Source: Agarophyton chilense
Lineage: Eukaryota > Rhodophyta > Florideophyceae > Gracilariales > Gracilariaceae
Length of the DNA stretch: 64,000 bases
Assembly (NCBI GenBank): GCA_030374765.1
Contig: JARGXX010000092.1
Coordinates: 186,001 to 250,000, forward strand
Direction: 5' to 3'
Shown here: one piece after another, positions 1 to 64,000 of the stretch
Layout of the letters: each line of letters begins with the position of its first letter
Position numbering within the stretch: position 1 is the first letter of the stretch
The notes under the pieces: generated by a model
Database searches by the model: none
What the model was told of the DNA's origin: nothing
Seen by the model: the letters and a program-made list of their open reading frames with translations, nothing else
Position numbers and translations under genes: made by a program

Positions 1-102
1 CGGAGCGATGCCTGGCTGGAAGCAACGGAAGAGGCGGCCGTGTTCGAAGAGTTGGAAGTCGAGTATAGTGGTACAGTTGTAGTCAACTGTCTGTGAGCGC
101 TT

Positions 103-1266
103 TCATTCCTCAAAGTCGAAGCGATGAGATACGATGACATCATTGGTACCATCGGCGATGAGTCGCGATTCATCAAATGCTACAGTGCCGATGTATCGGG
201 TGAAGCCACATATGGCGTAATGATTTTCAGAATTGTGAATGGACTGCACGGCAACACAGCCATCTCTACCCGCTGAGATTAACTTGGATGCGTCTAATTG
301 TAGAGACATTATTGCGGCTTGATGTCGTTGTAAAGAAAATACTTGAGATCCGTCTTTCAAGGACCAGATGCTTAAATTACCTGTAGAATCACCTGTTGCC
401 AATAGTTCACTTTCCTCGAGGTAATCCACGGCGGTTGTGTTCGCTCTGTGACATGGAATTGAAAGCAAGTGGATTCCGCTTTCAGCCTGATGTGCGTGTA
501 CTTTGCCGCTGGCGCATCCGAGAAGCAAGTAACCTCTATCAGTGAGAACCATTGAGAATATGGGCTCTCCCACACGAATTATGCGTACAGTTTCACCGGT
601 TCGAAGATTGGATACCCTGACTGTACCATCGGCGCTAGCAGAGTAGATTGTTCCACTCTCACGGTGTATGCGGAGACATGTGACAAGATCATCATGTCCA
701 GAGATGGTGAGATGAGGTAATGGAAGTTGTCGTTGAGCATGGTCATGGTTGGTCATTCGGTTGGACCAGAACCGACGCCTCTCAAACTGCTGGCACGACC
801 AAACGCAGATGTTTCTGTCCAGCGAACCGACGGAAACAATGTAACCGTCCCGATAGTCAATTGCCGTAACCTGTCCGTCATGAACATTCGGGCAGCGCAT
901 GGCCAGTCCAGTGACAAGATCAGCGAATAACACACTACCAGAAGCAGTTCCAAACGCCATGAAATCGCCATGAAACGAGAGCTTTCTGACGAAATCATTG
1001 GGTACACATGCCACAATGCTGGCTCGATAAATGCCATTGCGCCAGTTGTGGGCAATGAAACGGTTTCTAGCGACTTGTGCCTCGCGAAGACTCGAAAGAC
1101 GGTCGTGGAGGACGTGCCATGGCGGCTCGCTTGATGGGAAGTCTTCTGCTGACTGGTTGTCCGTGGGGTTGTTTGGGGGCTGCAGATTGCAGACGAAACG
1201 CGTCCTTCTCCTTGGGGGACGGGGAGAGCAGTGTGTTGGAAGCGTGCTGGGGATGAAGGTTGTCAT
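103..1266 (-). CDS. WD40-repeat beta-propeller protein, F-box-WD40-like
   Basis: 387 codons from an ATG at 1264-1266. Residues 1-48 are proline-, arginine- and threonine-rich and look disordered. Residues 50-90 (W50, L53, R56, then N74-W75-x2-G78) resemble the linker that follows the F-box in Fbw7-type proteins, where an N-W-R-x-G motif precedes the first blade, but no F-box is visible. From about residue 90 to the end there are six or seven WD-type blades, with recognisable D-x5-W/S turns at SLDRNICVWS (about 148-157), SADGTVRVSN, DSTGNLSIWS and GRDGCVAVQS. The family acts as a docking platform for protein complexes, often for ubiquitin ligases; the partner here cannot be told. It is divergent to the gene at 1573 with a 306-bp shared upstream region. 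It seems complete in one exon; a further upstream exon with an F-box is possible. Confidence 0.85.
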   Translation of the reverse strand: MTTFIPSTLPTHCSPRPPRRRTRFVCNLQPPNNPTDNQSAEDFPSSEPPWHVLHDRLSSLREAQVARNRFIAHNWRNGIYRASIVACVPNDFVRKLSFHGDFMAFGTASGSVLFADLVTGLAMRCPNVHDGQVTAIDYRDGYIVSVGSLDRNICVWSCQQFERRRFWSNRMTNHDHAQRQLPLPHLTISGHDDLVTCLRIHRESGTIYSASADGTVRVSNLRTGETVRIIRVGEPIFSMVLTDRGYLLLGCASGKVHAHQAESGIHLLSIPCHRANTTAVDYLEESELLATGDSTGNLSIWSLKDGSQVFSLQRHQAAIMSLQLDASKLISAGRDGCVAVQSIHNSENHYAICGFTRYIGTVAFDESRLIADGTNDVIVSHRFDFEE

Positions 1267-1572
1267 GGTGATGAAAGTTTAAAAGTAGTAGAGGTGGGGA
1301 GAAGGAGGGGGAAGACTGAGTGGCCACGGTGTGAGCACGGCGAGGGCGGGGGTGCTGTGGGCGGGAAGATATGCTGAGATTGTGATTGCGTATGCCGTTT
1401 GCGCTACGAAGGGTGCATGTGTGTGGCGATCGACCATCGAGAGAGGGCGGATATTTTTTGGTCGAATGTGATCCGATTTGGATCGGGATCTATTGTGAAC
1501 GCGCGTTTTTCCGCTGTCGGCCTGTTCAAGTCGTACCAACGGTGAAGTTTACCTTCTCCCCCCTCCCCCTCC
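1267..1572. promoter_or_regulatory. Shared upstream region of two divergent genes
   Basis: The WD40 gene (-) and the cysteine-rich membrane-protein gene (+) start 306 bp apart and point away from each other, so this interval must hold both promoters. A pyrimidine-rich run (1551-1572) lies just before the + strand ATG, as is common in 5' leaders. I see no clear TATA box. The role is inferred from position only. Confidence 0.4.
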
Positions 1573-2328
1573 ATGTCCCTCCTCAACGCGCCCCGCACTA
1601 TGTCGCCGCCGCTTTCGGTCGCCCTTGTAATCCTCCTCGCGCTCGCGGCAGCTGCGCCACCTGAGTCCGAGGTAGCGCCGACCGAGTCATCGCCGACAAA
1701 CCCCACTCCCCAAGAGCTCGCCGAGTATCCGGCCCACTGTGAATGTCGTTGTTGCTCGCGCGCCCACTTCCGCACAACGTGCACAGAAGACCCGCGTATA
1801 ATCCCTCTCTCACCGCGACAGGCCTGCGATACGCGACTGTCTACTCTCAACACCGCCTCCGTGTGCAGCATCGCAATGTGTCAACTACAATTCGCTCAGT
1901 TTTGCCCATCGCCTTCTTTTTTTCGTCACACTTGTGTCACACACAAGCCGTTTCTTGCTGAGTGGTGGCCTTACATGTTTGGCGTCTGTATGATGCTGGT
2001 TTTGGCATATTTTGCCAGGCGCTATATACACGCTTTTGAGGCTCGTGCTATGTTGTTTAACAATCAAACGTCGAAGACGTATCAACAAATGTCACCTGCT
2101 TCACATGTGCTCCATGCTTCAGCAAACACCAACACCAACACCGCACGTGTGCCGCACCAACATCGACTCACTCCGCGCTATCTGTCACCAGACCTTTATT
2201 CTCCCTCTGCCTTGTACCCTCCCCTACCTCCCATTTCACGGTTGCCACCTGCAGCCATTCCACCGTCTTCCTCAAACACTCACAAGTCGTCTCCTCCTAA
2301 TTACTCGTCGACCCAGAACACGTCCTAG
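1573..2328 (+). CDS. Cysteine-rich single-pass membrane protein, unknown function
   Basis: 251 codons. There are two possible ATGs, residue 1 and residue 10; the second gives the better signal peptide (short polar start, then LSVALVILLALAAAA, cut near residue 28-30). The presumed outside part (about 30-130) holds ten cysteines (56, 58, 60, 61, 70, 85, 98, 103, 111, 121), including a CECRCC cluster, which suggests a disulfide-bonded fold. A membrane span lies at about 131-148 (WWPYMFGVCMMLVLAYFA) followed by RR, so the tail of about 100 residues would be cytosolic; it is rich in Pro, Ser, Asn and Thr. I recognise no family. It is convergent with the SNF5 gene, with only 68 bp between the stop codons, so the 3' UTRs must nearly meet or overlap. 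Confidence 0.6.
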   Translation: MSLLNAPRTMSPPLSVALVILLALAAAAPPESEVAPTESSPTNPTPQELAEYPAHCECRCCSRAHFRTTCTEDPRIIPLSPRQACDTRLSTLNTASVCSIAMCQLQFAQFCPSPSFFRHTCVTHKPFLAEWWPYMFGVCMMLVLAYFARRYIHAFEARAMLFNNQTSKTYQQMSPASHVLHASANTNTNTARVPHQHRLTPRYLSPDLYSPSALYPPLPPISRLPPAAIPPSSSNTHKSSPPNYSSTQNTS

Positions 2329-2396
2329 CATTTGTCGCTGCCACTTTTTCGAAACCCGTAGTCTACTATCCAAAATAACTTTAAAAGTAAAACCAA

Positions 2397-3098
2397 CTAT
2401 CGTCGTCTGGAAGAAGTTGATCGTCGTCGACTCATCGGCCTGCCATAAACCTCGGCCTTTCCCCGATTACGCCTCATCAACCGCGCTTCCCGCCGTTCCT
2501 TTCTCTCAAGTCGCTCCTGTTCCTCCACAGAAAGACACTCGACCTCAGGTTCCCAGCCTTGCACGCCACTTCGCACCACGTCCTTCTCATGAAGCACCGC
2601 ACATTTTTGTCGCTTGTCCTGAAACTTGGCAAGCTCCAACAACTGTTCGCGAATCGCGTGCGCAACGGGCGGAACATGTTCACTATTCAGCCCGAGGTCG
2701 GCACAGAGTCGCTCCGCAAACGCTTCTGGGCTGTTCTGATGTGCGGACAGGTCCCACTCAAACTGGTCTCGAATGACGATTCGGCCGACGCGAATGTCAA
2801 GACGCACCACATGTCGACACTCTGTTTGCGGCTGTTTCGGCGGCACAAATGACGCGATTTGTTCCTTTATCGCTTCGCTGATTGTGTCTCTGGCGGAATC
2901 AGGTAGATTCAAATCGTCCGCTAGGATTGTTGCAAAGGTCAGCGGCGTGATTTGGGACTCAAGCAGATTCCAGGTGAGCGTTTCTTGGATGCGATGGTTG
3001 TCGAAGGTTAGGTCGAGACGGATGGGAACGAGGGCGTCTGACGGACCGCGCGGAGAAGCGCGCTCTCGCTTTCTTGCGTTACTGTCGGCGGATGGCAT
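2397..3098 (-). CDS. SNF5: SNF5/SMARCB1/INI1 subunit of SWI/SNF-type chromatin remodeller
   Basis: 233 codons from the ATG at 3096-3098; the open frame continues upstream to 3149 but starts there with TTG. Two SNF5 repeats are clear: residues 23-82 (LVPIRLDLTFDNHRIQETLTW, then TFATILADDLNLP and AIKEQI) and 96-156 (VVRLDIRVGRIVIRDQFEWDL, then FAERLCADLGL and AIREQL). This paired-repeat pattern, with L-x-W at the end of the first strand pair and DL-x-L after it, is diagnostic of the family (Pfam SNF5). A basic, glutamate-rich helix follows (about 190-215), as in plant and animal homologues, and the tail is an Arg/Ser run. In known systems this subunit contacts the nucleosome acidic patch and is a core member of SWI/SNF or RSC. 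At 233 residues it is short, close to plant BSH, and lacks a long N-terminal region. Confidence 0.93.
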   Translation of the reverse strand: MPSADSNARKRERASPRGPSDALVPIRLDLTFDNHRIQETLTWNLLESQITPLTFATILADDLNLPDSARDTISEAIKEQIASFVPPKQPQTECRHVVRLDIRVGRIVIRDQFEWDLSAHQNSPEAFAERLCADLGLNSEHVPPVAHAIREQLLELAKFQDKRQKCAVLHEKDVVRSGVQGWEPEVECLSVEEQERLERKERREARLMRRNRGKAEVYGRPMSRRRSTSSRRR

Positions 3099-3181
3099 TT
3101 GGTCGCGGGGGGTGAGTGTGTGTGTTGTGAAACGGCGGGCGGCATTCAACGCTCAATCTGGCGTGCAGGTGTGGAGGCTAG

Positions 3182-3200
3182 TAGCTAGCTAGCTAGCTAG
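3182..3200. repeat. (TAGC)n microsatellite upstream of SNF5
   Basis: Nearly five copies of TAGC, about 85 bp upstream of the SNF5 ATG, so within its likely promoter or 5' UTR. The repeat is self-complementary. Confidence 0.9.
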
Positions 3201-3798
3201 AGGAATCACAAGGGTGCAGGGTGAAGCGCTTCCACAGCCTTGTGGTTGTGCGCGCCCTTTGGCACTTTGGAAAACGAAAATAAGGAGCGCCCACCAAAAA
3301 TATTTTGGTAAGCTTGTCGAGCCTCAAAAGTTTGGTTCATCTTTGTTACCGTGTATCATACATACTTTTATGTCTCAACAAGGTGGAGAACTGTCAACTG
3401 CAAGCGTTTCCGAGCCGAGCAACTAAGGTAATACTTGGAAACCACGCTCGCTCCCCCTTTACTTGAAATCCATACAAGCGCTCGTTTTTGCTGGGATTGT
3501 AATCTATAGAATTTGGTGTTCCTGAGGAGAGAAAACTGCGTGTCTTTGGTGGGGGTATTATCCGGGTGCGATTGTCCACAAGTTTGTCACGCTACGGCAG
3601 CCGCGCTGCCATGGTCGAGTAGAAGACATTCTTCAACAGGCAGCTACGAGGAGCATGTCTTGGGTAGCTTAAGCTGGTTAGCTTTATATAACGATGGCCC
3701 GTTGCCAGCTGCATTTGGTACATAACCAATAGTGTAAGGTGCAACTAACATGTGTGTTGTTGAAGCAGCACAGTGAGCACTTGAACATTGGGCGGCTC
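3201..3798. other. Gene-free interval between SNF5 and the first SIM/Cys gene
   Basis: About 600 bp. The open frames here are short and look like no family. It must contain the SNF5 promoter (minus strand) and the 3' end of the next gene. I see no repeat or RNA gene in it. Confidence 0.6.
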
Positions 3799-4710
3799 TC
3801 ACAGCAGATCAGCGTAGGCAGAGACGCCCTGGCGAAAGGTGACATAAGTTTCAGTGTGTGGATTTGTGTCGACCATGCGCTCCAACTTGGATCCCTTACC
3901 GGCGATGCGAACGCGTTGAATTGAGTGCATCAAATGACCATGATCAAAGTCAATGGGCATGGAAGGTTGTTCGTCTTCACTGGCGCTATGCGGACAGCCA
4001 TCATCTTCAAATTCTTCCTCATCGTTCGGTAGTTCAACCAAATGCTCATATTCGAAGTCATGTACAGGCTGTGGTCGAGTGATGCGTTTCAACAGTGTAC
4101 ATCGGGCTTCATCATTACTGAGTTGTCTTCTTTTTCGCTCGGTTAGCACCACATCGCGTTCTCGTTTGCTCTTTTGATTATCAAGCACTTTGCAGTGCAC
4201 GCTCCACTTGGTGCAGTCCGAAGCCAACACATCACAGATGTAACAATAGCAAAAGTCGCAGAACAGTTCTTTTGTTCGTGCGCGCACCTTCTTGAAAGGA
4301 AAAGTATCACATGTGAATCGAAAGTGCGGATAATCACGGTTCGGACGTATCCCCTGTCGCTCACCGATTGGAATGCACTCCTGGTCTGCACGGCTTTCCG
4401 ACGCAGCGGTGCTCACTTTTGTTCCCTCCCTTGTCTTGTTGTTAGTGACGCTTGTGATTTGTATTTCATCATCTTCGAATGCATCGGGTGGCAGTGGTAA
4501 TATCTCGGTGGGTTGTATTTTGGCAATCACTCTTCCTGGAGGGTATACTGGCTTTGAAACGTCGTCTGGCGCTGCCGTTGGTGGCGCATCTGATGACGCG
4601 TTTGGTGCTGCGGTCGGTGGCGCGTTCGGGGCTGCGGTTGGTGTTGCGTTTGGCACGGCCATGACATCGTCGTCTGAGTTGTCAGACAAAACAATGACTT
4701 CGTTGTCCAT
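3799..4710 (-). CDS. SIM-plus-cysteine-module nuclear protein, paralogue 1 of 3
   Basis: 303 codons from the ATG at 4708-4710. The frame runs on upstream to 4788 but opens with TTG and would add a misleading hydrophobic N-terminus; the chosen start puts the motif EVIVLSDNSDDD at residues 4-15, as in the two neighbouring paralogues. This is a SUMO-interacting-type motif (hydrophobic V-I-V-L, then Ser/Asp). A second short hydrophobic-acidic strand occurs at 80-88 (DDEIQITSV). The cysteine module has C134, C151-x2-C154-x-C156-x2-C159-x6-C166-x2-W169-x2-H172-C173, the likely ligands of one or two zinc ions. Residues 19-49 are alanine/proline/threonine repeats; 179-197 is basic; 229-247 is acidic. 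The module resembles the CYCYVCD-type segment of uncharacterised plant proteins, which I recall, unsurely, as related to RPM1-interacting protein 13. The function is unknown; a SUMO-linked nuclear role is an inference. Confidence 0.78.
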   Translation of the reverse strand: MDNEVIVLSDNSDDDVMAVPNATPTAAPNAPPTAAPNASSDAPPTAAPDDVSKPVYPPGRVIAKIQPTEILPLPPDAFEDDEIQITSVTNNKTREGTKVSTAASESRADQECIPIGERQGIRPNRDYPHFRFTCDTFPFKKVRARTKELFCDFCYCYICDVLASDCTKWSVHCKVLDNQKSKRERDVVLTERKRRQLSNDEARCTLLKRITRPQPVHDFEYEHLVELPNDEEEFEDDGCPHSASEDEQPSMPIDFDHGHLMHSIQRVRIAGKGSKLERMVDTNPHTETYVTFRQGVSAYADLL

Positions 4711-5271
4711 GGGTGTAAAGCGGATCCTGCTCGACAGCAGGCACAACAAAGCTAGAAGCTGGAGAGCTGAGCGTTGTGGCGGTACCAAGCTTGTGAGGAT
4801 GAGGGCAAGCCGGCAGCGTTGCTCTTTGGTTACTAAAAGGATCGAAAAGATTTAAACTAAACAACACTTGTCACCAACAACGCAGGCTTCTTCGTCCGAG
4901 CGCGAAATGAACCAAGTTGGGTCGCGAGCCGCACGCGAGAGACTATCTAGCTTGCACTGAGTCGGGCTGATTCATATCAAAGTGATAAATGCTTTTAGAT
5001 GTTAGTGTTTGCTACCACTTGCGTAAAACAAAATGAGCCGCATGTGCTCTGCAAAAATACACCGTCGCGCCACCATCGATAACCAACTTGGTTGGTTGAA
5101 CCAAGTAGCCCCACGTCCGGTGTGGGCGTCCGCAGTGGAGTTCAAATGCCCGACGTCATGCGTAAAAGTTGTACATGTGTGCCACATCGCGCGACACTGG
5201 CTGCTACCCGCAGCAGCTTATAAAACCCCCCCCCCCCCCCCTGTTCTCCCCCGACTCTCGCGCTCTCGCCG
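4711..5271. other. Gene-free interval with poly(C) run at 5226-5241
   Basis: This 560-bp stretch holds the promoter of paralogue 1 and the 3' flank of paralogue 2 (both minus strand). A run of 16 C residues lies at 5226-5241, read as poly(G) about 30 nt past the stop codon of the minus-strand gene at 5272. I see no coding sequence. Confidence 0.6.
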
Positions 5272-7044
5272 CTACCTCCGTCCTGAATCGCCTGTCCTCC
5301 GTCTCTTGTGCCCCCTAGGCCGCGAGCTCCCCCCACTATGCTCGGTGGTCCTGGATCTGGACCGCTTCCTGCCTCTCGTCCTCTCAGCAGGACGCCGCAA
5401 GTAGAGGATGTTCATCGAGGCGGCGTGCGCACGCGTTCCTGAATTCGGCGCCGCACGCCCCACAGTCGATTGACCATCTCCCTTGGCGCCCTCGTTACGC
5501 CCTGCAGGCGACTGCGTTCTCCGCGTGCCTGTTTCTTCCGCCCCATCCCTGCCACACCCCGCTCTGAGCTTCGGCGTCATTTGTAAGCTTGGCAGCTCTT
5601 TCAGCTCTTTCAGCTCTTCCTGCTCTTCCTCCTCTTGTGTATCGTCTGATAAATCTTCATCCTGAGGCGATTCATCAGACTCGTCGCCGGAGAAGGCTTC
5701 GCCTTTCTCGCTTTCGGTTTCATCGGCCGAATTGGCGCCGAACAAGTCAATCGGAGTGAGCATACTGGCATTGAGCGACCCAGCTCCATCTGCACCAAGT
5801 GCAGGTGCCAAGCCAAGGGGGGCCAGCATCTGGGCGTTGAAGGAGCCCCCTCCATTTGCGCCAAGTGCGCTCGGCAGCAAGCCAAGCGGTGCCAACATCT
5901 GGGTGTTGAAAGAGTATTCATTTGCCGCAAGCGCACGACGCGGCAGTGTGGCACGCGTCGGCGGCGCTGCCGGCGGCTGTGTCGCTCGCAGCTGTTCGCA
6001 CAGCTGCGCCAGAGGAGGAAGCGACATGCTGTTGGCCAAACGCGGCGGTGCGCTTCGATTGTACACCCCGTTGCCGCGCTGCACGGGAAGAGCGCGCGGA
6101 ACCGGAAGATTGCGCGGAACCGGAAGATTGCGCGGAACCGGAAGAGCGTGTGGGAGCAACGCTGGCAGCGGCGGTTCCACAGGTTGGGCGGCGGCGGCGG
6201 CGACGTGGGAGTGTGGGGAGGCTTGCGCTTGTGACAGAGGGTGCGCATGATGAAGTGGGCCATTGGGGGCGGCGCTCCGGTTGTACTGCGAGGCGATGTG
6301 CTCCTGCTCGGCGATGATGTCGGCGAGATTTCTGTGTTCGCCCAGCGCCTCCAACACAGACCGTCTCTCCGAGTCGGCCCTGGCGCTCTCCTCGAGACGA
6401 CGAGCCTCCTTGGCCAGCTGATCGATGCCCCTGTCATAGAGACCGGCGGCATTTCTGACGTTCCTTCTCTTGCGCCGCCACTCGGGCTTGTCCATGGCGC
6501 GGCAGTGGTCGGGCCATTGTTGGCACTGCGCGGCGGGCACATCGCACACAAAGCAAAAACACTTGGGGCAATGTGTTGGGGCGGACTGCGCGGTGAACGG
6601 CAGACGGGAGCAGGCGTAGCGAGGGTGGGCGTAGTCCTCTAGCGGTTGTATGCCCTTCTTGAGCGTGACCACCTGCGGCGGGGAGTCGTCGCGGGCGCAT
6701 CTCTTCCTCTTTTTGGACGAGGCCGGCGACTTGGGCGAGGCGGCAGGCGCAACGGCGGGCGCGGAAGCGGAAGCGGAAGCGAAAGCGGAAGCGGAAGCGG
6801 AGGCGGAAGCGGAAGCAGAAGTAGACGGCGGCGCTTCGGTGCGGTGCGAAGCGGCGACGGACGGCTGCGGTTGCGGCGACGGCGACGGCGACGGCGATGG
6901 CGACGGCGAGTCAAGCGGACGAATGCTCTCCGACACAATGCACAAGTCGGGGTCGTTAGGCACCGGGCGGGGACGACTGCGCCGCACGCGCGGCACGCGC
7001 GGCGCCTCCGATTCGGAAGTGGTGAGGTCGATGACTTGCGGCAT
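5272..7044 (-). CDS. SIM-plus-cysteine-module nuclear protein, paralogue 2 of 3 (long form)
   Basis: 590 codons from the ATG at 7042-7044; the frame extends to 7095 but starts there with TTG. With this start the SUMO-interacting-type motif MPQVIDLTTSESE is the very N-terminus (residues 1-13). A second hydrophobic strand DLCIVSES lies at 33-40. Then come Ser-Pro and Ala-Ser dipeptide runs (46-98), a nuclear-localisation-like KKRKR (111-115), and the cysteine module C145, C159-x2-C162-x-C164-x2-C167-x6-C174-x2-W177-x2-H180-C181, spaced exactly as in both neighbours. A charged helix follows (about 186-250). Later there are four 18-bp units coding L-P-V-P-R (nt 6086-6157) and three tandem units of about 21 residues with the core N-x2-ML-x-P-[LI]-x-L (378-437). 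An acidic, SIM-like and glutamate-rich stretch (440-485) precedes a basic Arg/Ser tail. The low-complexity parts are GC-rich and explain the many spurious frames on the other strand. The function is unknown. Confidence 0.8.
   Translation of the reverse strand: MPQVIDLTTSESEAPRVPRVRRSRPRPVPNDPDLCIVSESIRPLDSPSPSPSPSPSPQPQPSVAASHRTEAPPSTSASASASASASAFASASASAPAVAPAASPKSPASSKKRKRCARDDSPPQVVTLKKGIQPLEDYAHPRYACSRLPFTAQSAPTHCPKCFCFVCDVPAAQCQQWPDHCRAMDKPEWRRKRRNVRNAAGLYDRGIDQLAKEARRLEESARADSERRSVLEALGEHRNLADIIAEQEHIASQYNRSAAPNGPLHHAHPLSQAQASPHSHVAAAAAQPVEPPLPALLPHALPVPRNLPVPRNLPVPRALPVQRGNGVYNRSAPPRLANSMSLPPLAQLCEQLRATQPPAAPPTRATLPRRALAANEYSFNTQMLAPLGLLPSALGANGGGSFNAQMLAPLGLAPALGADGAGSLNASMLTPIDLFGANSADETESEKGEAFSGDESDESPQDEDLSDDTQEEEEQEELKELKELPSLQMTPKLRAGCGRDGAEETGTRRTQSPAGRNEGAKGDGQSTVGRAAPNSGTRAHAASMNILYLRRPAERTRGRKRSRSRTTEHSGGSSRPRGHKRRRTGDSGRR
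6086..6157 (-). repeat. 18-bp tandem repeat inside paralogue 2
   Basis: Four units beginning at 6086, 6104, 6122 and 6140 (GGAAG...GCGGAACC), coding repeated L-P-V-P-R on the minus strand. The middle units are identical, so the array is young or kept uniform. Confidence 0.85.
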
Positions 7045-7391
7045 GATGGGCTCGACGGCGACGGACGCGTGTGAAGGCTTTAGATAATCTGCCAAGTACT
7101 TGTGAACGCGCTGCCGTGCGGGCGCCGATACTCAACGTCTCGCTGCTCGGCTGCCGTCGCGCGCCTTTAAGCGCGAGCGTTGCGCCGCGCGACAACATTT
7201 TTTTGCTGCTTCTGTGAGCGACTTGAATCGATTTGTTACTGCGTGGCGGCGCTGCATTCGTCTCCCATTTCGTCGTCCATTTCGTCGCTCCTTTCATGTC
7301 CGCTTTCATTGCGTAGTGACAGCGCGCAGTCCTCTCGCGTCCCGAGCGTTACGAAACATAAAATCTGTCTACGCTTGGTCCCCCCTTTACT

Positions 7392-7904
7392 CTAAGTGAT
7401 ATCCACCACGTTACTCAGTTTGCAAAGACCGACGCGGCTGCAGTGATACTTCCAGCGGGCGCATTGCGACGCAGGGATCTCGCAAACCACACAGTAGCAC
7501 TTTGCGCAAAACTTGCGACAGTCTACTATGTAAGCAATCGCGCTGCATGCAGGCCGCGGGTGTATCAGATCTTTCAACGCGTCAAATTGTACCGTCTCTC
7601 TTGTGATTATCACTTCCCTTTCGTCGCCGTTATCCTCCTTGTGTTCGTACACGCGTGTCTGTCTGCTGTTCTGCACGTCGCATAGCGGCGCACGTTTTCG
7701 AGTACGCCTCTTGCAGCCGCCCGGCATCGTCTCGACGTACCGTAGTTTCTCGCAAACAATTTCCAGCTCCGCCGTCTTCCTCACACGCCGAGGCCGACGC
7801 ACTGGCGTGCGGTCGTCGTCCGATACCAGGTTGATCACTTCTGTTTGTATGCTGCCGCTGCCGTTACATGCTACTTGCTGGTGGTCGCGCATGTTAGCGA
7901 TCAT
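7392..7904 (-). CDS. SIM-plus-cysteine-module nuclear protein, paralogue 3 of 3 (short form)
   Basis: 170 codons from the ATG at 7902-7904 (a second ATG is codon 5). The SUMO-interacting-type motif TEVINLVSDDD lies at 21-31, followed by a basic stretch (32-43) and a second hydrophobic strand LEIVCEKLR (47-55), which aligns with DLCIVSESIR of paralogue 2. The cysteine module is C120, C133-x2-C136-x-C138-x2-C141-x6-C148-x2-W151-x2-H154-C155, the same spacing as the other two. It ends only 15 residues after the module, so this copy is close to a minimal version: SIM, second strand, cysteine module. The segment before the module (D112, H115-P-R-P, C120) also matches paralogue 2. The function is unknown; the pattern suggests a zinc-binding nuclear protein that recognises SUMO. 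Confidence 0.8.
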   Translation of the reverse strand: MIANMRDHQQVACNGSGSIQTEVINLVSDDDRTPVRRPRRVRKTAELEIVCEKLRYVETMPGGCKRRTRKRAPLCDVQNSRQTRVYEHKEDNGDEREVIITRETVQFDALKDLIHPRPACSAIAYIVDCRKFCAKCYCVVCEIPASQCARWKYHCSRVGLCKLSNVVDIT

Positions 7905-8860
7905 ACCTTAGCTCGCTGCGATAGCTGCCGGTGACACAGCGCCCACCACCTCCGACAATCTTCATCACTACAAGCCTTTCTCATCCTGCTTTTTAACCGC
8001 CTCACCCGCCACCCGCGCCGCCAAAAAACGCTTGTGCCCCAGTTTTGCAACCCAACACACCGCTCTTAGCCGTTACAAAAGGCGTTGTGGAACTGCGCCG
8101 CGATCCATTGAATTTCAAAACTTGTCGCTCGGTTTCGAGAGAGAACATCTATTCCAATTTCCGTGCGATGTGCACCATCTTCCTTTCAAGTCACTGAAAC
8201 AACCATAAAAAATGTGCATAGATGCCAAGGCCCACGCCAAGCTGAGGGAAGACGTCAATGTTCGCTCTCGAAACTCGCGACAAACGTTTCATTGTCTGTT
8301 TGTAAGAGAGATTTGAGCCCTCGGGGGGCTTTTCTTCCCTCGAACTCAAATCTCTCCCCCACAGCCAGGCAATAACCCTTACATACAAGGGTACCGCGAA
8401 AAAGCGCTCTGTCCTTACGATCAGCCTCGCACCCTTGGTAGTGTAGCACCGAGTCGGTAAGAGTAAGAGCCATGCTGTTACTTTGTCATCACTCAATTCA
8501 GCCGGCCTCATCACGGATGATATCTCGCCCAACCCCCAAACACCTTCACACAATCAACATCAACACCACACCTCTGCTCCATCTCGTCGCTCGTCGTGAC
8601 CCTCAGTGCGCTTCCGTCGCCGCCTCTACTCGAAACCCGAACAGATCGCCCTGCAAACAGCAGCTCACATCGCGAAAGCAACGATGCTCTCAGTCTCTCT
8701 GCTGTCATCGATGCACCACAGCAGCCCCTGCCACTGGCTGTGCGTTAATTCACATTTGTTTACTATAATCAAACATTGCAATCTTCGAGTGACCAAAGCG
8801 ATTCCCTGTAGCTCTATGTGTACGTAGCTCTAAATCTATCTCTCACTACAACACCAAGAG
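7905..8860. other. Gene-free interval, contains a 12-bp perfect inverted repeat
   Basis: About 950 bp with only short unconvincing frames. It includes the promoter of paralogue 3 and the 3' flank of the gene at 8861. The one clear structure is the hairpin at 8306-8356, listed separately. Confidence 0.6.
8306..8356. other. Strong hairpin: 12-bp perfect stem, 27-nt loop
   Basis: GAGAGATTTGAG (8306-8317) is exactly complementary to CTCAAATCTCTC (8345-8356). The loop can pair further (a G-run at 8322-8328 with CCC near 8337-8339, and TCG with CGA), giving a long imperfect stem. It could be a small structured RNA or precursor hairpin. No box motifs, Pol III signals or known family were recognised. 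Confidence 0.5.
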
Positions 8861-9202
8861 TCAATCCAACGCCATCGAATCCGCACCATCAATATGTTGC
8901 TCACCATCGCTGCTCTGGCCATCCACGCCAACTGCATCTACTCGCCAAGATTCGTGCTTAAACAATTGATCCCTGTCGACGCGCTTGTTTCCATGGTACC
9001 ACCATGCCACCAACAGAACTGCTGATACCACACAAAGCGCAACAGAGGTGTAAATCGCGCGAGTTACGGCGTCAGCTGAAGCTGCCTTGTTCTCGTTCGT
9101 GGGATCATTGAATATAGTTTCTGTCTCGCCCCGTTTCTGAGAAACCGCGTCGTTCTGAGCATGAACGATCCGCGCCAGTGGTAGAACCAACTTAGAGAAC
9201 AT
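8861..9202 (-). CDS. Small single-pass membrane protein, unknown
   Basis: 113 codons from the ATG at 9200-9202; the frame continues to 9247 but opens there with GTG. The N-terminus (MFSKLVLPLARIVHAQ) could be a short signal sequence cut near residue 16. A membrane span lies at about 50-68 (IYTSVALCVVSAVLLVAWW) followed by basic residues (HGNKR), so the C-terminal tail of about 45 residues, rich in Asp, Gly and Ser, would face the cytosol. I recognise no family. The hydrophobic span argues that this is a real gene despite its size. Confidence 0.55.
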   Translation of the reverse strand: MFSKLVLPLARIVHAQNDAVSQKRGETETIFNDPTNENKAASADAVTRAIYTSVALCVVSAVLLVAWWYHGNKRVDRDQLFKHESWRVDAVGVDGQSSDGEQHIDGADSMALD

Positions 9203-9670
9203 GACAGGGAATGTAGCTTTGTGCACGCGCCCTTCGTTGGCGATCACTCAACGCATCTGTTTGATATGGCGCGACCGTTTCTATAAATGCTTACATTGAA
9301 TTTTGGACCGCTTGCCCAGATATAATAGACTAGGACATTATACAAAAGGCATCATACCTTCGCAAAGTAGAGTATTTGCTTTGAGTCGGAATCACCTAAA
9401 CAGCCAGTGCGGATGCGGTCGGTGTTGTCATACCTTGATCTTCAGGCCGTCAACCCTGTAATCACCACCAACAAACAGTTGTACTGCTGTAGGACCACGT
9501 CAAAAAACGCGCTATGGTACTTCTTTATACAACATGAATCTGAACAAAAAGCTAGCATCCTAACAACACTCAGCGACGACATTTCATTCAAGCCCCGCAC
9601 TGCACAAAGGGCAGTCCACAAGCCACTCGACAACTAAAAATACATTAACAATCGTCGCTGGAAACAAGCG
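9203..9670. other. Gene-free interval between two membrane-protein genes
   Basis: About 470 bp, fairly AT-rich, with no open frame of note. It must contain the promoter of the gene ending at 8861 and the 3' end of the gene at 9671 (both minus strand). Confidence 0.5.
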
Positions 9671-10498
9671 CTATCTTGATTCATTCGGCGCCTTCTCCCG
9701 CTCAACCCCGTTCTCATCAGCCGTCGTCTTCAACCCAACGTTCTCTACGCGATTATTGTGCTCCGTAACCACGCGATGAATGTCAGACAGTTCCGAGCGG
9801 TATCGTCTGGCTAGTCGAGAGGACAAGACTGCCTCACGACGTTTACATGCATCACCTTCTTGCACATCAAGCCAATGAACATGGGAAGAATCCAAGACCC
9901 ATCCTGGTAACAAAACGCACTCAAATCCCGCCAATCGATTCGAAACCAACGAAAAATACGACGCTGGAAGCACACAGCCACACTGAAACAGCACAAGAGA
10001 TATATTAGACACCGGTGTTGACGGTTTTAGAACGCGCTCCGCGGCTTGAACCCATCCATCGGTCAAAAACACGGGAAGATCATCCCAAACAAACGCTACG
10101 AGATCAATATCAGCACTGATCCGCTTCCAATCCTCCTTTGGAAGCACATTCAGCAACGCCTCTGGTCTACCCACTTCAACGATGTACACGGTAGAATTCG
10201 AAAGAAACTGTGATCTTCTTTCATATTCGGCAAGCTGTGCGGTATTAAGCGACAAGTGGGTATCTCTCAACGACAGAAAAGTGAACGCCGTAAGCAAAAA
10301 CGCAAGCAACAGCCAGAAGAATGCCGAGTCCAAGTCAAGCTTCGTTGCCAGTGGATTAGGCGCGCCGTTGGGAGAGCGACGTCGCGTAGTGGGCGCGGGG
10401 GAAGAGGAGGAGTTCTGTCGTGGGGGTCGTTTCGCCTGAACTGGCATCATGTAGCTTGTTTGACGATGCATGGAGTGACGGAGAGGAGGTCGTTGCAT
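9671..10498 (-). CDS. Type II membrane protein with lumenal domain, unknown
   Basis: 275 codons from the ATG at 10496-10498; the frame extends to 10573 but starts with GTG. Residues 1-57 are basic, Ser/Pro-rich and probably cytosolic (KRPPRQ, TTRRR). One membrane span lies at 59-77 (AFFWLLLAFLLTAFTFLSL). The rest (about 200 residues) would be lumenal, with N-glycosylation sequons at N101 (NST) and N165 (NIS). This layout is typical of Golgi type II enzymes such as glycosyltransferases or sulfotransferases, but I can find no DxD or PAPS-type motif, and VWDDLPVF (137-144) alone is not enough. The last 40 residues are charged. It is best called an unknown type II membrane protein. Confidence 0.62.
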   Translation of the reverse strand: MQRPPLRHSMHRQTSYMMPVQAKRPPRQNSSSSPAPTTRRRSPNGAPNPLATKLDLDSAFFWLLLAFLLTAFTFLSLRDTHLSLNTAQLAEYERRSQFLSNSTVYIVEVGRPEALLNVLPKEDWKRISADIDLVAFVWDDLPVFLTDGWVQAAERVLKPSTPVSNISLVLFQCGCVLPASYFSLVSNRLAGFECVLLPGWVLDSSHVHWLDVQEGDACKRREAVLSSRLARRYRSELSDIHRVVTEHNNRVENVGLKTTADENGVEREKAPNESR

Positions 10499-12100
10499 TC
10501 CGCCCAATTTGGAGTAGCCATGATGTTTAACGTGCAAACCGACTGTAAGCAAGCGTTTTTCCACGTCGGCCACGTGCTCTCTCGTGTCGTCGTGTCAGCT
10601 GAAACAAGTCCCAAACCCCGGAAGCCTTCTGTGTGAGTGCTCCTCTGACTTGAGAGCATCTCCAACGGTAGGGTCCAACCAAGTGACAGTTCCAAACGTG
10701 GAATCGTTTCATTGGACGCAGGAGCATCTAAAATTACCTCGATTTTGCAGCTCCAACTCAAATTAAAATGGAACTTCGGCTGTTCAGAGTGAGCCTAGCG
10801 GTAGGTGCTCTGCCTCCACCGCTTCCACAGATTTGACCTTTTTTTTCTTGCGCCACCGTCGCTTCCGCCAAGCCGAGGCGACGGTGGGGGAAACCGGATT
10901 CCACTGCCATCGCCGCCAAATCTATCTTCTTTGCGTCCAGCGCCTTTACACCCTCTTGCAATCTGATCACCTTCACCTTTCAGGCGCCAAACATCTTCAC
11001 ACCTTCTCCTAATTTTGTCAACTGAATCTCTTCTGTTCTAAGCAGTTATTGGTGTTTTTTTGTAATTCCTCCTTCTTGACGTTCCCGACGTTCATCTTAT
11101 ACTTTTTTTCTTCACTTAACCCTTTTATTGCGCCGCCACGTTCAGTGGTTCTTTTTTCTCATTTACTTCCGTTAAATTCACTACTTTCCCTATCCCCGCC
11201 ACCTGCAGTTTCTACTCATCTTTTACGTTCAACCCGCCGCCTAACACGTCCACGGTAATTTCCACCACCTTCATTTTCATATGAACTCGCTTTTGATGCG
11301 TGACGCTTGCGTTCAACATCGTTCAAACAACTATAAACACCTTTACTACTTCCAAATAAATATGTGTGTGTTATCATTAAGAGATGCTGTTCTTCTGCAT
11401 CAATTGGCTTCATGACGTTCTCAAGTACATTCCTGACTAAGCGTAGCGTTGCTTGGAAGCCCTAGAAACACCCAACTTACCTCTCGTAACGCTTGAGCTC
11501 TTATAGCATGAACTCCATATCAAAACCTTCTTCGTGGCCTGCTGTACCAATGAAGATAATGTTTTTTTATTTTTCTGCCATCAAATTGATAAAACCCACG
11601 ATTCTCATCGTACCCCCTGGTGGATGAAAAATGTTGGAGAGGCGTCTCTGATGCATTTGTAGACGTCGTTTTTTTTGGCACATCCACCAACCTCTACTTT
11701 ACTATTTTTACGTTCTCAGATGCTGGATATGCTTCCAAGTCGAGTACGAGGGCGAGCCAAAAACTTGGCCAGCCTTCGATCATTCGCTGAAGCTGATCAG
11801 AATGGGCTGAAAGTAGCGATCTGGTATTAGAAGTAGAAGACTGATGTTGCTAAAATTTTCCTTCAACGATGCAAGCACGAATGATCCAGGCCGTGAAGAA
11901 GTCTTAATTTGTTTGGCAATTTTGCAGAGGTCTAGTTGCGATTGATGGTGCACTACTCCTGGGAGGAATTGAAGATCGTTGTGGTGAATCAAAATACAAA
12001 GGCTTCGTTTATCCTGTAAAATACTTCGAGCGTCGTTTTCGAATTCCCAAATTGATGATTAGAAAACTTTTAACGCGCAGGTGAGTGTAGTGGAACTTCC
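10499..12100. other. Gene-free region before element 1
   Basis: About 1.6 kb. The first part is the promoter of the minus-strand gene above. From about 11,040 to 11,260 the + strand is strongly pyrimidine-rich, and beyond that it is AT-rich. No frame longer than about 70 codons and no domain were seen. The last 5 bp (12096-12100, CTTCC) are the presumed left target-site duplication of element 1. Confidence 0.6.
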
Positions 12101-13016
12101 TGTAGAGCAACGCCCAGTTAGGGGATACTTGAAAATGCAACTCATAGAATGAGGATTGAACCCTCCGAGGGTTATGACTATGATCCCCTCTAAGGTGTGC
12201 TGAGGTGGCACTGTTTTCTGGTTAGAATTCGCCTATAAGGGAAAATTCGGATGGCCCATGGTTGGATTGGCCCCGTGATACACGTGGCTTAATTTTGGCA
12301 CCGAATTTCGGATATTTGTTAGAACGTTGGATTTTTGGGCCCTGACAGTTGGATCTCCACGTGTATGGCCCTGAGCAGGTGTGCACTACTGTAGAGTTTA
12401 GTTAGTGGGCCCTACTTAGGGAGATGAGATCTGACAGTCCGAAGCTCAAAGTAAATGGGAACCAAGGTTGGTCTTCGATACCTTTAGAGGTTCTTCGTCG
12501 CCATCGTTTCGGCCTTACAACCCGGAACGGGCTCTGGTTAGCAACGCCTGCGTAGGGACACGACTCCACTTGGAGAGTGCCCACGTTTGGGTTCCGTGCA
12601 ACCACCCCCTTGGGACCGCTCAGACGACCTGCGTGCACGATACCCCGTGGGGGTTCTGCTTACTTGTTGCGTGCTTTTTGTGTTTCCTTTCGAGGACAGG
12701 TTTTCGCCCCTGTATTGGGTTTCTTTTGTTGTTTCGCCCCTTTTCTGGTTCTCGGGTCCGGTGCCTGTTAGTGCCCGACCCTCGCCCCGTTTTTCCTCTT
12801 CGCCGGATTTTCCCCTATTCTTTGGGATACCCATACACATTCCCGATCCAACGGTTTCTACCCCTCACCTCCGTCGGTACTGCCGGAATCCCCCGTGGGA
12901 GTTACACCCCACACTACGGGTGGAACGGAGGGCTCTGTCTCTGAGTCTGCCTCCCCCCAGGGAGCAAGGCTTCGAACACCTTGAGAGCACTTCCCGTCGC
13001 CGGGTTTTGCTCCACA
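12101..13016 (+). repeat. 5' LTR of element 1
   Basis: 916 bp, beginning TGTAGAG and ending CTCCACA. The right end is set by comparison with the solo copy at 50543, which shares sequence up to the same CACA. It contains the perfect palindrome AACCCTCCGAGGGTT near the start, a TATAA-type stretch (CCTATAAGGG, about 12232-12241), and the motif CGCCCC-TGTATTGGG at 12706-12719, which recurs in other LTRs here. A 158-codon frame inside the LTR starts with TTG and is not taken as a gene. Confidence 0.92.
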
Positions 13017-13018
13017 AG

Positions 13019-13038
13019 TGGTCTCCCGACTTAGAATC
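13019..13038 (+). other. Primer-binding site of element 1
   Basis: TGGTCTCCCGACTTAGAATC starts two bases after the LTR end. TGG pairs with the CCA end of a tRNA. The same core (GTCTC-x2-GACTTAGAA) follows the LTRs of elements 2, 3 and 5. Extended backwards it does not fit a normal T-arm, so I cannot name the tRNA. Confidence 0.65.
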
Positions 13039-13243
13039 CGTTCTCGTACTTTTGGGTTGGTCATCCACGTGTTGGAGTATCTCTTGGAAGAGGAAGCACC
13101 GTCGTGAAGATTTGTTGTAGTGGTTCCCTTTGGAAAGGGTGGAATTGGTTTTTATTTTTGTTTTGTGTTACGTCATCCGTTCTCCGGGAATCTCGTGATC
13201 GAATTTCATCGTTACCCCGAATCGTCGGTGTCGTGTCTGCAGC

Positions 13244-15274
13244 ATGTCGCCGCCTACCCGTGGTTCCAGGACTGGATCGAACCGTGAAGCGGATTCAGTG
13301 CCCCCGGCCCCGCCTAGGCCGAGGAGCTCAATTCCCGAAGGTCGGAACGATTCCGGTATCGATCCGGACACTCGGAGAGCACCCTCAGTGGTTTCAGGTC
13401 CGCGAGAGGTCGTGGCTGTGGGCCCAGCTCCAGTGGTGGAGACCCCCTCAGCAGCACCCCGAAGTCGGGCCGACCCTGAATTACAGCGCCTGGAGACTCG
13501 AATCGATATCGCCAACGCGGCTCACGTCGAGCTCCTTCAGGAGGTTACTACCCTCCGCCTCAAGGTGGAGGACGCCCCGGTGCGGGGAGTCGCCGATGAC
13601 CTTCGTACCCTGAGGAGGGATGTGAACTCCCTTTTGGAAAGCTTTGGTACCCCTGGGGTCTTTATCCAGGAGTACCGGAGCCTCGTGGAGGAACACCGCG
13701 TGCAAGCGGAACGCTTCCGAGCTCGGCTGGACACCCTCGAGGCCATTATCCGTATGGACGGAGACGCAGAAGCCTCGAAGGATAAACCCGACGTTTCGGA
13801 AGACGAAGAACACCGCTTCGCTAAACGGGACCGCCGCAAGTCTAAGAAGAGGGTTTACCTCCAAGAGGATTTATCGGATTCCGATCCCAATCGCTCGCCA
13901 TCGAGTTCGTCCTCCGAATCTTCGGATAGTGAAGATGAACGCCGGTCATCCCGGGCAACTCAGTCGAAGGCTACTTACACCTCTCAAGGGGCAATCCGTA
14001 CCCGGAAGAAAGGTAGGAAACACCTTGGATTAAGGGAGCTGAACCCGACGAATCCTCTCTATCGGAAGCTGCTATCGTACCGCTATTACCGGTTGGATAA
14101 CCCTTCGGGAGATCGAACATCCCGCGGAACGGGTAAGGTCAAGGACTACATCAAAAGGCTGAGCATCACCCTACAGAAGAGGGAGTTCACAGGAACAGAC
14201 CCAATTCTGGTGCTCGATTTCCTTGCGAGGTTCGTCCAGGAGGCTGACATCCTCGGTATGAGTGAAGCGCAAGCGTATCTTGCATTACCCTATTTCTTAA
14301 AGGGGATGGCTGAAGACCAGTTCAACTCCGTCCGTGGATCATCCCGAGCCTCTGAAGGGGGAGTCACGTGCTGGCCCGAAGCGGTGCAGTACCTCTTGAG
14401 TTCATACGCTACTGGAAATGCGATTCAGGAAGCAATCCTTGCATTAAGGGATACGCGGCAGAAGCCGATGGAAACCGAAACGGTGTATTCAACTCGCTTG
14501 AATAAAGCGTTTCACCGATGCCGGAATGTATTCCCCGCCTACGAGAGATGCTCCATGTTTGTGGATGGTTTGGACCCCTCGATAAGGGCATTGGTTGCCC
14601 GACATCGGGAAGAGAAGCGCAAGCTGACCTACTTGGAACTGGTTAAGTACGCCCAGGCTGAGGGGGATACTCTCCGTGCCCGGCAGAACCGAAAGAGTCG
14701 GCCGACACGTGCACTCCTCGCCGATGGAGGGAACTCGTCTTTGTCACTCGCAGGAGGCCCTGCCCCTGTGGGGGTCAATGATAACATTCACTTCATGGGA
14801 AGTAACCCCGAATCTATAGGTACGTCTGAGTTGCCGTCGACATTCGCTCCGACTACGGATGAAGACCCAGCGCTCTATACCCACGGACGGAGGGTGCCAG
14901 CCGCATCGCTACCTTTTGCGAATACCGCTGCTCGGTTCTCTCGCCCCGGATGGAGGGATACAGGACCACGTCGCGTGGATTCATGTCCACAACCGAACCC
15001 GGCAGAGCTGATTTGCTATTTTTGTTACCTCCGTGGTCACAAAGCACCAGACTGCACATTTCCCCTGCGGGAGGGTTCACGAATTATCGCTCAGTACGAG
15101 GCTCTGACCCCTGAGGAGAAAGCTCGAGTCCCGAGTAGGTCCTATGAGGAACAAAGGATACTCCGAGCTCACCTTGCTGACAGGGATACAGAACTTGTAC
15201 CCGCGAACGGGGAACAACCGGTCCCCTTCGAGGCAGCTGCACCAAATTCGGTGGGGTCCGCTTCGAAAAACTAA
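13244..15274 (+). CDS. gag: gag of element 1 (intact)
   Basis: 676 codons from an ATG at 13244 to TAA at 15272-15274, with no internal stop. The N-terminal 75 residues are Pro/Ser/Arg-rich. Residues about 80-185 form coiled-coil heptads (LQRLETRIDIANAAHVELLQ and LRTLRRDVNSLLESF are recognisable anchors). A basic/serine region (190-255) leads into the capsid-like core starting around NPLYRKLLSYRYYRLDN, a segment conserved in elements 2 and 3. Near the C-terminus is a single CCHC zinc knuckle, C-YF-C-YLRG-H-KAPD-C, for RNA packaging. The reading frame is one base ahead of pol (see the frameshift site). Confidence 0.92.
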   Translation: MSPPTRGSRTGSNREADSVPPAPPRPRSSIPEGRNDSGIDPDTRRAPSVVSGPREVVAVGPAPVVETPSAAPRSRADPELQRLETRIDIANAAHVELLQEVTTLRLKVEDAPVRGVADDLRTLRRDVNSLLESFGTPGVFIQEYRSLVEEHRVQAERFRARLDTLEAIIRMDGDAEASKDKPDVSEDEEHRFAKRDRRKSKKRVYLQEDLSDSDPNRSPSSSSSESSDSEDERRSSRATQSKATYTSQGAIRTRKKGRKHLGLRELNPTNPLYRKLLSYRYYRLDNPSGDRTSRGTGKVKDYIKRLSITLQKREFTGTDPILVLDFLARFVQEADILGMSEAQAYLALPYFLKGMAEDQFNSVRGSSRASEGGVTCWPEAVQYLLSSYATGNAIQEAILALRDTRQKPMETETVYSTRLNKAFHRCRNVFPAYERCSMFVDGLDPSIRALVARHREEKRKLTYLELVKYAQAEGDTLRARQNRKSRPTRALLADGGNSSLSLAGGPAPVGVNDNIHFMGSNPESIGTSELPSTFAPTTDEDPALYTHGRRVPAASLPFANTAARFSRPGWRDTGPRRVDSCPQPNPAELICYFCYLRGHKAPDCTFPLREGSRIIAQYEALTPEEKARVPSRSYEEQRILRAHLADRDTELVPANGEQPVPFEAAAPNSVGSASKN

Positions 15275-15298
15275 ACTTGGGAGTCTCCCCTACGGGAG
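15263..15298 (+). promoter_or_regulatory. Candidate -1 ribosomal frameshift site, gag to pol
   Basis: Pol is open in the -1 frame from 15139 (after a TAG at 15136-15138), so it overlaps the end of gag by about 135 nt. At the very end, gag reads TCG AAA AAC TAA; G AAA AAC is close to the classical A AAA AAC slippery heptamer. A hairpin follows, CTCCC (15285-15289), loop CTAC, GGGAG (15294-15298), about 13 nt downstream. The frame relation is seen directly; the exact slip site is inferred. Confidence 0.5.
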
Positions 15299-18078
15299 GG
15301 GCGTCTTCTAAGCCGGAGTTGAAGACGCCCGAGGCGCTCCAGCTTCGCTCCCCAGCTGTGACTATCCTTTCAAGGAGAACGGCTGACACCGACGTTAACT
15401 CGGGATACTTTAGTGTCCTCCGTCGCCCGTGGATACGGTCCCGTAATCTCCGTGTTCCGAATCGAGTTATGGTAATGGCCAAGCGGAATTATAAAGTATT
15501 CGCCGACTTCGGCCTGTCCAACCAGTTTATGGTTCGTCAAATATCTGTCCTGGATATAGGAGCCGCTCCTAACTTAATTCATGTTGAATTGTTACCCCCG
15601 CTGCTCCGGGTTCAAGTTCGTACCGGTCCACGTTTGGATATCGCCGATGCGAACAACAACCCGCTACGGACACTGGGTACAATTTCCCTCATGGTGAGGT
15701 TAGGCTCCTATCTCGTTCAGCTAGAGTTTATGGTATGCAAGTCACTTGCAGCCCCAGTCATACTGGGTTGTGACTTTTGCGACCGCTTCGTGGAAGCCAT
15801 CCGTCCTCGGAATAGAACTGTGGAACTCGAAGACGGGTCTACGATTCCAATCGTTCGTAAACCCTTACAGGGAGCAGCGCGAACACGCGTTCCTCTCCCT
15901 GTCGCGCAGGAATCTGTGAAGAAGGACCCGGTTTCTACACGGGTAAAGGTTGCGAAGTCAGTGGCTATTCCGCCAGAAACCCAGGTTTGGGTCACAGTTG
16001 TTACCAAGCAAATTGGTGTGCATGTGGTACAACCGAACCCGTCTTTTTATACGCGGCGTCAACTCGCCCTTGCGAATGGGGTGGTCTCCGTGGAACTGGA
16101 TAAACCTTTCAAGGTTTTGGTAGCCAACTTTGGAAAGACAACGCAGCATTTGGTCAAACACCAGATCCTGGGTTCTGTTCTTCCACACCCGCATGCGGTC
16201 GTACCTACAAAGATCTCTATCGCAGAGGTCCTTGGTGTGGCGGACCCTAAGGAGGGGGAGGACACTGCCGAAATCGCGGAAGACGGTGAGCATACGACTG
16301 CAGCTCCACACGCTGGATACTTTAAACCTCAGAAGGTTAAGGCCCCTATCACAGGAGCAGACCAGACGGATCCTGTTCAGGAATTGGAGAAATGGGATCT
16401 CAACCATGTACCCGCATCTCATCGGGAGAAGCTGAGGCACATGCTTCGTGAATTTACCCCCATGTGGGATGGTTCCCTTGGAACTATTTGGATTATAGAA
16501 CACCGCATCGACTTGTTACCGAACACTCGGCCTATTGCCCAACACCCTTACAGGGCTGGACCGAAAGCTCGAGAAAAGGAGAAATCTCAGGTGGAGAAGA
16601 TGCTTAAAGCGGGCGTAATTGAACCTGCCCAGTCCGCTTGGGCCTCACCAGTGGTGTTAGTTCCGAGACCGGATGGATCGTGGCGTTTCTGCATCGATTA
16701 CAGACGCCTGAACGAGGTAACCATTAAGGATGTGTACCCGATCCCTCGGATGGACGAATACATCGACTCCCTTGGGAGCGCTACTGTTGTCTCTACCCTC
16801 GACGCCAATTCGGGCTACTGGCAAGTCCCTATTAGGGAGGAAGATCGAGACAAAACGGCTTTCGTGTGTCATCAAGGACTTTTCCGATTCCGGAGGATGC
16901 CTTTTGGGTTGACAAATGCCCCCGCAACGTTTCAACGGGCGATAGACATTCTGTTGGCTCCCTTCAAGTGGAGGACGTGTCTAGTGTATTTAGACGACAT
17001 TATTGTCTTCTCCAACAACCTGGATGACCACCTCGAACACGTCAGGGACGTAATGAAGATACTCCGCGACGCGGGAATCACCTTGAAACTCAAGAAGTGC
17101 GAGTGTTTCACCGATTCGGTTAAGTATCTGGGTCATATCATCCGTCCCGGACAGCTTTCAATCGATGAAGTACGAGTGAAATCCTTGAAGGAAGCAAAAC
17201 ACCCGAAAACTCAAACGGAGTTGCAATCCTTCTTAGGTCTGTGTAACGTGTATCGCCGATTCGTCCCGAACTTTGCGGATATTGCCACCCCCCTCAACAG
17301 GCTCCTGACGAAAAGACAACCAGTTGAACTGGAACCTTTTGGCGACGCGGAAGCGTCTGCCTTCATGGCACTGGTGAATGCCGTAACATCACCGCCAATC
17401 TTGGCTCTACCCAATCCTGGGCTCCCTTACGAAGTGGACACCGATGCTAGTGCAAACCAAGTAGGGTGTGCACTGCTCCAATCCTCTGAGGATGGTGAAC
17501 GTCACACTATTGGGTACTGGTCACGTTCCCTGAATGTCCATGAAAGGAACTACTCGGTCTCCAAGAAAGAATGTTTAGCCGTTGTTTGGGCCTTAGCCAC
17601 ACTTCGCCCCTATCTGATGGGTACTCGTTTCAAAGTCCATACGGACCACGCATGCTTGCGTTGGCTCCTGGAGATCTCCGAACCGTCCGGCCGCCTTATG
17701 CACTGGCGTCTCCGACTGTCGGAATTCGACTTTGAGATCCTGTACAAGAAAGGGAAGCTGAACACTCAGGCTGATGCACTATCCCGCTTGGGAACCACAG
17801 CGGAAACGGAACCCTACGAGGAAGATGACATCCCATGCTTTATGGTATCGGACCTCGAGGTGGGACCTCAACCGCTGACAGATGATGTTTGTGACGATAT
17901 ACTCGTCAACGAGAGTCTGGATTCGCCGACCGGCTCTTTTATACCTATCTCTCCAGAGGAGATGATACGCGAGCAACAGCTCGACCCATTCTGTACACGG
18001 ATTCGGGCTCGCCTCAACGGAGGATTTCAGTTACCTTTCGAGGACGACGATCAGGGTTACCTAATCAGGACCGTTTGA
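15277..18078 (+). CDS. pol: pol of element 1: protease, reverse transcriptase, RNase H
   Basis: An open frame of 933 codons (open from 15139). Protease: the active-site motif is L-D-I-G-A (about 15550-15564), where D-T/S-G-A is usual; element 3 has DTGA here, so Thr has become Ile. A linker follows, then RT with conserved blocks CIDYRRLNEVT, YPIPRMDEY, LDANSGYWQV, the F-G-L-x-N-A-P-x-T-F block and the catalytic VYLDDIIVFS. RNase H is seen at YEVDTDASANQVG, with the later E and D blocks (KKECLAVVWAL; HTDHACLRWLL). The frame ends in TGA at 18076-18078, just before the integrase zinc finger, and integrase continues in the same frame. Translation probably depends on -1 frameshifting from gag. The protease change and the stop codon make autonomous activity doubtful. 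Confidence 0.9.
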   Translation: MGVSPTGGASSKPELKTPEALQLRSPAVTILSRRTADTDVNSGYFSVLRRPWIRSRNLRVPNRVMVMAKRNYKVFADFGLSNQFMVRQISVLDIGAAPNLIHVELLPPLLRVQVRTGPRLDIADANNNPLRTLGTISLMVRLGSYLVQLEFMVCKSLAAPVILGCDFCDRFVEAIRPRNRTVELEDGSTIPIVRKPLQGAARTRVPLPVAQESVKKDPVSTRVKVAKSVAIPPETQVWVTVVTKQIGVHVVQPNPSFYTRRQLALANGVVSVELDKPFKVLVANFGKTTQHLVKHQILGSVLPHPHAVVPTKISIAEVLGVADPKEGEDTAEIAEDGEHTTAAPHAGYFKPQKVKAPITGADQTDPVQELEKWDLNHVPASHREKLRHMLREFTPMWDGSLGTIWIIEHRIDLLPNTRPIAQHPYRAGPKAREKEKSQVEKMLKAGVIEPAQSAWASPVVLVPRPDGSWRFCIDYRRLNEVTIKDVYPIPRMDEYIDSLGSATVVSTLDANSGYWQVPIREEDRDKTAFVCHQGLFRFRRMPFGLTNAPATFQRAIDILLAPFKWRTCLVYLDDIIVFSNNLDDHLEHVRDVMKILRDAGITLKLKKCECFTDSVKYLGHIIRPGQLSIDEVRVKSLKEAKHPKTQTELQSFLGLCNVYRRFVPNFADIATPLNRLLTKRQPVELEPFGDAEASAFMALVNAVTSPPILALPNPGLPYEVDTDASANQVGCALLQSSEDGERHTIGYWSRSLNVHERNYSVSKKECLAVVWALATLRPYLMGTRFKVHTDHACLRWLLEISEPSGRLMHWRLRLSEFDFEILYKKGKLNTQADALSRLGTTAETEPYEEDDIPCFMVSDLEVGPQPLTDDVCDDILVNESLDSPTGSFIPISPEEMIREQQLDPFCTRIRARLNGGFQLPFEDDDQGYLIRTV

Positions 18079-19152
18079 CCTCGCCCGAGGATAGTGGTGC
18101 CGCACACCCTACAACAGAGGGTATTACACCTCACTCACTATTTGAAGGTTGGCGCCCACCCCGGGGGAAGAAAACTGTACCTCAAGTTGAGAAGGGACTT
18201 TTACTGGACGGCAATGGCATTCGATTGTTACGCCGTCAGACGGGCCTGCGCCAATTGCGCCAAGAATGACGTCAAACTTCGGAAGCACTCTAAGAAGTTG
18301 ACGCTGTTCCCGGCACGGGCTCCACTCGAATTCGTGGACATAGACATCCTAGGGGAGTTTATCAGGACGCCCCGAGGTCATCGGTATCTGCTTGTCATTT
18401 CTGACAGATTCTCTAAGCTAACGAGAACTGTGCCGCTGAAGCGGATCACCGCCGCTACCGTCGCGCAAGCGTTCGTGACCCATTGGGTGTTCGTATATGG
18501 ACCGCCGGTGCAGTTGTTATCCGACAACGGAGGGCAATTCGCATCAAAGTTCTTTCAGGATGTATGTCAAATCCTTGATGTAAGGAATTTATTTGTTACT
18601 ACGTATCACCCTCAGGGGAATGGCCAGGTGGAGAGGTTTAACCGCACGATACTCAACGCTTTGAGATCGTATGTTGCGGATCACCCCAAAAATTGGGACT
18701 TGTACACAGACGCTATCACGTATGCATACAACACCCAGGTACATCGGGTTACATCGTTATCCCCATTCGAACTGGTACTGTCGAGGACACCGCCGCCGGT
18801 CGCCATCGAGGCTCAACCGACGCTGTCGACGTACCCGTCACCGGGATTGTACCGAGAAGCCTGGAAGGAGTGGCTTACGAAGATGGTGCCGATAGCCCTG
18901 AAAGCAATGGACAAGGCTCAACGCGCCTATAAGAAGGTCTTTGACAATCGGGTTCGCAAACCTCTACCTCAGGTGGAGCCCGACGACTTCGTCTTCCTTC
19001 GAAAGGAATACTACAATCCTGAAAAGGAACGTAGGCACAAGCTTTCGCCAATTGTGGACGGACCCTATCGTGTGGTTTCTGTAGACCCGGACACGGTGGT
19101 ATTGGATATCGCTAACCGCCACGAACGGATCTCCAGGGACCGCATCACATGA
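18079..19152 (+). CDS. pol: Integrase part of pol of element 1, behind an in-frame TGA
   Basis: Same frame as RT/RNase H, separated by one TGA (18076-18078). The order is an HHCC zinc-binding region (H-x3-H near HLTHYLKVGAH, then C-A-N-C), the catalytic core with D in VDIDILGEF, D in LLSDNGGQF and E in GQVERFNRTI (DD35E), and a C-terminal GPY/F-like part (DGPYRVVSV). It ends in a second TGA at 19150-19152 in D-R-I-T-stop-A-P, where element 3 reads D-R-V-T-R-A-P, so the stop lies on an Arg (CGA-type) codon. Either these are two recent C-to-T hits at CpG sites, or the stops are read through. Confidence 0.85.
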   Translation, partial: PRPRIVVPHTLQQRVLHLTHYLKVGAHPGGRKLYLKLRRDFYWTAMAFDCYAVRRACANCAKNDVKLRKHSKKLTLFPARAPLEFVDIDILGEFIRTPRGHRYLLVISDRFSKLTRTVPLKRITAATVAQAFVTHWVFVYGPPVQLLSDNGGQFASKFFQDVCQILDVRNLFVTTYHPQGNGQVERFNRTILNALRSYVADHPKNWDLYTDAITYAYNTQVHRVTSLSPFELVLSRTPPPVAIEAQPTLSTYPSPGLYREAWKEWLTKMVPIALKAMDKAQRAYKKVFDNRVRKPLPQVEPDDFVFLRKEYYNPEKERRHKLSPIVDGPYRVVSVDPDTVVLDIANRHERISRDRIT

Positions 19153-19809
19153 GCGCCCAACCCAAATGTGGAAGTAGTGTCGGCACCAACGCCCTCCACA
19201 GGGGATGATTCAACGGAAGTTAACCCGTCAGGCGGAGATTCGAACACCCGCCCCGTTATACTTCCGCACCCGGAACGTGGTTTAACCGACCTACCGGAAA
19301 CTTTGGATACTCCCGAACCTGGGCCCGCTCCGTCAAGGGCCCAGTCAACGAACTCTTACAGAGTTACTCCCCCACCGGAGGTAATCAAGCCTCCTGGCTC
19401 TCCGCCTAAGGAGGGGGAGGAGGACTTAGTTCCTTCGCAGGACGATGTTTCGGCGTCAGCCAGTCGCCCTAACAGGGAATCTAGTTCTCACAGTGAGACG
19501 GCGAGCCCGACCGAGCCGGCGACAGAGAAGTCACAACCCCAGCGTATGGGTAGCGACATCACCGCCGACCCAGCCGACCACGACGTCGGAAAAGATGACG
19601 AAAACCCGCCTAGGGAGAGTCGTGTGGAGAACTCCGCACCCGGAACGCCTACAGAGCCGACGATCACCCGCCGCTGCGGAAGAGACACTGAGGTGTCGCA
19701 CACTCAAACCCCGCTTTCTCGGGAACGAGCTGTGTCAGCGGACCCGCACGGAGAAGATCTCGACGACGAGGTTGACCAAATTTGGCTCTCCGTTATGGAA
19801 TGGGAATAG
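19153..19809 (+). CDS. Disordered Ser/Pro/Glu-rich tail of pol, element 1
   Basis: It continues in the pol frame after the TGA at 19150 and runs to TAG at 19807-19809, about 218 codons. It is rich in Pro, Ser, Thr, Glu and Asp with no domain. A matching but shorter proline-rich stretch follows integrase in element 3. In chromoviruses a flexible linker usually joins integrase to the chromodomain; here the linker is long and the chromodomain lies in another frame further on. A further in-frame TGA lies near 19857. Confidence 0.55.
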   Translation, partial: APNPNVEVVSAPTPSTGDDSTEVNPSGGDSNTRPVILPHPERGLTDLPETLDTPEPGPAPSRAQSTNSYRVTPPPEVIKPPGSPPKEGEEDLVPSQDDVSASASRPNRESSSHSETASPTEPATEKSQPQRMGSDITADPADHDVGKDDENPPRESRVENSAPGTPTEPTITRRCGRDTEVSHTQTPLSRERAVSADPHGEDLDDEVDQIWLSVMEWE

Positions 19810-19977
19810 GAACTCCTATGGAGACACTGGAACCCTCAGGAATGGGAAAGAAATGAGTGAGACCCGTCGGGGACAGCTCAGGAGAGTGCTAGCGCGTGCC
19901 TAAAGCGCCACCTCATATCCGCTTGCGGAGTGGCAACCGGCGCCCGCGCATTTATGTGGCCCACGTCGAATGGCACC

Positions 19978-20115
19978 GAGCCAATCAAAAGGCTCTGACG
20001 ACCAACCGTCGCGCACCCCGCCTCACTGAGCCAATCAAAAGGCTCTGACGACCAACCGTCGCGCAACCCGCCTCACTGAGCCAATCAAAAGGCTCTGACG
20101 ACCAACCGTCGCACG
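19978..20115 (+). repeat. 50-bp tandem repeat, 2.7 copies, each unit with two hairpins
   Basis: Units start at 19978, 20028 and 20078 and are nearly identical. Each contains GAGCC-AATCAAAA-GGCTC (5-bp stem, 8-nt loop) and GACG-ACCAAC-CGTC (4-bp stem). They lie between the pol tail and the chromodomain ORF. Confidence 0.9.
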
Positions 20116-20441
20116 GCGCGTTGCACCAGAGCAACCTTCGTCCCCGTAGCTCGGGTTGACGTTGAAGTCTTACCCCCCTGAGATTGGAGACGCTACCGCG
20201 TCGCGGTTTCTCAACCGTCACGGAATCTAAGAACACCGTTGTTATCGGGAAGATCTCAAATTTAAGAAGACCCCAAAAGTGGGCCGTTTTGACTCCGTAG
20301 ACGGAAGTTACAACGTAGCCCACAGGCCACTCGGCGCCGTTTGGACGAAGTGCTGAGACCCGCTCGCAACACGGAAAGGAACCCACCGGAGTGTGTCTAG
20401 ACCCTACGTTGACACCCTCAAGGGAACTAGAGCGTTCCAAG

Positions 20442-20681
20442 ATGGAAGAGAAGCCCGAACAGGGAAAAGTGTACCCGCAGGAATTCGTTATCGATCGCAT
20501 CGTGCGTCACATCTACACCCCCGAGGGAGAAGTCCGCTACCAAGTCCGATGGTACGGATTCTCGCCTGATGAGGATACAGTGGAACCCATTGAGCACCTT
20601 CCGAGGTCAAACGTTTTATCCTATCACCGACGCGCTCGGGTAACCTTGCCTCCAAGTCTGGATCGTGCCCAAGTCGTGTAA
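20442..20681 (+). CDS. Chromodomain ORF of element 1
   Basis: 79 codons from the ATG at 20442 (the frame opens at 20391 with GTG). The domain reads FVIDRIVRH, then YQVRWYGFSPDEDTVEP and I-E-H-L: aromatic-rich beta strands, a W-x-G-F/Y-x2-x-E/D-D-T-x-E-P signature and a C-terminal helix, as in Pfam Chromo. Of the usual aromatic cage, Y and W of the YQVRWYG strand are present, while the usual W of TWEP is V. Chromodomains of this class steer integration toward histone-marked chromatin. It lies in a different frame from pol and about 1.3 kb beyond integrase, so it must be reached by a separate mRNA, splicing or frameshift. Confidence 0.8.
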   Translation: MEEKPEQGKVYPQEFVIDRIVRHIYTPEGEVRYQVRWYGFSPDEDTVEPIEHLPRSNVLSYHRRARVTLPPSLDRAQVV

Positions 20682-20849
20682 GCCACCACGGGAACTGGTG
20701 TGGATGCGACCTCGAAGTGAGGAAGATGTTGGACCTCTGAAGAGGAATTGAGGAGAGTATCCCGAAGAACACGTATTGAGAGGGAATGTCTACTGGCCCT
20801 CGGCCTAGCGCCGTTAACCGGGGAACACAACACCGGTTATCGGGACAGT

Positions 20850-21025
20850 TTATAATGAAAAAAAAAAGGAAAAGAAGACCCACGAAGTGCAGAAGAAGAT
20901 TAAGAAGAAGATTGGACCCTAGGAAGGGAAGAAGTTGAAGACGAAGATGATGAAGATCCTAAGAGGGAAGAAGAAAAGAAGTAGAAGTTAAGATCCTAGG
21001 AAGGAAGAAAAAAAGAAGTTATGCA
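20850..21025 (+). repeat. Purine-rich tract between chromodomain and antisense ORF
   Basis: About 175 bp that is almost entirely A and G, with repeated GA[TC]CCTA[AG]GA[AG]GGA blocks (near 20917, 20955 and 20992). On the opposite strand this is a pyrimidine tract just past the stop of the antisense ORF, so it may serve as its 3' UTR. It could alternatively act as an internal polypurine tract for plus-strand priming. Confidence 0.7.
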
Positions 21026-21085
21026 AATATCAGAAGTTTACTATTGTCGCCAAGCTATGGACTCCACAATTGCCCGAAGGCGGAA

Positions 21086-22746
21086 CTACGGAAAGCCCGA
21101 GGAGGGACCCGCCCCACCGTTGGGATTCGGACCCTGATGGTACGCCGAGGCGAAAGCCAACATCTGGCTCACATCCGTCATACCCGGGGGAATCGGAATG
21201 GCTGAGTTCACGAGGCCTTGTCCCACACTCTCTGCTTGCGGAGTGGCAACCGGCGCCTGCGCAAGGGTGTTCACACCCCACCCGGGGGGAGCAGATGGAC
21301 CGCCACCGGATGCATTCGCCGCCGCAGTTGAGGTCGTTCCCACTGGTTGGAAGGGTGCAAATGGCTCCACAGGGAGTACTCCACTAGAAGCTGGCATGTC
21401 GTTATCCAACGCTGGATCGTCCAGGTCTACTGGAGGCTCGTACTCGTAATCGTCGGTATAAATGAACCCCGTCGGGTGTCCCACCGGCATCGGTCGAGGC
21501 GAGTCCATCAGCGCCCGTGCTTGCGCCGCGCTGATGCGAACCCCTTCGAAGGGATTGTAATAGACCCAGTTACCGGAGCCCGGATCGTACCGGCCAGAAG
21601 ACTTGTCTTGCGCGGATCCTTTCCCTGCGGGCTGATTTTCCACTGGAACTCGATCCCATTGGGTGTTGTCGATCACGTCCAAGATTGGATACAGGTCCTG
21701 CACGCTGCTGGCCGAACCCAACGCTGGGACAAGGTCGATCTGACGCATGATGGTCCGTAGCATCGGAGGAATATACCAGATACGGAAATGGTGATGAGCA
21801 TCCCAGAGGAGGTGCGCCGCTACGCGGGCTGCGCACTCGGCTGCAACGAGGGCCCAGTATCCCGAGTTTGGGTCGTGCATCAAACGAGACCCGATATAGT
21901 AGATGCATGGGGGCAGTTCTGCAAAGCACCCTCGGGGGACCTCGACCTTACTCCACCAAGCTGGAAGGGGCACGAACCGCCCAACCTTCGCCGTGTTACG
22001 GATACGCTCCAGTTCCACGTGAGGATACGGGACAAGGAACCCGAAACGGGAGCGCGAGCGGCGCTCGAAGCGCACGCGTCGATCGAACCCATACTGGGTA
22101 AACTGCCGTTGAAGGTACCTGAATTCAGCCCGAAGGATGGGACGACTCCATTGGAGCATATCTTCTCGGAGAGGAAAACCCGGTCCGCGGAACTCGGCTT
22201 CGGGAAAGGCTGCCAGGTTATCCCCGTAGGAGACCTCACCGTACGTGCGGTAATAGGCGACATCGAACCCGTACTCCGGGGGAACCAGATGGTCAAAGCG
22301 TGACCTCTCCAATCGCTGGTAGGCCAGAGCCGCCATCGCTGCGCGCGCCTTGTCCAGGGACTCCACCTTCGGAAGGATTCGTTTGAGATCCAACCTCTGG
22401 AGTTTGCTACCAAGGGCATCGCATGAGCGGAGTTCCACGCCACCGCGTTAATGTCCAAATCCTCCTGAGGATGTCGGTTGCTCGCCGAGGCGGAAGGTTC
22501 GGTACCTGACGGAGCCGCATCCAAACTGGAAAAATATCCACCCTGTTGGGGAGCTTCGTTGTCCGCCGGCGCGGAGGCCGATGGCCCCGAGAGTGGGTTG
22601 AGGACGTATGGGTTCATTCCCTTGAGAGGGCTGGTTGAGACTGCTGTTGCGAGAAGTTGCTTATCGCCGAAAGTCGGAGGAGTAGAAGAAAGTTGTACCG
22701 ATGTGCCGGTTTTGTGGCGATCCTCAGAAGTGGTGAAGGACCCCAT
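21086..22746 (-). CDS. Antisense ORF of element 1, unknown protein
   Basis: An opposite-strand gene between the chromodomain and the 3' LTR. The main frame (22438 to 21086, 450 codons) has no ATG at its start: it opens just after a TAA near 22450. An overlapping frame with an ATG at 22744-22746, MGSFTTSEDRHKTG..., covers the N-terminal part, so one single-base frameshift between about 22447 and 21880 would join them into roughly 560 codons. The middle is rich in aromatics and arginine (GFLVPYPHVELERI, CIYYIGSRLM, FRIWYIPPML, LDVIDNTQWDRVP). The C-terminal third is acidic and Pro/Gly/Ala-rich and looks disordered. The landmarks GF-x-VE, YY-x-S-x2-M, R-[IV]-WY, R-x-D-[IL] and LD-x-VI recur in order in the antisense ORF of element 3. 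I recognise no known domain. Confidence 0.65.
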
Positions 22747-22812
22747 TGGGAGAGAAGTATGTATAGTGACCGGAAAGCGAGACACCCGCGGCTCGGAATG
22801 TTCTTCCTCGTC

Positions 22813-22827
22813 TTAAGGAGGGGGAGA
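22813..22827 (+). other. Polypurine tract of element 1
   Basis: TTAAGGAGGGGGAGA ends directly at the TG of the 3' LTR. Element 3 has the matching TTTTAAGGAGGGAGATA at 37301-37317. It is the primer for plus-strand DNA synthesis. Confidence 0.85.
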
Positions 22828-23720
22828 TGTAGAGCAACGCCCAGTTAGGGGATACTTGAAGATGCAACTCATAGAATGAGGATTGAACCCTCCGAGGGTT
22901 ATGACTATGATCCCCTCTAAGGTGTGCTGAGGTGGCACTGTTTTCTGGTTAGAATTCGCCTATAAGGGAAAATTCGGATGGCCCGTGGTTGGATTGGCCC
23001 CGTGATACACGTGGCTTAATTTTGGCACCGAATTTCGGATATTTGTTAGAACGTTGGATTTTTGGGCCCTGACAGTTGGATCTCCACGTGTATGGCCCTG
23101 AGCAGGTGTGCACTACTGTAGAGTTTAGTTAGTGGGCCCTACTTAGGGAGATGAGATCTGACAGTCCGAAGCTCAAAGTAAATGGGAACCAAGGTTGGTC
23201 TTCGATACCTTTAGAGGTTCTTCGTCGCCATCGTTTCGGCCTTACAACCCGGAACGGGCTCTGGTTAGCAACGCCTGCGTAGGGACACGACTCCACTTGG
23301 AGAGTGCCCACGTTTGGGTTCCGTGCAACCACCCCCTTGGGACCGCTCAGACGACCTGCGTGCATGATACCCCGTGGGGGTTCTGCTTACTTGTTGCGTG
23401 CTTTTTGTGTTTCCTTTCGAGGACAGGTTTTCGCCCCTGTATTGGGTTTCTTTTGTTGTTTCGCCCCTTTTCTGGTTCTCGGGTCCGGTGCCTGTTAGTG
23501 CCCGACCCTCGCCCCATTTTTCCTCTTCGCCGGATTTTCCCCTATTCTTTGGGATACCCATACCCATTCCCGATCCAACGGTTTCTACCCCTCACCTCCG
23601 TCGGTACTGCCGGAATCCCCCGTGGGAGTTACACCCCACACTACGGGTGGAACGGAGGGCTCTGTCTCTGAGTCTGCCTCCCCCCAGGGAGCAAGGCTTC
23701 GAACACCTTGAGAGCACTTC
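22828..23720 (+). repeat. 3' LTR of element 1, lacking its last 22-24 bp
   Basis: It matches the 5' LTR with about five differences that I could see, up to GAGCACTTCC, then stops. The lost part is CGTCGCCGGGTTTTGCTCCACA. The missing end can be explained by a deletion between ACTTCC inside the LTR and the target duplication (CTTCC at 12096-12100). Confidence 0.88.
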
Positions 23721-25416
23721 CTCGGCGATATTCCGGTGTCGAATACTCATAAGTTAATATTGATTCTGTCGTGGGGAATGCTCTACTTATGAGAGAGAAG
23801 TTGTAGTTTGTTGGCGCTATGGTAACGTGGTACATTTAGAAGGCAGGCATCTCCGCTACAATGGGTACCCACATGAGAAGAACATTAATTAGAAATGTAG
23901 TAATATAATAAGTGGCACTAGATTAATTTAATTAATTAAAATAATTAGTCTAGTGGCCACAGTAGAACAGTAGTAGGGCTCCGGCGATCTCGCCGTCGCC
24001 ATCAACGAGTAAATGGGAACCGTGTGTTCGCTTCTAATTGTGACTGCCTTTGCAGGATTGCTACTCCCTTCGGAGGGTATCTGCATTGCCATCGGTTCAG
24101 TTATCCAACCGACATCTCTCAAGGAGTGATTCTTACTACACTTTGTGTTTTCTCCTGTTTCTTTTATTCTTATATTTTACTGTGTGTTACAGGTTTCTTT
24201 TCCGCCCCAGTATTGGGGTGTTTCTTGGGTTCTTGTTAATTTTACTACTCTGTTGGAGTTTTCCCCTTTACTTACCCCTTTATTTCTCCTGTTTCAAAAG
24301 GCTATCAGAATTGATATCGTACACTTCATACTTTTTTCTATCCACACTTCCGTGGTATATCCTGAAGTCTCCGTGGGGTTACGCCCACAGCTGAAAGTGA
24401 AGTACAACCCTCGTGAGGGCCGTTTTCCAGGACTTGGTTGTTTTTCCGCCTCGGGCGATACTTGTGAGATCTATGAGTAATACCGCTACTAGCGGGCTGG
24501 CGTAGCCAGGTGTATACGCGTTGTACGCGAAGTGCACCGGCGGCCGTGCGTCGTGGCCCCGACTCGGGTGTGACTTACCCACGTGTACCACGGGTGGCCC
24601 AGGACAGGTTGGCACAGCATAGCTGGATATTTCTCTATTTATTTAGCTTTATTATACTAGGTTAGGGAGCTCTTTACAGTATTCTACACTATATAGTGCC
24701 AGGGCGATCTCGCCCTGACACTCAGTAAACCTCCCCAACCAGGGTTCTTGGCTCTAAGTCTTTTTCCGCTTTCGCGAGTCTTCCACACTCTACGGAGGTG
24801 AAGCCGCGTTACTAACGGTAGACTTATCCACCCTGCATCAACAGGAGACTCACCGCTGTTAGCGTTTATATCTTTCATACCACTGCCGTGTTCTCGCCCC
24901 AGTATTGGGTTTGCTACATATTTCTTTTGGCTCTCGTGGCCCATGCCCCCGATCGCCCCCACTGGGTGGTCCCCCCTTTATCGCTTACCCACTCTCGTGG
25001 TAGCTCCCCCTTTTGCTTTGTGGTTGGTTATTCGTGCCGCTCGCGCGTGTGCCGCACGCCGGCCTACCGGGTTTACCGCCACTCCTGTGGGTGCATTACT
25101 CGATCTCGAGACTTGCCCACTCCCGTGGAATACAGCTCATACCTGGTCTGCTCCCTTCTAGCATCCCGCACTCTCCCCGCTTGGCGTGCCGGTGAACCTC
25201 GGCCTTACACCCCGACTTAGTCGTGTTCACTCCGGAGAGGCTCCGTCGCCGTGCTACCCTCCTTGGAGGAAGACTCAAACATCTTCGTGTGTTTCCGCCG
25301 CCCTTGGCGTTGCACTACAGAAAGATACGGAAATCTCTACGCTGAGTTCCCCTAAGAAGGTAGCATGGCTTCAAACACCTTCAGTTTCTTTACCCCTCGC
25401 GGGGTATTGCACTACA
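23721..25416 (+). repeat. Two diverged LTR-like segments in tandem (23802-24510 and 24511-25416)
   Basis: Both segments start with TGTA (23802, 24511). In both, an AT-rich core lies about 110 bp in, the hairpin GGCGATCTCGCC about 180-195 bp in, then [AC]AGTAAA, and the motif CGCCCCAGTATTGGG (24203-24217; 24895-24909). The second ends GCACTACA at 25416, directly before a primer site, so it is the 5' LTR of element 2. The first is preceded by GAGAGAGAAG, a possible polypurine tract, and may be the 3' LTR of a lost relative. The outer ends are estimates. Confidence 0.6.
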
Positions 25417-25418
25417 AG

Positions 25419-25434
25419 TGGTCTCCTGACTTAG
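25419..25434 (+). other. Primer-binding site of element 2
   Basis: TGGTCTCCTGACTTAG, two bases after the LTR end; the same core as in element 1. Confidence 0.65.
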
Positions 25435-25570
25435 AAAAGGATAGCCCATTTTGATATTGGGTTTTTTTGTGTGCTCGTCTTTGTACGATCCCTCTGTGGA
25501 GTTTTTACATTTTCGTTTCCCATTCTTTGGGTTGGATTAATTTGGCTCTATTGTCTTTACAGAGAATCTC

Positions 25571-27494
25571 GTGACCGAGTTGGAAAAGCCTCGTCCCGGC
25601 AACTCTAATGGTTTGTTCACGCTGCTCCGCTCGCTCAGGAAACGATCCCGCACTGACCGTACCTCCTGTGGAGACTACTGTTGGACAGGGTGCCCAGGCT
25701 GTTGGACACCCGATCACTACTCACGTGGTATAGACCACTTCTACTGTACCACCAGTTCAAGCGAGTACTCCCATTGGAAAGATCCAGATACTGGAAGCAC
25801 AAGTTCGCGTGATGAAAATCGCGCAGAGCTCCACTCTGGAGTTAATACAAGACCTTCAAGGGAAGTTCGAGGAGTTCCTTTTAAACAGCGCATCGAGCGA
25901 TACCCGCATTTTGCGGAGGGATGTCAACTCTATTTTAGAGAGCCTCGGCAGACGGCACAAGTATGTACACAACGTTTCTGAACGAACCTTTAAATTGAGT
26001 GGTCGATTAGAGACAGTTGAAGAAACCATACGAATGGATCAAGACAAGAAATCAGGCGATCCGGAATTCGAAATAGTTTCGAGTCATTCATCTCGTAGGT
26101 CGAGGAATCGAGTATCTCGGAAATCTAAGAAAGTTGATATCCAATCATCGGATTCGTCTGGTTCATATTCCAGTCACCGCCGAGCGCACAGTTCGTCTGA
26201 CTTGTCCAACAGCGACGACGGTTGTCATCGTTCCCGTGTGACACGGTCGAAGTCTACTCATCCCTCCAATGGAGCTATTCGCTTTCGCGAGAAAGGTAAA
26301 AAACACCGTGGACTGAAGGAATTGAAACCTACTAATCCTCTTTACAGGAAGCTTTTATCATATCGATACTATCGCTTAGATGATTTTTCGTCGTATCGAA
26401 CGCCCCATTGCACGAGTAGGGTCAAGGATGCCATCAAACGGATGAATCTCACCCTGAAAGCGACCTACTTTTCTGGAGAAGATCAAATTCTGGTGTTAAA
26501 TTTTATTTCTCGCTTCGTTGCGGAATCCGATATCTTGGATCTAAGTGAAGCGCAGGCATATATTGCGTTATCCTATTTCTAAAGGGGATGGCTGAAAATC
26601 AGTTTTCTTCTGTACGAGGTACCTCGTTAGCCTCTGAAGGAGGTGAGACTTGTTGGCCCGAAGCCAAACAATAGTTATTGCGCAACTATGCGACAGGAAA
26701 TGCAATTCAGAATGCGATACTTTCCCTGCCTGATACTAAGCAAAAGTTCAATGAAACGGAGACCGTCTACTTGACGAGATTGAATAAAGCGCTCCACCGC
26801 TGTGGTAATGAATATCCCGCACATGAGCGGTGCACCATGTTTATAGATGGTTTAGATTCTACGATAAGAGCACTCGTTGCCCGTCGCCAGGAAGAAAACA
26901 GCAAGATGAATTATCTTGAGTTAGTACAGTACGCCCAGGCGGAAGGTGACGTACTACGTGCGAGACAACGCCCCAAGGCGAAATATCAATCCGCTCGAGC
27001 TCTCCATTTTGAAACAGGATCACCTTCGCTCTGCATGGGAGAGCACCGTGTCAATACGGATTATGATAACGCGCACCTTGCCGGAAGCGATGTCGGATCC
27101 TCTCTTCTGACATCCAAGTACCCGACTACATCGGTTGAGACAGAAGGAGACCCTGCTCTCTGTGCCGAGGCTACTCGCGATTTCGCACCACACGTTCCCC
27201 ATGCAACTGGAATGACCAGCAATAATCGCCCTAGTTGAAGAGATCTGCTTCCACAGCGTCGTTTTGATTACTGCCCGTCGAACAGCACAGGCAGATTGCT
27301 GATATGCCACCTGTGCCACAAACCGGGACACACTTCACCTGACTGTATGCTCACATTGAAGGAGTTTCCCCGATTAATCGGTAATTACGAACTGTTAACT
27401 CCGTAGGAGAAATCCCGAGTGCCGGATGTTTTATATCTTCCAGCGAAGTCTGTGTCTGCCCCAGCAACTATGGGAATTACACCTTCTATGGTGG
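25571..27494 (+). pseudogene. gag: gag of element 2, broken
   Basis: Gag fragments in shifting frames resemble element 1 gag throughout. There is a coiled coil (ILRRDVNSILESLG near 25910-25960), a basic/serine region, the core LYRKLLSYRYYRLDD, and AEGDVLRARQ near 26940. One base is lost at about 26579 (TTCTAAAGG against TTCTTAAAGG), giving a stop and a frame change. A TAG replaces Tyr near 26672. A zinc knuckle C-HL-C-HKPG-H-TSPD-C is still readable at about 27307-27348. The sequence ends at 27494 where the LTR of element 3 begins. No protease or RT of this element is found anywhere in the window. Confidence 0.85.
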
Positions 27495-27940
27495 TGTGAA
27501 GGAGCGGTGATAGCGGTTGAGCTTTGTAAGCCGCCGGGCCCTGAAGGATCCTGCAGACGACACGTGGACAGGGTCGACCTCAGGTGGACTGATGTGGATT
27601 ATTAATTTATTTTAATTAGTGTAATATATTAGCACTACAGTTCCAGGGAGATCCCAGCGCCTAGCCAGTACTATTTATTTGGCTCGAATGATGCTTCTCC
27701 CTTAGAGTAAGGTAGGCACCGTTAGGATACAAAATAACCCCTTTGGTATATTTGTTCCACCTTTTGGTCTTCAAGGCATCATTTCCGTAGCTCCAACCTC
27801 TAGGATTACGCAGTAAACGCCAGCCCATTGCACCAAGTACTCTGAGAGTGCCGCCGTCAATGATTCGAACATTAGGACACGCCCTACTACGCTACCACCG
27901 GTCGAGACCCGCACGCTGACCCACCCGTCACTGCGTTATG
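27495..27940 (+). repeat. 5' LTR of element 3
   Basis: It begins TGTGAAGGAGCGG and aligns with 37318-37763. It holds an AT-rich core (ATTATTAATTTATTTTAATTAG) about 95 bp in. On the minus strand near 27850-27915 is a tRNA-like stretch with an A-box-like TAGCGTAGTAGG and a T-arm-like AATG-TTCGAAT-CATT. The terminal CA seen in the 3' copy reads TG here. A primer-site-like GTCTCGCGACTTAGAATCC follows at 27946. Confidence 0.85.
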
Positions 27941-28065
27941 TTTTAGTCTCGCGACTTAGAATCCTCTAAGAATAATTGAACGGACCACTGGAACGAAGAA
28001 TTATCCGGATTCTAACTTTTGGTTTAATTCTCCAACAAATCAGAAGTTCAAAAGCAACCGCCATT

Positions 28066-29733
28066 ATGGATGCAGGAAACACACCCAACCGACCAGACCA
28101 TAGGACTCCTACGGGAGAACGAAGTGCGACTACAACGCCGGCGATATCGCCTGACGCTCAGGTTGATACCGCTAGCGACTGCAGGAGCACGAGAAGCCAG
28201 CCGCAAGAAGTACTGACCCCCCTGGATATCCTTCAAAGGATTCGTCGAGAACCCACGGTGGGAGTCCGTTACCGAGAATGTCTCACCAGAGCCATCGCTA
28301 GGCCAGGGACACCACAAGGAGAAACTCACCAGACCGAAGGAATTAGAGAAAACATGCCCGCAGGGCTTGCCGACCTTCTCTGGCCCCCTCTCCGTGAGGT
28401 CTGTCCAGCCCATGTGGATTCTAATATGGACGTGTGACTCGCTTCGGCGATCGCTGACCATACGGATTACCTCAACACGCGAATCGTTCCCAATGTTATG
28501 GAGTCTGAATTATTCATAGACTCCCTCCTACAGGCCGTTCAAGGATCAGTCACCTGCCAGGCAGGCAATTTGGTCCCTAGGAACACTCCACCACAAAGTA
28601 ACCATCCGGTCTCCATATAGCAACCCCCTACCGAACCACCAGGGGTGGCGGCATTATCTGCCCCTCGCCGGGAATACCATCAGAAAAACCCCATGGTGGG
28701 ACAATCTAGGAGCAGAAGAGGAGCTTCGCATTTAGATGAGAGACAGGTTGCCAATCAGGAAAATCAAAGGGTCTAACAAGCGAGAAGCAGAAGAAAAGCT
28801 CCGCGTCTAGAAGAGAGACCGCTTGCCTCACCCGACGGATTATATGATGTACAGCGACCTCAGGGCTCCATCGGATTTGATGGAGAGATCAATCCTTTAG
28901 GTCCCTATTCCGCTGGAAAAGAAAGAAGCAATCGCAGTAGAAAGAAGAACAGAAGGAGTAAAAGAAGAGACCATTCTGACACGAGTGATTCCGAATCGGC
29001 CTCGACCCAAACGACCGACTCGGGAGTAGATGAAGCTGCCGTTCGAGGCCTTCGACCACTGACAACCACAAACAAACTTTTCCTGAAGGTTGTAGAATAC
29101 AGGAACTACCGGCCGGCCGACAGGTCCGCGAAATATTGTGGTTCGGTGGCTCGCAGAGTCGCCGAATGGGCCAAACGGATGCACCTAACCATTACGGACA
29201 AGTTCTCAGGTTCCGATTTCATCGCTGTCCTTAGGTTTCTCGGATAGTTCCGTACGGCCTGCGATCACGACGGTGTCCTCGAGGGCACTTTTCTGTGTCT
29301 TTTACAATTCTTCTTTACAGATCAGGCGCGTGACTGAGTGGTTTCGAAGATATCTGGCACAACTGACCTCGTGGATGCTCAAGACTGTGAGCTCCTCAGG
29401 TCATACCCCCAGGTTGTTCATTACTTCTTGGAAACCTACGCCATGGATGACGTCATAATGGATGCCCACCACGAAGTCATCTCCGTTAGCCAAAGCTCCA
29501 ACTTGACCGAATCAGCTTTCGCAGACGACATATGGAAGAAGGCTTACCGATGTAGAAACGTGTTCTCCGAAGAACGGCTTAAATGTCACTTCACCACGGG
29601 ATTGCTCCCTGCCATTCGGAAACATGTCCGCAATTACAACACGGAAAACCCGCAATACTCCTTCCGAAGGCTCTTTATTTATGCCGATGGTTATGGGAAA
29701 CCCTACTGGACCCCAGGCGCAATGCTGATATAA
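28066..29733 (+). pseudogene. gag: gag of element 3, five in-frame stops
   Basis: One frame from an ATG at 28066 (MDAGNTPNRPDHR) to TAA at 29731, about 555 codons, interrupted near 28435 (TGA), 28618 (TAG), 28774 (TAA), 29245 (TAG) and 29335 (TGA). The frame itself never shifts, so decay is by point changes. A serine/arginine-rich middle (KERSNRSRKKNRRSKRR) is followed by a capsid-like part with KKAYRCRNVF, matching HRCRNVFPAYERC of element 1. A damaged zinc knuckle C-FL-C-LSMA-L-PRN-C (His replaced by Leu) lies at about 29974, beyond the stop. Confidence 0.82.
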
Positions 29734-30439
29734 CCAGAGGACACGCAACTCTATTGCGTAAACCCAACCAAGCCCATTTGGTTAGCTCCACGGATTCGGA
29801 CATGGATGCTTCAATCCATTACACCGATTTGGGAGACGTCCTCGCGGTCAATTTCAGTGCTCCTCCGTCCGGGCCTCCACCATGTACCTCTCAGGGTACG
29901 ACAGCGAGCACTATACCACCCACATTAAAGTATTCTCCCTTCCCGCCCCACAAAGACGTTTTTGTTCGATGCCAAAGGGCTTGCTTCCTCTGCCTTTCCA
30001 TGGCCCTACCTCGCAACTGCACGATTTATCTACCTGAGGACGCACGATGAAATCTCCTAGCCCTCAGAGAAGAGAATTACCGGGTGCGAAGATCCGAACG
30101 AATGTTTAACGGGGCACAGCAACGAACCACAGGAACCCCTGGAAGCTCACGCTATGCCACGCCTCCGGATATTCCATTCAAAGCCCCACAGGTCCACGCC
30201 ATTGTAGATCCTCCGGAAGACCCCGTGGAAGAACCCTATCCTCAGGAAGAAACGGAAACCCCATCTGAAGACTCCTAGAGGGACGACCCGAGGCAAATCC
30301 TCCCTCTTGAAGCCCCTGCCTCAACCAAGTGAACGGTCATGAGCCAAAGAGCTCCTCACCTCCCAATACAAACCACCCACAATGAACCACTCTGGATGAA
30401 CCACAATTGGAACACTGTAACGACCCCGTCTGTATCTTG

Positions 30440-32926
30440 AGGAAATAGAACTAAAAAGTTCTAGTAACCGTAGCACTTCGTTCCAACAACTCTCGAGTGA
30501 CCACAGCTGTATTGGACACAGGCGCTGGTCCCAACTTGGTTCATCCTAAGCTGCTCCCACTAGGTTGGAAAGACTTCGTTCAGGCAAGGAAGACCTCAAG
30601 GATTACCGATGCGTAAGGTATACCAGTATACATTAAAGATATAGTACCACTTTACCTCTAGGTAGGATAATTCACAGTTCGCACGTGGTTTCTCGTATGT
30701 CCTAACTTAAGCGCCGAGGCAATCCTAGGGACATCCTTTATCGACGGATACATTAAGGCCATTTATCCAGGCTTTACGAAAGTCGCGTTTTATCGCGCAC
30801 CTTCCATCTCCATGACTGGTTCAACCCCGGGGCCAGAAGCTACCCGCAAACGGGCGGTTATCTCCGAAAACCTGAAGTCCAATAAGGTTCGCCTGTCAAA
30901 GGCCATAACGATACCGCCGATGACCCAAATCGCTGTATCGGGGCATTCCCAGTTCTCAGGTCTCGTAACGATTCAGAACCACCCGAAAACGGTTCTGAAG
31001 CACATTAACTTGATGGCCAATGGAGTAATGGACATCCACCCCAACAGGTCCTTCTTGGTCACAATCAGCAACTTCCGAGATCAACCAGTGCGGTTACCTA
31101 AAAGTACAGTGACTGGTATCAGTCCACCCGTGCCCATGGCCATTATGGAGGCCCAAATGGATAACCTTGCGACGCCAACTCCCGACGAGGACGTCAACTC
31201 TTGGGAGGGGACGGTCGCCATTGGCGAAGAATTCGAATCCTATAGGCCCCAGGTACTTGATCTCCTCAGGGAATACCAGGCCATGTGGTCAGGTAGATTG
31301 GGCACAATCAGAGCCACTACACACCGCATTGACCTTCAGGATGACGCTAGACCACAGTTCCAGCACCCATACCGTACCGGCCTTAAAGGAAGGGAAATAG
31401 TCGCCGACCAGATGGAAAAGATGCGCAAAGCTCCAATCATAGAGCCGGCGCCTCCAAACCAATCTGAATGGGCAAGTCTCCTTGTCCTCGTGGCCAAGAA
31501 AGATGGCTCCGTCAGGTTCTGTGTCGACTACAGGAAGCTGAACGCAGTAACAAAGAGGGACTCATAGCCGATACCCCGCATGGACGACTGTCAGGATTCT
31601 TTAGGCGAAGCTGTCGTATTTACCACACTGGACGCTAACTCGAGATATTGGCGAATCCCTTTGGCCGAAGACGCGAGAGCGCTGACAACCTGTAACACCC
31701 ATGAACGTCTGTTCAGATTTTCTCGCATGCTTTTTGGTTTGAAGAATGCAACAGCCACTTTCCAACGGGTAATTGACATTATACTGTCCAGAGTCAAATG
31801 GAAGTTCGCCCTGGTATATTTGGATGACGTTATGATCTTCTCATGGACCGTAAAGGAACACTTTCGCCACGTTAAGAAGGTGCTAACAATCCTACAGGAC
31901 GCTGGAGTAACACTGAAGCTCCACGAATGCTCTTTCTTCCAGGCCTCAGTGGACTATGTCGATCACGTCGTCCTCCCAGGAAAGCTAAAGGTGGCCACAC
32001 AGACAACGAAAACGATTCGCCAGGCTAAGCCTCCTAGGACCCACACGGAACTACGATCCTTCGTAGGCTTGTGCAACGTTTATCGACGGTTCGTCCAAGG
32101 ATTTTCTAAGATCTCGGCCCCTCTAAACGCGATGCTGAAGAAGGGAACACCTTCGGAGTTCGAAGCCCTTACGGAAGACCAGTACGAAGTATTTCAGACC
32201 CTAAAGGACAAACTGCTGAACCCACCCATATTCACTTCACCAAAGCCCAATAGGCCTTTCGTCCTGGACACAGATGCCTCTGATGTCCAAGTTGGATGTG
32301 CACCGCTACAAGAACAGGAGTCTCCGAAGGACTATCGACCTATTGGCTACTGGAGCAGAACGCTCACCAGCGCGGAGCGTAACTACAGTACGACCGAAAA
32401 GGAATGTCCAGCCATCGTATGGTCCGTATTCACATTCCGTCCGAACCTCGAGGGAACCAGATTTACCATTAGGACAGGCCATGACTCACTCCGCTCGCTA
32501 CTCAATATGACCGATGCATCGAGTCGCCTCCCTAGATGGCGCCTCAGGCTGTCAGAATAAGACTACGAGCTAACCTATAGGCCAGGCATCAAGCAACAGG
32601 CAGCAGATGCCATGTCGCGAATCACTACCGACGGAACTGATGACACTCCATTGGACGACCTAATTCCTACCCCCTTTACAGACGATAGACCTCAGAACTA
32701 TACGGAAACAGATGACCTTATGGGTAAGGTGCTATCGGAGGATCCTGAGGTAAAGGAGAACGAAGTATACCTATTGCACTGGGAAACAGTACCGCCCAAT
32801 TCGGCACCACCTCAGGTTAACGCGATAGCCACTGAGGAAAAAGAACTCCTTCCTATAACTATTGAGGAACTTCTACAGGCGCGCAGGTTGAAGACGAGTA
32901 CTGCAAGGAAAAATTCCAATTGGTAA
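30440..32926 (+). pseudogene. pol: Protease, RT and RNase H of element 3, broken
   Basis: One frame with point stops. The protease active site LDTGAGPNLVH is intact at about 30510-30545, with an I-L-G-T-S-F block near 30720. RT has FCVDYRKLNAVTK, then a stop at 31566 where the family has Tyr (TAC to TAG), then PIPRMDD, LDANSRYW and the catalytic VYLDDVMIF (intact). RNase H has VLDTDASDVQVG. Another stop at about 32558 again replaces an aromatic codon, in LRLSE-stop-DYELTY. The element is dead but informative for comparison with element 1. Confidence 0.88.
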
Positions 32927-32939
32927 AAACCCCAGATGC

Positions 32940-34142
32940 ATGTTCGACTTTGACCGATTAGGACAACTATGTCGCCGCTCACCGCTGGATGGCGCACTCC
33001 AACGGATAATACCAACTTCGCAAAGGGCGCGATTCCTATACCTCGCCCATTTCCCTCGCTTGGCTGGTCACCCTGCAGGCCGACGAATGTACCAGACCCT
33101 AGGGAAGTTCTTCTACTGGCCTCTAATGGCGCAGGACCGATGGCAACCCGCACGGAACTGCACATCGTGCGCACAGATCCGAGGGTCTCGCGCCACCCAT
33201 CAGGCCAAACTGAAGCTCTTCCCCGCCGCAGGTCCAATGGAATTTGTCGCAATGGATATACTTGGGCCTTTGCCTAAGTCGTCTCATGGGAAGCGGTTTG
33301 TTTTGTTTATAACTGATAGGTTTACCAAATTTACCCGAGCCCTACCCTTAGGAAAGACAGCGGCCACGGATGTCGCCACGGCCTTCTTGTCTCACTGGGT
33401 ATATCTATATGTCATGCCACTGTATCTCCTTACGGATAACGGCAGCCAGTCTGTATCCAAATTCTTCTCGCATGTCTGTGCTACCTTAGGTATCAAACAT
33501 GTGAACACCACGGCATACCATCCGCAAACCAATAGCCAAGCGGAAAGCTTCGCACCCTTCTGGACCGATTGGCGCACTAGGTTTCGGAGCACCAATTGGA
33601 CTGAGACGAACACGTTGAGCCACTGGTTTATGCCTACAACACGCAGGTGCACGCTTCCACAGGGACAACGCCTTTCGACTTAACGCTAACGGGAGCGCCG
33701 CCGCCGATAGCTGTTGACCTTCAGAAGTCTATCATACCCCAGGACATAACCGAAGTGATGACTCCTACCCAGGCGGAGGGCTACTCGCGCCGACGCATTG
33801 ACCGCATTCTCCAATCGGCTAGAACTGTAATAACCAAAGCCCAACGGCGCTACGAGTTCAATTTCGACAAAGGCGTTTGGAACACACCGACCTTTGGGAA
33901 GGAGACCTTGTTTACCTGGACTGGCCACCAAAGAACAGTGAGAAACTCTAGGACACTACGCGGAAGCTCTTACCCCGCTCTACGGGACCATACAAAGTCC
34001 TTAAGGCCAATGAACACACCATCACGTTACTCATTGACGGCCTACAGGACACCGTATTAATTGACCGCGTGACACGAGCTCCCAGTTCCTCCGGACCACC
34101 AGAGTCCCAGACCTCTGGCCCAACGGAAGCACCCCGACCTTA
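32940..34142 (+). pseudogene. pol: Integrase of element 3, frameshifted
   Basis: The first frame (32940-33683) carries the zinc-binding region (H...H near YLAHFPRLAGHPAG, then CTSC), the catalytic D in VAMDILGPL and D in LLTDNGSQ, and the third block near YHPQTNSQAESF. A frame change near 33630 moves the rest to another frame (STGTTPFDLTL), and another lies near 33920. The end reads L-I-D-R-V-T-R-A-P, the homologue of the TGA-carrying D-R-I-T-stop-A-P of element 1. Confidence 0.82.
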
Positions 34143-34295
34143 GGTCGACGATCAAATCTCCACACCCCCTATGGCAGTTCCCGAGGACTCGACTAGCCCC
34201 ACAGCCACGATGGTCAATGCCAACTGCTATGACCCATCGCTCCCAACTGATTCCGATGGATAAGCCACTCTGGACCACACTCTCCTTCCGGAAGA

Positions 34296-34476
34296 TGAAC
34301 ATCAACCGGAATTTGTCACTGAGCGCATCATCTCCGCCGGTCGGGGAGAAGATGGGACTACGCGCTATCGCGCCCGTTGATTCGGCTACACACCTGAGGA
34401 AGATATTTGGCAAAAGCCTCAAATCATTCCGGCTAATTTTATCGCCCGCTATTGGCGCAGAATCAGCCTCTCTGAG
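34296..34476 (+). pseudogene. Chromodomain relic of element 3
   Basis: It reads EFVTERIISAG, then RYRAR, a TGA, FGYTPEEDIW and I-A-R-Y-W. It aligns with EFVIDRIV, YQVRW-YGFSPDEDTV of element 1. The TGA sits exactly on the conserved Trp (TGG to TGA). About 160 nt separate it from the end of integrase, much less than in element 1. Confidence 0.7.
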
Positions 34477-34826
34477 CGCGGCCTTCAGGAGGGGGCAACC
34501 ATTGGTTCAAGTAATCCAACCATTGGTCTGAAAAATTCCATAACGCCTCCCAAACCACCTCCCGACACGACTGTTCGGCGGAGCACGACGGTTCGTCGTA
34601 GCTCCTGCATCAGGGAACCAAGTCAGTCCTTCGGAGACACATGAAGAAGACCCGAGACGCTCTCAAGATGGGACGCCGCCCCGGGGCACGCACATTCGCG
34701 ATACAAGCAAGACCTTGGGAAAGCACAAGCACTAGTTTATTTAACTTATACAAGTAACTGACAGAGGCCTGACAGCCCTCGGTATGACCTAAAGGTTCGC
34801 GGAAGCGCTCAGAATACCAACCGGAC

Positions 34827-36904
34827 TCACTGGGGCGGCGCAGGAGTAACTCTGTCGTCCCCATTTGAACCTGAAGGAGCGAAACCGGGACTAGGGTCAT
34901 CCGAGGAGCCAACTGGTCCACCTGAACCAGCCTCAGCGAGCCGAGCACGCTTCTTCGGCGGAGATTCAACTGGGGAACTATTGTCACTATTTGAAACCTC
35001 CGGGTCACTCAAAGTGAAACCATACGGGGCATCCAAGTCGGCAGTAACCCTCTGTGACATCACTTGCGCATTCTGCTGCAGGATATTGACCATGGCGGTC
35101 TTCAGGTCCTGAACCTGTTGGACAACCGCGGCGCACGAGCCGAGCGACGCGCCCAGTAGCATGCTTCCCTCAGGACTGTCGCAATGTCTATCGAGGCCGT
35201 AATAACAACAGTACGGCAGACATGACGGAGATCCGTAGCTGCCGAAGTGACCGAAGCAGGAAAGTGTATCAACGGAGAGAACGGAGCGATGACGACGCCC
35301 CTGGTGGACGTTTGAGCAAGTGCCTCCCCTACAGGACTGTCGGTTTCGACAGTAACCTCGCCAGAAGGAATATTCACTTGGGCGACAGGCTGGTCATACG
35401 AGAGCTCATCCATAGGAGTAGCGCCCGGAGGAGCCGGAGAAGGGGAAGCAGTCGGCAACACCATAGCGGACTCGACAGGAGGATGAACGCCCTCCAAGGG
35501 TGGGACAGAGAGATCTTTACCGAAGGATTCTCCGTCGGATATACCAGCAGGAACCAACGGCGTGGCTTCCACATCAGACTCGAAGCACAGAGAACCGAAA
35601 CCAATGGCCTTCGGATAATATTCGGGCCCATGACGCCTCGGAATGTTCGATGGTTGATTCCTCAAAGGCTTGGCGAGATAGACACAAGCGTTTTCCCGAC
35701 CCTGAGAATGCAGCGGAACCGGAGTGAATGCTGTATCCCAGTCATACCAAAGGAACCGAGGAGTCTTGCCCCACTCCACCTGTATGACATGATCCAAAAG
35801 AGCCTCAGTCTCCTCGACTTCGAACGTAGTCCCACGGACGATATTCTGGATGCCCAGGTTCCTTCGGAAGGGGATCATGATATCTGGGCGCGGGATTAGG
35901 CGACCTAGAGGACCGGGTATGTTCTCATTGTACCACACCCTCCAATCCTCAGAACGGACATTCCCACGAATTACGTACTTCGCAGTACCCAGAAAGGCCA
36001 AAAGGGACATCACGCCGAACTCAACGAAGAATACTTGCCCAGACAGCCACAACCTTTGGTCATTGTCAGCTCCCATGGGTTCGGACGAGTAGTACGCCAC
36101 CATGGACGGCGTGGGAACCAGAAGAAGCGGCGAGAAACGCCAATACATGGTCCATTGGTTCTCATTCTCGTGGGGAAGTGAAAGATATAACGGAAGACGT
36201 TTGTCTGCGCTCATGTCGTGGACCTCTACTTGGTGCCAACAAAAGAAGAATCCCAGGGGTTGACGCAGACGACCATCGGGCTCGTGCATCTCGTTCCAAT
36301 AGACATAGTCGTATATCCAGAATAAGTGGACGTACGGTGGCCGGAAGCACATAAGTGCCAAGAGGTTGCGACCAGCCAGAGGAAAGCGCACATGAGGCGA
36401 GATGAATACCGTGTATAGGTCCAAAAGGAGTTTGTTCACCCTGAACTGGTATTAGGCTTCCTCCTCGCAGCGGACGTATGCACTGTCCGCTTGGACGAGG
36501 GTGCGACATCGCGTCGCCGAACGCGGATCCAAAGGACAATGCAACCATCGTATATACCGCAAGACGCTGCGCGCCTTCTTTCTACCCCTCCGTAAATCTG
36601 TTATTTTGGCAAACCTTCGGGCGTTAAGATACATATGGCAAAAATTTTGGTATTCTCCCACAGAGGACGGAAGAATGGCATGACGCACTGCCCGTGGGTT
36701 CCGTCCGATGGTATGTTCATAACGGTCCCCAGGACGTTCGTAGGCCACTTCGTATCCTGAGGAGCTCCCCGCTTGGTTGATCGAAGCCATGCTGTCGTTG
36801 CTCACAGGCTGGTCCGCCGGGAAGTGAAAAGGACGACCAACGGAAGCGATAAAGTCCGGAGGGAGAACTGCATATCCAATGGGCTTATAAAGCGACTTCG
36901 ACAT
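34827..36904 (-). pseudogene. Antisense ORF of element 3, counterpart of that in element 1
   Basis: From the ATG at 36902-36904 the frame runs to a TAA at 36452-36454 and then on, in the same frame, to 35102, about 600 codons with one stop. A further minus-strand frame (35162 to 34827) adds a coiled-coil-like segment (VVQQVQDLKTAMVNILQQNA) and a nuclear-localisation-like PPKKRARL, possibly the displaced C-terminus. Ordered landmarks match element 1: GFFFCWHQVEV, AYYSSEPM, DWRVWYNENI, IPRPDIM, LLDHVIQVEW. It is rich in Trp, Tyr and Phe in the middle and has an acidic, Pro-rich C-terminal third. No known domain was recognised. It occupies the same position, between chromodomain and polypurine tract. 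Confidence 0.65.
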
Positions 36905-37300
36905 CGCGCGCAACCAACGAAAAAAAGTACCACGATGGGAAGGCCAGGTGACGGAATCGACCCGAATGGGCTGACAGACATGAACCACGGTGGACGAAGC
37001 GCGGAGGGTCGCAAAAGAGAGAACGGAGACTAAAGAAGAAGCCAATGGACCGTCTCGGCAACGCGACGCAAGGAACGCCCCGTCGATGCCCCTATGGTCA
37101 GCGCTCACGGCGCGTGGGAGTTTCAATCCTTAGGCAAATTCACTCCCCTTCGGAGCCAATGGTCAGCTCACGCTTCCCCGCATAGCTGCAGGCAATGACG
37201 ACGCGACGTACCGTCGCGCAAAATGGTACCGGGAGCAACGAAGTTTTCGCGTCCCCTGCGTCAAGCCTGGGCCAATTTGGACTTCGCCGTGACGACCAAA

Positions 37301-37317
37301 TTTTAAGGAGGGAGATA
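37301..37317 (+). other. Polypurine tract of element 3
   Basis: TTTTAAGGAGGGAGATA directly precedes the 3' LTR and closely matches the tract of element 1. Confidence 0.82.
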
Positions 37318-37763
37318 TGTGCAGGAGCGGTCATAGCGGTAGAGCCCTGTAAGCCGCCGGGCCCTGAAGGATCCTGCAGACGACACGTGGACAGGGTCGA
37401 CCTCAGGTGGACTGATCTAGATTATTAATTTATTTTAATTAGTGTAATAGATTAGCATTACAGTTCCAGGGAGATCCCAGCGCCTAGCCAGTACTATTTA
37501 TTTGGCTCGAGTGACGCTTCTCCTTTAGAGTAAGATAGGCACCGTTAGGATACAAAATAACCCCTTTGGTATATTTGTTTCACCCTTTGGTCTTCAATCC
37601 ATTATTTCCGTAGCTCCAACCTCTAGGATTACGCATTAAACGCCAGCCCATTGCACCAAGTACTATGAGAGTGGCGCCGTCAATGATTCGAACATTAGGA
37701 CCCGCTCTACTACGCTACCACCGGTCGAGACCCGTACGCTGACCCACCCGTTATTGCGTTACA
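37318..37763 (+). repeat. 3' LTR of element 3
   Basis: 446 bp, TGTGCAGG to GCGTTACA. It has about two dozen substitutions relative to 27495-27940 and no indel that I could find, giving an older age than element 1. Confidence 0.87.
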
Positions 37764-40200
37764 CGTTTTATGCATTAACCCTCAGAATGACTCGGTTCTC
37801 AACTTACTGTAAACGCCATCACTGACCTCTATGTGAACAGGAAATCTATGCACCTTCTATGTTTGAATACTGCGACACCATGGCTTGAAGTGGGTGACCT
37901 CCCTCCAAACCCCAACAACAATTGTAAACATCTTTACAGCTATTGACCCCCCAATACGTTGTGAACAAATCTGGAATCTAATAATGATATCTCGCACTTG
38001 GAGCAAAAGAAATAGTCCAGTGCGTTTTTCAAACACACCATTCAATTTTCTCGTTCTTTGGACAATATTGATGACGACCCTACGCCTACACCTCGTAAAT
38101 CTTCGCGACACACTCGGATAGTAGACGGGAAACTTCACTCGACGCAGCGACAGAGAGAAAGCACCGAAGGTGACAGCTCTAATAAGAACCTCGTATATCA
38201 CAGCCCGGTTGGCCCGCACCACCCTGCCCAAATCTACGTTACAAGGCTAAGACTAAGCGTCAATGACTTGAATACTGCAAGGACTTTAACGAAGAATATG
38301 ATCGTGAAATAAAGTCCGCATTTGTAGCACGAAAAGCTCTGGACGTTCCTTATAATTCAACCCGTAGTTAGAAAACCAAATCAAAACCACGAAATACTAT
38401 CTCATAAAACAAAGATACTGTGAATCGATTGCGCCTTGCTTTAACCATGAAGAAATCTTATTCATATACATTATTATACTTGATCAGCCGAACCGATAGG
38501 ATAATTTATCACGAAGTAGCGGTGGGAACTCATAAGTGCGACATATGGTCAATATGATGATATGACGCGTCGTTTCGCATAGCATGTCTAGAGGCAGGAT
38601 ATATTTGTGTAATACATGGTGGTACAAGTCGAGTGGCTTACCACAGCGCACGCATTTGCGATCCTTCTTAGAGTAATTTCATACAGACAACAGCACATTG
38701 TGGCGATCCACATGTCAAGTTTTACTACCGTGTACATCTAAAAGTTCACTGAGGACCATTCCCGTACAGTGTTTTGGTGAAGTGGCTTCCCACTCGGTAC
38801 TTATTACGTATACCTTACGCACTCATCGTGGTGAAAAAAATATAAGATTCCACAGGTGAGCGCCGACTCCATTTAAAGGAGAAAACATCGGTATCGTGAC
38901 TTTTCTGTTACTCGCCTAGAAGTTCTTTACTAGAGAGCCAGGCAGGTTATGATAGAGAGAAAGCCCACAATTACTTCTTGAGCCGCTTCAATTACCATGT
39001 TTTATCCGCCTCATACAGAGTACTGTTCACCCTTACTGCCGAGCAGTGGCCCTTGAAATCAACTCTTAGCTCCCCTTTTTTGTAGCTCTACAACCTCTTT
39101 TTCATTCGCCACAAGCACCACATCGGCAGTCCGACCTCTGTCACAGGTGTCTGCTCTTGCAGAAAAATTGGATACTACATCATGTCTCATAACCGTCTCA
39201 TATGGTCGAAACTCACATGAAGGCACAGAAATGTACGACGACGGCAGTGATGACAACATTGTGTCGCCAAATCTCGTCTAGAAGGGGGCCCTCGATAAAA
39301 TCGGGAATTTATCAGCCATGAAGTCTACTCATCTCTTGGTAGCTCTGCAATCGGGCACCAAACTGCAAAGCTTGGCCTTCTCACGAGCGTGGACAGCAAC
39401 GCGTCTAGTCCTACAGCTCTAATCCGATAGTTTGGCTCTGGAACACATCAGTTATTTGGTCGCCGAAAATGACCGTTCCTGTGAATAATTTCTCACCGAG
39501 CGCCCTGTACTGCACCATCTTTGAGCCAACTCCGAGACGAAACTCGACAAAAATTGTTTCTCATTCAACGGTGCCGACTGCTCGAAAGATGGAAACGTCA
39601 CTGTCGACTCCGATGAAAACTACTACTTCCGGCCAACTCATCAACACTCCTGATGAGCTCCAAAACACGCACAATGTCGCAAAGTAACACATTAATGGCC
39701 TTGGAGGCGTAATTGGGTATCCAAAATGAAGAAGGAAAGGATGAATCTCGGAGCGATGACACAGCTATGAGCATCATCTATCGTTTCCTGTTTTTAGACG
39801 ATGAGGAAAAGGTGCCGTTGGGTTTTGTTCGAATTGGAAAATTCGAAGTAGAGTAGAAGGTCCTCGAAGGTTTGAAAAAGGAAAGGGAGCTGGATCACAA
39901 CGGACGGAATAAAGACATGGTTTTTGCGGACAAACGTGATGGCGTTGAAGAAGACCAGAACCATTTCGATGCATGCTTAAACATACCAGTGATTGCGTAC
40001 TTTCATTTCCTATATTTGGACGCTCCTGGTCACGTTGTTATGAAAGAAGTTCATTAAATTGCTGACTATATCGGTTATTACCTGTACATTAGATCTTCTA
40101 TCTTCATTGGGGATAAGCAGCAGAGAAGTACAATTCGAACCAATCGACTGTTATTACTTCTCTCTCACCATGTAGACAGTCAGTTCTACAGCAAATAGGG
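37764..40200. other. AT-rich decayed sequence without a gene
   Basis: About 2.4 kb with frames below 130 codons and no motif. The stretch 39,460-40,060 holds short frames just upstream of the MULE relic and could be its worn N-terminal part, but nothing can be aligned by eye. Confidence 0.5.
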
Positions 40201-40209
40201 GGGGAGGGG

Positions 40210-41836
40210 GTGGAATGTCGTACGTGTAAAGACTTCACTGGCACAAGACACACCCATAGACCTGCAGAAAGCTGCGGTTTTAAGCGCCTTGTGCCTAAAA
40301 TGCGGTCGGAAGCTCTTCACGTGAAGCTTATTCTACGAATATCCTTCATAGATACGTTCTGGTATCTGGAGAACCAACAAAAGAAGAAGAACAACCCGTT
40401 TGCAGCAAAACAACTACTCAGTTATGTCGGGGTTATTATTTTTCCGAAAGACCTTGAGTGGATGAGACCATTAAAAGCTCTCATCGGGTTCAATAAACAG
40501 AACGATGGAGACAAGTTCTTTTCCAGATGTGATCGAGTAGGGTGAATGATGTCGGTTTGTTGGAGTTTCAGAAAGTGAATAGAGTACTACGAACGGTATG
40601 GTATAGTGCCTGGAATATCAATGGAGGGCAAAGCGATGGTAAACCGTTTCGGATACCCCTTCTTCACTACCACTGGTAGGGCCAATTACGGATTCACTCT
40701 TACGTTCTTTATGAATTTCATTGTCGGAGAGACTGAAGAAGATTTCGTTCAGGTCCTATCAAGATTTCAGTCCATTATTCCAAAGTCAACCGCAATGGAA
40801 ACCATGAATCAGAGCTTCGCTTGCATAAACGAGAGTGGGAAGGTTTCCGATACGGCATTCATATCTATCGATGAATAGAATCTCAATCAAAACGAAATAA
40901 AGAATGTAACGCCATGGTGTGCGAAGGTGAGAACGATGGCTTGGTTTGATGTTGTGTCACGGAGGTCTTCAATTTGCAAGGGTAAAGTTCTATATCAAGC
41001 TTTTCTAAAAGAAAAGAGGCATTCGAACGTACGTAGTATACAGATTTCAACCAACGGAGCCCAATATGGTTCAACTATCTCTATCGACACAAGCTGCAAA
41101 AGGTAGTGGCTTGTTTTCGGGACACAGCGGTGCCTAGAAGAAACCTTTTCCAAGATATTGGATATACCGAATCCCCTAATTCGGACTATCCTGCCTATAT
41201 CTTGTCGAAAAAGACCCTTTTTCTAGGATCCTTCCTGAGCTCCGTCGACATACAAGAAGACGCGCAACGGAGAGAATGGCCGCAAATTTGAGACCACTCA
41301 TTACTCTGAGCTTCAGGTAAAGGTCTCTTCGTAACTATCAGCCCCCTTTCCCTCTCTCTGTACTAGACCAGACGCTAAACGAGAATACGATTTACTCCTC
41401 GCTGAAGTTCAAGGATCTCAATATTGAACTCTCAAAGACTTATGGAGTTCTCTGTGCTTTTTTCGTCGATGTGGATGCCGTCGAATGGCCAGAGCTGAGG
41501 CTCAATTACGGCTACATAGGGCACGTAGCTTGCTTTTTGTTGGAATGGAGAAAAGCGTTTGTCGCACTAGCTGAACCGAATCGTTTCGCAAACCCTCCAC
41601 CGAACTCCAATCCATCAATGACTCTAATTATTCTGTTTGCATCAAGAGTGAGTGGGAGCGGCAAGAATGCTGAACGAAGCATCGAGGTTGGTTATAGTTG
41701 TAGGGAAAACGTGAGGACGGGATTCCCCTGTTGCCACATTTTACGATGGGCAATGGGGTACACTGAAGAATTATTGCGTGAGCCTCGATTAAAGCTGGTT
41801 CAAATTGAGTATTTGTCGCTCAATAGGATGTTTTAG
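40210..41836 (+). pseudogene. Mutator-like (MULE/FAR1-type) transposase relic
   Basis: Fragments in several frames. 40606-40878 contains NRFGYPFFTTTGRANYG, then FFMNFIVGETEEDFVQVLSRF, matching the MULE core where a D-x-T-Y-x-T-N strand leads to a GxxxxG-x-F block and the E-T-E/x-E-S/x-F-x-W-x-L block. 41471-41836 ends with C-x-E-N-x5-G-F-P-C-C-H-I-L, a SWIM-type zinc finger, which is the usual C-terminal part of these transposases. The part between is missing or scrambled. Terminal inverted repeats were not found. Confidence 0.6.
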
Positions 41837-44027
41837 ACATACTGGAAAACGTGTTACGGCGAATAGAAAATGATGGTACTGTCCAAGTATCGAAAAGAAG
41901 CCGGTTTTTTTTGCTAGTGATGCGATATAATCAAAACCAAAAGGAACGAACGATAAAAGTGGAGAGCTACAAAGCCTTTTGGTGTAAAATAATGACGCAT
42001 AGTTAAGTGAGTTATTGAAATGGTCTAAAAACCAACACACGGCCAGATTAAACCCTTCGCTGCCGGTATAGGTACAATCCACTTGCAGAGAGCCAAGAAA
42101 GTTCTTACTTTTTTGCAAGAGGTTCTTTAATAGGACGCATTACTCTCTCTGTCTCTTGTATGAGATCTTGAAAGACTTTACCCGCCTTGATACCGGATGT
42201 CAAAGACTACTATTACTTTCGGCGACCAATTGGTGAATAAGACTATGATAGACGCCCCAAAACTCCACTCACTGAAGCTTGGAAAACGGAAAACAGACTT
42301 TGCGGAAAAGCTGTGAAGATAAAAGAAAGAAACCGACAAAATAGATACAAAACAGAGCTAAGAAACTGAAAGTTGCATTTATCACAGCTTTTTTTGAAAG
42401 AAGAACACAGTCCCCTGAAATAGGTCACAAGATCTCAATTTATTATCCCACAGGAAAAAGTAATTAGTATCATTGAAAAATTTCACCGCTAATTGTCTGA
42501 TATTAAAAAGGTATTTGAGATGTACAGTCTGTAGATCAAAGGCTTTTGAGACACTTTGAGGGCCGTTTGAGACGCCAACTTCTGAGAAAAGGAGAGAAGG
42601 GCAGTTTTCTTTGATCTACAATCCATTGCTGACTATGGTGTTGATAAAATCGCCAGAATAGAACAATGAGAGCGAGAGTGACTGAAAAAATTCTGTTTGA
42701 AATTCTGCGCCTCGAAAGCGGGCATATGTGCCTTGACTTGGCGCGAGAATACTCGTGGGTTGGGAGTTTGAAATGGAAAGCAGAAATGATTGGCGCAGAA
42801 GGGTGAGAAGATGATCTTGTTCGTGTCTGAAATATGTGGCCGGATGTGCGCTCTGAATTGGGTGACACGGCGCATTCTGCGCTTCATGAGTTGTGTAACC
42901 TACTTTTTCTGGTCAAAATCCAATCATTCTTTTACGTACTCTACTTCGTGTATATTCCCCCTTTTCCCGTATTGCGTATGGGCATGGACGGCATACTTAC
43001 ACGTATGAAGTGCTAGGTTCAGGAGCCTAATACTGAAAAGACTACTTTGTGTGGCACCAGATTTAGTGTGCATAATTTTAGTTTTATTTTGTTGTGACAA
43101 TACTTACATAGGTAAGGACGATCTCTGGGGTCGCGAAGACCAGTTTCAAGATACCTGGTGTCTTCCCTCTTGCGTAAAGTCTGTTTGAATAACATATTCA
43201 TTGCACAGAAATTTCGTAAAATGTCCTTTTGACTACTGTAACCCCAATAAAAACGACACATGAAGAATACAAAGTTAAAAACTGTTTCAAAAACATATCT
43301 TTTAATCAATCATAATCTCTATTGTTCGCTTTCAGTTGTTTTTTTCGCTTCTTTAGCAGGAATGACACTTATAAAGCGTCTCGGCATTTATTCAACAAAA
43401 AGATGAATTTACTTAGAGATAAATATGTCCCAGTAATTCGTGATACAATTTTTCGAATAAAAAACTGTACCAAATTGTCTAATTTGTCCATAAACGATCA
43501 TATCTAGCACTCCATACGTGTTTTCAATAAAGATTACATTGGAAATTCGTCATGGGTGATCCATATCAGTCAAACTTAAACCATTCATCTACTGTTTCAG
43601 AACATTTGGCGTTTGTACAGGCGCACTATTCTGCTAAAAACCCTATTCTAATTCATACTTAAAGTAGTTAGAAAGGTACCGCATAACTTTCCAGCACTTT
43701 ATCATAACGTTACAAAGTCATAATAGCTTAAAAAACGCGACTTTATTTGATTTTTCGTTAGATATGCTATTCAAATCCATCTCAGATCTTCAACCAAAGT
43801 GGTTTCTTACAAAACATATATATTTTTTGCAAATATCGTGTTCATAAAAGTTGTAGAAATCTGGTCCGTCCACGTTCACATTTTTTGTCCGAAAAAAAAC
43901 TTTTTTCCTTCTCTTTCTCAATGAGCCTTTTTTAGGAACGTTACGCACGCCTATGTTTACGGTGCATTTTGAAAAGAAGTTTTTTTATTGTTGTACATTT
44001 TAACCAATTTGGACTTTTTCTTTGTGT
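41837..44027. other. AT-rich gene-free region
   Basis: About 2.2 kb with no frame above 110 codons. One perfect inverted repeat (42530-42620) is listed separately. It is otherwise featureless to me. Confidence 0.5.
42530..42620. repeat. 12-bp perfect inverted repeat, 91 bp overall
   Basis: TGTAGATCAAAG (42530-42541) is exactly complementary to CTTTGATCTACA (42609-42620). It could be a tiny foldback element or just a hairpin. No target duplication stands out. Confidence 0.5.
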
Positions 44028-44445
44028 TGTGCCGACCGACTACACCCATCGCGCATCATGATGGCCGATGTATTGTAATTATTGCAGCGCTGGCGGAATG
44101 CGTGCTGCTGTGTCATGCGCATATGGGGCAAGTGCATGACTATGCGGTATGTTCTCGATACTGTCCATGAGACTTTGTTTCTGCTTTGCTGTCTTGAATG
44201 CAATCGTACGCATCTGCAGATTTCACTATTGCCTCTCGTTAATCATTTCTATTGCTACAAATACCTCTTCGGGCACTATTAATAAATGCTTTCAGCGGCC
44301 ACGCTGAAAGCAACCTCAAGGGGCATTCCAATGAACCTGCTCCTGAGGTTTGGCCTATATTGTGCTCTTTGCTATCGAAACTATGAATCAGTATGATCTT
44401 TACCTGACGTCTTTCTGTTCTTTTTCGTGCACTTTGCAGTGCGTG
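44028..44445 (+). repeat. 5' LTR of element 4
   Basis: It starts TGTGCCGACCGACTACACCC and shares blocks with 53399-53823: CCATCGCGCATCATGAT, CACTATTAATAAATG[CA]TTTCAGCGG, CCTATATTGTGCT and AGTGCGTG. Identity is clearly lower than for the other LTR pairs, so this is the oldest element. A short stem CTTTCAGCGGCCACGCTGAAAG lies near 44290-44311. Confidence 0.75.
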
Positions 44446-45163
44446 ATTCAACCCCAATCAACAAAGCGCTTTGCTCTCGAAGAGTCAGTGTAGTTTGTTC
44501 TGCGCACAGCAGTAAGGAACACAGAAGAAATGCGGTCCTCGAACTATGGTTTGGTTTCTGTTACCCAGCCTCCGTCTCTCAATCTGTCGACCCGCCGTCT
44601 CTGATCAAATTTGAGACAGCCTTCACTGCGTATTGCGCCGAGGTTGAAGATGTTAACGCAGACAAGAACGAAGAGACCAAGATTTCATCTGCATCTCTTG
44701 AAAAGTGCATGGAGGCAGTAACTTTACATGCCTTGTGTATTTTGGGTGAGATATCTGGAATCAACAATGCCGAAGAAGCTACTGTAGAGAAATTCCATGT
44801 ATGGTTCGACGCCGCATCAAGTTCTGTGCCGAAAGACCTCGCCGAGCGTATCGATGCATCTTTGAGATCCGTTGTTTTTGTTGTCAACAAAGCAGACCCA
44901 GCGGTTGGTGTAAGAAATTTTATTAGTAACGTAGTTACCGAGTTGACCCAGAAAAACGCCTCAAATGTACTTCATGACACCAACATGGAAAAGAAAGTCA
45001 TTTACCTCCTAGGTCGATATTTTTAGCCCGATGTCCTGCAGGAGCGAATCCAAATACTGCACATGGGATGGAAGAAGGAACAACTTGCGCGTATCAAACA
45101 ATATAAAGAAGAGATCGCCAATATTGCTCTCGAGATATCTCTCACCAAGACAGCTCGTGTGTG
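44446..45163 (+). pseudogene. gag: gag relic of element 4
   Basis: A frame from the LTR edge runs to TAG at about 45026, then continues with a stop to 45163. It shows a helix-rich capsid-like region (KFETAFTAYCAEVEDVNADK, then ITALHALCILGEISG-type segments and VVFVVNKADPAVGVRNFIS). There is no ATG near the LTR edge in this frame. The assignment rests on position and on the zinc knuckle and protease that follow. Confidence 0.55.
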
Positions 45164-45247
45164 ACTAAATCCTCGAAAGATCATTCAGCTTCGTGCGCGT
45201 GAACGCAATCGAGATGATCATTCAAAGACAATAAGTCAGCGGACTCC

Positions 45248-46006
45248 TTGTCATCTGACAAAAGAAAGCTCTTACATTCTAGAGACAAGCACAAAACTGC
45301 CGAATGGACCGAAACCTGTCTGAACGATAACTGTGACGGTATCCATCTTTTGAAAGACTGCCCAACAACAGCAACGGAACTCAAGAAAGAACTTTTCAAG
45401 AAGCTTTACAACAGAAAGAAGGCGAAAAGTTTTGAAACTGAGAAAGGTCAGCAGTCCTCAGGTGTTCCGATACCGAATTCAAATGAGTGGCGTTTCCGAA
45501 TCGCCATGGAAGATGCTGTATTTGACGTAGTACTCGGAGATTCTGGCTCGTATTTAAGCGTAATTGACACTTCTATTCTCAATAAGGTCAAGAAATGTGT
45601 GTCGGACGTCAACGTGAATAGATTCAGTCCAAAAATTTCTCTTGCAAAGGCCTTTAAAACCAAAAACGCAACCATGTTTTCTGCTTCTCGATCTGTAGTA
45701 CTCACTGCCATCATCTATTTACCTGGTTGGAATATAACCGTTAGTGTTCGAAGTTTTGAATTCTATGTGGTGGATCTAGATACCGACGAAGTTCTCCTTG
45801 GGCGCCCTTTTCTGAATTCCATCGGGTTAAACCTCAGAGACCACCTTGTCCGTGATACGGACTCCATTTACGACAAGCATATGGACGAGCTGGAATCACA
45901 TCAATCAAAGCTTGCTGCGGCGAAGTACGAAGGCTTGAGGTACATGATAGAAAACGACGATCCCATACAGATTTTCGAGTGTCTGGCTGCCGGAATTATT
46001 AAGCCG
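45248..46006 (+). pseudogene. Zinc knuckle and protease relic of element 4
   Basis: One open frame with C-LNDN-C-DGI-H-LLKD-C (zinc knuckle-like) at about residues 19-33 and a retropepsin: active site LGDSGSYLSVID near 45532-45567, and the second block VLLGRPFLNSIGL near 45790-45830. The D-S-G triad is intact. The frame runs into element 5 at about 46006, where homology to retroelements changes strand. Confidence 0.75.
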
Positions 46007-46485
46007 GGTAGCGCATCGGGCGTATTCCCGTACCTCTCCAGTAGATGGTTCAAATCCTTACGTAGTGTTTTCACTGGTGCAGAAACCTGCTTCCCATCGT
46101 CTTGACGAACGAGTGCTTGGTGCGCACTGCGTAATTGTTCGACATCAGCGATAAGAGCGGCGATCTGCGATTCCAACGCAACCATGCGCACACGCGAAGC
46201 GCTTGACTCAGACTTGAGACGACGCACTTTCCTGCGCAAATCATCCTCTTGTTGAGGTCCGAGGACCTCAGGGTCAACTACGGCTTCTGTGGTGGGCGTG
46301 AATGCCGCTGCCACAGGGGCCGGTACATCCGAGAGGTATCGTTCATCATTCACCGAGGGTGAGCGCGACATCGCTTGACGATACAGCTGCTCTCCAGCTT
46401 CAACAGATGAGGCGAGCCTCGGTTTCGGGGGTGGTCCCGCAGGACCGGGGCGACCAGTACTCAACTGGCTTCGGGTCTTCGGCAT
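46007..46485 (-). pseudogene. gag: gag N-terminal fragment of element 5
   Basis: From the ATG at 46483-46485 (MPKTRSQLSTGRPGPAGPPP) through a Pro/Ala-rich region to a coiled coil (DDLRRKVRRLKSESSASRV...) ending VKTLRKDLNHLLERYGNTP, which matches LRTLRRDVNSLLESFGTP of element 1 gag. Homology stops at about 46007, where element 4 sequence begins. About 160 codons remain, uninterrupted. Confidence 0.75.
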
Positions 46486-47290
46486 CTTAGACCAAACCTG
46501 AGTCCAGGTGCGAACCAAATGGTGTCTTCCACTTCTCGACCACGTGTTCAACCACGATGAATTCCGCAATTGCCGGAGGTGGTTCGATAAACAATAACTG
46601 TAGTGATTCCACTTCTTCTAAGTATCGATATCGATTCCACGTTCCAGGAACGAATTGTTCAGTGCAGCTAACCACAGTGGTTCTAAGTCGAGAGACCACT
46701 TGTAGTATCCGCTCTAACGAAGAGAGCAGACACCTGCGACAGCGTTCGGACTGCCGATGGGTCGCTTGCAGCGAAGGAAAAGAGGTGGTAGAGCTACAAC
46801 ACCAGCGAGCTGGAAGTGGGGTGTAAGGCCACTACTCGCCAGCGAGGGTGAACAGTGCAACTGTAAAACGTTGATGGAATGTAGGTACGAGACGGCTCGT
46901 CAAGTGGTTGGGGGCTGACTATCTATTATAGCTCGTCCGGATCTCCGGTTAAGGAATCTTAAGCGAGGAACAGAATAGTCATGATGCCCATGTTGTCTCC
47001 TTTACTTGGAGTCGGCGCTCACCTCTGGTACACTACATACTGTGTACCAGGGTGAGTGCCCAAATAAATATATAAATAATACCCAGTGGTCAGCCACTTA
47101 GCCAAACCACTGTATGGGTACGGTCCCTAATGGACGTCTAGCTACAAAGGGTAGTAAAACCAGCCACGTGGATCGCCACTACATGCGCCGTTGCAAGCCA
47201 CTCGACCCATGACGCCACGTGTTCCACTAAGACAATCTGCCTTTAGGCATCCTATGCGGGGTGCCGTTTCATATCACGATTTTGATGACA
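46007..47290 (-). mobile_element. Element 5: reverse-oriented LTR plus gag N-terminus fragment
   Basis: Read on the minus strand: LTR sequence (from about 47290 down to 46701, ending GGATACTACA), spacer AG, primer site TGGTCTCTCGACTTAGAA (46698 down to 46681), a leader, then a gag start. It is related to elements 1 and 2 by primer site and gag. The far end of the LTR is uncertain. It breaks element 4 between protease and RT. Confidence 0.7.
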
Positions 47291-47379
47291 TCACTCATTT
47301 ATGAGTTCCAACCGCGACTTCGCAAAAAACCAACATATCGGATTCCCCGACATAGTAGAATACGACAAAAATGACTACT

Positions 47380-48457
47380 CCAAGGCGGTAGCGACTCTGG
47401 GAACCATTTCCACGCAGTCTTATCTCACAAATTCGACGCACGCGTCGAAAAGAAGCTGCAGTGGATAGATAATTTTTTATTCTACGCTAAGGACGAACAT
47501 GAATTGATGCCCAACTTTGAATCTTTCCTACTCGTTGGCAGGGAGATCGGGCTGAAGATACACGCCTGTGAATCAACATTCTTCTCACACGAAGCCCAGT
47601 ACCGTGGCCGCGTCATCTCTGCCGACGGACTGCAGTACCATCCACGACACTTCGACTCAATGGTTTCCATGAAAGCTTCAAACATGACAAGCGAGCTGCA
47701 GCAATTCATGTGCGACACAAACTGCATGCGCAATTCGATCTCTGCTTAAGTCGAACGCATAGCTCCGCTTCATGAACTTCTTGAGCAGTTCTACACAAAG
47801 AAAGGCAAGCAGACGAAGAACGCTCTACCCAATCTCTCCATCGTCACATCATGGGGCGCCGGTCATGATGCAGCTTTCACTGACATAAAAACACAATTAG
47901 CTGCCTCCATCAAGCTTGCGCATCCTAAATCCGACCACTACATGTGTTTATTCAGAGATGCTTCGGAAATTCACTGGGAAGCAATACTTAGTCAGGTACC
48001 GCTTAAAGAGAGAAAAAATATGATCGATAATCAACATCACGAACCACTGTGTTTTCTATCTGGCACTCTTTCCGGCTTGGAAGCCAACTGGTCTATCCCT
48101 GAAAAGGAAGGCTATGCCATTGTAGAAGCCATGTGCCATTTGGACTATTTGGTTTCCGGTCATAAAGTCAACATCTTTACTGGTCACTCGAATCTCGTCT
48201 ACCTTTACTATCCAAATGGCCAAAACCCAGAGATATCTAGGCATACAATCAGTAAGCTCCTGTGCTACGTCCTTGATGGTGGCACCAATCAATCCTAAAG
48301 TGAATACCAAATTGGATTGGCCAGATTTAAAGTACATAAAGAAAACACAAGCCCAGTCGAAGGAAAAGCCTCCCAAAAACTTTAAGAAAACACCGAACGA
48401 TTATAAGACCGATAGAGATGTATTATTGATTCCTTCAGACGACGAGCTCTTCAAGTA
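47380..48457 (+). pseudogene. RT (C-terminal half) and RNase H relic of element 4
   Basis: The catalytic block reads W-I-D-N-F-L-F-Y-A (about 47461-47490), so the second Asp of the usual D-D is Asn. Thumb and connection segments follow (GREIGLKIHACESTFF, YRGRVISADG). The RNase H part begins LFRDASEIHWEAILSQVP near 47945, then EPLCFLSGTLSG, NWSIPEKEGYAIVEA and IFTGHSNLVYLY, where the usual D of T-D-H is Gly. Several stops occur. The N-terminal half of RT is mostly lost at the element 5 junction. Confidence 0.78.
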
Positions 48458-48636
48458 GCGAGTTTTGATTGCCGCCCACACTGGTCACGGAAGACATCGG
48501 AGCTCTAATGGAACCTCAGCTTCCATCAGGGCAGAGTTCTTCTGGAAGAACATTGAAGGAAACGTAGAAGGCTTCGTGAACACATGCCTCCATTTCTTAT
48601 GTACTGCGTCTCTGGACTAAAACGGTAGCGAGGCGG

Positions 48637-49154
48637 TGTATGACCTGACGGTTCTAGGGAGCACGCGATGGGCTCGACATAGAAGGAGGAGATTTAGGAT
48701 ACCTGTAAGGTGTGGAAGCACCAGCCACTGAAGGGTACAACAGGAACGACGGGCTCACTGAGAACAACTTGGTAAACGATGATGCACAGTACACGCCGGT
48801 CCGGAAACCCGTACGGACTCTAGGCTTACCTTTATGGTCGACTGTAGAAACCAAAGGGGGTAAAAGTAGTCTAGTAGATGCTTATCTTTACAATGGCGAC
48901 AGGGGTGGCCATGCTTAGTGAAGATATATATCTCCCGAGCCACTCGACCTTCGGTGGCGCTCCTCACCACGTGGCTCCGAGGGGGACCTTGAGGTGTGCC
49001 TCCTTATCCACATACTCTTATCCAAATAATACTAAATTAGCGAAAAGCTAAGCTAATTGCTAACTAAACCACTGTAGTACACGGCGCATGCCGGCAACTA
49101 TCCAGGTCCACCACGTGGCATAACTCCCTCATCGGTGTAGCTCACTATACTACA
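48637..49154 (+). repeat. LTR-like repeat, copy 1 (solo, inside element 4)
   Basis: 518 bp from TGTATGACCTG to CACTATACTACA. It aligns along its length with 52616-53135 (shared blocks GATGA[TA]*CACAG[CT]*, GAAGATATATATCT, GGCGCTCCTC[AG]CCACGTGG, AAATTA[GT]CGAAAAGCTAA, CTAACTAAACCAC). TG...CA ends suggest a solo LTR. It separates RNase H from integrase of element 4. No clean target duplication is seen. Confidence 0.68.
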
Positions 49155-50063
49155 GCGTATGGAAAAACTATTCCCAGTCTATTAGGTCAAAGTCTCCACT
49201 CATATTAACCTAATGAGTTGATTCACTTCGACCTTTGTCACATGTCAGGTGGCGAGGATGGCTTTTTGTATCTTCTGGTAGTCAAAAATGATCACAAGAG
49301 TTACATTTGGCTCACTCTTAGGACCGATATCACTGCTAAAGTCGCAGAAAATATTCTGATAAACTGTTTTTCAGCGTTTGGTGTGTCTCACCAATGGGTC
49401 TCTAACCGCGGCTCTCACTTTAAGGACGAAATCGTTCGTGTTCTGAAGGAAAAGACCAAGTCATCTAATCAGTTCGGGTTGGCCTAATTCTCCTGGTGAA
49501 ATAGAACTGTTGAAGTCGTCTGCCGAGAGCTACTACGCGTATCTCGTGCTCTTCTGTATTAGTAACAGCTCCCACAAAGCTATTGGCCCATGTACAATCT
49601 GCTTTGAACAATTCGACATTAGACCGACTCAGTAATCGTTTTTCCTTAACGGTGTTTACTGGTCGTAGGCAGGACTCGCCGCTTACTGCTTCTACTCGGA
49701 ATGTTGGTGAGAAAGTAGACTTTCTTAAGCTCAACGTCATTCGAAAGGCTCAACTAGACCGCATTAGACCGCTGCAATTTGCCTTAGACGGAACGAACAA
49801 GGATACAGCCCAACGCTCCACCAAGAAGCGCCAAAAGGCTGTGACAAGTAATAACCGGAAGACAAATGGTCTTCCAATCAACTCTATCGAGGGTGATTTC
49901 ATTCTTCGAGATGTACCGCAGCGTGAGAGGAATAAAAATCCATCACTTAAGGAATGGACAATATCGCGTTCTTTTCCGTCGATATGAGTATATCTTCCTT
50001 ATGGAGTCTTTACTTAACGGTCACAAGGAAGAGTTACACGGTCGCAGGTTGACATTATTTTAA
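49155..50063 (+). pseudogene. Integrase relic of element 4
   Basis: It starts with LIHFDLCHMSGGEDGFLYLLVVK (first catalytic D in HFDLCHM), then WVSNRGSHFKDE, where the second D is Asn, and a C-terminal region (ALNNSTLDRLSNRFSLTVFTGR; IEGDFILRDVPQRERNK) in other frames. The last part, FILRDVP...LKEWTISRSFP, resembles the SH3-like end of gypsy integrases. Frameshifts at about 49487 and 49980. Confidence 0.72.
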
Positions 50064-50537
50064 AACAACAGTTTCAAATTCACTGAAGAACTAAGGGACT
50101 ATATTGCCTTTAAAAAAAATTTAACTATTTGTTCTTGAGCAATTTCTATATATCAAACGCCTACAAGGGCATATTAGGTTACTTGTAAAATGGCGCGGAT
50201 TCTCTGACAAAGAAACGGACTTGGTAAATCTGAACAGTCTACGAGGGTATGTCCTTACTCTGGTTTCCAAATAAATGAAGGATCAGGAGAAAACGGAAAC
50301 TCAACGTCAGCGCTCTATAGTTTCGTCTATATCAAAGTGACTTCCGTACTCTTGCACGTCACAACTCACGGGGCGCTGTTCTACAGTCCCTGAAATTTGA
50401 AACGCAGCACGCAATGTGTAGACGTCGAATCTGCAACGCTTCCTCGAATCCCGGAGTAAAGCGGATGACGTCAAATCATGTAATTCACTTGCAACATAGA
50501 TGCATTCCTACCCTGCGTGCTCTGTATTCTTCTTGTA
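50064..50537. other. Non-coding sequence before the solo LTR
   Basis: About 470 bp without a gene. CTACAGTCCCTGAAATTTG at 50381 could be the left terminal repeat of the Tc1/mariner relic (TA followed by CAGT...), but the matching right end was not found. Confidence 0.3.
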
Positions 50538-50542
50538 CACGT

Positions 50543-51455
50543 TGTAGAGCAACGCCCAGTCAGGGGATACTTGAAGATGCAACTCATAGAATGAGGATTG
50601 AACCCTCCGAGGGTTATGATTATGATCCCCTCTAAGGTGTGCTGAGGTGGCACTGTTTTCTGGTTATATTTCGCCTATAAGGGAAAATTCGGATGGCCCA
50701 TGGTTGGATTGGCCCCGTGATACACGTGGCTTAATTTTGGCACCGAATTTCGGATATTTGTTAGAACGTTGGATTTTTGGGCCCTGGCAGTGGGATCTCC
50801 ACGTGTATGGCCCTGAGCAGGTGTGCACTACTTTAGAGTTTAGTTAGTGGGCCCTACTTAGGGAGGCGAGATCTGACAGTCCGAGCTCAGAGTAAATGGT
50901 AACCAAGGTTGGTCTTCGATACCTTTAGAGGTTCTTCGTCGCCATCGTTTCGGCCTTACAACCCGGAACGGGCTCTGGTTAGCAACGCCTGCGTAGGGAC
51001 ACGACTCCACTTGGAGAGTGCCCACGTTTGGGTTCCGTGCAACCACCCCCTTGGGACCGCTCAGACGACCTGCGTGCACGATACCCCGTGGGGGTTCTGC
51101 TTACTTGTTGCGTGCTTTTTGTGTTTCCTTTCGAGGACAGGTTTTCGCCCCTGTATTGGGTTTCTTTTGTTGTTTCGCCCCTTTTTTGGTTCTCGGGTCC
51201 GGTGCCTGTTAGTGCCCGACCCTCGCCCCGTTTTTCCTCTTCGCCGGATTTTCCCCCATTCTTTGGGATACCCATACCCATTCCCGATCCACGGTTTCTA
51301 CCCCTCACCTCCGTCGGTACTGCCGGAATCCCCCGTGGGAGTTACACCCCACACTACGGGTGGAACGGAGGGCCCTGTCTCTGAGTCTGCCTCCCCCAGG
51401 GAGCAAGGCTTCGAACACCTTGAGAGCACTCCCCGTCGCCGGGTTTTGCTCCACA
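50543..51455 (+). repeat. Solo LTR of the element 1 family, with 5-bp target duplication
   Basis: It matches the element 1 LTR over its full length (TGTAGAG to CTCCACA) with about 15 differences. It is flanked by CACGT at 50538-50542 and CACGT at 51456-51460, which proves the ends and a 5-bp target duplication for this family. No internal sequence remains, so it arose by LTR-LTR recombination. Confidence 0.95.
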
Positions 51456-51632
51456 CACGTGCGTTTTATCGAATATGGCGCGAACAGGGCAGCGAAAATA
51501 CAACGCGCAGAATCGTTTCCTTTAAAGATTCCCGCCAAGCCAAATGTCCGATTGCCATCATGTCTTGCAACAGTACTCTAGAAACGGGATTCTCTCACGT
51601 GTGCACATCCATCCTTCCCAGATAGTACAATC

Positions 51633-52609
51633 ATGCCACCTAGTGGCTACCTTTCAAACTACGAAAAGGGCCAAATTGTAGCACTGCGCAGCCAACCAAT
51701 ACCGATTCGTCATATAGCAAATCAGCTTCGCAGGTCCCATTCGACAATAACTCGCTTCTCAAAGCGCCATGCCGGAAACAATCCTGCCACGAAGCTAAAA
51801 AATGCTCTCAACATATCCAAAAAGAGAACAAGGCTTCTATTCAGGCTGGCGTCTACAGGAAACTATAGCGCTTATTAACTAAGAACGAGACTCAACTCGC
51901 ACATCGGTGTTCGACACATACAACAGATATTGCAAAACATTCCTGATCTTAACAAAAGTCACAAACAGAAGCGCCTCCAATGGGCACGTCGGTGCATATC
52001 CAAAGAAGACTCGGTTGGGATAAAAATGATTTTTTCTGAAGAGAAGATGCTTAATCTGGATGACCCCGACGGTTATGTTTACTATTGGCATTATTTCACA
52101 AAGGACCAACGTCGCTTTTCTACGCGCCAGAATGGTGGTGCTTCGGTTATGTGTCGGGAGGGTATATGGTTTTTGGTGTTTCCAAGCTCATAATTACAAG
52201 TGAAAATCACAATGAAGAGAAGTATTGCATTACTTTACAGACGGGTTTGCTTTCCTTTGTGGCTGAATTTTTTGGAGAATCGTGCACGTATATTTGTCAA
52301 TAAGACAATTCTTCGATTCATACTGCAAAACACAGGCGCAATTGGCTACTTAAGCATCGTGTGCCGACTCTATCTTGGCCTGCCAAGTCCCCGAACCTCA
52401 ATATAATTGTGAATGTGTGTGGTGGAGTGGAAAGGAATGTTTATGCTGGCTACAAGCCGTTTGAAAATGTAGAAGAATTGAAGGAAAGTATTGTAGAGGA
52501 GTGGAAAGTAATTGCGCCTGCTTACTTATTGAAAGTATATCACAGTTATAAGAGGCGTCTATTATCTTTCATTGATGAAAAGGGCGTGTGGTTTAAACCA
52601 AAACCGTAG
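51633..52609 (+). pseudogene. Tc1/mariner-type transposase relic
   Basis: Four frame pieces from the ATG at 51633. A helix-turn-helix start (YLSNYEKGQIVALR, IRHIANQLRRSHSTI) precedes the DDE core: IFSEEKMLNLDDPDGYVYYW (first acidic residue now Glu), a stop just before DNSSIHTAK (second Asp kept), and SWPAKSPNLNIIVNVCGG, where the family has S-P-D-L-N-x-I-E. C-terminal VEELKESIVEEWKVI follows. Stops near 51879, 52194 and 52304 make it dead. It lies just right of the solo LTR. Confidence 0.85.
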
Positions 52610-52615
52610 CGGAGG

Positions 52616-53135
52616 TGTAAGACCTGTCTGTTTTAGGGAGCGCCGAACGGGTTTGAACATGGAGGCGAAGATTAAAGATACCTGTATGGTGTGGAAGAAC
52701 CAGCCACTGAATGGTGCAAAAAGAACGGCTGGCGTACTGAGACCACGTTGGTGGACGATGATTCACAGCGTACGAGGGTCCGAAACCCCGTAAGGACACT
52801 ATAACTGTCTTTATGGTCGATTGTAAAAATCAAAAGAGGTAAAAATAGTCCAGTAGGTGCTTAAATTTACAATAGTGACTGGGATGGCCATGATTGATGA
52901 AGATATATATCTTACCGGCCATTCTACATATTTTGGCGCTCCTCGCCACGTGGCCAAAGGGAAATTCACTTGATGTGCGCCTCCCTGTATACTTATTAAG
53001 ATCTATCTAATACTAAATTATCGAAAAGCTAAAGTAATTGCTAACTAAACCACAGTAGCATAAAGCTCATGCCGTTAACCATCCAGGTTCAACAAGTGGC
53101 ATCATTATTTCCGTGGTGTAGCCCACTATACCACA
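52616..53135 (+). repeat. LTR-like repeat, copy 2
   Basis: 520 bp from TGTAAGACCTG to CACTATACCACA, homologous to 48637-49154. It begins 7 bp after the transposase relic ends. The few bases left of both copies (TAGCG..) are also alike, so the true left end may lie about 10 bp further out. Confidence 0.68.
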
Positions 53136-53398
53136 GGGAGATGCTACAGAGTACTAATAATTTAATGTTCTGAGATTGTGAGGTATATGTGAGCGTTGTA
53201 ATTTTGTGGTCTACGTTGCGGTGTAAATATTTTTTATGCTTTGGTACCAAAACTAAACGGGATAGCAAGATATGATCAAGTGTTTAAGGCCCTACGAATA
53301 AAATCCTTTTGGCCGGACTGTTTGATATAAGCGCAATTTCACTTGCTTCCCAGACAATTCGTTGAGTGGCGTTGTTGCAGTTCAAATTGTGGGGACCT

Positions 53399-53823
53399 TG
53401 TCGACCGAATCCACGCCATCGCGCATCATGATTAATGCTTTATACTAATTTTTGTAAAGATGCCGGAATGCGTACTGCTTTGTCATGCGTATACGGTGAA
53501 AATGAATGAGTATACATTCTGTTCTCGGTACTGGTCAGAAGACTTTTGTTCTGCATTGCTGCCTTCACATATATGGTACGAATCTTGAGTTTTCTCTTTT
53601 GTTTCTCTTGAATCATTTACGTTGCTACAAATATAAGTAATACCTCTTTCAGCACTATTAATAAATGATTTCAGCGGCAATGCTGAAAAAACTCCAGGAA
53701 GATTAGAAATGGACCTGCTTTTGAGTTTTGCCCTATATTGTGCTTTTTGCTATCTAAATTACGAATAAGTACTATCTTTACCCGACTTTTTTCAATTGTT
53801 TCCCCTGCACTCTGAAGTGCGTG
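53399..53823 (+). repeat. 3' LTR of element 4
   Basis: 425 bp, starting TGTCGACCGAATCCACGCC, homologous to 44028-44445 with many substitutions and small indels. The right end is set by loss of homology after AGTGCGTG. Confidence 0.72.
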
Positions 53824-56028
53824 GCATAACTATTAGAATCACTTTGAATCATATTTTAGAGCATTTAACATTCAAATACAGTTTTATTGCAATTTTTTTG
53901 CACGAAGAAGTCTCATAGCACAGACAACTCTTAATTCTAGGGGTTTTTGTGTTTGAAAAGGATGTGGTATGGCTCAGCCATTGTTTGAATTCATACCAAA
54001 CAGAGATTTTTATATATTTTTTAGTTTTTGGGCTTCTTATTTGTTTTTGCGCAACATTAGTTGGGATCATGTCTTAATGGTCCAAGCTATTATTTTACAG
54101 ATGTTTTTGGCGAGATAAAGGCGGTACACGAGTCATAATGGAGCTCTATATGGTATAAAGAATATGTTTAAGAAACAAGGTTTCTGACTTGAAAAGCTTT
54201 TATTCGGTGAGAAATTGGCTCTACAGTACAGAAAACGTTTTTGGCCCGGTTTTAGGAAGGGATATGTCTTTGAAGCGCACTGCAGGTGTTCAACTTAACC
54301 TGAAGAATCCGAGGCAAGGTTTTTACGCCATTGCGTTGTGTAGAACTCGTTCACCGAATTTGGTTTGGGACTTTCCAGCCGCACAGTACGCTTAAAACAT
54401 CTGATTATTGTGGCACCATGTAAAGATCGCTCTTTCTACTTGTGTTGGTTAGCAATTTGTTAGACTCAGTATTGAGTTTTGTCGTGCGGGCTTCATAAGC
54501 ATTTTTCCCCGTCGAGTGTTTTTCAGCTTTCCGGACAGCCTGTTGGGTTATTTCCGTGTATGGGTTTTCTCTTCATTGTCCTCCGTCTTCTTCTCTTTTT
54601 GGATCATTCATTTTTGGAACATCGTATCCAAGGACCCCGTTCTACCTCATCAACCGTTCGACTACTGTGGTATCTTCCGAAGTGGCCCCAGATTTACACC
54701 CGGCTCGCGCACCACAACAGTAGGCCTACTCCTCCGATACTCGGCTATGAGAGCAAGGAATCGAGCTTCCTAGAGTGTTTTCCCAATTACGGGTCGCAGT
54801 ATAGCGTCTCCTGGCTGTGGCGCAAGTTTGCATATTATTCCGCTCTTTTTTATCCTCTTCTTTTGAAGTTGCTTTCTCTTCGTGCTCAGCTGTATCTTCA
54901 TCCTGATTGGTTTCGAGATATTGAAACCTGATGCGCCTTTCCAGTAAAAACTGTTCATCACTAGCCAGCCCGCGAAAAAGCTTGTCGTACAATTTGAAAC
55001 AAAAGACTTGCAGAAGCGAAGTAATGCCATCGAGTATAATGTTGAAGTGCCGTAGATCATCTTACGAACATCTGGGAAGATGTAACTTTTCGAGATGTGA
55101 CGGCGCTGATACTGCGCCTATCAGACGATTTATGCGGGAAAACGAGTATCGGCCGAGACCAAAACCAAGAAGCGGGTATGTAAAGCGTGAGAATTATGAA
55201 AAGTTTGGTTGAGGAGGGCGACTTGTGGTGAGGGAGGGTGAAGTCACGTTTGAAGACTCGTAAACTCAAAAAGTTCTCATTGTCACCGCCATCTTGCTCT
55301 ATTTTTTGCACCGGACACCCCTAATGGAAAACTTGTTGACCTGCTAATTCCTTGATACATTTTGATCTTACTATGGAAATTCTGACAGGAGGTTGTGATA
55401 CGTAGTGATTACAGTAACACACGACGCACACGCTGCGTCAGCCTGACGAAAGCCTTACAAGTGACGCGCGTCAGCGGGCTTCGCCGAGGCACCGTCGTTG
55501 TGGCTGTTGGCGCACGCGCGGCGCGCGTGCTACGATGATGACCCGGCGGACCAGCGACGCGCGCGCTCATCGCTGCGCGTCGCGTTTCTGTGCTCGGTGC
55601 GTCCATCGTCGGCTGTTTGTCAGTCGTGCTGCGCTTTTCGCGCGCCCGTCGCGCTGCTGTGTTGGACGCGTTCCGTTTTCAACGTTGTTTCGATGTGTTT
55701 CCGCTTTGCGCCGCTTGTACGCTATCTTTTATACCGCCTTCGTCTCATCGTCTGTCACATCCTTCCTCACGTAATTTCCCCGTGTCCTCGTAGTCCTGTC
55801 TCCTCTCGATCTCTTGCGTCGCCAAATCTCTCTCCCCGCAAAATAAAATTATAGGCGCCACCCCCGGCATTCTACAGTACACCGCTATTTCAGTCCTCAC
55901 TGTTCTCCAAACTCAAGACTTTCGATGTGCTGTCTGATCTTGGCGCGAGCCACCGAATCGCGGTTTCCTTTTATTCCCGTCGAGACAAACTTGGAGCCCC
56001 ATCTTATTTTCATAGAACCACTCACAAG

Positions 56029-56086
<58 letters not shown>

Positions 56087-58163
56087 CTTAATACATATAT
56101 GCTCGTTCAGTTCCATTTCATCCGAGCACACAAGCATACAAAATCCATTCCTTTTCCCCAGACTGCAATCCGTGCACTCTTCAATGTCTTAGAAGCCACA
56201 AGTCAAACATCCGTGTGAAACATTCCCGTTACTTGGCTTCCCGAGCTCCTTCGCCTAAAACTGCCTCATTCATTTGTTTCCTTACTGGTACATGGGTACG
56301 CTCCCCCGGTAAACTTTCAATAATACAGATTTCTACTGATCACATCCGCCCCACAACATCTGCACATGCCGCTCGTCCACTGTTCATCACGAGACTACAC
56401 TTCAACCAATGGCCATCAGATAAAAATTGATCATTTCACCCTAGTTTACCGTCCCATTTCTTTGTTCCCCAAAACTCATGTCCATCAACTCACAAAAGCC
56501 AACAACCTCCCCCCCACCCCCCATGCGTCCTTCGAGTACACATAAACCGCTTCATTTGGACATAGCCATTCTGCTCCTCGTTTTCAACATGTGATTCGTA
56601 CAATAGATTTGGTTCCACATCTCCAAACTAATCAGCTATGGGCCTCCACACCTAAATACATGTATGCATCCAATAACAGCTGATTTATCTTGAGTTGTTA
56701 AAAAAGCTCGCATATGCTGCCGAACGAACACTATTCGTTAACACCATTCAATCTGCTTGAGCGAAAATAACCACCATGGGATAACCAATGTTTGGGAACG
56801 CTTCGGCTTATCGCTCTCCGATTCGGAGTGGTGACCGTTATTGTTTCACGCCACAATCTCGCGAAGAAAAAAAAAGGGAGTCCACTGGTGTACCTCAAAG
56901 GGTATGTGCTCACCCATTGCACATTGGAACTCAACCACTTCATATCCTTCAAACGTCTCTTGAGATCTGAACAGGGCTCAACTTCGGAAGCGCTGCGCTT
57001 GAATATAATTGTTGCAAGAGATAATTATCTGCGTTTGAGTTTCAGTTGGTTTAAGACTGTCAACCGGCGGCGAAGGACGATGGAACAAAAAAAACAGAGC
57101 TGTGTAATTTAGCACCGTGATCGCTTCGAAACAGATGTGGCATGCGCTCCAGTTCGTGCTCCAGCCATGATGGCAAACTGAGCAGAGACCATGAATTTCC
57201 GTGGTAACGCGAGACCATGCGCTGAACGATGAAGGAGGAACCGTTACCAAATATGTCGCTCTCCCTAACTAAATCGAGGTCAAACAATGGTTGGTGTAAT
57301 AACGAGTTTTGCAGTTACTGAGGCTGTTCTCCGCAAAACAGTAGCGATCAAGTCACAGTGCACAAACAAAGAGATCAGCCTCAACGCCATGCAACAAGCG
57401 CGAGTTGGGAGCCAAAGCTTGACCGTTTGCAAGACTCGTCTCATCGCGAGAACGTCTCGTGGGAGCTGAGCGTCTTCGATATGCGCCAAAGTAACCTACA
57501 AAAGCGTAACGGCGAACGAGTTGACGCTCTTTCGCAGCTGCCACGTATGTTTTATTGTACCGCACCAAGTTAATAATGGTGCTCTGTTGTGCGCACTGGC
57601 GCTGGTTAGTCCAGCGCGACTGACACAAGTGAAAGCGACGTGATGGAGGAGACCTGCTCGGCTGTGGCCATCCTCCACGCACAAGCTGACAAAACCCAGA
57701 CAGCCCGTCCACCGAAGCCCGTGTTCGCCTCAGCTGGTTTCTCGTTCTCTGTCGCTATGGCGTTCCGTGCCTGCGCGCTTGCGCTCCGTTTCGGACACGA
57801 ACACAAATCTCCACGAATTGTGTTCGTGTTCCTCCTGCCTTCCCTCGCTCCGTGGAAACGAATCGGTGTTGGACATGCCCCACCTCCTCGTTAACCGTTC
57901 ACATGAGGTACACTCTTGCGGCTGCGTTCTCATCTTTGTTCCATACATTCTAACAGTTCGGTCCTTCTCCGCCTTGCTGTTTGTTGTATCTCCTCCTTGC
58001 CAGCTCATTCTATACCTCTTGGCGTTACCGTCAAACTACTGATGGCGCGCTGCTAACAGAGTCTACTCGTCGTACAGCAAACCATCAGTCCCGAATTCGA
58101 CCCTCACACACAGCTACTTCTCCTTTGCTGAGTACAACCGTCACGAGAGCCAACCTCGAAGCC
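53824..58163. other. Gene-poor region before the large membrane-protein gene
   Basis: About 4.3 kb. The first 1.6 kb is AT-rich; 55,440-55,700 is strongly GC- and CpG-rich; then come a dinucleotide microsatellite and mixed sequence. The frames seen (up to about 150 codons) mostly start with TTG and show no domain. The stretch 54,770-55,310 has several medium frames on both strands and could hide an intron-bearing gene, but I cannot support one. The last few hundred bases should contain the promoter of the gene at 58164. Confidence 0.5.
56033..56086. repeat. (AC)18(AT)9 compound microsatellite
   Basis: Uninterrupted AC from 56033 to 56068, then AT from 56069 to 56086. Confidence 0.97.
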
Positions 58164-61100
58164 ATGTTTCCAGCAACATTTCGGCTCGATGGACTGCCTC
58201 GCGTTTCATTCATTGCTGCTTTTGTTCTCGTGAGCATATTGCCAGTCTCACACACCTATTCGCTTCCATCTCAACACTACCGCTCACTTTTCTCGTCTTC
58301 TGCCTCACGTTTCTTTAATCCTTTGCATTTACAGGCTTCGGATTTGTGTGAAGAGCCACATCGACTTGGTGGGGCATCACTCGTAAGACAGCTTGAACAA
58401 GCTCCATCCTTTTTGGCCTCCTTTGCGGACACAGAGGCAATTGTAGCCCTCATCAACGGGACCGCCGAAACTGAAATATCGTACATTTTCATCCCCGAGC
58501 CTGGCGCCACTCTAGCAGATTATAGGTTTGAGGCGCAAATTGAGGACACTAACATTTTTGACGGAGAGGATGTGTCATTTTTTAGTGTGGAAGACAACTC
58601 TAGAGGATTCCTCGCGTACAACGTGACGGCGCTCGTTGACTTCAACAAGTGGACAGGCACGTCTGCTTTTGAGGTGAGAGCTGTGAACGTGTCTTCCTCA
58701 GAAACAGTGGCCACCTCGCAGTCCATACGAATAATCTTGGTTGGTATATCGTTTTACAGGATAGAAAACAGTGAAAGAGTTCTTTACGGTGGGGAAAATT
58801 TCCCGTTTTTACTCACGACAGATGATATCACATCTTCTCAAAACCAGAATTTTGAGGTCTATATACAGTTCTACGATGGCAGCTCAACAAATTCCTCCAT
58901 AACAGTTCCCCTCTCCGGAATACAAATTCAATCAAGCGAATCAACAGGTCTTGTAACACATGAAAACTCTTGTTCTCCTGTGACAGGAACTTTTGATGGC
59001 TCAGACGTTCAGCTCCCGGTGTCATGTGGAATAGGCTTCTCAGTTAACGAATTTGAAGGCGAATATGTTGGACCAAAGTTCGGAATTGACTTTAATGAAA
59101 ACAGAAATGGATCTCTGATCACGTCTTTGTTCTGGGAAGAGATCGTGCAGGGCAGCGACCTCGAAGCTGACGGATATTCGACGTTTCTCAATATATCTAT
59201 TATTGGCGAGACTCCACCGATTGTGCAATATATCAGTCCACCGGGGCCCTTCAGGAGCACTGGTGAGGACACTGTTGTACTCACAATTTCCAATTTGCCA
59301 ACTGACCGAGAAGTTTTGCTGAGCTGGGCGTATTCACTGTCCATCAATTTCACTGAGGGCTCACAGGATGCGTCAATTGAATTGGACACTATACGGATGA
59401 ACGAAAACGGCACAGTTTCCATTCTTTTCACTTTACCTGCAGGGGTTGGAACAGATATTCCGTGGGTGTTTTCCGCAACGAAACCTTCTGGGGAGCAACT
59501 GCTTGGGGTTGACGAGACAAACCCTTCGTATCTATTTTCATTTGTGACAACGGTCGTCATTGATAGTATCACGCCTCTTTCTGGACCAGAAGCAGGAGGA
59601 ACGGAAGTCACTCTTGTAGGCGAGTTTCCGAACTATGACACATCGACAGTGGACATTTTCTTTGACGGTGTTGTGATTAATTCTTCATTAATCACCAACA
59701 TTAGCTTTTCAAGCATATCATTCGTAACTCCTCCAAAGTCTAGCGCCACCAACTTCGAACAAATTGTCACTGTGCAAGTAGGTGGCACCATTTCGAATGG
59801 GGTGACGTTCACGTATGAACCTGTCGTAAAGCTGGAATCAATGACACCTTCTCGAGGACCAGTAGATGGGGGCACTCTGGTGACCTTGCTGGGACAGTTC
59901 ATAGACTTTGACGCATCTGTGCAGAATTCTGGAATATATTTTGGTTCCACAAAGATCGACTCATCTTTGATTCAATCTGCTAATTCGACGGCGATAACGT
60001 TTGTCACACCCTCACAGGATACCTTTGGAGACACAACTGCATTCGTCTACGATGTCACGGTGCTCATCGACGGCACCGCGTCCAATCCTCTGCAGTTCAC
60101 CTACGATTCCCCTGTTCTCATCAACACGATTACACCGAACACCGGGACGGAAGAAGGAGGTACAGTGGTGACACTTACCGGACAATTTGTCGATTTTGAC
60201 CCCTCTTCTTCATCTATTTTCATTGGCGCCACGGCTATTGACGATGCTGACATTATTTCCTATGACAGCAGTGAACTTCAATTTGTAACACCTCCACTGG
60301 CTGATGTTGGCCAGTCTTTCTCGCAACCTGTACTTGTCACCATCGGTTCCCTGACTTCCAACACCGTATATTTCATTTACGAAGAGGAAAACGCCCGCGT
60401 TTCAATTTCAAGCAGCGGAGGAACTTTCGATTCTGACTCGGGACAGTATCGCCTTGGACTATGCAGCGATGGGCTTTTTCGTGCGTTCATTTCATCGGGT
60501 TGGCGGGTGTTAAACGTGACATATTCATGGACGTTGACTGCACCAGACGGAGTAACAGACGTTCTGGCGAATTCCTTGATCATCACGGACTCGGATGCGC
60601 TGTTACTTCCCTTTTCAGTGTTTCAAACGCAAATTGAACCCTACGTGCTCCAAGTTGTTGTCCAATCCGGATCACAAACCACCCAAACAAGTCTGACCCT
60701 CGTACAGCTATCGGCACAGGCTATCAGCGTGAGCATCATCGACCCTAGGGCTAGATCGTTGTCGAATCCAAATGTGTCTCTCACCATTCCGTCGATCATT
60801 GGTCTTCCTGGGTGTCCAGACCCGGAACTTGAAATCAATTCCACGGCCATGACATTTGTGTGGGAATTTCGGAGCCGAACTTATCAGTTTTCGTATTTGA
60901 ACACAACAGCACCAAAAGATGACATCAGTCCTACGCTCTTGGGCCGAGAGTTTCATATACCTCAGTCCTCGATGCAATACGGATCATTCCCGCTTTCTCT
61001 TCTTGCTTTTTTCACGGACCAGCCAGAGATTAAGGCGTCTGATTCGACAACCGTTTTGATTCGTCCAGCGGAGCTGTTGGCGCAGATAAACGGGGGAGAG

Positions 61101-63836
61101 GCGTCGCAACTGGTCTCGTCAAGTCAAAACGTTCTGATGAGCGCTTCTGGCTCGCGTGATCCCGACGTGCTTTCCGGCGACGACTCTGAAGGTTTGCAAT
61201 ATCTATGGTCGTGCCGCTTTAGCTGGAACTCGGCCATGGATGACTCGGAACAATGCGAGACGGATCTGCTGCCTGAAAATGGGATAGCAAGCGTTGAGTT
61301 TACTGTTTCTTCCAGCGCGTTTCAAGCCGTGCAGAATAGTTCTGGCGCAATGTTCATTGAGTACTCCCTGCAGGTGTCGAAAACTTCGCAGAATGCAACT
61401 GGGGCGCTGCTAGAACGCAACTCGAATATCGTCACGTCAACTTTGATTCTTGCGGAAAGCACGCCGCAGGTGTATGAGTCCCTTTCTAACATTGCGGTTA
61501 GAAACAACCTCTCTACTTTGGTGGATCTAACAAATGTGAAATACTACGAAGACGTTGTGATCACGCCAATCTCGAAAACGGAAGAAACAACGTGGTCATA
61601 TCAAGCGCTCTTGCCAGTCTCTCAGGCACAAACGCTGCTCGGTACCGATGAAAACTTGCTCACATTTGCTGGATACTACACTGTGGGGGCTGAACCCGGA
61701 CGGGACTCACTTGGAATAAAAGCAAATGTGCTGTTGCCCAATACGGAATACGCGTTTTTGATCAGGACGTTTCGGGTCGGTTATGGTGTGAACGAGCAGA
61801 TCATCACGCTGAAGACAGTTGAGCAACCCACGGTCACTTTTGGAAAGCTGCTCCGCAGTTTTGGCAGCACAAACGACACGTTCACCTTGTCTGCGTATAC
61901 CAACTACGACGGTGACTTTAAGTTGTTCTTCTTGGTGTCCGATGAGTTTGGGTTTGAAAGCTGCGTAGGCGGGTGCCAAGGCACGGAGTTTGTGAGCTTT
62001 CAACTCGGAACTGCGGGCAACTACAGTGTGCAGTGTGATGTTTACGATTCGCTCGGGTTTACTTTGCTTGCATCAGCCAACGGGGGAAACATCATGGTGA
62101 GCAGCAGTGGAGACGAGGGAGAGGACCTTTCCGCGCTAGGCGTGGATGCAGAAGACGCTTTTCTGGCGGGCGACCACTCTGACTACCAGCAGGTGGGGAC
62201 GGACATGGTGAAGCTGATCCTGTCCAGCGGCGGGAGCTCGACGAGCTCAGACTCGGAGGTGCTGGCCAATTTGACGCAGGGGCTAAACCAGATCGCCGGC
62301 AACTCGGTGCCCAATGCGATTCAGAGCGCGGGGTACGTGCGCACGGCGGCGGCGCTGGCCAGTCTGACGCCAGAGCTGGGCATCACGTACACGACAGAGA
62401 CGCTGTACCTGCTGCTGAACATCACGATCAACGCTGTGCAACGCACGCCGGACAGTGCTGCATTGCAGCAGCTGCAGGAGCTGTTGGACTTTTACGACCT
62501 GACGCCCGAGCTGATTCTGGCGTCGTACGCGGAGGGCAGTTCGAGGCGTCAGAGTGGAGCCGGAGCGGGTGCGAGCGACGAGGAGATCCTGGCAATTTGG
62601 CTGGACGTGTACGAGGTGATGAAGGAACAAATCACGGTGGCGGCGTTGAAAAAGTGCCCGTGCGGGTGCGTGGAGGAGGTGCGCACGGGGGTGAGTGCGA
62701 AGGGAAGAGGGGGGCTGGCTTTGCGGCTGCAGAGCTTCCGGCAGAGCTCGTCGGGGACGAATGCGAGCACGGGGGCGGAACACGTGAACGCGACGCAAGG
62801 TGCGGTGAGCGTGGGGGCGGAATACGTGAACCCAACGCAAGGTACGGTGAGCGAGGTGCGCATGAAGGTGGCGCACTTTTGCAACTCGGAGCAGGGGCTG
62901 CGGCTGGGGATGGAGGTAGGGGCGGGGACGGAGGTGGAGTTTTCGTGGTGCAAGGCGCTGTACGAGCAGTCGGTGAAGCGGCTGTACTTTGCGGTGGTGC
63001 AGAGCCCGGACTATGTGTACCTATCGCGGCTGCGGCGGCACACGACGCTGACGGAGGGGCTGTTCGGGACGGTGGTGGGCGAGATGCGTGACAATCGACT
63101 GCAAGACGCGACGCTGCGACTGGAGAGTTGCTACGCGGTGCGGATGCCGATTGTGGCGGGGGCGGCGGAGGCGGGTGCATGGGCGGACGACTCGGGGACG
63201 GAATTGGTAAAGGTGGACGAGGAGCAGCGGCCACAGGGGCTGCTTCTGCAACCTCGCAAGCTGTGGGGAGAGCCGGCGACGCGGGCGTTGTACGCGCCTA
63301 TGTTCGGCAACATAAGCACGCGGTTGGGGGCGGAGGGTGAGGGGGGGAGGACACAGTGGGCGGTGCGTGTGACGATGGGGACGACGGGGGTGCTGACGGT
63401 GGCGACGCGGCTTGCGTGGGCGGGCGGGCTGCTGTCGCTGGAGGGGCTGCAGACGTTGGTGATGCAGGTGGTGGGGATAATGGTGGTGGTGGTGGCGCTG
63501 GTGGCGACGGGGGTGGGCGGCGCGTGGATGGTTGCGGCGCGGCTGGCGGCGGCGGCTGCAGCGGCTGGGGCGCCCGTGGACGCGGACGCGACGTTTGTGG
63601 AGCGCGATGTGTACGGGCGCGGCACCGTGTACCTGGTGGACGACCAGTGGCAGAGCGCGGCGGGGACGGCGGCCGGGACGGCGGCAGGGACGGCGGCGGG
63701 GGCGGGAACGGGAACGGCGGCAGGGACGGCGGCGGGGGCGGGAACGGCGGCAGGGGCGGGGACGGCGACAGAGACGGCGACGGGGACGACGGCGGAGGGA
63801 GGGGGCGGAGGTGACGGAGGAGGTGGGGACGAGTAG
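58164..63836 (+). CDS. Large IPT/TIG and REJ-like type I membrane protein
   Basis: 1,890 codons from the ATG at 58164 (the frame opens at 57981 with TTG) to TAG. A signal peptide (residues about 1-32, core VSFIAAFVLVSILPVS) is cut before SLPSQ. Residues 35-350 are unassigned extracellular sequence, and 350-460 is a weak IPT-like unit. Three clear IPT/TIG domains follow at about 463-553, 554-648 and 649-742, each opening I-[DEN]-[ST]-[IM]-TP-x-[ST]-G-x2-x-GGT-x-VTL and closing with a [FV]-x-Y strand. About 745-1310 resembles the REJ region of polycystin-1 (SASGSRDPD, YLWSCRFSW near 992-1025). Many N-glycosylation sequons occur. One membrane span lies at about 1764-1790, then an Ala/Gly/Thr/Glu low-complexity tail. 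No channel or kinase domain is present. Likely a cell-surface adhesion or recognition protein. GC content jumps near codon 1310. Confidence 0.85.
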   Translation: MFPATFRLDGLPRVSFIAAFVLVSILPVSHTYSLPSQHYRSLFSSSASRFFNPLHLQASDLCEEPHRLGGASLVRQLEQAPSFLASFADTEAIVALINGTAETEISYIFIPEPGATLADYRFEAQIEDTNIFDGEDVSFFSVEDNSRGFLAYNVTALVDFNKWTGTSAFEVRAVNVSSSETVATSQSIRIILVGISFYRIENSERVLYGGENFPFLLTTDDITSSQNQNFEVYIQFYDGSSTNSSITVPLSGIQIQSSESTGLVTHENSCSPVTGTFDGSDVQLPVSCGIGFSVNEFEGEYVGPKFGIDFNENRNGSLITSLFWEEIVQGSDLEADGYSTFLNISIIGETPPIVQYISPPGPFRSTGEDTVVLTISNLPTDREVLLSWAYSLSINFTEGSQDASIELDTIRMNENGTVSILFTLPAGVGTDIPWVFSATKPSGEQLLGVDETNPSYLFSFVTTVVIDSITPLSGPEAGGTEVTLVGEFPNYDTSTVDIFFDGVVINSSLITNISFSSISFVTPPKSSATNFEQIVTVQVGGTISNGVTFTYEPVVKLESMTPSRGPVDGGTLVTLLGQFIDFDASVQNSGIYFGSTKIDSSLIQSANSTAITFVTPSQDTFGDTTAFVYDVTVLIDGTASNPLQFTYDSPVLINTITPNTGTEEGGTVVTLTGQFVDFDPSSSSIFIGATAIDDADIISYDSSELQFVTPPLADVGQSFSQPVLVTIGSLTSNTVYFIYEEENARVSISSSGGTFDSDSGQYRLGLCSDGLFRAFISSGWRVLNVTYSWTLTAPDGVTDVLANSLIITDSDALLLPFSVFQTQIEPYVLQVVVQSGSQTTQTSLTLVQLSAQAISVSIIDPRARSLSNPNVSLTIPSIIGLPGCPDPELEINSTAMTFVWEFRSRTYQFSYLNTTAPKDDISPTLLGREFHIPQSSMQYGSFPLSLLAFFTDQPEIKASDSTTVLIRPAELLAQINGGEASQLVSSSQNVLMSASGSRDPDVLSGDDSEGLQYLWSCRFSWNSAMDDSEQCETDLLPENGIASVEFTVSSSAFQAVQNSSGAMFIEYSLQVSKTSQNATGALLERNSNIVTSTLILAESTPQVYESLSNIAVRNNLSTLVDLTNVKYYEDVVITPISKTEETTWSYQALLPVSQAQTLLGTDENLLTFAGYYTVGAEPGRDSLGIKANVLLPNTEYAFLIRTFRVGYGVNEQIITLKTVEQPTVTFGKLLRSFGSTNDTFTLSAYTNYDGDFKLFFLVSDEFGFESCVGGCQGTEFVSFQLGTAGNYSVQCDVYDSLGFTLLASANGGNIMVSSSGDEGEDLSALGVDAEDAFLAGDHSDYQQVGTDMVKLILSSGGSSTSSDSEVLANLTQGLNQIAGNSVPNAIQSAGYVRTAAALASLTPELGITYTTETLYLLLNITINAVQRTPDSAALQQLQELLDFYDLTPELILASYAEGSSRRQSGAGAGASDEEILAIWLDVYEVMKEQITVAALKKCPCGCVEEVRTGVSAKGRGGLALRLQSFRQSSSGTNASTGAEHVNATQGAVSVGAEYVNPTQGTVSEVRMKVAHFCNSEQGLRLGMEVGAGTEVEFSWCKALYEQSVKRLYFAVVQSPDYVYLSRLRRHTTLTEGLFGTVVGEMRDNRLQDATLRLESCYAVRMPIVAGAAEAGAWADDSGTELVKVDEEQRPQGLLLQPRKLWGEPATRALYAPMFGNISTRLGAEGEGGRTQWAVRVTMGTTGVLTVATRLAWAGGLLSLEGLQTLVMQVVGIMVVVVALVATGVGGAWMVAARLAAAAAAAGAPVDADATFVERDVYGRGTVYLVDDQWQSAAGTAAGTAAGTAAGAGTGTAAGTAAGAGTAAGAGTATETATGTTAEGGGGGDGGGGDE
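62770..62860 (+). repeat. Tandem 14-codon repeat in the large membrane protein
   Basis: GAEHVNATQGAVSV and GAEYVNPTQGTVSE follow one another. The DNA units (42-45 bp) are almost identical, so the duplication is recent. Confidence 0.8.
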
Positions 63837-64000
63837 TAATGGCGGCTGGTTGGCTGCATGGTTGGTGCGTGTACGTATAGCTTGGGCGCAGACGCGCAGA
63901 GTGCGTGCGACTGTAAAAAGGGGCGGCTGCACGAGAGCCGCGACGCAACGCGCAGGGCGTGTACGCGTTTTTACTGAGCTGTCGAAGAAGGTGCTGGGAG

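Follow-up and report, generated by a model that had tools for sequence, protein, structure and literature searches.

Chromodomain-bearing Ty3/Gypsy elements of the red alga Agarophyton chilense carry an antisense gene, found in four or more of the element families in this genome; in family 1, purifying selection acts on its product as strongly as on pol. In families 1 and 3 the gene has the position and orientation of the category aORF-3R, downstream of pol, before the 3' LTR and antisense to gag-pol. We think it rather likely that this is an accessory gene of gracilariacean chromodomain Ty3/Gypsy elements, separately transcribed and encoding a trans-acting, probably nuclear, regulator. The analysis concerns a stretch of 64,000 nucleotides (the window) that contains elements 1 and 3, together with searches of the genome (80 Mb, 135 contigs). 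On their domains both are at most candidate members of the chromovirus clade; chromodomain Gypsy elements outside that clade are reported from Ectocarpus in excerpts of PMC12477816.

Element 1 has the following features:

12101-12994, plus strand: 5' LTR, 894 bp, 99.4% identical to 22828-23721
13244-15274, plus strand: gag-position ORF, 676 aa, with a zinc-knuckle-like CYFCYLRGHKAPDC read by eye
15277-18078, plus strand: pol, reverse transcriptase and RNase H (PF00078, E 3.4e-38; PF17917; PF17919)
18094-19152, plus strand: pol, integrase (PF17921, PF00665)
about 20484-20615, plus strand: chromodomain (PF00385, E 1.3e-8), in a frame distinct from pol
21086-22746, minus strand: antisense gene, ATG at 22746 and stop codon ending at 21086; homologues known
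22828-23721, plus strand: 3' LTR, 894 bp, with a purine-rich tract immediately before it

The earlier note had described a minus-strand ORF between the chromodomain and the 3' LTR of element 1, and its limits, 21086 and 22746, are exactly as claimed. The frame opens at about 22812, adjoining the purine tract and the edge of the 3' LTR, and the ATG at 22746 is 81 bp from that edge; a second in-frame ATG at 22617 matches the position where the homologue P0002 begins, and either codon may be the true start. A single frameshift had also been reported, and the frame of the window copy is indeed shifted, although by a 196-bp deletion at about 22366 relative to copy L013 and not by a single-base change. 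In the undamaged family-1 copies that we sampled, the frame spans 618 codons counted from the ATG, or 640 from stop to stop. The insertion is young, given the near identity of its LTR pair. One protein encoded by element 1 shares 90% identity with a product of Agarophyton chilense across 55% of its length, and a Pfam search of the gag-position ORF gave no match.

Among E1-type matches genome-wide the chromodomain lies downstream of integrase, mostly in its own 120-codon frame, and it may be joined to pol via splicing or frameshifting or be a separate product. Several reverse transcriptase matches sit within 1542-codon open frames, as noted when window positions 19152-20690 and the E1-type matches were inspected. 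Window positions 20850-21085, which lie between the chromodomain and the antisense gene's end, are purine-rich, with K/R/E-rich translations. A third copy of the element 1 LTR, perhaps a solo LTR, lies at 50543-51455 (97-99% identity in the listed ungapped pieces).

Family copies were gathered with the antisense ORF itself as query. In the family-1 search 94 of 1935 first-look candidates were scored, giving 93 matches at 93-96% identity besides the window copy; after a second query the gene was found at no fewer than 117 places for family 1, and there are at least 95 for family 3. For each family we took the 30 best-scoring copies, the window copy being among those of family 1. A 640-codon frame without stop or frameshift is retained by 15 of the 30 family-1 copies, a proportion that overstates intactness because these are the best-scoring ones; L021, L023 and L027 are also free of stops, their only lesion being a 2-bp deletion that, judging by the translations, precedes the ATG. 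The order of chromodomain, opposite-strand antisense ORF and LTR is found in all 30.

Selection on this frame was assessed in both sets of 30 copies. For family 1, pN/pS is 0.537 in the antisense frame and 0.531 in the pol control (7 copies: 6 of 8 fetched loci and the window), which is the conservation like that of other element proteins that is associated with aORF-3R. The antisense frame has 0.73 stops per 1000 codons, whereas the other five have 14-34, so that stops in it are about 20-46-fold rarer. For family 3, pN/pS is 0.527 with reference L046 and 0.573 with reference L040, and there are 5.1 or 5.6 stops per 1000 codons against 21-38 in the other frames. The complementary frame rev1 shares its third positions with the antisense gene, and its pN/pS is accordingly low as well (0.524 in family 1; 0.600 or 0.635 in family 3), but rev1 has the most stops of all six frames, 33.6 per 1000 codons in family 1.

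The distribution of variants over codon positions 1:2:3 points the same way. In family 3, variants common to at least two copies are distributed 260:193:355 and singletons 281:279:221 with reference L046, and the picture is the same with L040 (299:245:398 and 296:282:229), as expected if selection acts in active lineages and is followed by decay after insertion. The contrast is weaker in family 1, where shared variants show a modest bias (30:26:46) and singletons lean the same way (133:114:158). Low pN/pS in both families, together with few stops, bears out the suggestion of the earlier note that the opposite-strand frame has been retained by selection.

Element 3 has a similar, more degraded arrangement:

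27495-27938, plus strand: 5' LTR, 444 bp, 94.1% identical to 37318-37761
31580-32560, plus strand: part of reverse transcriptase, and RNase H (PF00078, PF17917, PF17919), 51% identical to element 1
32940-33683, plus strand: integrase (PF17921, PF00665)
34290-34440, plus strand: chromodomain remnant, read by eye in translation and interrupted by a stop
about 36904-34827, minus strand: antisense gene in three pieces (36904-36455, 36451-35102 and a shifted tail)
34961-34938, minus strand: tail motif PKKRARL of the antisense protein, in the shifted third piece
37318-37761, plus strand: 3' LTR, 444 bp

A minus-strand ORF in the equivalent place of element 3 had likewise been reported, and we find it between the chromodomain remnant and the 3' LTR. 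The remnant includes a 27-residue piece without a Pfam match, and every one of the 30 family-3 copies has DNA resembling 34221-34440 on the strand opposite to the antisense gene. The gene is opposite the chromodomain in all 30, and the full order of chromodomain, ORF and LTR is seen in 25 of the 27 copies with an LTR match. The best match of element 3 to A. chilense products is 72% identity across 88%. Elsewhere in the window are a 1951-codon open frame on the plus strand (57981-63836) with TIG and REJ domains, resembling a gene for a large surface protein, and a gene for a WD40-repeat protein on the minus strand (103-1266). Two diverged pairs of direct repeats (74-77%) lie outside elements 1 and 3, at 44046-44263 with 53416-53633 and at 48988-49155 with 52969-53136.

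Whether the two antisense proteins are related depends on how they are compared. By BLASTP their similarity is not significant (E 0.056), whereas comparison of the E1-type profile with the element 3 alignment gave scores of 36.2 (P 0.0016), then 48.8 (P 3.4e-5) and finally 51.1 (P 1.8e-5), rising as the E1-type profile became more diverse, with two rows fewer in the element 3 alignment between the first and second comparisons. At 51.1 the hhalign probability is only 78%, but the score is well above the maxima of 28.7 from 200 column permutations and 28.2 from 100 block permutations of the element 3 alignment, and the reversed alignment scored 19.9. Single element-3-type proteins also give weak, in-order tblastn matches to L069 (E 0.002-0.009). 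On these sequence comparisons we accept the two proteins as remotely homologous over about 200 columns, at 21% identity. Of the landmarks put forward in the earlier note, two were followed in the profile comparison: R-[ILV]-W-[YH] aligns, and the LD...W landmark aligns as LD-x6-W (LDVIDNTQW in element 1, LDHVIQVEW in element 3). Set against the 51% identity of reverse transcriptase and RNase H, this degree of divergence indicates that in these families the antisense protein evolves much faster than pol.

Relatives are found beyond these two families. A protein of Gracilariopsis chorda annotated as hypothetical, P0003, is 41-44% identical, mostly at residues 92-564, to 77 scored family-1 places; P0002 is 50% identical to the window antisense protein, and a profile search added P0010, P0011, P0012 and P0013. 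All six are known here as proteins alone, separate from any genomic setting. Divergence of four Gracilaria species is estimated at about 100 million years in excerpts of PMC12502185, and since Gracilariopsis is a separate genus the antisense gene is probably at least about that old, unless there was horizontal transfer.

Within the genome, two of five further fetched chromodomain regions (L069 and L073) have an E1-type gene opposite the chromodomain, with 33-43% and 29-39% identity to E1-type respectively, depending on the stretch for L069; beside the L072 chromodomain no such gene was found in the 2.2 kb sampled. Among the matches listed, the L069 query finds 7 places at 94-100% identity and 111 at 53-65%, and the L073 query finds L073 itself and 137 places at 82-89%, bands of identity that suggest further families. 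Altogether the antisense gene occupies at least 468 places in the 80 Mb.

Its association with chromodomains is strongly oriented. A listed antisense gene lies on the opposite strand within 3.2 kb downstream of 39 of 150 scored chromodomain matches (20 L073, 12 E1, 5 L069 and 2 E3), on the chromodomain's own strand only in 1 of 150, and upstream in none of the 150; with chromodomain positions shifted by 50 kb either way, the counts were 1 and 3 for the opposite strand and 2 and 1 for the same strand. The other 110 have no gene nearby among the matches listed, and some of the 150 are host genes. Two observations concern the fetched loci themselves: beside the L069 element is an ORF (L069:1616-2470, minus strand) that by eye resembles a Harbinger-type (DDE_Tnp_4) transposase, and in L070 (G000:C113:592865-595064) a stretch of element 1 pol adjoins an apparent host chromodomain gene.

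The antisense proteins are about 570-700 residues long and, in line with the statement that they show no known domain, had no match in searches of Pfam, PHROG, PDB sequences and folds. The TRP28 domain (PF04195) is absent among matches to E 1 in 10 E1-type and 12 E3-type rows. A low-confidence AlphaFold model predicts a mostly helical core with flexible ends. Near the C-terminus, 7 of 12 family-3 rows have a PKKR motif resembling a nuclear signal, the other five ending before it, and among E1-type rows P0012 is the only one with an NLS-like pattern. Most rows are acidic, so simple DNA binding is not favoured. Family-3 rows have a moderately hydrophobic, borderline stretch (19-residue hydropathy 1.0-2.0), and a membrane-associated role in that family is conceivable from sequence; among E1-type rows the sole strongly hydrophobic stretch is near the N-terminus of P0011 (2.15).

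Taken as a whole, the gene is probably an accessory gene that helps the elements persist. A putative minus-strand promoter in or beside the 3' LTR, suggested by the opening of the frame close to the LTR edge, would transcribe it separately, and the protein would act in trans, probably in the nucleus, to regulate the expression or silencing of its own element. Fast divergence relative to pol is what would be expected of a factor tied to its family's own sequences or to host defence. A regulatory role is further favoured by analogy with the Grande antisense protein, a nuclear product expressed from its own promoter, and with the ideas of regulation put forward for Retand, as given in excerpts of PMC7264820 and PMC11963269. 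A bolder version, to which we would give some credence while doubting it, is that chromodomain Gypsy elements of red algae have this previously undescribed protein family as their standard third gene, acting as a family-specific anti-silencing or transcription factor, an LTR-element counterpart of VANC that is independent of the TRP28 genes of plants.

The main rival to a regulator is a structural role in the particle, as a second Gag-like or nucleocapsid-like protein, a packaging component or, in family 3, a membrane-associated protein. Constraint equal to that on pol, a length of about 600 aa with the modelled helical core and flexible ends, and the hydrophobic stretch of family-3 rows would all suit it. 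We nevertheless consider it unlikely, since the element already has a separate ORF in the gag position, BLASTP of that ORF against the E1-type antisense proteins finds nothing at E 1, searches matched no domain or fold of Gag, capsid or envelope type, and P0011 alone among E1-type rows is strongly hydrophobic anywhere. Slightly less probable again is an origin by capture of a host gene, or from an old DNA transposon nested in the elements, that was then fixed and now benefits them in some non-regulatory way. The origin of such ORFs is generally unknown, according to excerpts of PMC7264820, and P0003 is known here only as an annotated protein, both of which fit capture; equal position in at least four families and the absence of any transposase or host domain in Pfam argue against it.

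Two further explanations dispense with the protein. LTR-element antisense transcripts can regulate through dsRNA or by interfering with the sense transcript (PMC7264820, in part), and the RNA might be what matters, with the open frame incidental. Protein-level constraint, avoidance of stops and homology of the proteins across families make this very improbable, and as the sole explanation it is refuted by pN/pS and the stop counts, although the RNA could act in addition. To a long ORF arising by chance opposite non-coding DNA we attach practically no weight: the longest open stretches on the strand opposite the gene do reach 145-299 codons across the 30 copies, yet it is refuted by stop density, by pN/pS and by the conservation seen between families and between genera.

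Most of the antisense genes known downstream of pol and before the 3' LTR come from LTR elements of plants, alongside one fungal example and parallels in retroviruses, in excerpts of PMC7264820 and PMC11963269. That red algae have a protein lacking TRP28 at this site and in this orientation suggests repeated occupation of the slot, and an accessory role that benefits the element becomes more likely with it. With high copy number, several families and clear purifying selection, the function of the protein is testable in this seaweed group, which is also farmed. Genome and expression data for the group are reported in excerpts of PMC12502185.

Among known systems, VANDALs are DNA transposons and their VANC proteins evolve fast. 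In Arabidopsis VANDAL elements the VANCs are element-encoded, sequence-specific anti-silencing proteins (PMC10398659 and PMC5735166, each in part), and the likeness to the algal protein is a possible functional analogy only. Retand, a non-chromovirus Gypsy element, has an antisense ORF with the TRP28 domain PF04195, of unknown function with DNA binding predicted; Retand elements are reported from flowering plants, whereas the algal proteins lack PF04195 and lie within chromodomain elements (passages of PMC11963269). No chromodomain is expected in such non-chromoviruses, and element 1 has PF00385.

The antisense ORFs of maize Grande (gene23), rice RIRE2 and bean PvRetro13 share the position and strand of the algal ORFs and, like the family-1 ORF, are conserved like other element proteins (PMC7264820, in part). 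These are elements of land plants, unlike the algal ones, and are likened to them by position and strand and not by sequence. Boty of Botrytis cinerea takes the comparison outside land plants, with an antisense ORF between pol and the 3' LTR (same source, in part). Its host is a fungus and not an alga, and here too the likeness is of ORF position and not of protein sequence. HTLV, whose antisense gene is HBZ, is a retrovirus, unlike the algal elements. That gene has its promoter in the 3' LTR according to excerpts of PMC7264820, and resembles the algal gene in ORF position only. These cases agree with the earlier note's view that antisense ORFs are known in a few plant LTR elements and some retroviruses, and they add a fungus; its further remark that it knew of none described for algal chromoviruses agrees with our finding no report for red algae among the open-access papers listed. 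ORFs placed in this way, antisense and following pol, are already recognised, the fungal case included, in excerpts of PMC7264820; it is the protein family and its red-algal setting that appear new.
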